From Chitinophagales bacterium (lineage in GTDB: Bacteria; Bacteroidota; Bacteroidia; Chitinophagales; CAIODY01): a stretch of DNA of 33,689 nt. Under the pieces are notes generated by a model. The model made no database searches. It was not told the origin of the DNA and saw only the letters and a program-made list of their open reading frames with translations. Position numbers and translations under genes: made by a program. This document shows, piece by piece, positions 1 to 33,689 of this stretch (positions are counted from its first letter, which is position 1; every line of letters starts with the position of its first letter). The stretch is from positions 1 to 33,689 of the forward strand of contig CANFST010000033.1 of NCBI GenBank assembly GCA_947449695.1. The letters run 5' to 3'.

Positions 1-596
1 GTTTTTACAACGTTTGGTCCAGTAACAAACATGTAACTAGTATTTTCAACCATCAAAATAAAATCAGTAAGGGCAGGAGAGTAAACCGCTCCACCAGCGC
101 ATGGTCCCATGATTGCCGACAACTGCGGAATCACACCTGAAGCAATTGTGTTTTTATAAAAAATATCAGCGTAGCCGCCCAAAGAAACAACACCTTCCTG
201 AATTCGTGCACCACCGCTATCGTTCAAGCCGATAACAGGTGCTCCGTTTTTCAAAGCCAAATCCATTATTTTGCAAATCTTTTCAGCATGTGTTTCCGAA
301 AGCGAACCGCCAAACACAGTAAAATCTTGAGAGAAAACATACGTCAAACGCCCATTGATAGTGCCATAACCAGTTACAACGCCATCGCCTAAATACACTT
401 CATTCTCCATCCCAAAATCACGACAACGATGCGAAACCATCATCCCGATTTCTTCAAATGAATTTTCATCCATCAACAATTCTATTCTTTCACGAGCTGT
501 GAGTTTGCCTTTTTTATGTTGCGCTGCAATTCGTTTTTCGCCGCCACCCAATTGAGCTTCAGCGATTTTTGATTTTAAAATTTCAACTTTATTCAT
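1..596 (-). CDS. Acyl-CoA carboxylase carboxyltransferase (beta) subunit, N-terminal part
   Basis: This gene starts at ATG 596 and runs off the left edge, so only about 198 N-terminal residues are visible. The protein begins [20 protein letters not shown] and carries the family signatures [12 protein letters not shown], then [20 protein letters not shown] and [14 protein letters not shown], followed by [16 protein letters not shown]. These are typical of the biotin-dependent carboxyltransferase beta subunit (propionyl-CoA or methylmalonyl-CoA type, usually about 510 residues). The family moves the carboxyl group from carboxybiotin onto an acyl-CoA in the cytoplasm. Which acyl-CoA is used cannot be told from this fragment. 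It lies 100 bp downstream of purC, and a strong palindrome sits between them, so it is probably transcribed separately. Confidence 0.9.
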
Positions 597-630
597 CTTG
601 ATTTTCTTTTCTGATTATTATATTTTTATA

Positions 631-673
631 GTTCGACAAGCTCACTATGACAGTCATGGTGAGCTTGTCGAAC
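631..673. repeat. REP-like near-perfect palindrome between purC and the carboxylase gene
   Basis: A 15-bp arm GTTCGACAAGCTCAC (631-645) is matched perfectly by its reverse complement at 659-673. The centre continues as ATGAC/GTCAT (647-651 with 653-657), so almost all 43 bp are self-complementary. From memory, GTTCGACAAGCTCA-type palindromes recur as dispersed intergenic elements in many Bacteroidota genomes. Only one copy is visible in this window. It sits just after the purC stop codon, so it may also help end purC transcription, although no T-run follows it on the minus strand. Confidence 0.7.
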
Positions 674-696
674 CATTCCCTTTGTCATTTCATTTT

Positions 697-1623
697 TCAC
701 ATTTTCATATTTCCAAATTGGTTCATTACCGCCTTCACAATTTCTTCCTCACTTTTTTCTTCTTCTTTCACAAATTTTTTGCCTGTAACTTTTTCATACA
801 ACTCAATATATCGTTCGCTGATTTCGTTGATCCAGGCTTCATTCATTTCAGGAATTTGTTGCCCATCTTTTCCTTGAAAACCATTATCAATCAACCATTT
901 TCTTACAAATTCTTTTGATAATTGTTTTTGTTCTTCATTGTTTTTTTGTCGTTCATCATAACCATCCGCATAAAAATATCTGCTGCTATCGGGTGTATGA
1001 ATTTCATCAATCAAAGTGATAATTCCATTTCGTTTTCCAAATTCATATTTGGTGTCAACCAATATCAAACCTTGTGCAGCAGCCATTTCCGAGCCACGAG
1101 CAAATAATGCCAACGCATATTTTTCCAATTGCTCATACTCGTTTTTGCTTACCAAATTTTTCCTAATGATTTCTTCTTTCGAAATATCTTCATCATGTCC
1201 TTCATGCGCTTTGGTGGTTGGAGTGATGATTGGGTGCGGCATTCGGTCGTTTTCTTTTAAACCATCGGGCAGTTTTACACCACACAATTCTCTCAAACCA
1301 CTTTTGTAAGTTCGCCAAGCATGACCTGCCAAGTAGCCACGGACAACCATCTCAACAGGATACGTTTCACATTTATAACCAATCGAAACATTGGGCAGCG
1401 GCGAAGCAATCAACCAATTAGGCACAATATCTTTTGTAGCATTTAAAAAATGTTTGGCAGTTTGATTCAGCACCGAACCCTTGTGTGGTATGGGTTTGGG
1501 CAGCACCACATCAAATGCAGAAATACGATTGCTGGCAATCATTACCAATAAATCATCGCCAATGCTATACACATCACGTACTTTGCCTTTGTAGAAATTT
1601 GTTTGGTTGGGAAATTGTAGCAT
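697..1623 (-). CDS. purC: Phosphoribosylaminoimidazole-succinocarboxamide synthase (SAICAR synthetase)
   Basis: This is the purine-biosynthesis enzyme that joins CAIR and aspartate using ATP to give SAICAR in the cytoplasm. The 308-residue protein opens with the nucleotide-binding region [10 protein letters not shown] and shows [13 protein letters not shown] (about 30-42). It then has [17 protein letters not shown] and a C-terminal [25 protein letters not shown]. The length fits the longer PurC class. The start ATG at 1623 lies 8 bp after the stop of the upstream TonB-domain gene on the same strand, so it is probably co-transcribed with it. That pairing looks incidental rather than functional. 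No odd residues were noticed. Confidence 0.95.
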
Positions 1624-1631
1624 TGTTTAAA

Positions 1632-2045
1632 TTAATTTAGTTTGAATGAAATTGGTAAAGTAAAATAAACCGCAACGGCTTTACCATTTTGTTTTCCAGG
1701 TGTCCAATCAGGCATTTTTTTTACAACTTTTTTAGCAGCTTCATCACAGCCGTTTCCAATGCCTTTCAGTACTTCTACTTTTTCAACTGTGCCTGTTTCA
1801 GAAACAATAAATCGCACAATCACTTTTCCTTCGGTATGTTTTTTCTTCGCTTTTTTAGGATATATTAAATGAGTAGAAATGAATTTTGCCATAGCATTTT
1901 GCCCACCAACAAATTGAGGCATTTGTTCAACATAAGTAAAAATCTCTTGAGTTGAATTATTTGTAGAAGCTGCATTTTGAGCATTTACGCATTTTGAAAA
2001 AGCAAAAAACGAAATGAATAAAAGTGAGAAAAATATTTTTTTCAT
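1632..2045 (-). CDS. Exported stand-alone TonB C-terminal domain protein (copy 1)
   Basis: This is a 137-residue protein with a signal peptide (MKKIFFSLLFISFFAFSKCVNAQ) followed directly by one TonB C-terminal fold (about residues 40-137). The fold includes MPQFVGGQNAMAKFI, EGKVIVRFIVSETGTVEKVEVLKGIGNGCDE and MPDWTPGKQNGKAV. Real TonB proteins have an inner-membrane anchor and a long periplasmic linker, and both are absent here, so it cannot be a complete energy transducer. Such single-domain proteins are common in Bacteroidota and are often annotated as energy transducer TonB; their role is unclear. It is a tandem paralogue of the next gene upstream, 6 bp away. Confidence 0.85.
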   Translation of the reverse strand: MKKIFFSLLFISFFAFSKCVNAQNAASTNNSTQEIFTYVEQMPQFVGGQNAMAKFISTHLIYPKKAKKKHTEGKVIVRFIVSETGTVEKVEVLKGIGNGCDEAAKKVVKKMPDWTPGKQNGKAVAVYFTLPISFKLN

Positions 2046-2051
2046 AAAGAA

Positions 2052-2444
2052 TTATTGAGCTAAAGTAAATTCAATCGGAAGAGTCAAATATACATCAACC
2101 GTTTTTCGTTTATTTTTTCCTGGTATCCATTTTGGCATCAATTTTAAAACTCTCATAACTTCTTCGCCACAGCCTGAACCTATATCTCGTAAGATCTTTA
2201 TATCGGTTACGTCTCCAGTTTTTGTTACTACAAACTGTGCAATTACTTTGCCCTCAACATTATTATCTTTTGCAAGTGTTGGGTATTTTAAATGATCAAC
2301 AATAAAACTATTCATTGCCTCCGAACCACCTGGGTACTCTGGCATTTTTTTAACGAATGAGAATATTTTCGAATCTGGTTTTTTAAAAATAGAACAACTT
2401 GAAATACTTAAACTAATTAAAAGCAAACAAAATATTTTTTTCAT
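2052..2444 (-). CDS. Lipoprotein with stand-alone TonB C-terminal domain (copy 2)
   Basis: This 130-residue protein has a lipoprotein signal peptide ending in the lipobox SISSC (Cys about 17), then a single TonB C-terminal domain. Characteristic stretches are MPEYPGGSEAMNSFI, VEGKVIAQFVVTKTGDV, ILRDIGSGCGEE and MPKWIPGKNKRKTV. It closely resembles the downstream gene at 1632-2045 over its whole length, so the pair arose by tandem duplication. This copy is predicted to be lipid-anchored and the other soluble. No transmembrane anchor or proline-rich linker is present. A gap of 57 bp separates it from the MbnP-like gene upstream. Confidence 0.85.
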   Translation of the reverse strand: MKKIFCLLLISLSISSCSIFKKPDSKIFSFVKKMPEYPGGSEAMNSFIVDHLKYPTLAKDNNVEGKVIAQFVVTKTGDVTDIKILRDIGSGCGEEVMRVLKLMPKWIPGKNKRKTVDVYLTLPIEFTLAQ

Positions 2445-2501
2445 AAAAAAAATTGATTGGCGAAGTTCGTAAAGATTTTATTATTCCCACTCAAATTTTA
2501 T

Positions 2502-3293
2502 TTATTCGTAATGAAACAACGAGGCAATATTGCTACTGATTTTGTTTGCCACTGTTGATGAATTTGCTGCCGCATTTGCCACAGATAAATTAGCATTTTG
2601 ATTCAATTGCACACCAGTCAATAATTTGCTGTAATCAATAATGATGTGAACATATTGTGGCGTATTTGCTGTAACTGTATAATCTTGTTCAGGCATATTG
2701 ATATTCGTCAAATGAGCATTGGTGCCAATTTTATAAGTGAATGGCTGCATATTGGCAACACTTCCATTGGCATTTGTTGTGGTATCTATCTTGCCTTGAA
2801 AATTTACAAACACGTACCCATCGCTACTCGAATAAGTTGAATTAAACCACATGGCTGGTGTATTGAAAATCGAACCAGTGGTTGGTGAAGCTGCATTGGT
2901 AGCGGCATCTAAGCCGACACTAAAGTTCACTGATTTATAATTTCCAACAGGAATATTGCCAATGACATAGGCTTCATTTTCCATTACTTTCAAAAAACTA
3001 AAGCCCGAAAAGTCAACAACAGAGCCATCTAACTTAACTGCTTGCACATGCGAAATAAACATTTGCGCTAAATGCACTGAAATTTTTCTTCCGCTTGATA
3101 ATGTATAAACCGAATCGTAATTATCAACTTCAGTTGTATCAACATTGGTATGCAAATGCAGAATCAACGTGCCATTAGGCGTTGCAGCAGTTGTTGTGGT
3201 GGTTGATGAATCTTTTTTGCAAGAAAAGATAGAAATAAAAAATGCCAAGAAAATGACAAAGAAAATTGTTTTTGAAATATTATTTGATTCCAT
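2502..3293 (-). CDS. MbnP-like lipoprotein (putative copper-binding)
   Basis: This is a 263-residue lipoprotein with lipobox FSCKKDSS near residue 25. Residues after the Cys (C-K-K-D) resemble the Bacteroidota lipoprotein export signal, so surface exposure is possible. The body matches my memory of the MbnP-like family: NGTLILHLHTNVD, then SGRKISVHLAQMFISHVQAVKLDG, then IPVGNYKSVNFSVGLDA, and an aromatic segment AMWFNSTYSSSDGYVFVNFQGK. MbnP proteins from methanotrophs bind copper through a modified tryptophan, and the single Trp of AMWFN sits about where that residue would be. The modifying diheme partner (MbnH) is not in the window. The gene starts 13 bp after the Met-rich barrel gene, so they are very likely co-expressed. 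Confidence 0.7.
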   Translation of the reverse strand: MESNNISKTIFFVIFLAFFISIFSCKKDSSTTTTTAATPNGTLILHLHTNVDTTEVDNYDSVYTLSSGRKISVHLAQMFISHVQAVKLDGSVVDFSGFSFLKVMENEAYVIGNIPVGNYKSVNFSVGLDAATNAASPTTGSIFNTPAMWFNSTYSSSDGYVFVNFQGKIDTTTNANGSVANMQPFTYKIGTNAHLTNINMPEQDYTVTANTPQYVHIIIDYSKLLTGVQLNQNANLSVANAAANSSTVANKISSNIASLFHYE

Positions 3294-3306
3294 AAAATTT
3301 TTGTTT

Positions 3307-4386
3307 TTAAAATTGATAATTAATGTTTGCGTTGATTACATTTTTTATTGGCACTTGTACACCATTGTATTTTTGATAAGCCTGCAAGCCATATTCAGCA
3401 CTGATTTTCATGGCTTTGTTAGCTGTTAGTTGAATTGGAAATGATGTACCAACAAAACATCGAAGTGTGTTGCCACCATAATTAATTGTGTTTGCTGCTG
3501 GTTCATTTAAAGCATAAATGGAAGCATCAACGTCATGAATTTTTCCAACACTTGCTGCTTCGACTCTTACTGATGGATTTAACCATTTGAAAATAGAATA
3601 AGCACTCCAAATGTTGATGGTTGCTATATTTCCGAGCCGATAATGATTGCTGTTGAATGATGTTTTGATAGATGAATTGAATTGAGTGCCAATGGCAAAT
3701 TTATTTTGTTGAAACTTGTAACTCAAGCCTGGCAATACATCCAGCGTTCCAGTTCCCAATTGCATCATGTAAGTCAAATTAGAATTTGGATAAAATACAT
3801 CATCGCTTTTTCCTTTTTGGTTGATGCTACCAGTTGGCAAATTCAATCCGCCAGTAACAATTAATTCGCTGTTTTCATCTTTCAGCAAAGCATACATAGC
3901 ATACAATTGTGCATCACCAAAACCAGCACTCATCATACTTGGCATCGTGCCATTGCTTCCCATCATTTCCATGCCAGGCATATTCATTGCTGCGGTTGGC
4001 AACATTTGCATATTCATTGAATTGCTATTAAAATTCAACATACCCATCACAGTTAATCTATCCGAAATGCCATACATACCCATCAGCATGTACATCTGCA
4101 TTTGCATTTTGGTTGATGCAGCGATGTAAGTCTTAAAAACTTCATTGGTGCTAATGTTTGATGAGCCATCAAGCAATCCATTCATGTTCATTTGCATAAA
4201 ATTGTAAGCCAACATCCACTCTTTTTTTTTGTGAACATGGCTAAACATAATGCCTGCTGGTGCTAAATTTTTCGAGCAACAACAATTGCTGTTGCAAACA
4301 AATGAGCTGTCGGAAGCTGCATTTGAATTATGTTGTAGCAAAGTGAAACATATCACGATGCTCAACATCAACCTACTTTTTTTCAT
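3307..4386 (-). CDS. Methionine-rich outer-membrane beta-barrel protein, putative metal transporter
   Basis: The preferred start is ATG 4386 (MKKSRLMLSIVICF), which gives a clean signal peptide and 359 residues; an upstream in-frame start at 4461 would place 25 atypical residues before it. The mature N-terminus has a Cys cluster (C31, C35-C37) and the motif APAGIMFSHVHKKKEWMLAYNFM. Between residues 58 and 152 there are about 23 methionines, in runs such as MQMQMYMLMGMYG and MNMPGMEMMG. The rest alternates polar and hydrophobic residues and ends in INANINYQF, an aromatic C-terminus typical of outer-membrane barrels. Dense Met and Cys clusters are typical of Cu(I) ligands. I recall similar barrels beside MbnP genes. 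The exact role is not known, and import and export are both possible. Confidence 0.65.
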   Translation of the reverse strand: MKKSRLMLSIVICFTLLQHNSNAASDSSFVCNSNCCCSKNLAPAGIMFSHVHKKKEWMLAYNFMQMNMNGLLDGSSNISTNEVFKTYIAASTKMQMQMYMLMGMYGISDRLTVMGMLNFNSNSMNMQMLPTAAMNMPGMEMMGSNGTMPSMMSAGFGDAQLYAMYALLKDENSELIVTGGLNLPTGSINQKGKSDDVFYPNSNLTYMMQLGTGTLDVLPGLSYKFQQNKFAIGTQFNSSIKTSFNSNHYRLGNIATINIWSAYSIFKWLNPSVRVEAASVGKIHDVDASIYALNEPAANTINYGGNTLRCFVGTSFPIQLTANKAMKISAEYGLQAYQKYNGVQVPIKNVINANINYQF

Positions 4387-4470
4387 TGTAAAATTGTTTG
4401 TTGATTTAAAATAAATGATTGTAGCATTTAATTTTTTGTGAAATGCTTTCGTTAAAATCAATAAGTCAAA

Positions 4471-4839
4471 TTAACAACAAGGCGGATGGAAAATTCCTTT
4501 GGAATGCAAGAACAGAGTGGAATTGAAAGCAATTGGAAATTGCAATTCAAAATTTTTATTCAGCTCAATTTTAAAGTCAGATTTTTTTTCGCAAAATAAT
4601 TCTTCAAATTTTTCTTTTGAACTAGTTGGGTTGGGTGCTTTTTCATTTTTATCATCTTCATTCAACTGTTTTTTTAATTGACAAGAACCATGACAACAAC
4701 TTTTTTTCTTGAAACGATTTTCACACAAATTTTTAGCAATGAAAGTTTGATTCATTTTGAAATTAACTATCACCAAAACTTTTGTAAAGCTTTGAAATAA
4801 CACTACAGCAGCTAATATTATGAACAGAATGTTTTTCAA
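4471..4839 (-). CDS. Small Cys-rich membrane-anchored protein with PPCC tail
   Basis: Probable start TTG 4839 gives 122 residues: a hydrophobic N-terminal segment (residues 3-27), then NFKMNQTFIAKNLCENRFKK, SCCHGSCQLKKQL, a charged Lys/Glu stretch, and the tail FHPPCC. Cys residues fall at 39, 48, 49, 53, once more near 90, and at the C-terminus. It resembles a Bacteroidota family of small proteins with CC...KCxLKKQL and a terminal PP that sit beside metal-related outer-membrane genes. The open frame extends back to 4962 but would then overlap the permease gene and lack a signal sequence, so that longer form is rejected. A good promoter ends 8 bp before the TTG. The next in-frame ATG (residue 29) would remove the membrane segment. 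Function unknown; metal binding is plausible. Confidence 0.65.
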   Translation of the reverse strand: MKNILFIILAAVVLFQSFTKVLVIVNFKMNQTFIAKNLCENRFKKKSCCHGSCQLKKQLNEDDKNEKAPNPTSSKEKFEELFCEKKSDFKIELNKNFELQFPIAFNSTLFLHSKGIFHPPCC

Positions 4840-4847
4840 TTGTGCTG

Positions 4848-4879
4848 CAAAGGTAGTTGGATAAAAGAATGAAAACAAA
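4848..4879 (-). promoter_or_regulatory. Bacteroidota-type promoter for the Cys-rich/Met-rich/MbnP operon
   Basis: On the minus strand TTTG (4879-4876) is followed by exactly 20 bp and then TACCTTTG (4855-4848). This matches the Bacteroidota -33 TTTG and -7 TAnnTTTG consensus. It lies in the gap after the permease stop codon (4898). Transcription would start about at 4841, leaving almost no leader before the TTG at 4839. Confidence 0.65.
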
Positions 4880-4897
4880 TGATTTTTCTCATCACCA

Positions 4898-6154
4898 TTA
4901 TTTGAATTGAATAGCTTGTTTGGCGGCTCTGTATGCTGGCATCCATGAAGTAGCAATGCCAATTAACAGCATCACAAAAATAATTTTAACCACATCGAAC
5001 AACTGCAAATCAACTGGGTAAGCATCCACAACAAATGAGTTGCCGCCCAATTTTAGTAGATGAAAATGTTGTTGCAAAAGGCAAATCAATAAACCAATTG
5101 TTAAGCCGATTAATGTGCCAAAACCTGCGGCTATCATACCTTCTAATAAGAAAATATTTTTTATCAAACTGCTATCAGCACCTAGAGTTTGTAAAACACC
5201 AATGTCTTTTTTCTTATCAATGGCTACCATGCTCAAGCTGCCAATCATATTGAATGATGCAATGATTAAGATGAAACTTAAAATGCTAAACACCACCCAT
5301 TTTTCAATTTTCATAATTCGATAGGTGAATGAATTTTGCTCAAAGCGATTTTTGATTTCCACTTTGTTATTGAAAATTTCTGATAATTTTCTTTTTACAG
5401 AATGCTCATCTGACGAGCTTGTTAAAGCAATATTCAACAAACTCACTTCATCTGAATAATCTAATAAATCTTTCAAGATTTGATAATCAATGAAACAATA
5501 TTTGTTGTCAAAATCTTGTTGAATTGCAAATGTGCCAGCAGGAAAAACTTGTACAGAATGAAATGCATCAAACGGATTGGTGGTAATATTTTCTGCTTTT
5601 CTGTTAGGCAAAAATATTTGCATTGGCTCGTTCATAAATTCAGGATTGATGCCCAAAGATTGCGCTACACCTGCGCCTGGCACAATATTGTATTGATACA
5701 ATGTTTCGTTATTGCTTTCGTCAAAAATTGTATCAGTACTTAATTTAAAATTGCCTTTGTAAATATTTTTTGGCACATCGCTCACTTTCGAAAAATGTTC
5801 ATCAACACCTTGCATGGTGGCAATGAATTGTTGATTATGAAAACGCATCAGCGCATTTTCTTCTACACATTTCGATACCGCTTTTATGCCTTGCAATTCA
5901 TGCAATTGTTTCCATTGTGAATCATTCAAATGAAAAGTTTTTCCTTCGATGGGTGTTACTTGCAAATCGCTGTTAAACGAATGATACAATGAAATTACCA
6001 AAGTTTCAAAACCATTAAAAACGCTCAAAACAATTATTAATGCTGCTGTTCCAACGGCAATAGCACCCACAGTAATCCAATTAAGTACATTGATGGCGGC
6101 TGTACTTTTTTTTGAAAAAAAATATCGAAGTGCTATTTTGAAAGAGAGTTTCAT
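4898..6154 (-). CDS. ABC transporter permease, LolC/LolE (FtsX-like) family
   Basis: This 418-residue inner-membrane protein has four predicted membrane segments. The first is at about 25-47 (INVLNWITVGAIAVGTAALI), and three lie near 285-310, 335-360 and 385-410. The large periplasmic loop between segments 1 and 2 and the C-terminal FtsX core (GVLQTLGADSSLIKNIFLLEGM, SWMPAYRAAKQAI) are typical of LolC/E-type permeases that pull lipoproteins from the inner membrane with an ATPase partner. The ATPase (LolD) is not in this window. The start codon ATG 6154 directly abuts the stop codon of the upstream amidase gene (TAA immediately followed by ATG), which suggests translational coupling. Confidence 0.85.
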   Translation of the reverse strand: MKLSFKIALRYFFSKKSTAAINVLNWITVGAIAVGTAALIIVLSVFNGFETLVISLYHSFNSDLQVTPIEGKTFHLNDSQWKQLHELQGIKAVSKCVEENALMRFHNQQFIATMQGVDEHFSKVSDVPKNIYKGNFKLSTDTIFDESNNETLYQYNIVPGAGVAQSLGINPEFMNEPMQIFLPNRKAENITTNPFDAFHSVQVFPAGTFAIQQDFDNKYCFIDYQILKDLLDYSDEVSLLNIALTSSSDEHSVKRKLSEIFNNKVEIKNRFEQNSFTYRIMKIEKWVVFSILSFILIIASFNMIGSLSMVAIDKKKDIGVLQTLGADSSLIKNIFLLEGMIAAGFGTLIGLTIGLLICLLQQHFHLLKLGGNSFVVDAYPVDLQLFDVVKIIFVMLLIGIATSWMPAYRAAKQAIQFK

Positions 6155-6964
6155 TTACGACAAATGTAAATCGAAATTATCTGCATCTTTCCAAAACTGA
6201 TAAGTTCGGCGAAATGCAATTAATTCTTCCATAGATAATTCAGCGAAAATTATTTTTTCATCGTTCGATTCACAAATCATGATTTCGCCAGAAGGGCTGA
6301 TAATACTGCTATCGCCGCTGTGATAAATATTATTACCATCATCACCAACTCGGTTTGCACCGATGACATAACATTGATTTTCGATGGCACGAGCCTGCAA
6401 CAAGGCTTTCCAAGCGGTATTTCGGCGTTCGGGCCAATTGGCAACGTATAACAACACATCATATTCACCTCGATAGTTTTCATCACTAAAAAATTGCTGA
6501 CGAGTCCAAACTGGAAAACGCAAATCATAACACACACTCAAATTGATTCTCCAACCCTTGCAATCTATTACTTGTCGCTGATTTCCAGATGTGTAAGTTT
6601 TATGTTCATTGCTTAATCGAAACAAATGATGCTTGTCGTAAGAGAATAAATTTCCACCAGGTTGCATCCAAATTAAGCGATTAAAAAACTGTTCATTTTC
6701 TTTGATAATTAAACTACCACAAATCGCTGCATTTGTTAGCATAGCTTTATGCTTCATCCACTCAATCGCTTCTCCATTCATGGTTTGAAAGCAGTTGGCT
6801 GCATTCATGGTAAATCCTGTAGTAAACATTTCAGGCAATACAATCACATCAGTTGTATCTTTTTGAATAATAGAAATTTTTTCATCAAACATTCTAAGAT
6901 TGGCAGAAGCGTTCTCCCAGTGAAGGTTTGATTGAATGATATGAACTTTTAAACTTTCTAGCAA
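6155..6964 (-). CDS. Carbon-nitrogen hydrolase (nitrilase superfamily), omega-amidase-like
   Basis: This 269-residue cytoplasmic protein has the complete Glu-Lys-Cys catalytic triad of the nitrilase superfamily. E45 lies in VIVLPEMFTTGF, K111 in SYDKHHLF and C145 in LSVCYDLRFPVW. The sequence around the Cys (CYDLRFP) and the short length fit the YafV/omega-amidase branch, which hydrolyses 2-oxoglutaramate and similar amides. Substrate assignment is by family resemblance only. It is the middle gene of a minus-strand operon: 5 bp after the TPR gene stop and directly abutting the permease gene. Confidence 0.88.
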   Translation of the reverse strand: MLESLKVHIIQSNLHWENASANLRMFDEKISIIQKDTTDVIVLPEMFTTGFTMNAANCFQTMNGEAIEWMKHKAMLTNAAICGSLIIKENEQFFNRLIWMQPGGNLFSYDKHHLFRLSNEHKTYTSGNQRQVIDCKGWRINLSVCYDLRFPVWTRQQFFSDENYRGEYDVLLYVANWPERRNTAWKALLQARAIENQCYVIGANRVGDDGNNIYHSGDSSIISPSGEIMICESNDEKIIFAELSMEELIAFRRTYQFWKDADNFDLHLS

Positions 6965-6969
6965 TTGAC

Positions 6970-8079
6970 TTATTTTTTCAACAATGTTTTTGTTTTTTCA
7001 TAAGGTCTTGAAACTTCTTCGTCTTCTGGTTTCATTTGATTTGCTTTTTGCAAATAAGGCAATGCTTTTTCGAAAATTTCATTGCGTTTTTTTATTAAGG
7101 CATCATACTCCGCTTGTTTATCTGCTGGAATATCATTAGCTTGTTTATTAACTTTTACTGCCTGATTAAAAATATTTATACCAACTGATTTCACAACATC
7201 AAAACTATTTGGGTTGATTTTAAAAGCTTTTTCAAATTGTTCAGCGGCATCAGTTGGTTTATTCATTTGATCGTAAATCTGACCTAAAAAAACATATAAG
7301 ATTTCATTATTAGGTTCCAGTTTGATTGTTTCATTCATTTTTTCAATGGCTTTATCAAACTGATGAGTAGCGTATAAAATATTGATATAAGCCTTTAAAA
7401 TATCTGCATCGCTTTTTATCATATTCGAACCTTTTTCTAATAAGGCAATAGCTTTTGCAGTATCTTTTACAATGCAATAATCTTTTGCTAAAGGTGCAAA
7501 AGCATCTTTGTAACCCATATCAGCTACTTGTTGATATAATGGCAAAGCTTCTTGAGTTTTGCCTGCTCTGTCAGCCATGAAAGCTTCATTGTATATAGCT
7601 CCTGTATCAGCAGGTAGTTTTATATATTTTGCCAATTCATTATAAACTGCCATTCGCATTTTGAAATTTTCATAAGCACCTGCAAATGATTTTCTATTAT
7701 AAAACGCAAATGCAGTATCACCATACTCCTGCATAATTTGTGGTAATCTGATTTTTAATACATCATCAACCTCGTCATGTTTTGGGTCTATTTCCATGCT
7801 TTTTTTATAAGCTTCAAAAGCCGTTTTTAAAGCGTCAGGTGCATTTAAAGATGCTTCTTTTTTTTGCTGATGAATATCCTGGTAAATCAATCCTTTGTAA
7901 TACCAGGTTTTCCACCACGACATCGAACCTTCATCAGTAGAGGCTGCATCTATAGAAGATTTTGCTTTCTCATAATCTTCATACTTTCGATAGTTCCAGG
8001 CGCTATGTACATTTTGTTTTTGTGCCAAAACAATGTTTGATAACAGAATCAAGCAGAGAAGAAATTTAATTTGTTTCAT
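6970..8079 (-). CDS. Exported tetratricopeptide-repeat protein
   Basis: This 369-residue protein has a signal peptide (MKQIKFLLCLILLSNIVLAQ) followed by helical repeats. Recognisable TPR units include ALPLYQQVADMGYKDAFAPLAKDY, then FDKAIEKMNETIKLEPNNEI, and PTDAAEQFEKAFKINPNSFD at about residues 170-300. TPR proteins are scaffolds for protein binding; no enzyme motif is seen. The likely location is the periplasm. It is the first gene of the operon with the amidase and the permease, and its leader is about 90 bp long if the upstream TACTTTTG element is the promoter. Confidence 0.8.
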   Translation of the reverse strand: MKQIKFLLCLILLSNIVLAQKQNVHSAWNYRKYEDYEKAKSSIDAASTDEGSMSWWKTWYYKGLIYQDIHQQKKEASLNAPDALKTAFEAYKKSMEIDPKHDEVDDVLKIRLPQIMQEYGDTAFAFYNRKSFAGAYENFKMRMAVYNELAKYIKLPADTGAIYNEAFMADRAGKTQEALPLYQQVADMGYKDAFAPLAKDYCIVKDTAKAIALLEKGSNMIKSDADILKAYINILYATHQFDKAIEKMNETIKLEPNNEILYVFLGQIYDQMNKPTDAAEQFEKAFKINPNSFDVVKSVGINIFNQAVKVNKQANDIPADKQAEYDALIKKRNEIFEKALPYLQKANQMKPEDEEVSRPYEKTKTLLKK

Positions 8080-8170
8080 GATAAAATGATTATTTGAATA
8101 AGAAATTAGTTTGATATTAATGAATGACGATTAAAAAATAAAAATAGTTGCAAGCATGTTTATTTTTTTG

Positions 8171-8178
8171 CAAAAGTA
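8171..8178 (-). promoter_or_regulatory. Candidate -7 element for the TPR-amidase-permease operon
   Basis: The minus strand reads TACTTTTG, matching TAnnTTTG, about 90 bp before the TPR start codon in the divergent gap 8080-8273. No clear TTTG -33 element lies at the expected spacing, so support is modest. Confidence 0.35.
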
Positions 8179-8273
8179 ATCATTAATCATAAATAGAATT
8201 TAGTTGTTATATGATTTAGAAATTCTCTTAAAATTAGATGAAATATAGTCTTTTAAAACAGATGTAATATTAT

Positions 8274-9587
8274 TTGTTTCTTTATACCTTAATTCTCATT
8301 TTAATATTCTTGAATTTTATATTAATTTTCATACCGCAATCTTCTTCTCGTGCTGAGTATGTTTTTTCAATTCTGCTAAAAATCTTATTAGGATTAAATT
8401 TCGAACTAACTCACGATAAAAATTATTTCAACAATTTTGTTGGCCCAAAATTTTCTTACACAAAAAATAAATTAAACAACGAGCTGTTTTTCACTTCAAC
8501 AGATTTGTTGTTTGAAAATGAAATCAATTCAGAACAGTTTTCCAAACTCACTATTAATACGGCATTCACTATTGATCATCCGTTATTCAACATTGATATT
8601 TTCGCCGCTTCGTTTTTTTTATTGACTCGATATGAAGAATATGGGCATAGAAATTTTGCACATCAAAAAAGCATTTTATTTCGCTCCCATTTATTGCAAC
8701 AGCCAGTTGTCAATCAATGGGCGGTGCAATTAGAAACAATTTTGCAACAAAATTTTCCTGAATTAAAATTTCAAAAACGAAATTATCAATTCATTCCAAC
8801 CATCGATGTAGATAGAGCTTTCGCCTTTAAAGCAAGAAATGCCTTTAAAACAATCGGTGGTTTTGCTAAAGATTTTTTGAAAAGAAATTTCTTTGAAATG
8901 AAAAAGCGTTTTGCGGTTTTATTTCAAAATGTTAAAGACCCATTTGATGTGTTTGATGAATTGGAAAATGTACATGAACAAAATAATTTACGAGCAAAAT
9001 ATTTTTTTCATTGTGGCAATTATAATGGCGTTGATAAAAATATTGATTTGCAAAATGCAAATTTTAAAACATTAATCAATCGATTACAAACCACAGCAGA
9101 TATAGGTTTGCATCCATCAGTAAAATCAAATAACAATTTTGATTTGTTAGAAAATGAAAGAAATGTGTTAGAAAATTTGTTGCAAAAAAAAGTAAATGAT
9201 AGCCGACAACATTTTATTCAATTACATTTTCCAAACACGTATCAATGCTTAATTGAACTCGATATAAAAAATGATTTTACGATGGGCTATGTTACCACAG
9301 TAGGTTTCAGAGCTGGGATTTGCAATTCATTCTATTGGTATGATTTGGAAAATGAAACTACAACTGATTTAATAGTTCATCCATTTTGTTGGATTGAAAC
9401 TGTTTTTCAAGAATTTCAAACAGTAACTGATGAAGAAATGTGGCGACAAACAAAACAAATTATCAACGCTGTAAAGCACGTAGATGGTGAGTTTTGCGGT
9501 GTGTGGCACAATCATTCATTAAGTGAATTGTATGAGTTTAAAGGTTGGAAAAATAAGTATGAACAATTTGTGAAACTAGCGAAATAA
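8274..9587 (+). CDS. Polysaccharide deacetylase-family protein (Bacteroidota DUF7033-type)
   Basis: This protein is up to 437 residues and has a family-specific N-terminal region (FELTHDKNYFNNFVGPKFSYTKN; FNIDIFAASFFLLTRYEEY). A deacetylase-like barrel follows: the Asp pair in FIPTIDVDRAFAFK (about residue 178), GLHPSVKSN, then DFTMGYVTTVGFRAGICNSFYWYDL and VHPFCWIET. The family is predicted to remove acetyl groups from glycans, using a metal held by Asp and His. No ATG is present near the start. TTG 8274 gives a long hydrophobic N-terminus; TTG 8310 (MNFILIFIPQSSSR, 425 residues) fits family starts better. It precedes lnt by 45 bp and is probably co-transcribed with it, suggesting an envelope role. 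Confidence 0.78.
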   Translation: MFLYTLILILIFLNFILIFIPQSSSRAEYVFSILLKILLGLNFELTHDKNYFNNFVGPKFSYTKNKLNNELFFTSTDLLFENEINSEQFSKLTINTAFTIDHPLFNIDIFAASFFLLTRYEEYGHRNFAHQKSILFRSHLLQQPVVNQWAVQLETILQQNFPELKFQKRNYQFIPTIDVDRAFAFKARNAFKTIGGFAKDFLKRNFFEMKKRFAVLFQNVKDPFDVFDELENVHEQNNLRAKYFFHCGNYNGVDKNIDLQNANFKTLINRLQTTADIGLHPSVKSNNNFDLLENERNVLENLLQKKVNDSRQHFIQLHFPNTYQCLIELDIKNDFTMGYVTTVGFRAGICNSFYWYDLENETTTDLIVHPFCWIETVFQEFQTVTDEEMWRQTKQIINAVKHVDGEFCGVWHNHSLSELYEFKGWKNKYEQFVKLAK

Positions 9588-9632
9588 AATTTTTCTACTC
9601 CATAATCCAACTATTTTTACGCCTCAATTTCT

Positions 9633-11219
9633 ATGAACAAAAAAATATTTTCTCTTTTTACGCTTAGTGGAATTTTATTGTGGCTGGGCTGGTGCCCTTT
9701 GCCCACAGCGGCATTGCTGTTTATTGCATTCATCCCGATGTTGTATGCTTTAGAATTATGCAAAGGCAAAAAAAACAGTATTGCTTGGGCTGGAATCTAT
9801 TGGACATTGTTGATTTGGAACATCGGCACTACTTGGTGGGTATGGAACGCATCGGCTGGTGGCGCAGCAGCAGCAATAGTTTTAAATGCTTTGCTGCAAA
9901 GCTTTCCCATTCTTTTATTTTATGTTTTGCAAACTAAATTGCCGCAAAAACTTAAATGGTTCGCATTACCCATCTTCTTTATTGCGTTTGAGAAAATACA
10001 TCTCACTTGGGAATTTACATGGCCTTGGCTAACGTTGGGCAATGGTTTCGCATCGTTTCCACAATGGGTGCAATGGTATGAATTTACTGGTCATTTAGGC
10101 GGTTCTGCTTGGATTTGGTTGTACAACATTAGTTTGTATTTAGCTATTTTTCAAAATCAAAACAAGCCATTTTTCAGTCGTTGGATTCAGCCATTTGCCG
10201 CTGTGGCTATACCTTTACTATTTTCATTCATCATTCTATTTACGAATCAAAGAAACGAAGCAGCAATAAAAAGAGAAACGAAAAATTTTGTGTTGATTCA
10301 ACCTAACATCGACCCATACAATGAAAAATTTAACGAAGGCACAGAAATAAATCAGGTGAATAAAATTTTGAGTTTGGCTGAAAAAAATATTGATTCTATT
10401 CAATCCACAATTTTAGTTGCGCCTGAGACAGCACTTCCAACTGGCATTTGGTGGCATCACTTTGAAAATGACGATCAAATTATTCCGCTCCGCAAATTTT
10501 TGCAACAACATAAAAATGTAAGCATCGTTATCGGCTCAACAATTTTAGAGGAGTACGATTCACCTAAAACTGCTTCTGCATCAGCATTTGGCAAAACCGG
10601 AAAATATGTTGACATGTTCAATACTGCTTTACTAATCGATTCTACAAAGTTTGTTCAAAAATATTATAAGTCGAAATTAGTGCCAGGTGTTGAGCGAATG
10701 CCTTACCCAGGCTTCTTTAAATTTTTAAAGCCATTTTTGATTAATATGGGCGGAGTAAGCGACAATACTGGTACACAGGAAGAACGAACAGTCTTTAACA
10801 CCAACAATTTTGGCTTAGCTCCATTGATTTGTTATGAATCTGTGTATGGAAGTTTTGTTTCAAAATTTGTAAAAAATGGCGCTAACATTTTATTGATTAT
10901 TACCAATGATGGTTGGTGGGGCAATACACCAGGTCATTTGCAACACTTTGAATATGCACGATTAAGAGCGATTGAAACACGGCGATATGTGTTGCAATGC
11001 GCCAATACAGGCATAAGTGGTGTGATTGATAACGAAGGAAATGTTTTACAAAAGACTGATTATTGGAAAGAAGCTGTGGTGAAAGTAAAAGCTCCCCTTT
11101 TCTATGATAAAACTTTTTTTGTAAAATTTGGTGATGAGCTGGAGTGGGCTCTGGTGGTTTTGGCTGTGTTTTTTGTTTTTATTGGAGTTTTATTTCCAAT
11201 GATTGGTAAATCAAGATAA
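9633..11219 (+). CDS. lnt: Apolipoprotein N-acyltransferase
   Basis: Lnt adds the third acyl chain to the N-terminal Cys of lipoproteins in the inner membrane. The 528-residue protein has about six N-terminal membrane segments within residues 1-210, a periplasmic nitrilase-like domain (about 220-490), and a C-terminal membrane helix (WALVVLAVFFVFIGVLF). The catalytic triad is visible: E265 in VAPETALP, K346 in YYKSKLVPGVERMPY and C400 in PLICYESVYG. The motif ITNDGWWGNTPGHLQH, typical of Lnt, follows. Its stop codon is only 4 bp from the stop of the convergent CotH gene. The abundance of lipoproteins in this window fits with its presence. Confidence 0.95.
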   Translation: MNKKIFSLFTLSGILLWLGWCPLPTAALLFIAFIPMLYALELCKGKKNSIAWAGIYWTLLIWNIGTTWWVWNASAGGAAAAIVLNALLQSFPILLFYVLQTKLPQKLKWFALPIFFIAFEKIHLTWEFTWPWLTLGNGFASFPQWVQWYEFTGHLGGSAWIWLYNISLYLAIFQNQNKPFFSRWIQPFAAVAIPLLFSFIILFTNQRNEAAIKRETKNFVLIQPNIDPYNEKFNEGTEINQVNKILSLAEKNIDSIQSTILVAPETALPTGIWWHHFENDDQIIPLRKFLQQHKNVSIVIGSTILEEYDSPKTASASAFGKTGKYVDMFNTALLIDSTKFVQKYYKSKLVPGVERMPYPGFFKFLKPFLINMGGVSDNTGTQEERTVFNTNNFGLAPLICYESVYGSFVSKFVKNGANILLIITNDGWWGNTPGHLQHFEYARLRAIETRRYVLQCANTGISGVIDNEGNVLQKTDYWKEAVVKVKAPLFYDKTFFVKFGDELEWALVVLAVFFVFIGVLFPMIGKSR

Positions 11220-11223
11220 TTAT

Positions 11224-13293
11224 TTATTGCACAACTAATTTTTTTGTCCATTTTCCATTACTCGTAGTGACTGAAACTAAATAGATGCCAGCAGATAGTT
11301 GTAATTGAGCGACATCTAATTTTATTTTGTTGATTATTCCATTAGTAGTTTGTTGGAAAACTAAAACACCAGAAATTGTTGTCAATTCAATGTTGGTTGG
11401 TTGTTGAGTACTTGATTTCCAACTCACAATACATTGTTGCTGATGGCTGATTGGATTTGGATAAATGGAAAAAGAATTTGAAAAATTATTGGCAGTGTAT
11501 ATTCCATTGGGTTTTACAGTTGTATCTTTTTTAATGATACAATTAGTATCCAGTAATTGTAAATCCATCCATTGTAACCTATGTTGAATCCAACTTTTCA
11601 AAGTATCAATTTCTTGCTGAAATGTAGGTGGATAGTATGCGTTGGGCCAAGTATAATAACCCAGAATAGGCCATCGTTGATAAGTTTTTGCTTGTTCATA
11701 ATGAACAACCCTTTCAAATGAATCAATTAAATGATTGATGTTTTGCCATGATAATATGTTTTTTCTGTAGCTGGTATATCTGCATTTGTATTCTTGTCTG
11801 TAAACACTATCCTGCTCAAACATCATACGCCACCAAACCGGATTTCCTGGACAAACCCAATTCCATTGCCATAATGACCAATCTGTTGCTTGTAAATAAT
11901 CGCCATTGCCAAACGATAAATTATAATCCCAAATCGGACCAGCTTTTAAATGTGGATCTTTACTGTCCTTGTCTTTATGATAATAACTACTTAGCCTGTA
12001 TCCATCAATGTTTCGGCTTAATTCAACCATCATTGAGTGGTCAATAAACGAAGGTAAACTTGCATACTTTTTATAGCCATTTATGGTGTCGTATAAAGAG
12101 TAATTTTGAAAAGAATTTTCAAATTGCGTCATGAAACTTTGAATATAATTCGCCTGAACTGTTGTTATACTATCTGTATTTGGATAGTCATATTGATAAT
12201 AAATATTTTCAGAGGTTTGACTTAGTGTGTCGCAAACCATCGAAATACCATACCAACCTGCATTTTGAACTCCTGTTGTTTTATCTACTTTGATGATATA
12301 GCCACCAGTTAATTTATTGCCAGATGAAGTTGTTGATTTTAATTTTGAAACATTTACTCTGTTTTTATCGGCCTTAATTTTCTCCATAAACACATAAATG
12401 CCTTCGTACATGCCATTTACATATAATTCAAAATATCTAGTACGGCTGGCATAATGCCCCATTTGATTACTAATTTTATAAATCAAAACGTTTCGCATCA
12501 AGCTTTTATCATCAAACGGGGGATAAAAAATCCAATCATGTTGACGTGGAAAACCCATGATAGCAGTATCTAAATTGTTTCCTGCATTATCCCAACTTTC
12601 CACTGCATAAGGCTTTTGCGGAAAGGTTTGAGAAGTACTACCTCGGTATTCAATGCCAATATTACCAACGAATTTTGGCACATCAGCATAATGATTTAAT
12701 GCTCCAATACCGTTATCAATTATTTTTATAGTGGCAGGAATTTTTGGCTCATCTACAATATCTTGCCCATTAGTAAATACTTCTATAATCGCCAATCTGC
12801 TGCTATCTGCAATAACTGGAGCTGGAGTAGAACTAAAAGTAATACTCCAGTTTAGCAAATAACCAGTGTCTTGATTGCAGCAATTACTTAATTCTAAAAT
12901 CCAATTCCCGTTTGGATTTTGCCCATTATTTAAAGTTCCCAACCATTCCTGAGGTTGAAAATTTCCGTTAAAAGGTGCACCATTAAAGTAAATAGCCGAT
13001 GAACCGCTTTGATAATTGAAATGTGTATTTTGATAATTTGCGCCACCCCATCCATTGTTTTGGCTCAACAAGATTTTAGTGCCATTTGGCGAAATTAACC
13101 ATGCAGTAATTTCACCAACATTATTATGCTGAATATTTATCATTACATCTTCAATACCAAAAATCGAGTTGATAAACGGAGGCAAACTGCTTACAAGCAA
13201 GGTGTCTTGTATATCGCTGACACCAGGAAGCATTTTGGTTATACTACTATTGAAGGTTTGTGAAAATGTATTAACCGAAAAAGTAAGCGCCAA
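11224..13293 (-). CDS. CotH-domain secreted protein with P-domain and T9SS sorting signal; 5' end frameshifted
   Basis: About 689 residues are open from TTG 13293. Order: proprotein-convertase P-like beta domain (about 30-150; HNNVGEITAWLISPNGTKI, WILELSNCCNQDTGYLLNW), then a CotH domain (about 200-560). CotH features include IEYRGSTSQTFPQKPYAVES, MRNVLIYKISNQMG, FELYVNGMYEGIYVFMEKIK and LKAGPIWDYNLSFGN. A T9SS type A sorting domain (SIYPNP ... AGIYLVSVTTSNGKWTKKLVV) ends the protein. CotH-family proteins are atypical kinases in spore coats; in Bacteroidota they are secreted and of unknown role. The ATG at 13316 and its signal peptide are one base out of frame with the rest. The TTG start yields only a partial signal peptide. 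Confidence 0.8.
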   Translation of the reverse strand: MALTFSVNTFSQTFNSSITKMLPGVSDIQDTLLVSSLPPFINSIFGIEDVMINIQHNNVGEITAWLISPNGTKILLSQNNGWGGANYQNTHFNYQSGSSAIYFNGAPFNGNFQPQEWLGTLNNGQNPNGNWILELSNCCNQDTGYLLNWSITFSSTPAPVIADSSRLAIIEVFTNGQDIVDEPKIPATIKIIDNGIGALNHYADVPKFVGNIGIEYRGSTSQTFPQKPYAVESWDNAGNNLDTAIMGFPRQHDWIFYPPFDDKSLMRNVLIYKISNQMGHYASRTRYFELYVNGMYEGIYVFMEKIKADKNRVNVSKLKSTTSSGNKLTGGYIIKVDKTTGVQNAGWYGISMVCDTLSQTSENIYYQYDYPNTDSITTVQANYIQSFMTQFENSFQNYSLYDTINGYKKYASLPSFIDHSMMVELSRNIDGYRLSSYYHKDKDSKDPHLKAGPIWDYNLSFGNGDYLQATDWSLWQWNWVCPGNPVWWRMMFEQDSVYRQEYKCRYTSYRKNILSWQNINHLIDSFERVVHYEQAKTYQRWPILGYYTWPNAYYPPTFQQEIDTLKSWIQHRLQWMDLQLLDTNCIIKKDTTVKPNGIYTANNFSNSFSIYPNPISHQQQCIVSWKSSTQQPTNIELTTISGVLVFQQTTNGIINKIKLDVAQLQLSAGIYLVSVTTSNGKWTKKLVVQ

Positions 13294-13321
13294 AAAAATA
13301 GAATAGTTTTTTTCATTTTTT

Positions 13322-13352
13322 CAAAACTATATTTTTTACCGTTACTTAGCAA
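13322..13352 (-). promoter_or_regulatory. Promoter of the CotH-domain gene
   Basis: On the minus strand TTG (13352-13350) is followed by 20 bp and then TAGTTTTG (13329-13322), a full Bacteroidota-type match. Only five bases separate it from the ATG at 13316, so the transcript is predicted to be nearly leaderless and to begin at or beside that ATG. Confidence 0.6.
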
Positions 13353-13435
13353 TAAGTCTTTCTAACCATTTTTTGTTGATTTGAGTATCAATAAATAGTC
13401 AGAAACAAAAATGACTCACTAATTCCATAGAAAAC

Positions 13436-14575
13436 CTATTTTGATATTTCACGAGCTATTACCAATTTCTGAATTTCGCTGGTGCCTTCTCCAATGGTGC
13501 AAAGTTTAGCATCACGCCAATATTTTTCAACAGGAAAATCTTTGGTGTATCCATATCCGCCGAAAATCTGAACAGCTTCTTCACCGCAATCAACAGCTAT
13601 TTCACTAGCGTAATATTTTGCAAATGCTGATTCTTTTGTAACTTTTTCGTGCCTGTCTTTCATATCGGCAGCTTGTAATGTCAACAATTCAGCTGCTTCA
13701 ATTTTCATTTTCATATCTGCCAATTTAAATGCAATGGCTTGAAAATTTGAAATAGGTTGATTGAATTGATGACGCTCTTTTGAATATTGTAAACTGGCTT
13801 CGTAAGCGCCTTTTGCTATTCCGCATGATAAAGCAGCAATTGAAATTCTGCCTCCATCCAATACTTTCATAGATTGAATAAATCCATCACCTATTTTTCC
13901 TAATACATTCGATGCAGGAATACGACAATTATCAAAAATCATTTCAGTGGTTTCGCTGGCTCTCATACCTAATTTGTTTTCTTTCTTGCCTGCTGAGAAG
14001 CCTGGTGTGCCACGTTCTACAACCATTGCAGTCATACCATGACTATCACCAACTTCACCAGTACGAACAATAACAACTGCAACATTGCTTGACTTACCAT
14101 GTGTAATCCAGCATTTTGTTCCATTTATAATCCAATCATTACCATCTTGTTTGGCAACACATTTCATGTTGCCCGCATCGCTGCCTGTATTAGGTTCAGT
14201 TAATCCCCAAGCCCCTAACCATTCGCCAGTAGCTAATTTAGGTAACCATTTTTTCTTTTGTTCTTCATTCCCAAATTGTAAAATATGACCTGTGCAAAGC
14301 GAATTATGTGCTGCAACAGACAAACCAATTGAGCCACAAATTTTTGCAATTTCAGAAACAACAGTATAATATTCTTGATAGCCCAAGCCGCTCCCGCCGT
14401 ACTCTTCAGGCACTAACACACCCAAAAATCCCATTTCGCCTAATTGTTTAAATAATTCAATCGGGAAATGTTGTGCTTCATCCCATTCCATCACAAAAGG
14501 CTTAATATGTTTAGCGCCAAAATCTTTAATTGTTTCAGCAATCATTTTCTGATTTTCAGTTAATTCAAAGTGCAT
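13436..14575 (-). CDS. Acyl-CoA dehydrogenase
   Basis: This flavoenzyme oxidises acyl-CoA to enoyl-CoA in fatty-acid or branched-chain amino-acid breakdown. From ATG 14575 (MHFELTENQKMIAETIKDF) it is 379 residues, the usual length. Signatures in order: FLGVLVPEEYGGSGLGYQEYY, then GAWGLTEPNTGSDAGNM, CWITHGKSSNVAVVIVRTG, IFGGYGYTKDFPVEKYWRDA, and IGEGTSEIQKLVIAREI near the C-terminus with the likely catalytic Glu. An alternative TTG at 14596 falls inside the probable promoter, so ATG 14575 is preferred. Substrate chain length cannot be read from the sequence. It is divergent from the tRNA-Arg gene. Confidence 0.92.
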   Translation of the reverse strand: MHFELTENQKMIAETIKDFGAKHIKPFVMEWDEAQHFPIELFKQLGEMGFLGVLVPEEYGGSGLGYQEYYTVVSEIAKICGSIGLSVAAHNSLCTGHILQFGNEEQKKKWLPKLATGEWLGAWGLTEPNTGSDAGNMKCVAKQDGNDWIINGTKCWITHGKSSNVAVVIVRTGEVGDSHGMTAMVVERGTPGFSAGKKENKLGMRASETTEMIFDNCRIPASNVLGKIGDGFIQSMKVLDGGRISIAALSCGIAKGAYEASLQYSKERHQFNQPISNFQAIAFKLADMKMKIEAAELLTLQAADMKDRHEKVTKESAFAKYYASEIAVDCGEEAVQIFGGYGYTKDFPVEKYWRDAKLCTIGEGTSEIQKLVIAREISK

Positions 14576-14593
14576 AATTTTTTTTTGAGGTTG

Positions 14594-14601
14594 CAAATAT
14601 A
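14594..14601 (-). promoter_or_regulatory. Candidate -7 element for the acyl-CoA dehydrogenase gene
   Basis: The minus strand reads TATATTTG, a TAnnTTTG match, 18 bp before ATG 14575. It excludes the upstream TTG at 14596 as a translation start. No convincing -33 element was seen. Confidence 0.45.
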
Positions 14602-14626
14602 CAAGGCTAAAGAAATTTTAAAAGAT

Positions 14627-14634
14627 TACTTTTG
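14627..14634 (+). promoter_or_regulatory. Candidate -7 element for the tRNA-Arg gene
   Basis: The plus strand reads TACTTTTG (TAnnTTTG), 14 bp before the first base of the tRNA. This is a sensible distance for a short 5' leader removed by RNase P. No clear -33 element was seen. Confidence 0.45.
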
Positions 14635-14648
14635 TAATCGTTTTTTTT

Positions 14649-14720
14649 GGCGCCGTCGTACAATGGATAGTATAAGAGTTTCCGAAGCTCCAGATTCAGG
14701 TTCGATTCCTGACGGTGCTA
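14649..14720 (+). tRNA. tRNA-Arg (anticodon CCG)
   Basis: The cloverleaf can be folded by eye. The acceptor stem is GGCGCCG with CGGTGCT, with G-U wobbles at pairs 1-72 and 4-69. The D arm is GTAC/GTAT, the anticodon loop TTCCGAA with anticodon CCG, and the T arm TCAGG-TTCGATT-CCTGA, with discriminator A at 14720. The anticodon stem has an A-C mismatch at the 27-43 pair. CCA is not encoded. It decodes CGG. An intrinsic terminator follows closely. Confidence 0.9.
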
Positions 14721-14728
14721 CATTTTTC

Positions 14729-14758
14729 AAAGCATACTTTTAATTAGTATGCTTTTTT
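14729..14758 (+). terminator. Intrinsic terminator of the tRNA-Arg gene
   Basis: A 10-bp stem AAAGCATACT (14729-14738) pairs with AGTATGCTTT (14746-14755) around a 7-base loop, and the T-run extends to 14758. It begins 8 bp after the tRNA, so the receptor gene downstream must have its own promoter. Confidence 0.85.
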
Positions 14759-14877
14759 ATTTAAGGTAAAAAATTTCTATTTGTGAGTTTTAACAAATTC
14801 AAAAGCCGCAATTAATCTTTTAATAGACTTGAGGTAATGATTTGGTAATATGCAAAAACTTGTTTTGCACCCAAATG

Positions 14878-17646
14878 ATGAAAAAAATATTCTTACCCCT
14901 TATTTGTGTGTTGCTAATTCAATCAGCAACAGTTTTTGCAGTTAATATCAAAGGCAAAGTACTTGATAATTCAAACCATGAACAGTTAATTGGAGCGACA
15001 GTTTCAATTAAAGGGACTAATATTGGTGCTATTACTAATTTAGATGGCACTTTTAAAATTAGCAATATTGTTGATGGTAATTATGTCTTGATTTGTTCTT
15101 ATGTTGGTTTCGAGTCTCAAGAAATAAGCATTTCTATTGCAGGAAATACCGATGTAGAAAAAGATTTTTATCTAGTTGAAAAAACAAATCAAATTAAAGA
15201 AATAACCATTAAAGTTGGTGACAAGGAGAGTGATAATTCTGCACGTAAAGCCGAACAAGCTGCCGACCATTTAATGAATGTTGTTTCGGCTAACACGATT
15301 GATTTATCTCCTGACTTAACTGTTGGAAGTGTGTTAAGAAGAGTATCAGGTGTTTCTATTCAAGGCACAAGTACAGGGCATGCACAATATGCAATTGTAA
15401 GAGGTATGGATAAGAGATACAATTACACTTTATTGAACGGTATTAAAGTGCCAAGTCCTGATAATAAAAATCGTTTTGTGCCTATGGATTTATTTCCATC
15501 AGATATGTTACAAAAATTGGAAGTAATTAAATCACTTACGCCAAGTATGGAGGCTGATGCTATTGGTGGTGTGATGAATTTAGTAATGAAAGAAGCACCA
15601 GATGCATTTATGCTGAAAGCCAATGTGGGTGGAGGTTATAGTGATATATGGGGCGAACGTCCATTTTCTCAATTCAGTACTAGTAACATTAATAAGTTGT
15701 CTCCAATTGAAAGAAATAGTTCGAGCTATTCACCAACTTTAGCTGATTTTCCTATTGCGGTTTTTGATAATAAAAATGTTAAAACACCTGTAAACTCATT
15801 GGCTAATTTTGTTGTTGGTAATCGTTTTCTAAATAAAAAATTAGGTGTTTTATTGGCAGGTAGTTATAACAATTCTAATACTGGTACTAACTCTAATTTC
15901 TATGTTCAAAATTCGCAACCAGGTTTAAATAACACACCATTATTTAGTGATTTACAATTACGTCAATATTCTGTAAACCAAGACAGAAAAGGTGCTCACT
16001 TATTAGTTGATTATGTTTTTGACAGAAAAAATAAACTTACTTTTACAGCTACTGGAATTAATTTAACTGAACAACAAACAAGATACTATGTAGATAGCGT
16101 TTTGGCAATTCAACGCACAGGACCAGGGCAAGGTAATGTAGAAGAACATTTCAGAAATCGATTAACTACTCAATCTATTGCTAATGCAACTTTAAGAGGA
16201 GAACACCAGTTATTATCTTTCTTAAAAGCTAATTGGACTGCAGCCTACAGCGAAGCTAATCAACATACACCTGATATGGCAACTTATTCAACAGCTCATG
16301 CAGTTTTTTTAGATTCCAATCATATTGAGCATGCTACAACTTCCACATTAGGAAGTATGGGCAGAACATGGCAACACAATAGTGATAAAGATAAAACTGC
16401 TAAATTGGATTTGACAGCAAAAAAAATAATTAAAGGTTTTCCAGTTGAGTTACAAATTGGGGGGTTGATTAGAAATAAAGAGCGGAATAATTTTTATGAA
16501 GACTATACTATTAAACCATTTACAACAGGTGGTAATCCTCAAACTTTCTATTCTATTGACAATGCGGTGTATAGCTTGATAACAGCCAACTTGGGTAACA
16601 ACGATGTGAACTCCTATACTAATACTGAAAATATTTTGGCTTTTTATTGGCAATTTAAAATTGAATTAACTAATAAATTAGAATTGTTAGGTGGAGCAAG
16701 AACTGAAAACACTAAAGAGCAATTTACTACGCAAATGCCTTTGACTGAAGATGGTGGTTCGGGCACAATTACTTATCAGGATTGGCTACCAAGCTTACAT
16801 TTGAAATATGCCATCAGCAAAAAACAAAATTTGAGAGCCAGTTATTTTAAAAGCTTAACCCGTCCAGGTTTCTTTGAAATTATTCCTTATTCAATCCCAG
16901 GTGACAACTATACTGAAATAGGTAATTCCTATCTGAAACATACCACTGCAGATAATTATGATTTACGTTACGAATGGTTTCCAAAAGGAATTGACCAAGT
17001 TTTGGCAGGCGTATTTATAAAAAATATTTATGACCCAATTGAATTTGCTTACGTTCGTACAGGCGTTAGTGCAGCAGCATTGCAGCCTAATAATTTTGGT
17101 ACAGCAAAAAATTATGGGTTTGAATTTGCTGTTGCAAAATATATCAAACGATTTGGGTTAGTAGGTAATTACACATTTACAAACTCTAATATTACAACAA
17201 GCAAAGTTTATAACTATAGAGATGGTAATGGCAATATCACCAACATTAATAAAGATGAAAGCCGTCCATTGCAAGGGCAATCAAAACATATTGCAAATAT
17301 AAGTTTGGTTTACAAAGACAATAAAAATGGCTTTGATGCACAATTAGCATGGGTTTATACAGGCAGAAAAATTGAACAGTTATCTTTGTATTATGGATTA
17401 GATTATTGGGCACGTGCAACAAACTTTATGGATTTCTCGGCTGAGAAAAAAATAAACAAACACTTCTCAGTTTATGCCAAAGTGCATAATATCTTAAATA
17501 CAAAAACGATTGTAGAAATTATTCAAAGCAATCCTTATCAATCAGGTACAAGTGCTTTGCCATTCCAAGATAGAAGCGACAGAATATTGGTGCAAAGTGA
17601 TTATTCAAAACAAAGTTTCTTTTTAGGTATCAAATACAAATTCTAA
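14878..17646 (+). CDS. TonB-dependent outer-membrane receptor with CarboxypepD_reg-like N-terminal domain
   Basis: This protein is 922 residues from ATG 14878 (MKKIFLPLICVLLIQSATVFA signal peptide); the preceding ATG at 14875 is an equal option. Order: CarboxypepD_reg-like beta domain (about 22-105; GKVLDNSNHEQLIGATVSIK), plug (about 140-255), then a 22-strand-type barrel ending in SFFLGIKYKF. The plug contains GSVLRRVSGVSIQGTS, then KNRFVPMDLFPSDMLQKLEVIKSLTPSM and ADAIGGVMNLVMK, typical of the TonB-Xanthomonas/Caulobacter-like receptor group. No SusD-like partner follows. Instead a beta-helix lipoprotein starts 8 bp later and a metallophosphoesterase after that, so the three form an operon. 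The substrate is unknown; an organic phosphate compound is a context-based guess. Confidence 0.93.
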   Translation: MKKIFLPLICVLLIQSATVFAVNIKGKVLDNSNHEQLIGATVSIKGTNIGAITNLDGTFKISNIVDGNYVLICSYVGFESQEISISIAGNTDVEKDFYLVEKTNQIKEITIKVGDKESDNSARKAEQAADHLMNVVSANTIDLSPDLTVGSVLRRVSGVSIQGTSTGHAQYAIVRGMDKRYNYTLLNGIKVPSPDNKNRFVPMDLFPSDMLQKLEVIKSLTPSMEADAIGGVMNLVMKEAPDAFMLKANVGGGYSDIWGERPFSQFSTSNINKLSPIERNSSSYSPTLADFPIAVFDNKNVKTPVNSLANFVVGNRFLNKKLGVLLAGSYNNSNTGTNSNFYVQNSQPGLNNTPLFSDLQLRQYSVNQDRKGAHLLVDYVFDRKNKLTFTATGINLTEQQTRYYVDSVLAIQRTGPGQGNVEEHFRNRLTTQSIANATLRGEHQLLSFLKANWTAAYSEANQHTPDMATYSTAHAVFLDSNHIEHATTSTLGSMGRTWQHNSDKDKTAKLDLTAKKIIKGFPVELQIGGLIRNKERNNFYEDYTIKPFTTGGNPQTFYSIDNAVYSLITANLGNNDVNSYTNTENILAFYWQFKIELTNKLELLGGARTENTKEQFTTQMPLTEDGGSGTITYQDWLPSLHLKYAISKKQNLRASYFKSLTRPGFFEIIPYSIPGDNYTEIGNSYLKHTTADNYDLRYEWFPKGIDQVLAGVFIKNIYDPIEFAYVRTGVSAAALQPNNFGTAKNYGFEFAVAKYIKRFGLVGNYTFTNSNITTSKVYNYRDGNGNITNINKDESRPLQGQSKHIANISLVYKDNKNGFDAQLAWVYTGRKIEQLSLYYGLDYWARATNFMDFSAEKKINKHFSVYAKVHNILNTKTIVEIIQSNPYQSGTSALPFQDRSDRILVQSDYSKQSFFLGIKYKF

Positions 17647-17654
17647 TTTTTTTT

Positions 17655-19031
17655 ATGAAAAATATTTTCTCAAATAGTTTAATTACAATTGCGATTTTAA
17701 CTGTTATTGCAACAAGTTGTTCAAAGCCCGAATTAGTTAATATTTATAAAGTTCCACCTGTAGCAGGTGTTGATGTCGGCGATTTAACTGATATTTCGGG
17801 AACTATAAAGGGAACACTTAAAGTCGGCAGAACTTACAACATGGTTGGAAATATTATCGTGAATTTTGGTGATACACTATGGTTGCAAAATGGAGTAACT
17901 GTAAATGTAAAAGGTGAGTATGGGTTTTATATTCGTGGTGTAATGATTTCGTTAGGAACAAAATCAAACCCAAATTGGATTACGTATCCAGCAGCCACTA
18001 AAACTGACAATCCGACTCAGGATCCTACAACTGATGCGGCTTTGCAAGGTCGTTGGGCTGGTATAAGTTGTGATACAACTTGCCCTTTATTTATTTTAAA
18101 ATGGACGCATGTTGAATTCGCAGGTGCATTTCACAAAAGTCCTCCATCAATGGTAAATGTAGCCAATAACGCAAAATCATACCCAATTTTATTTCAAAAC
18201 CCAAAAGGTTTTTTCATTATGGAAGATTCTTGGCTATATGGTTCGGTGGATGATGCTATCAGAACTTATGGTGGCAAAATTCATGTAATGAGAAACACTT
18301 TTGAAAAATGTGGTTTTGTAGGTGGAGAAGGTATTAATACAAAAGTTGGTACAGTAGGCAATGTTGCTTATAATGTTTTTATCGGCATGGCGACAAATGG
18401 TCCGAAGGCTTCTAACAAAGGTGTTGGAACTATTCAAACCAATATGGCTGCTTACAACAACACTATTTTAAATTCAGGTTATAGAAGAAATTCAACTGGT
18501 CGTGGTGGAAGTATTAACTACGAAGAAGGAGCAAAAGGATTTTCTTATAATGATTTAATTGTGAATTGTAAATATGGATTCAGAGTTGTTCAAAATCCAC
18601 CGGCTGATACTTTAAATTTAACATACGGAAATCATTATTATTATGGTGATTCTTTAGCTGTGGTGAATCAGTTTTATCCTACTGCTTATGTAACTCATCC
18701 ACAAATTTCTGATTTCCCTTTGTATACAAGCTATTTGCCGTCTAATTATACATTAGGAATGATCTATAATGCACCTACTTTAGTTAGTGTAAACGACCCT
18801 AAATTTGTAAACTTCCCATTACCAATGTATAACTATCAAAAAGTTGCTTATGTAGGTACTTATGATTTTCATTTGCAGAGTTCATCACCAGCTATTGGAA
18901 AAGGAACTACTTCATTCTCACCAATTAGTAATGGAGTTATTATTAATGCACGTTATGGAGCAAATGAAATAACTTTACCAGGTGCTGATATGGGTGCTTA
19001 TCAATCAAACGGAACAGGAAATCAACATTAA
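17655..19031 (+). CDS. Lipoprotein with right-handed beta-helix fold
   Basis: This 458-residue lipoprotein has lipobox VIATSCSKPEL near residue 22. Residues after the Cys (S-K-P-E) partly resemble the Bacteroidota surface lipoprotein signal. The body shows short repeated beta turns typical of pectate-lyase-like beta-helices: LWLQNGVTVNVKGEYGFYIRG, then FFIMEDSWLYGSVDDAIRTYGGKIHVMRNTFEKCGF, and YNDLIVNCKYGFRVVQNPP. No polysaccharide-lyase catalytic pattern was recognised. It ends with ADMGAYQSNG, as many Bacteroidota beta-helix proteins do. Its place between a TonB-dependent receptor (8 bp gap) and a phosphoesterase (6 bp gap) suggests a surface substrate-binding partner of the receptor. Confidence 0.75.
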   Translation: MKNIFSNSLITIAILTVIATSCSKPELVNIYKVPPVAGVDVGDLTDISGTIKGTLKVGRTYNMVGNIIVNFGDTLWLQNGVTVNVKGEYGFYIRGVMISLGTKSNPNWITYPAATKTDNPTQDPTTDAALQGRWAGISCDTTCPLFILKWTHVEFAGAFHKSPPSMVNVANNAKSYPILFQNPKGFFIMEDSWLYGSVDDAIRTYGGKIHVMRNTFEKCGFVGGEGINTKVGTVGNVAYNVFIGMATNGPKASNKGVGTIQTNMAAYNNTILNSGYRRNSTGRGGSINYEEGAKGFSYNDLIVNCKYGFRVVQNPPADTLNLTYGNHYYYGDSLAVVNQFYPTAYVTHPQISDFPLYTSYLPSNYTLGMIYNAPTLVSVNDPKFVNFPLPMYNYQKVAYVGTYDFHLQSSSPAIGKGTTSFSPISNGVIINARYGANEITLPGADMGAYQSNGTGNQH

Positions 19032-19037
19032 TTTTTT

Positions 19038-20060
19038 ATGACAAAAAGAAATTTATTTTTTGGTGTAGCATTTTTTATTGCTGCTCTTCAGTTTTCATTT
19101 GCACAAACCAAAAGCAATGAAAAATTATTGTACTCGTTTGTTGCAACAGGTTGCAATCGAGTTGACAAAGAAGATGTAAATCCTGAAAACCCAAGCACAG
19201 CTAATGTTGAGCAATTAAAAAAAACTTTTGAGGATGTTGCTACATTAAATCCGCAACCTGATTTCTTTTTTTTCTTGGGCGATTTAATCATGGGTTATTC
19301 ACCTGATACTGCTATGTTGGGTAAGGAATTAAGAGCTTGGAAAAATATTTATTATCAATCATCATTGAGTAAAACAAAAACCAAAATGATTGTTGTACCA
19401 GGCAATCATGAATTATTTAAGGGTAAAAATAAACCTGCTTACGAAGCTGCCGAACAATGTTGGATAAACAACATGAATGAATTTTTGCCTTATAATAATG
19501 GGCCGAAAAAAGCTGGCGATGATAATTTACAAACTGACCAAACTAGATTAACTGGTTCTTTCAATTTCAAAAAATCACATTTTATTTTGTGCAATACCGA
19601 TGGCGTTGGAATGGAATCAAAAGTGCCCATTCAATGGATTGCAAAGGATTTAAAAACTGCAAAAAAGAACAACCCGATTTTTGTTTTTAGTCATGAACCA
19701 TGTGTGGCTTACAATGGCGAAAAAGGATTAGATACTGCTAAAAATTTACGAAACAGATTCTGGAGTTTGTTGGAAGATAATCATGTAACAGCAATGGTTT
19801 CGGCACATAATCATGTGTATTTTAAAAAGCAATATAATGCTGGGAAAACCTGGCAAATTGTTGCAGGAAATGGTGGAAGTAAATTGGAAAAAGAAGTTAC
19901 TAAAAAAGAAGACCAGTTTTATGGCTTTGTACAAATCAAAGTTTATAAAAGTAAAAAAGTTGAGATGAATATGTTTGGAAGAGATTTCAATCTAAATAAT
20001 TATTTAGCTCCACCAACTTCTTCAACTACTGTAAGAGATAATAAATGGTTGGTAGAATAA
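19038..20060 (+). CDS. Exported metallophosphoesterase
   Basis: This 340-residue protein has a signal peptide (MTKRNLFFGVAFFIAALQFSFAQ). Metallophosphoesterase motifs are present in order: FFFFLGDLIMGYS (GD), VVPGNHELFKGK (GNHE), FVFSHEPCVAYNG (metal His) and MVSAHNHVYF (a GHxH variant). The first motif, normally DxH, is not evident; the equivalent strand reads SFVATGCNRVDKED. The family cleaves phosphomonoesters or diesters using two metals, in the periplasm or at the surface here. It follows the beta-helix lipoprotein by 6 bp and is the third gene of that operon. The altered first motif may shift metal use or substrate. Confidence 0.85.
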   Translation: MTKRNLFFGVAFFIAALQFSFAQTKSNEKLLYSFVATGCNRVDKEDVNPENPSTANVEQLKKTFEDVATLNPQPDFFFFLGDLIMGYSPDTAMLGKELRAWKNIYYQSSLSKTKTKMIVVPGNHELFKGKNKPAYEAAEQCWINNMNEFLPYNNGPKKAGDDNLQTDQTRLTGSFNFKKSHFILCNTDGVGMESKVPIQWIAKDLKTAKKNNPIFVFSHEPCVAYNGEKGLDTAKNLRNRFWSLLEDNHVTAMVSAHNHVYFKKQYNAGKTWQIVAGNGGSKLEKEVTKKEDQFYGFVQIKVYKSKKVEMNMFGRDFNLNNYLAPPTSSTTVRDNKWLVE

Positions 20061-20096
20061 TATCAGTTCAATAAATTCGTTTACTTTAGCGAAGCA

Positions 20097-20483
20097 ATGA
20101 CAAAATTTTTCGCCATCATTTTATTGTCGTATCATCTGTTTGGCACTATGTGTTTGCCAATGAGTGATTTTTCGGTGATAGCTGATTTGCCTAAAATGTA
20201 TCAACATTGCAAAGCAACCGAAGATGCTGATTTGGATATTTTCGATTTTGTAACCGACCATTTAATGGATTTTGATACGGTTTTTGATATTCACGAACAA
20301 GGCGAAAAACCTCATCAATCCAACGCTGTAAGTCATTCTATTCAACAAGTGAATTTTGTAGCGCCTTTCTTTAGTTTTATTTGCTCCGAAATAAAAATTA
20401 CTGAAAACATACTTCCAGTTTTTATTTCAAATTTTATTCCAACAGATTTTTTAGCTTCTGTTTTTCGTCCTCCAATTTTATAA
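20097..20483 (+). CDS. Small exported protein of unknown function, PP-tail type
   Basis: This 128-residue protein starts 36 bp after the metallophosphoesterase stop. A hydrophobic signal (MTKFFAIILLSYHLFGTMC) is followed by LPKMYQHCKATEDADLDIFDFVTDHLMDFD, an acidic/His segment HEQGEKPHQ, and a C-terminal FRPPIL. It resembles small Bacteroidota proteins that sit next to TonB-dependent receptor genes, with a (L/P)P..(Y/H)xxHxxxx...FDF core and a terminal PP. The short tail echoes the FHPPCC tail of the Cys-rich protein at 4471-4839. No catalytic motif is seen. Acidic and His residues would allow metal binding, but this is a guess. Confidence 0.6.
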   Translation: MTKFFAIILLSYHLFGTMCLPMSDFSVIADLPKMYQHCKATEDADLDIFDFVTDHLMDFDTVFDIHEQGEKPHQSNAVSHSIQQVNFVAPFFSFICSEIKITENILPVFISNFIPTDFLASVFRPPIL

Positions 20484-20579
20484 TTTTATTTTTCCACTGT
20501 TCAATTTTCACACACCAATTCATTTTTTGAAATGGATGTGCTTTCAATTATTTTATAAAAATTAAAAACAAAAATCAAG

Positions 20580-20996
20580 ATGAAATATCTAATAACAGTG
20601 CTTTGTGTAGCACTTTACATCAACACAACTTTTGCTCAAAAAATTTCGGCTGATAAAGTTCCAGCAGCAGTTTTAAAATCTTTTCAAACAAAATTTCCAT
20701 CCATTAAAAAAGCAAAATGGGAAATCGAAAATGGAAATTATGAAGCAGAATATGACGAAAACAAAATCGAACATTCTGCTTTATTTAAAGCAGATGGAAC
20801 ATTGATTGAAACAGAAATTGAAATTGCTGTAAATCAATTACCAAAGGCAATTACTGATTATGTTGCTAAAGACATGAACGGAAAAAAAATAAAAGAAGCG
20901 TCTATCATTACTGAAACCAATGGCAAAAAAAAGTATGAAGTCGAAATAGGTGGAAAGGATTATTTGTTTGATCAAAATGGTAAATTTTTAAATTAA
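20580..20996 (+). CDS. Exported PepSY-like (PF11396-type) protein
   Basis: This is a 138-residue periplasmic protein with signal peptide MKYLITVLCVALYINTTFAQ. Two PepSY-like repeats follow: PAAVLKSFQTKFPSIKKAKWE with NYEAEYDEN, and LPKAITDYVAKDMNGKKIKEASI with KKYEVEIGGKDYLFD. This is the typical pattern of the putative beta-lactamase-inhibitor-like PepSY-like family. Members are small exported modules of unclear role, often near two-component systems or membrane transport genes in Bacteroidota. A stem-loop terminator follows 13 bp after the stop. The TonB-dependent receptor comes next on the same strand. Confidence 0.8.
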   Translation: MKYLITVLCVALYINTTFAQKISADKVPAAVLKSFQTKFPSIKKAKWEIENGNYEAEYDENKIEHSALFKADGTLIETEIEIAVNQLPKAITDYVAKDMNGKKIKEASIITETNGKKKYEVEIGGKDYLFDQNGKFLN

Positions 20997-21009
20997 TTTT
21001 CTCTTAACC

Positions 21010-21044
21010 AAGTGTTGAATAGCTTTGCTGTTCAACACTTTTTT
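21010..21044 (+). terminator. Intrinsic terminator or attenuator immediately before the second receptor
   Basis: AAGTGTTGAA (21010-21019) pairs with TTCAACACTT (21031-21040), with inner AGC/GCT pairing around a TTT loop, and is followed by a T-run to 21044. It ends only 12 bp before the receptor start codon (21057). The loop contains TAGCTTTG (21020-21027), itself a TAnnTTTG match, but with no -33 element. It either ends transcription from the PepSY-like gene or regulates read-through into the receptor. Confidence 0.7.
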
Positions 21045-21056
21045 ACAATTAAAAAA

Positions 21057-23258
21057 ATGAAGAAACTTATTTTCCTGTTACTGTTGTCAGCAACTATCAA
21101 TTTTGCGTTTGCACAAAATAAAATCACTATTAAAATTGCAGATGCCAATACAACTTTACCATTACAAGGCGTTTCAGTTGGTGATGTAAAAGCTGGCATT
21201 GGAGGTACAACCAATGAAAAGGGTGAATTAGAACTTAATTTGCGCAAAGATTCTACTTATCATTTTAATGTTTACATGTTCAATTATGAAAATGCCGAAC
21301 AAACTATAATTGCCAATTGGAATAATATTGAAAACAAAACTTTCAAGATTTTTATTGAGCCAAAATCGAATAAAATTAACGAAGTACGCATCACTGCGAA
21401 TAGAACTAATGATCGAATTGAAGATGCGCCAACAAAAGTGGAAGTAATTGGCACCGAAGAAATGAATGAAGAAAGTACGCTGAAACCAGGTAATGTAGCC
21501 AGTTTGCTGGGCGATTTATCAGTCATTCACATTCAACAAACATCGGCCGTTAATGGCAATTCGGTGATTCGATTACAAGGATTAGATGGTCAATACACAC
21601 AATTGATGAGAGATGGATTGCCGATGTATGAAGGCTTTTCGGGCAGTTTTGGGTTGTTGTCAATTCCTCCTTTAGATTTAAAACAAGCTGAAATCATTAA
21701 AGGCTCTGCCTCTACACTCTTTGGTGGTGGCGCCATTGCCGGTGTTATTAATTTGGTTTCAAAAGAACCAACCGATAGTTTAACAGGCACTTTGTTGGTG
21801 AATCAATCTACTTTGAAAGAAACCAATTTGAATTTCTTTGCTGCCAAAAGAAACAAATACACGGGCTTTACTTTTTTTGGCGGACAAAATTTTCAGCAAG
21901 CTGTTGATGTAAATAAAGATGGTTTTTCGGATGTGCCCTATGTGAAACAAACGGTGCTGCATCCTAAGATTTTTATTTACCCCAATAAAAAAATCACCAT
22001 CATTGCTGGGTTGAATGCTATTACCGAAAGCCGCATGGGTGGCGATATGCAAGCCATCAATCAAACCCCTGATGCCACACATCCATTTTATGAAAACAAT
22101 CAAAGTACACGATTGGCTGCTGATTATAAATTGATGGCAAATGAAGGTATGCACCATTTTATTTTGAAAGGAATTGTAAGTTGGTATGATAGAAGTGTGT
22201 TGCAATCTGACTCATCAGGCAGTAATGTTTTCAAAGGTGAACAAACACAAAACTTTGCTGAAGCCAGTGATATGTTGGCATTTAAAAATCAAAAATTAGT
22301 GTATGGTTTGGCTTACAATAGCGAACATTTTGTCAATAAATTTACCACTAACGATTCTATCCAAAGTTATCTCTACACAACGGTTTCAGCATTTGTGCAA
22401 CACACTTGGAACATCACTCCAAAATTTTTAACCGAGGCAGGATTCAGATTTGATAATCATAGTCGATATGGCAATTTTTATTTACCTCGATTGAGTTTGT
22501 TTTATCGCCCGAATAAAAAATTCTCTATCAGAGTAGGAGGAGGAAGTGGATATAAAAATCCAGCGATGTTTAGCAAACAAACTTTAGATTATCGTTTTAA
22601 TCAAATTACTTTTCCTAACGCCAATGTCAAGCCAGAAAACAGTTTGGGTATAAATGCTGACATTAATTTTCATAGCCACATTGGTAAAGTATTAGTAAGT
22701 ATTGACCAAGCATTTTATCATACACAAATCACAGATGCGGTGATGGTGAAAGAAAATGCGAACCATTTTATTTCGTTTTATAATTACAGCGGACAAGTAA
22801 AAACTGATGGCACGGATACTTATGTACGCTTAAAATTAGAAGAACTCGAATGGTATTTTGGTTTAAATCATACCATTGGAATTTATAGCAATGGCGGCAC
22901 TTCAAGCTATGTTCCCTATTTTCCACAAGATAAAGTTTCATCTACTATGGCTTATGAAATTGAAGGGGTTTGCCGAGTTGGATTGGAAGCCAGTTATCAA
23001 GCTAATCAATATATTACACCCAACAGCAACGATAATTTTTCGGTAAATAGAACGCACAATTATTGGTTCTTTGCGATGATGATTGCTAAAGATTTTAAAT
23101 GGGGAAGTCTAGTTTTGAATTGCGAAAATTTGGGCGATTATCGTCAATCAAAAATTGAAAGGCTTTATAATGGAAATACTATTAATCCTCAGTTTAAAGG
23201 CATTTGGGCACCCATTGATGGCAGAATTTTTAACTTGAGTTTGAAAGTTAATTTGTAA
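21057..23258 (+). CDS. TonB-dependent outer-membrane receptor (FecA/BtuB-like group)
   Basis: This protein is 733 residues from ATG 21057 (MKKLIFLLLLSATINFAFAQ); the open frame extends upstream, but that part overlaps a terminator hairpin. Order: short CarboxypepD_reg-like domain (about 22-105; GVSVGDVKAGIGGTTNEKGELEL), plug (about 120-235) and barrel. In the plug, RIEDAPTKVEVIGTEEM is TonB-box-like, and GNSVIRLQGLDGQYTQLMRDGLP and SASTLFGGGAIAGVINLVSK follow. The protein ends IFNLSLKVNL. It looks like a siderophore/cobalamin/metal-type receptor rather than a SusC, and no SusD is nearby. The substrate cannot be deduced. It is followed by a response regulator 225 bp downstream. Confidence 0.92.
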   Translation: MKKLIFLLLLSATINFAFAQNKITIKIADANTTLPLQGVSVGDVKAGIGGTTNEKGELELNLRKDSTYHFNVYMFNYENAEQTIIANWNNIENKTFKIFIEPKSNKINEVRITANRTNDRIEDAPTKVEVIGTEEMNEESTLKPGNVASLLGDLSVIHIQQTSAVNGNSVIRLQGLDGQYTQLMRDGLPMYEGFSGSFGLLSIPPLDLKQAEIIKGSASTLFGGGAIAGVINLVSKEPTDSLTGTLLVNQSTLKETNLNFFAAKRNKYTGFTFFGGQNFQQAVDVNKDGFSDVPYVKQTVLHPKIFIYPNKKITIIAGLNAITESRMGGDMQAINQTPDATHPFYENNQSTRLAADYKLMANEGMHHFILKGIVSWYDRSVLQSDSSGSNVFKGEQTQNFAEASDMLAFKNQKLVYGLAYNSEHFVNKFTTNDSIQSYLYTTVSAFVQHTWNITPKFLTEAGFRFDNHSRYGNFYLPRLSLFYRPNKKFSIRVGGGSGYKNPAMFSKQTLDYRFNQITFPNANVKPENSLGINADINFHSHIGKVLVSIDQAFYHTQITDAVMVKENANHFISFYNYSGQVKTDGTDTYVRLKLEELEWYFGLNHTIGIYSNGGTSSYVPYFPQDKVSSTMAYEIEGVCRVGLEASYQANQYITPNSNDNFSVNRTHNYWFFAMMIAKDFKWGSLVLNCENLGDYRQSKIERLYNGNTINPQFKGIWAPIDGRIFNLSLKVNL

Positions 23259-23483
23259 TAAATGCTTTTGCTGAATTGGATTTATAATCAGATTGTAATG
23301 AGTAACAAATTTTAATCTGTTTTTCAATAAAAACTTATTATAAATCCATTTTAGCAAACTATTCTGCATTGTTTTATTAGTGATTTGTTTAAATTGAATT
23401 ATTGCTAACTTAATTATTAGGTAATATAGGTAGGGTTATTTTGCTGTTGAATTAATGTGAAATACATTTTTAATTAAATAGCA

Positions 23484-24182
23484 ATGAAAACCAAAAAGAA
23501 AATTCTTATTGCGGATGATGAGCAAGATGTTTTGGATTTTTTAGAACATACTTTTATAGCAGAAGGATTTGAAGTGGCTACTGCCAAAGATGGTATTCAG
23601 GCTTTGAAAAAAGCAAATTCATTTTATCCTGATTTATTTTTACTAGATATTAAAATGCCTAACTTAGAAGGTATTGCTTTATGCGAACAATTGCGAAGTA
23701 CTGATGAATTTAAAACTACACCAATTGTGTTTTTAACTGCACAAAATACTGAAGCAGTTGAAGTAGAAGCTTTTAATATTGGCGCTAATGATTTTATTAC
23801 TAAACCAATAAAACCAAAAGCTTTACTGATAAGAATTAACCGATTATTACCGGCTCATACAACTACACCTGCCAAAATAAAATATTCATCGCAAGATTCT
23901 ATTACCCGATTAGGAAACATTGATGTGAATAATGATGAATATAAAATTACATCAAATGGCAAGGATATCTTTTTTGCTAAAAAAGAATTTCAAATTATTC
24001 AGTTATTGGCTACCAAACCTGGCAAAGTATTTACAAGGGCAGAAATTTTCAAAAAAGTATGGGGCGATAATTTGATTATGACTGATAGAACTATTGATGT
24101 ACATATCAGAAAAATCAGAATTAAAGCAGGTGATGATTTTATTAGAACTGTGAAAGGAGTAGGCTTCAAAGTAGAAGGCTGA
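23484..24182 (+). CDS. Response regulator, OmpR/PhoB family
   Basis: This 232-residue DNA-binding regulator has a receiver domain (1-120) with acidic pocket D11/D12, phospho-acceptor D55 (LLDIKMP), T85 (FLTA) and K107 (FITKP). Its C-terminal winged helix (about 140-230) has KKEFQIIQLLATKPGKVFTRAEIFKKVWG and TIDVHIRKIR, then FIRTVKGVGFKVE. All key residues are intact. No sensor histidine kinase gene is in the window, so the partner is elsewhere or the gene is an orphan. Its position between two receptor/phosphatase groups makes control of those genes plausible, by analogy with PhoB, but PhoB identity cannot be settled from the sequence. Confidence 0.93.
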   Translation: MKTKKKILIADDEQDVLDFLEHTFIAEGFEVATAKDGIQALKKANSFYPDLFLLDIKMPNLEGIALCEQLRSTDEFKTTPIVFLTAQNTEAVEVEAFNIGANDFITKPIKPKALLIRINRLLPAHTTTPAKIKYSSQDSITRLGNIDVNNDEYKITSNGKDIFFAKKEFQIIQLLATKPGKVFTRAEIFKKVWGDNLIMTDRTIDVHIRKIRIKAGDDFIRTVKGVGFKVEG

Positions 24183-24676
24183 TAAGCAGTTTTTTCAACT
24201 CCATGAAGGGCTAATATTTTTGAAAGATTTGTTTCATCCCTTTGAAAAACTAGTATTTATTACATTTGAAAACGTTTATTCATCGCATTTACTTTTTCCC
24301 ATCTTAATCCAATTTATCGTATTCCCCTTTTGTTTGATTTAACTATCAACAATCTTATTTAATTTATTGATGAACTTATTTCTTCTATTGTTAAAAATAT
24401 TTCATCCTTATTCAAGAAAAATCAATAAACTATTGATTTGCATTATTTCGAATAAGAATTTATCATTTACAAACTTGATTTTATTCCATGTATGCATACA
24501 TTATCTAATTTCATGCATAAATGGATATATTGCTAATTGGAAATAATACTTTTTTTATTTGAATTTGCTTTTATCAAGTGAATAGTTGTTGGTTTATAGT
24601 TACCAGCAAAGGCTGATTGAATAGTAATGTTAATTAGTAATTAAATTAAAAAAGGCAAGTAATGAAAATAGCCAGA
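24183..24676. other. Gene-free convergent region (494 bp) with small palindromes
   Basis: No credible coding frame is seen on either strand between the response regulator and the convergent Tat metallophosphoesterase. The region holds a promoter-like TACATTTG at 24261-24268 (plus strand; an upstream TTTG is 16 bp away, somewhat short). It also has a perfect hairpin AATCAATA-AAC-TATTGATT at 24420-24438 and the perfect 14-bp palindrome ATGTATGCATACAT at 24488-24501. It is very AT-rich. It could encode a small RNA or be spacer DNA. Confidence 0.4.
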
Positions 24677-25633
24677 TTATTTCCAATCATAATAATGCAA
24701 TTCGCGTTCAGTTGTACCATCATTATATAAATTCATGATGGCAAATGCAGGAGCAAATTCTTTATAATTACCTTCCCACCAACTACCACACACAGCACCA
24801 TTGCAGTAATAATTAATACCTAAATATTCTAATTGATCAACCAAATGAATATGTCCGCTTAAGCAGGTCTTTATATTTGGATATTGATAAAAAAGATTTT
24901 TCAAAAAAGTTGCATCGCTGTGCATACAATTATCACTCACATTCATTCGGTTATGATGGGGTGTACTGCCATCAAAAAAAGAACAGATGCTTAAAATAGG
25001 AATGTGCGATACAATACAAATAAATTGATGGGTTGAAATACTCAATTCGTTTTTTAACCAATCCATTTGAGCTTCATCTAACTTAGCAACGTAACCTGGA
25101 ATAGTATTTCGTGGATGAATACTATCTAACACAATAATTTTCCAGTTGCCTTTGTTGAGGGCATAATAAGATTGATTTAAACCTAGTTCATCTTTTGCCC
25201 AATTCTTTCCTTTATCGTTGGTAATAGATGGTGTAAGCCAGCCAAAAACGTCATGATTGCCAATGCAATGATGAATAGGCAAGCTGTTTTCATTGTTTAA
25301 AATAGTATGAAATGAATGCCATTGTTTTTTTACCAAATCTTTTGTTGCTAATACCGAATTCATAATTGCATCACCACCGTTGATAATGAAATCAGGTTTG
25401 TCTTTTAAATCATTCACCGCATGCAATGCTTTGCTGAAGCCAGTTTCAGAAACTAATTCAGGTTTTACATGAATATCAGTTAAATGAGCAACACGTAAAA
25501 TTCTTTTTCGTTGAGGTGATGTTAAAGGAGTAGCGGCAGCCATTGCTTTTTCAGCAAATAAATTTTGAAACAATAAACCACCTGCCCCAATTAAAGCAGA
25601 TTGTTTTAAAAAACCACGGCGTGATGATTTCAT
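24677..25633 (-). CDS. Tat-exported metallophosphoesterase
   Basis: This 318-residue protein begins with a twin-arginine signal (MKSSRRGFLKQSALIGAGGL), so it is exported folded, probably with metals already bound. All metallophosphoesterase motifs are present: VAHLTDIHVKPE (DxH), IINGGDAIMNS (GD), HHCIGNHDVFGW (GNHD), IVSHIPIL (His) and LSGHIHLVD (GHxH). It is expected to hydrolyse phosphoester bonds in the periplasm. It is divergent from the YncE/phosphoesterase fusion gene, with a 222-bp shared control region. Unlike the enzyme at 19038-20060, the first motif is intact here. Confidence 0.92.
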   Translation of the reverse strand: MKSSRRGFLKQSALIGAGGLLFQNLFAEKAMAAATPLTSPQRKRILRVAHLTDIHVKPELVSETGFSKALHAVNDLKDKPDFIINGGDAIMNSVLATKDLVKKQWHSFHTILNNENSLPIHHCIGNHDVFGWLTPSITNDKGKNWAKDELGLNQSYYALNKGNWKIIVLDSIHPRNTIPGYVAKLDEAQMDWLKNELSISTHQFICIVSHIPILSICSFFDGSTPHHNRMNVSDNCMHSDATFLKNLFYQYPNIKTCLSGHIHLVDQLEYLGINYYCNGAVCGSWWEGNYKEFAPAFAIMNLYNDGTTERELHYYDWK

Positions 25634-25730
25634 TTGTATGTGTAAAGAATTATAAAAAAATTGACGGATGGAGTAGTTGATTTTTATAATCCCTTTTGCT
25701 TAATTTCTATGCAAAGAACGAGCAGCTAGA

Positions 25731-25745
25731 TGAACAGAATGTTCA
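25731..25745. promoter_or_regulatory. Candidate operator palindrome in the divergent phosphoesterase promoter region
   Basis: A perfect inverted repeat TGAACA-GAA-TGTTCA lies midway between the divergent starts at 25633 and 25856. Its size and symmetry suit a dimeric regulator. No second copy was noticed in the window, and the regulator is unknown. Confidence 0.35.
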
Positions 25746-25822
25746 CGATTTGTTATTCGCAAATGAAATATGTTTGAACTAATTGTGAAGAGCTATTTAT
25801 CATTCGCTTAACATCGCTTTTC

Positions 25823-25830
25823 TAACTTTG
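25823..25830 (+). promoter_or_regulatory. Candidate -7 element for the YncE/phosphoesterase fusion gene
   Basis: TAACTTTG matches TAnnTTTG and ends 25 bp before the ATG at 25856. No TTTG -33 element at the standard spacing was seen. Confidence 0.45.
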
Positions 25831-25855
25831 TGTTTCATTATTTCATTTCAATTTT

Positions 25856-28288
25856 ATGCATCAACGCTTTTCAATTTTGGTTCTTTATTTTATTTTTTCA
25901 ACCACAGTTTTTGCACAAACAAAACCAGAAAACAATATTTTAAAAACTGTTGTATTGCCCAATGGATGGGCAATTACAGCCATAGGTAATAGTTTGCCAT
26001 TAGGCGATTTGCCATTGAATATGGTAGTAAGCAATTCAAAGAGAATGATTGCAGTAACCAACAATGGGCAGAGTGTGCAAAGCTTGCAATTGATTGATGT
26101 TGCTAATGAAAAAGTGTTGGACAATTTAGTCATTCCAAAATCATTTTATGGGTTAAAAATTTCGGCTGATGATAAGTTTTTGTTTGCATCTGGTGGCAAT
26201 GATAATCGCATTTTGAAATACAGCATCATTCAAAATCATTTGCAATTGGTTGATTCATTTTATTTGGGCAAAGCCATGAAAGAAAAAATTTCACCAGCAG
26301 GAATTGATTTAGATGAATCGAAAAACTTACTGTTTGTGGTTACTAAAGAAAGCAATTCGTTGTACGTTATTCATTTAAAAACAAAAAAGATAGTGCAGCA
26401 AATTCCCTTGCCCGATGCGGCGTACAGTTGTTTGTTATCAAAAAATAAAAAGCAGTTGTACATCTCGTGTTGGGGTTGCGATAAAGTGTTGGTGTATGAT
26501 ATTTCGGAACAAAGAATTGTTTCAGAAATAAAAGTGGGCGACAATCCCAACGAATTGTTGATGACTAAAAATGGTAAGTATTTGTTTGTAAGTAACGCTA
26601 ATGATAATTCAGTATCGGTGATTGATTTGAAAACAAATCTGGTGATAGAAACATTAAACGCAGCTTTATTTCCTGATGCGCCAAGTGGCTCTACATCTAA
26701 TGGTTTGGCATTGAGCAACGATGAAAAAACTTTGTTTGTTGCTAATGCAGATAATAATTGTTTGGCGGTGTTTGATGTGAGTGAAAAGGGCAGCTGCAAA
26801 GGCAAAGGCTTCATTCCAACTGGTTGGTATCCGACCAATGTAAAAGTGATTGATGATAAAATTTGGGTGTGTAATGGCAAAGGTTTTTCATCCAAGGCAA
26901 ATCCACATGGACCAAATCCTATCAACAAAAAACAGAAAGCCACCTATCAAAAATCGGATAATGAGAAGCCGCAAGAAGTTGAATACATCGGCGGTTTGTT
27001 CAAAGGAACGATGAGTATTTTTTCTGTGCCAAATGAAAAGGAATTGAGCGAATATTCAAAAATGGCGTATGTCAATTCACCTTATACCAAACAAAAAGAA
27101 ACAATGGCAAGTGGCAATGGAAGCCCGATTCCGAACAAAGTTGGTAATTCTTCACCTATAAAATATGTGTTCTACATCATCAAAGAAAACAGAACTTACG
27201 ACCAAGTGTTGGGTGATGTAAAAGAAGGTAATGGGGATACTTTGTTGGTTTTATTTGGTAAACATTACACACCTAATCAACATGCTTTGGCAAAGCAATT
27301 TGCGCTGTTGGATAATTTTTATGTAGATGGCGAAGTGAGTGCTGATGGGCACAATTGGAGCATGGGTGCTTACGCCACCGATTATTTAGAAAAAACTTGG
27401 CCTACCTCTTATGGTGGAAGAGGCGGCAGTTATGATGCCGAAGGCAATCGTGAAATTGCGAATAACAGAGGTGGTTTTATTTGGGATTTGTGTAGCCGAC
27501 AAAAAGTTAGTTATCGCACTTATGGCGAATTTGCCGATAATTTTAAACCCAATATTCCTGTTTTAAAAAATCATCTTTGCAAAAATTACACGGGCTGGAA
27601 TCCAGCAGTAGCAGACACTACAAGATTTCAGCAATGGAAAAATGATTTTGATTCATTGTTGGCTATCCATCAAGTGCCACAATTTAATTCGCTCCGATTT
27701 CCAAACGACCACACCGAAGGTTTGCGAAAAAATGCACCTACACCTTTTGCATACGTGGCTGATAATGATTTAGCAACTGGCTTGTTTGTTGATTATTTAA
27801 GCCATAGTTCTATTTGGAATGAAAGTGTAGTTTTCATTTTAGAAGATGATGCACAAAATGGTCCTGACCACGTAGATGCTCATCGTTCGCCAGTTTACGT
27901 GGCTGGTGGAAAAGTGAAAACAAATTTTGTTGACCACACCATGTATTCCACTTCATCTGTTTTAAGAACGATGGAATTAATTTTAGGAATGCCACCGATG
28001 ACGCAATATGATGCAGCGGCAGAGCCTATGTGGCGATGTTTCACTGATAGTGTTTTTCATGTACCGTTTCAATCGGTGCCATGCGAAATTGATTTACACG
28101 AAAAAAATATTGCCATGAACGAATGGCAAAAACGTTCTGAATTATTTGATTTTAAAGGCGAAGACCGTGTGCCCGATTTGGAACTAAATAAAGTATTGTG
28201 GTATGGTTTAAAAGGAGAAGCGAAGCCCTTTCCATCGCCTGTTAGAGCTGCTTTTGTGAAATGGGAAAACAAAAAAGATGATAATTAA
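25856..28288 (+). CDS. Bifunctional YncE-like beta-propeller / phosphoesterase (alkaline phosphatase-like) protein
   Basis: This is an 810-residue exported protein (signal MHQRFSILVLYFIFSTTVFAQ). Residues about 40-350 form a YNCE/lactonase-type propeller with repeated blades such as KYLFVSNANDNSVSVIDLKTNLVIETL and KTLFVANADNNCLAVFDVS. Residues about 430-740 form a phosphoesterase domain of the phospholipase C/acid phosphatase superfamily, with FYIIKENRTYDQVLGDVKEG, then DNFYVDGEVSADGHNWSMGAYATDYLEKTW and FILEDDAQNGPDHVDAHRSPVYVAGG. This fusion is a recognised Bacteroidota arrangement. The enzyme probably cleaves phosphomonoesters or diesters at the cell envelope, while the propeller may bind substrate. 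It is divergent from the Tat metallophosphoesterase. Confidence 0.92.
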   Translation: MHQRFSILVLYFIFSTTVFAQTKPENNILKTVVLPNGWAITAIGNSLPLGDLPLNMVVSNSKRMIAVTNNGQSVQSLQLIDVANEKVLDNLVIPKSFYGLKISADDKFLFASGGNDNRILKYSIIQNHLQLVDSFYLGKAMKEKISPAGIDLDESKNLLFVVTKESNSLYVIHLKTKKIVQQIPLPDAAYSCLLSKNKKQLYISCWGCDKVLVYDISEQRIVSEIKVGDNPNELLMTKNGKYLFVSNANDNSVSVIDLKTNLVIETLNAALFPDAPSGSTSNGLALSNDEKTLFVANADNNCLAVFDVSEKGSCKGKGFIPTGWYPTNVKVIDDKIWVCNGKGFSSKANPHGPNPINKKQKATYQKSDNEKPQEVEYIGGLFKGTMSIFSVPNEKELSEYSKMAYVNSPYTKQKETMASGNGSPIPNKVGNSSPIKYVFYIIKENRTYDQVLGDVKEGNGDTLLVLFGKHYTPNQHALAKQFALLDNFYVDGEVSADGHNWSMGAYATDYLEKTWPTSYGGRGGSYDAEGNREIANNRGGFIWDLCSRQKVSYRTYGEFADNFKPNIPVLKNHLCKNYTGWNPAVADTTRFQQWKNDFDSLLAIHQVPQFNSLRFPNDHTEGLRKNAPTPFAYVADNDLATGLFVDYLSHSSIWNESVVFILEDDAQNGPDHVDAHRSPVYVAGGKVKTNFVDHTMYSTSSVLRTMELILGMPPMTQYDAAAEPMWRCFTDSVFHVPFQSVPCEIDLHEKNIAMNEWQKRSELFDFKGEDRVPDLELNKVLWYGLKGEAKPFPSPVRAAFVKWENKKDDN

Positions 28289-28293
28289 TAATC

Positions 28294-28312
28294 AAAAGTT
28301 TGGTAAACTTTT
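28294..28312. terminator. Hairpin between convergent genes
   Basis: AAAAGTTT (28294-28301), a GGT loop and AAACTTTT (28305-28312) form an 8-bp perfect stem in the 35-bp gap between two convergent stop codons. T- or A-runs flank it on both strands, so it could act in both directions, though the stem is GC-poor. Confidence 0.45.
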
Positions 28313-28323
28313 CTTGTCAATTC

Positions 28324-29682
28324 TTATTGTGCATTTTTCACCACTTTTATTGTGCGAATGTGGCTTTGATTGCTTATTGTCAAAAAGTAAATACCATTGG
28401 GTAAATCGTGGGTGTCAATTCGTAAATCATTAGAAAAAATAGCTTCCATTTTTTTTACTGGTTGCCCCAATAAATTTCGCATCTCAATTGTATTGACTAA
28501 TGACAAATGACTGATCACAAATGACTGATTTGTTGGATTAGGATACACTTCCACTTCATCTAAATTATTGCTTTCCGAATTGCCAACATTTGCAATACCT
28601 GTTGCAGGCATTGAGTTTTTATATTGATAAACTAATTTAGCGGCAACAGGATATTTATTCGAAAACTGAAACATTGAATTCACCACAACGCTAGGAGCAG
28701 AAGTATTCTTAATTGAGCTGCTATCATTTACTGAGATACCCACCCGATGACCATCATTGCCCACTGTGTGATAAGAATTGGGTAAATAAGAAATATTATA
28801 GCTGCCACTTTTAATATAATTAGATAATAAAATATGATCATACCAGTTTTTCCCTCCACCTGATGTGCCACAAGTGTTAGGAATAGAAGCTGATTGACGA
28901 GTAGAGGTGGTTAAATAGGCAGCACAACTGCTTGGATTGTTTCCCCAATTGAGTGGATAGGTTAAATGATGGTCTATATTAAAAGGAGGGTCATAAAAAA
29001 GATAGTTTGTATCACTTTGATGAGTTATTAGGTTATAACCAAACTCGGTACTGGTGCTGGTATTAAAATCACCCATATAAATAATATTGGGCAATGGATA
29101 AAATTGTTTTTTTAGCTGATGCATAATCATGGAATCTTGTGCATCACGAGTGGAAGTGTTATTTCCTGACTGCGTATGACCTAATACAACATACAAAAAT
29201 GTAGTATCATGAACACGGGCTAACATAGTATCTTGAAGGTATAATTTAAACAGATTAAAATCTTCGGTATTCGTACAAAGTGTTTTAATGTTTTCAAATC
29301 CGAACTTATGTTTGTTGTAAAACAAGACACAAATTGTTGAACTTTGAGTAGCATTTGTAAAACTGCAATGGGTATATGTATTTGGCAGGGCTGCATTTAA
29401 AGCGTATTTTTCAATACTATCTGCAAAGCCAATAGGAGAGAGGTCATAGAAATCAGAAGCATTAAATTTGATAGATTGTAATTTTACTAATCCTAATAAA
29501 TCGGGTTGAGTAAACTGAATAATGTTTTTTAAATGAGGATGCATTAATGCCGGCGGATTTTGACAATTATCGCCATAGTTCAAAACATTATAACTCATCA
29601 CTTTAAAAGTATCAGTTTGAGCCATGCAATTAAAATTGGCAATGAACAAACTGAGCAATAAGATTTTTATAAAATTTTTCAT
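28324..29682 (-). CDS. Secreted endonuclease/exonuclease/phosphatase-fold protein with T9SS sorting domain
   Basis: This 452-residue protein has a signal peptide ending NFNCMAQ, an EEP (DNase I-like) domain at about 24-300, and a T9SS type A sorting domain at about 375-452 (EVYPNPTNQSF, LPNGIYFLTISNQ). EEP motifs seen are VMSYNVLNYG, YMGDFNTSTSTEFGY, NWYDHILLS and NDGHRVGISV. The metal-binding Glu normally found in a QE or NE step reads K here (LLGLVKLQSI). Members cut phosphodiesters in nucleic acids or phospholipids; with T9SS export it would act at or outside the cell surface. A 13-bp direct repeat lies within the sorting-domain coding region. It is convergent with the YncE/phosphoesterase gene. 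Confidence 0.82.
   Translation of the reverse strand: MKNFIKILLLSLFIANFNCMAQTDTFKVMSYNVLNYGDNCQNPPALMHPHLKNIIQFTQPDLLGLVKLQSIKFNASDFYDLSPIGFADSIEKYALNAALPNTYTHCSFTNATQSSTICVLFYNKHKFGFENIKTLCTNTEDFNLFKLYLQDTMLARVHDTTFLYVVLGHTQSGNNTSTRDAQDSMIMHQLKKQFYPLPNIIYMGDFNTSTSTEFGYNLITHQSDTNYLFYDPPFNIDHHLTYPLNWGNNPSSCAAYLTTSTRQSASIPNTCGTSGGGKNWYDHILLSNYIKSGSYNISYLPNSYHTVGNDGHRVGISVNDSSSIKNTSAPSVVVNSMFQFSNKYPVAAKLVYQYKNSMPATGIANVGNSESNNLDEVEVYPNPTNQSFVISHLSLVNTIEMRNLLGQPVKKMEAIFSNDLRIDTHDLPNGIYFLTISNQSHIRTIKVVKNAQ
28503..28529. repeat. In-gene direct repeat in the T9SS sorting domain
   Basis: ACAAATGACTGAT occurs at 28503-28515 and 28517-28529, a 14-bp period, with a related TAATGAC just before. It encodes residues around SFVISHLSLVN inside the sorting domain of the EEP-fold protein. 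Confidence 0.7.
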
Positions 29683-29696
29683 TATACAAATTAAAT

Positions 29697-29734
29697 AAAA
29701 AAAGGTTGATACTATTTGGTATCAACCTTTTTTT
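29697..29734 (-). terminator. Strong terminator downstream of the adhesin-like gene
   Basis: A 12-bp core stem AAAGGTTGATAC/GTATCAACCTTT (29701-29712 with 29719-29730) has a 6-base loop. Flanking A and T runs extend it to 16 bp. It lies 16 bp beyond the stop of the gene at 29751-30671 and just upstream of the EEP gene start, so it separates the two transcription units. Confidence 0.85.
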
Positions 29735-29750
29735 ATTGTTTAAAATTATA

Positions 29751-30671
29751 TTATTCGATAATCAATTTTTTGTTAGCAACAATTTGATTTTGTTGATTCG
29801 AAATTTGAATAAAATAAATACCACTATTCAAATTATTACGTTCAATAGTAACAGGGAAAGTACAGTTATCAATAGTTTTAACTGTTTGACCAATCATATT
29901 AATGATATTTACTTTGTTTACATTTTTCAAAGTAGAAGTAATAATAAATTTATCTGAAGTTGGATTTGGATAAATTTCAAAAGCGTTATTATCATAAACA
30001 TTATTAACTCCACTACCACTTCCGCCATTTGTTCCTTTAACAATTATATCATCCAATCTTAAAGTTCCATTTGAGCTATTAATAATGTTGCATGTCCATT
30101 TCAAAATTAAAGAAGCTTTGTTTTCTGCTTTAGTTGGTAAAGCAATAGGAGTAGCATTATTAGTTAAATGCCAAGCTCCATCAGGTATTACACGAGTATA
30201 AGCAACAGTATCCCAAGTTGAACCATTATCAACTGAAAAAGATAATGTAGCAGTTGTTGAACCACCACCTGTAAAACTTGCAGTTGTTCTTGAACCCCAG
30301 CTAACTGTAATACCAGTTTTGCCTGTAGTTGAAACACTTGGAGCAAATAATTCATAAGTACCAGTTGAATCTAAATTATTTCTGATTACAACATGGTCAA
30401 ATCCTGAAGCTGTATCAGGAGGAGTTCCATAACCGCCTTGTGAATATAAAGGAGCTGAATTTGTTCTTAAAGTATCAACAAACCATCCTGGAGACATGTT
30501 GTTAGCATAAAACGGACGTGAGTAATGCCATCCTGTTGGCAAGCTATCTAAATGTGTTGCTTTGATTGCATCAAAGTTTTCATTTAATAAATAAACTGTT
30601 TGTGCATGGCTTGTTTGCAATGCAAATACCAATAAAATGGTAGATAAAATAAATGTAATTTTTTGCTTCAT
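29751..30671 (-). CDS. Secreted adhesin-like protein with T9SS sorting domain
   Basis: From ATG 30671 (MKQKITFILSTILLVFALQTSHAQ signal peptide) the protein is 306 residues. A longer reading from TTG 30707 is rejected because that codon lies inside a promoter-like element. The body resembles cleaved-adhesin/choice-of-anchor J beta-sandwich domains: LLNENFDAIKATHLDSLPTGWHYS, then GFDHVVIRNNLDSTGTYELFAPSV, then ATLSFSVDNGSTWDTVAY and LRLDDIIVKG. A T9SS type A domain follows (EIYPNPTSDKFII ... LNSGIYFIQISNQQNQIVANKKLII). It is probably exported across the outer membrane and anchored or released. The binding target is unknown. It is divergent from the large Ig-repeat gene. Confidence 0.82.
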   Translation of the reverse strand: MKQKITFILSTILLVFALQTSHAQTVYLLNENFDAIKATHLDSLPTGWHYSRPFYANNMSPGWFVDTLRTNSAPLYSQGGYGTPPDTASGFDHVVIRNNLDSTGTYELFAPSVSTTGKTGITVSWGSRTTASFTGGGSTTATLSFSVDNGSTWDTVAYTRVIPDGAWHLTNNATPIALPTKAENKASLILKWTCNIINSSNGTLRLDDIIVKGTNGGSGSGVNNVYDNNAFEIYPNPTSDKFIITSTLKNVNKVNIINMIGQTVKTIDNCTFPVTIERNNLNSGIYFIQISNQQNQIVANKKLIIE

Positions 30672-30704
30672 GTTGAAATACTTTTTTTGTTTTTGATTTG
30701 TGTG

Positions 30705-30712
30705 CAAATGTA
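30705..30712 (-). promoter_or_regulatory. Candidate -7 element for the adhesin-like gene
   Basis: The minus strand reads TACATTTG (TAnnTTTG), 33 bp before ATG 30671 in the divergent gap 30672-30939. No clear -33 element was seen. It overlaps the alternative TTG start and so argues against it. Confidence 0.45.
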
Positions 30713-30939
30713 TTATGGCGATGAATGTAGTCTTTTCTTTTAAGTATTATAGTTGTTTTAAGTGATTACTAATTGAATATTAACAACTCTATCTTTTTCT
30801 TAAAATCATTAACTTGAAATTTTTATTTATTAGAGTTCGGTTTACTTTTTTTTCATGCAGCCTTATTGTGCTTTTCTCTTTTAAACAATGTTCGATGCGG
30901 ACTTTTGCACCACAAAAAATAAATCAAATCAAACATTGT

Positions 30940-33689
30940 ATGAAACTAAAATTTCACCTTTTTAAAACCTTTTTAGCTGTTATGCTACTGATTAGCAGTA
31001 TAACACTTCTGAAAGCACAAACTGCTTTTCAGCCAGGTTCTATCGTAGTTAATCGTTGTGTTAAAAACATGGCATCCAATGGAGCATCTCCAATCAATTT
31101 GGATGAGTTAAAAATCTGGAACACTACCAATGGTCAATGGGTTGTAACAACCTCTAACTGGGGTGCAGGTATCGTTGATACTTCTTCAGCAAGAAGACTT
31201 CCTTTGTTAAGTACATCTGCAACGCCAATTACTGGTTCAACAAGCAGTAACAGAGCTATGATGGATAATTCAAAAACCAATCATGGTGGTATGAATTTAA
31301 CACCAGATACCAAATATTTAATGGCAGTAGGTTATAATGCAAAAGAAGGTGCCAACGTGGGTACCTCAACTGGCATTGAAAAAACAGTAGGCATTGTAAC
31401 TAATAATGGTGCTGTTGATAGTAGAGCTGCTGTATCAGCAACATATTATTTGTCTGATTGGCGTGCAGCATCATCTGATGGAGTAAATATTTATTGCTCA
31501 GGTAATCCAGGTGGAAATAATATTGGATTAAACATGATTCCTTTCCCTGGTTCGGGTAGTATCTCTCCTCAAAATGGCACTACAATATTTTCAAATGCCA
31601 ATACTAGTGGTGGTGCTTTAATTAATTCGCGATACAATCTTATTTTTCAAAATCAATTATATTTTAGTGCTGCGCAAGGTAATATATTTGGTGTAGCAAC
31701 TGTTGGAAGTAATGGTGCTTACATATCAGGATTGCCAACTACTACACCAGTTTCACCTTGCGATATTGCTTTTCCGGGTATTCCAAGTTTAACTGCTACA
31801 AGTATTAATTCAAAATCAGATGGCTTTGTTTTGTTTGATATTGACCCAAATGTTGCAGGTCCTGATTTGATGTATCAAACATGCGAACAAGGTGGTGCTG
31901 CAACTGATTCAATTGGTTTATTAAAATATTATCGTTCAACAACTGGCGGTAACTGGACTTATGCAGGTAGAATTCAAGCTAAAGTAAGTAGTGCTGACAG
32001 AGGATTTATTTATGTTACTGGTAAAAAAAATCATAGAGGATATATCGAATTATATGTAGCTGCAGGTAATGCTGCTACAGCTGGTACTGCTGCAAGCCCT
32101 ACTTATAACTCATTTATTTATAGAATTGTAGATAAGTATTCAACAATTACTACTTACCAACGCCCACCATATCAAAGAAATGTGGATGTAATTGCAGTTA
32201 CTGGTATGAACGCTGATTCAACCATCACAAGAATTGCTGCGGCGCCTTATCAAGGTTTGTATAGAAGTATTCAATTTGCTCCAACTTTAGGTGATTTAGA
32301 TGTTAGTTCAAATACTACAATTGGTAACTTATCAGGTAATTCTGGCACCTACAGAAAAATTACAGTTAACTCTGGTACATTAACTCTGAATGGTGATATT
32401 TATGCTGATTCAGTTATTGTAAACTCAGGCGCAACAATCAATTTTGGAACTTATCATCATTATAGCAATGGTATCGGTTATAGCGTATTTATTTTAAATA
32501 GCGGCGCTACTTTAAAAACTGCTGAACCAAACGGTTTGGTTTCAGGAGCATTCAATCTGTCAGGAGCAGTTCAAACAGACGTGAGAACATTTGATGCTGG
32601 TGCAAATTATTTTTACACTGGCACCTTAGCTCAAGTTACTGGTAATGCCTTACCTTCAACTGTAAATTCTTTAACCATTAATAATGCGGCTGGTGTAACT
32701 TTAACAAATAGTGTTACTACTGCATCAGTAACATTGACATCAGGTGTTGTTTCAACAGGTTCAAATACATTGGTTGTTTCAACTGGTGGAACAATTACAG
32801 GTGGTAGCTCTACTAACTATGTGAATGGAAATTTACAATTACCAATTCCAACAGGAACAAATGTGAGTGTTAAATTTGATTTGGGTTATGGTACTTCATC
32901 ACATTATTCTCCTTATACTTTTTCTTATCCAAGTGTAACAAAAGCTGGTGCGATCAAAGCATCTGCTGTTTCAGGCACTTCATATACTTCAAGTTGTATT
33001 CTTAATGCAAAAAATGTAAATGTAACATGGGCATTTAATTTTGTATCCGTGCCACGTCCTTCCACATATAATGCTACAGTTGCTTACCAATCAACTGATG
33101 TTGATGCGGGTATAACAAACACTGATGTAGTAGCAGGGATTTATAACTTCCCTACAAGTGGTGTTTGGGATTATGCTGTAAGTACACAAAACTTTACAAC
33201 AACTGGTTGTACAGTTTATGGTGTAAATGATACAACAACATCAACTATACCTACTATCTATTTTCAATTAGGTCAAGGTAGTGCTACTTTACCTACCACA
33301 ACTACGCCTGTAACTTACTGCCAAAATGCTTCTGCTACAGCTATTTCAGCAACAGGTACAAATCTTTTATATTATACATCGCTTCAGTCAGGCACTGGTT
33401 CTTCAACTGCACCAACACCTTCAACTGCAACAGTTGGAGCTCCAGCAGTTTCTTATTGGGTTTCACAAACTCTTACCGGTTGTGAAAGTAATCGTGCACA
33501 GGTTGATGTGGTTGTAAATGCTTTGCCATCAAATCCAACAGTTTCGAATGTGAATTATTGTCAAAATGCTACTACTTCACAGTTAACAGCAACAGGTGTA
33601 AGTTTGATGTGGTATACAGTTGCAACAGGTGGAACTGGCAGTGCAACAGCACCAACACCAAGTTCATTAACACCAGGCACTACTAATTA
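30940..33689 (+). CDS. Large secreted protein with tandem Ig-like modules, 3' end beyond window
   Basis: The frame is open from ATG 30940 to the window end (916 codons, no stop). A signal peptide (MKLKFHLFKTFLAVMLLISS ... LKAQ) is followed by a long Ser/Thr/Gly/Asn-rich region. At about 460-620 short beta-helix-like repeats occur (GTLTLNGDIYADSVIVNSGATINFG; GVTLTNSVTTASVTLTSG). From residue 793 there are Ig-like modules starting YCQNA, exactly 80 residues apart (YCQN at 793 and 873), with WY/YY, PTPST and GCES..A.VDVVV landmarks. This Ig_7/CHU_C-associated pattern marks giant Bacteroidota surface proteins that normally end in a T9SS or gliding-motility C-terminal domain. It is probably an adhesin or structural surface protein. 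Confidence 0.85.
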   Translation, partial: MKLKFHLFKTFLAVMLLISSITLLKAQTAFQPGSIVVNRCVKNMASNGASPINLDELKIWNTTNGQWVVTTSNWGAGIVDTSSARRLPLLSTSATPITGSTSSNRAMMDNSKTNHGGMNLTPDTKYLMAVGYNAKEGANVGTSTGIEKTVGIVTNNGAVDSRAAVSATYYLSDWRAASSDGVNIYCSGNPGGNNIGLNMIPFPGSGSISPQNGTTIFSNANTSGGALINSRYNLIFQNQLYFSAAQGNIFGVATVGSNGAYISGLPTTTPVSPCDIAFPGIPSLTATSINSKSDGFVLFDIDPNVAGPDLMYQTCEQGGAATDSIGLLKYYRSTTGGNWTYAGRIQAKVSSADRGFIYVTGKKNHRGYIELYVAAGNAATAGTAASPTYNSFIYRIVDKYSTITTYQRPPYQRNVDVIAVTGMNADSTITRIAAAPYQGLYRSIQFAPTLGDLDVSSNTTIGNLSGNSGTYRKITVNSGTLTLNGDIYADSVIVNSGATINFGTYHHYSNGIGYSVFILNSGATLKTAEPNGLVSGAFNLSGAVQTDVRTFDAGANYFYTGTLAQVTGNALPSTVNSLTINNAAGVTLTNSVTTASVTLTSGVVSTGSNTLVVSTGGTITGGSSTNYVNGNLQLPIPTGTNVSVKFDLGYGTSSHYSPYTFSYPSVTKAGAIKASAVSGTSYTSSCILNAKNVNVTWAFNFVSVPRPSTYNATVAYQSTDVDAGITNTDVVAGIYNFPTSGVWDYAVSTQNFTTTGCTVYGVNDTTTSTIPTIYFQLGQGSATLPTTTTPVTYCQNASATAISATGTNLLYYTSLQSGTGSSTAPTPSTATVGAPAVSYWVSQTLTGCESNRAQVDVVVNALPSNPTVSNVNYCQNATTSQLTATGVSLMWYTVATGGTGSATAPTPSSLTPGTTN
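33316..33689 (+). repeat. Tandem 240-bp coding repeat (Ig-like module)
   Basis: Module 1 begins TACTGCCAAAATGCT at 33316 and module 2 begins TATTGTCAAAATGCT at 33556, exactly 240 bp later. The second is cut by the window end. More copies are likely beyond the edge. Confidence 0.75.

Follow-up and report, generated by a model that had tools for sequence, protein, structure and literature searches.

The question raised by the window, a contig of 33,689 nucleotides from a Chitinophagales bacterium, is whether the genes in 15 kb of it (14878-29682) form a single system for scavenging phosphate from organic esters. This was the original prediction, and all the ORFs it named are found where it placed them. 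A Pho-box-type switch precedes the receptor operon and another precedes a nearby regulator gene, and the stretch is therefore very probably one form of an already known set of genes for phosphate scavenging, here with a mix-and-match enzyme slot. The proposed joint phosphate role is supported for the receptor/lipoprotein/phosphoesterase operon and the regulator, by a conserved gene pair, interchangeable phosphoesterases, published low-phosphate induction and Pho-box-type repeats, but extends to the remaining enzymes by association only. Few organisms are known for organic phosphorus use among the Bacteroidota.

The operon (features are on the forward strand unless stated otherwise) begins with TBDR1, a TonB-dependent receptor with a CarboxypepD_reg_2 domain found by Pfam and NCBIfam (14878..17646; the ORF is open from a TTG at 14842, with an ATG at 14878). 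Its best NCBIfam model, below cut-off, is a Xanthomonas/Caulobacter receptor type. The second gene codes for a beta-helix lipoprotein (17655..19031), which we liken to ElpS and FI/FII by architecture and fold; its lipobox cysteine, Cys-22, is the same in all members of the family alignment. The third gene, MPE1 (19038..20060), codes for a predicted Sec-exported calcineurin-like phosphoesterase (PF00149, E 4e-12), in which the GD, GNHE and H-N-H motifs are present and GCNR replaces the usual D-x-H of motif I. In sequence searches, MPE1 and the lipoprotein have no match among PDB chains, and the lipoprotein has none in plasmids.

Outside the window, conservation of the receptor/lipoprotein pair (14878-19031) extends to 39 loci across the phylum, the receptor lying directly 5' of the lipoprotein in 18 of 18 non-congeneric loci of the order and in 20 of 20 further loci from the phylum search. 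What changes is the next gene. As with MPE1 inside the operon studied here, it codes for a phosphoesterase in about half of the 40 loci: a calcineurin-like or purple acid enzyme (L036-L039, L141, L143, L144, L146; in L141 two tandem MPE1 homologues, 42% and 40%, directly follow the lipoprotein), a PF02333 beta-propeller phytase (L046, L050, L051, L138 and, by homology, L139, L140, L142), or a relative of the EEP protein described below (L035 and L128, in two other genomes). A PlcP-like phosphoesterase and a glycosyltransferase lie about 10 kb or less from the pair in G139, G184 and G246 (binomial P ~2e-4). We regard it as an even question whether, across Bacteroidota, the pair is a conserved platform on the cell surface that is under Pho control and offers one slot to different enzymes. 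The slot might then take a calcineurin-like, purple acid, phytase, EEP or YncE propeller enzyme, or a member of a propeller family that has no name as yet and carries DWED and GDN motifs, a range that we hold just as evenly, and it would therefore be the enzyme that determines which phosphorus source is used, with the receptor unchanged. If this is true, a platform with swappable phosphoesterases and an 18-bp promoter repeat would make phosphate regulons readable from the genomes of uncultured lineages, and it would give candidates for the function of the ElpS/FI/FII lipoproteins and for new phosphatases.

The closest known systems are PUSIII and PUSIV of Flavobacterium johnsoniae (TBDT with FI/FII lipoprotein; PMC8115612), where a TonB transporter also stands directly 5' of a beta-helix-type surface lipoprotein, with phosphorus enzymes nearby and, at PUSIV, a PhoB-family regulator in the neighbourhood. 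Two F. johnsoniae pairs of this architecture, Fjoh_0545/0546 and 3857/3856, are induced in low phosphate (PMC8115612). The window differs in having a calcineurin-like phosphoesterase as third operon gene, in the adjoining genes for a YncE fusion, a Tat-exported metallophosphoesterase and an EEP protein, and in that its regulator is an orphan scoring below the PhoB cut-off. PUSI, a low-phosphate locus with PusCD1 and two periplasmic phosphodiesterases (PMC8115612), likewise combines a receptor with a PF00149 phosphodiesterase; here, however, Pfam finds no SusD-like domain (PF07980/PF14322) in 17655-19031 and the fold is a beta-helix, so the pair is not of the PusCD (SusCD) type. Caulobacter crescentus has in cc0171-elpS a TonB receptor gene beside the gene of a surface lipoprotein made in phosphate starvation (PMC2996285). 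In Caulobacter the pair is followed by T2SS genes, and it is the T2SS that releases ElpS, whereas in the window there are no adjacent T2SS genes and a T9SS cargo is encoded nearby.

The promoter repeats were described by a motif model obtained by EM with no prior input from 35 receptor upstream regions of other genomes, the window and its sister being left out. The resulting motif, GGTAACA-N4-GGTAACA, is a 7-4-7 direct repeat with the 11-nt layout of PHO boxes (PMC4415409), and its leave-one-out scores lie above those of 368 controls (medians 14.6 versus 4.1, P 1e-18). The two best matches in the window are GGTAATG-ATTT-GGTAATA (14833..14850, 18.8 bits), about 25 bp 5' of the receptor ATG, and CTTAATT-ATTA-GGTAATA (23409..23426, 17.05 bits), before the regulator gene; neither score was reached in 100 shuffled windows. 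The repeat also precedes the regulators of both congeners (17.4 and 17.0 bits). In the same genome pstS scores 14.6, and a porin-like gene before pstS 18.3. Two 7-nt direct repeats with an 11-nt pitch, putative Pho boxes, are thus found 5' of TBDR1, the regulator and pstS. The upstream motif that the prediction expected the genes to share is strong before 14878 and weak before 21057 (7.9 bits, at 20992), but the model scan of the window finds it absent before 25633/25856 (5.4 bits); it is absent also before the EEP gene at 29682 (4.2 bits). It should be mentioned that, of the periods 8-15, period 11 alone shows enrichment of a TTAAC repeat. The simple pattern TTAAC-N6-TTAAC was not relied on in this genome, being at chance level in the window (6 versus 6.2 expected) and having five exact matches genome-wide, none of them at evident phosphate genes; the expected promoters are picked out only by the fuller model.

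The regulator (23484..24182) has the Response_reg and Trans_reg_C domains (Pfam) of the OmpR/PhoB type that had been assigned to it, but it scores 185.6 bits on the Bacteroidetes PhoB model NF053854, which has a cut-off of 270, and no kinase ORF lies beside it, so that it lacks a paired PhoR. The name PhoB was rejected because the score is below the curated cut-off. Another orphan regulator in the genome scores higher (215). A homologue (67%) lies beside TBDR2 in congener G001.

The locus is probably a phosphate-starvation (PHO) locus of the 'phosphate utilisation system' kind of Bacteroidota. The repeats suggest that in low phosphate a PhoB-family regulator would bind the 18-bp direct repeats and, once bound, switch on the receptor/lipoprotein/phosphoesterase operon together with the orphan PhoB-like regulator's own gene. 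By analogy with SusCD/PusCD, the surface lipoprotein would bind a phosphate-bearing polymer or ester, with DNA and phospholipids, named in the prediction, as no more than candidates, and hand it on to the TonB receptor. What the exported phosphoesterase releases, either phosphate or some smaller ester, would then pass into the periplasm. The neighbouring phosphorus-linked enzymes, exported by Tat, fused to YncE or sent out by T9SS, might widen the range of esters cleaved.

The first of these enzymes, MPE2 (24677..25633, reverse strand; PF00149), is a predicted Tat-exported calcineurin-like phosphoesterase (TIGR01409, 21.3 bits, cut-off 16.7). Divergent from it lies the gene for a fusion protein in which a YncE propeller is joined to a PF04185 phosphoesterase domain (25856..28288; Pfam), and the translation of this gene carries ENRTYD and EDDAQNGPDHVDAHRS motifs. 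The last protein (28324..29682, reverse strand) is predicted to be T9SS-exported (TIGR04183, 49.6 bits, cut-off 23) and has Por_Secre_tail as its sole Pfam match. Its AlphaFold2 model (pLDDT 62) contains the predicted alpha/beta sandwich of EEP enzymes and matches Tdp2, nocturnin and Bacteroides 3mpr (Foldseek E 2e-10 to 1e-8). The Tat and T9SS signals were thereby confirmed, and the models bear out both the EEP fold and the beta-helix fold of the lipoprotein.

How these three enzymes relate to the operon is best seen in relatives. The modules stand apart in congeners G001 and G002, and a scan of genome contigs gave the sister MAG as sole match. One congener has the receptor half only, another the MPE2/YncE half only, and the whole 15 kb as one conserved system was rejected because the congeners carry separate halves; sub-modules are kept, but the block is not kept as a unit, which divides the outcome of the prediction's own test, co-occurrence in relatives. 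It is thus possible, if rather unlikely, that a real PHO operon and its regulator merely lie beside housekeeping or carbon-related MPE2, YncE fusion and EEP genes that share no regulation with them. The separation of the modules, the missing motif before 25633/25856 and 29682 and the general lack of repeat enrichment at YncE-fusion promoters would fit such a chance neighbourhood. It accords less well with the modest enrichment of the repeat at MPE2 promoters, or with the homologue of the window's regulator (59%) that adjoins the MPE2/YncE pair in G002. MPE2 and the YncE fusion are, moreover, a conserved divergent pair (G002, G114) which elsewhere has phosphonate and lipid-remodelling genes around it; in other families their relatives have genes of the phosphonate and PlcP-like kinds as neighbours, and in other genera the fusion is part of phosphonate clusters. 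A PlcP-like phosphoesterase and a glycosyltransferase occur about 10 kb or less from MPE2 in G002, G140 and G180 (binomial P ~2e-4), and in G114 the PlcP-like gene alone. The co-occurrence of the YncE fusion and the lipoprotein across genomes (8/15 versus 40/233, counted by hand) was left unused because it is confounded by one family.

The fold of the lipoprotein raises another alternative. Its model is a right-handed beta-helix (AlphaFold2, pLDDT 85.8) which VIA places closest to PL6 lyases, AlgG/AlgE alginate epimerases and pectate lyases (Z ~20-23), the match by Foldseek alone being weak (E 0.025), and FI/FII were modelled on polygalacturonase by Lidbury et al. The locus could accordingly serve polysaccharide utilisation, with a lipoprotein that cleaves or binds glycan and phosphoesterases whose sole part is to remove phosphate decorations and so make carbon available. 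We find this improbable: 17655-19031 has no Pfam match at all and no NCBIfam glycan-enzyme match, no recognised CAZyme is found among the window ORFs scanned, and Pho-box-type repeats and the induction in low phosphate that has been published for this architecture point to phosphate.

The second TonB receptor, TBDR2 (21057..23258, Pfam; ORF from 21012, ATG at 21057), had been grouped with TBDR1 as a possible importer of the products, but a role in the uptake of phosphate esters is doubtful. Its homologues are rarely near phosphoesterases, a paralogue in this genome adjoins a CDF-like gene, and TBDR2 is probably more like a metal-type receptor, its membership in the phosphate system being uncertain. 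That the locus as a whole acquires metal through TBDR2, the PepSY-like protein and the regulator, the phosphoesterases being bystanders, is very improbable: the scores, below cut-off, that TBDR2 reaches on models of heme and siderophore receptors, the CDF-like neighbour and HK-RR pairs flanking some TBDR2 homologues agree with it, but the TBDR1 operon and the repeats are left unexplained, and in L038 the TBDR2 homologue is divergent from a TBDR1 operon and has an 18.3-bit repeat. Two peripheral genes precede TBDR2. The PepSY-like exported protein (20580..20996; PF11396) adjoins TBDR2 homologues elsewhere, and a small exported protein (20097..20483) travels with PepSY and TBDR2, in the same order in L034, L070 and L072.

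The locus is very probably a PHO platform of the kind known from the phosphate utilisation systems (PUS) of F. johnsoniae and from the Caulobacter surface lipoprotein ElpS, with phosphorus enzymes flanking it. It is ordinary in kind and its value lies in the details; as far as a limited literature search shows, a phylum-wide interchangeable enzyme slot and an 18-bp repeat are new. Depletion of phosphate in F. johnsoniae is reported to induce strongly the TBDT/lipoprotein genes Fjoh_0545/0546 (PUSIV) and 3857/3856 (PUSIII), and FI, FII and FIII show 31-36% identity to the Caulobacter low-phosphate lipoprotein (PMC8115612). This lipoprotein, ElpS, is produced in phosphate starvation, and its gene adjoins the TonB receptor gene cc0171; overproduction gives more extracellular alkaline phosphatase activity, ElpS itself apparently being no phosphatase (PMC2996285). 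The receptor/lipoprotein pair of the window has the same architecture as PUSIII, PUSIV and cc0171-elpS, the comparison being one of architecture.

ORF calls and profile searches found all genes named in the original prediction in the window, a complete contig of the draft host genome (3.14 Mb, 99 contigs, estimated 99% complete with 4% contamination), whose sister species is an uncultured MAG. The receptor TBDR1 (14878-17646, forward strand), the lipoprotein (17655-19031, forward) and the calcineurin-like MPE1 (19038-20060, forward) form a tightly spaced operon with gaps of 8 and 6 bp by their coordinates. Two proposed folds which sequence profiles do not show were borne out by AlphaFold2 models, a right-handed beta-helix for the lipoprotein and an EEP fold for the T9SS protein (28324-29682, reverse). 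A tRNA-Arg (CCG) gene lies immediately 5' of the operon (14649-14721) and is a possible candidate for an insertion boundary.

The lipoprotein has a homologue in 15 of 248 genomes of the order and in 23 of 395 genomes of a phylum-wide sample. Neighbourhoods of up to 20 kb were compared around the non-congeneric matches; a TBDR1 homologue is found immediately 5' of the lipoprotein in every locus, and the gene 3' of it varies. The platform is conserved as the core of the locus. Among 40 loci, window and sister counted in, the slot holds a calcineurin-like or purple acid enzyme in 10, a PF02333 phytase in 7, a YncE propeller in 3, a gene homologous to the EEP gene of the window itself in two (L035, 43%; L128, 44%) and nothing recognisable in about 6. 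In the distant locus L141 a tandem pair of MPE1 relatives directly follows the lipoprotein. One unnamed propeller family fills the slot in 11 loci, with a twelfth case as second gene (gene after the beta-helix gene in loci L130, L131, L133, L134, L136, L137, L028, L044, L045, L047, L040 and L135), and is a candidate for a new phosphatase. Its proteins are exported, about 300-340 aa long, and carry DWED and GDN motifs; the members scanned have no significant Pfam match.

Repeats spaced by 11 bp were first spotted by eye in upstream sequences. A simple TTAAC repeat of period 11 stands 5' of 17 of 37 receptors against 11.5% of 393 controls (Fisher 1e-6), with no enrichment there at other periods within 8-15; inside the window this simple pattern is at chance level. 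Because the consensus was partly picked by eye, an unsupervised EM run was trained on 35 receptor upstream regions, window and sister excluded. The resulting motif, GGTAACA-N4-GGTAACA, shares the two-repeat layout of PHO boxes (PMC4415409). By leave-one-out, receptor promoters score far higher than 368 control promoters of the same loci, and several of the top-scoring controls belong to genes that are phosphorus-related themselves: a PlcP-like gene, regulators, a metallophosphoesterase and a TBDR2 homologue. Across both strands of the window the highest score, 18.8 bits, falls at 14833, some 25 bp ahead of the receptor's ATG, and the second highest, 17.05 bits, at 23409, before the gene for an orphan OmpR/PhoB-family regulator (23484-24182); none of 100 shuffled windows attained 18.8 or 17.05 bits (mean maximum 13.1). 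Outside the training set, the host promoters of pstS and of the preceding porin-like gene score 14.6 and 18.3, the pst operon being identified by gene order and translations, plus PhoU; the regulator promoters of the sister and of G002, a genome of the same genus, score 17.4 and 17.0, the latter being one of the controls. Judged by sequence, the repeats at 14833 and 23409 are putative Pho-box-type sites.

The Tat phosphoesterase MPE2 (24677-25633, reverse) and the YncE fusion (25856-28288, forward) are divergent neighbours also in G002 and in G114, which belongs to another family; the lipoprotein was not found in the G002 genome, which is 83% complete. Relatives of the fusion elsewhere adjoin a phosphonate HD oxygenase (TIGR03276), a PhnX-like hydrolase (TIGR03351, score just under cut-off) and a TIGR03364 oxidoreductase, and relatives of MPE2 adjoin the same gene types. 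YncE/PF04185 relatives cluster with these three and a transporter-like protein in L062 (5218-11377), L091 and L092. Four genomes have a PlcP-like phosphoesterase, mostly with a glycosyltransferase, at a distance of up to about 10 kb from MPE2, and three have one that close to the platform; the PlcP label is our own, curated models giving a PF00149/PF12850 protein under the LpxH cut-offs. When phosphate is low, pairs of this type serve to remodel lipids. The low-phosphate genes of PMC8115612 include PlcP and a glycosyltransferase. Gene context thus links MPE2 and the YncE fusion to phosphorus. As a check the original prediction had named a shared upstream motif; a motif is present before the receptor at 14878, and there is no Pho-box-type match between MPE2 and the fusion (25633/25856), so that a joint switch of this pair with the operon is not supported. 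Nor is there a match before the EEP gene.

The second receptor, TBDR2 (21057-23258), had been counted in the phosphate set. The genes that travel with TBDR2 encode a PepSY protein and a small exported protein. Since its homologues are mostly away from phosphoesterases, and a paralogue on another host contig (C93) adjoins a CDF-like gene (CDF call from translation only), TBDR2 is probably a metal-type receptor sitting in the locus. A phosphate link is possible because TBDR2 of the sister is followed by a lipid-type glycosyltransferase (NF053513, 159 bits, under cut-off) and by a regulator gene that has a Pho-box-type repeat before it. The gene between TBDR2 and regulator in the sister (L034, 4330-5328) is diacylglycerol-glucosyltransferase-like; the window is without it. 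Identity of the window regulator is 67% with the sister's regulator, 59-60% with two others and 49% with a higher-scoring PhoB-like orphan on contig C9; the working PhoB of the host may be the window regulator or a PhoB-like orphan such as that of C9. A stretch of about 54 bp (20545-20598) lying 5' of the PepSY gene is 85% identical to host contig C1, 51678-51730.

A second T9SS cargo protein of unassigned function (29751-30707) adjoins the EEP gene, and a CotH-domain protein with a P-domain and a T9SS tail is encoded at 11224-13293.
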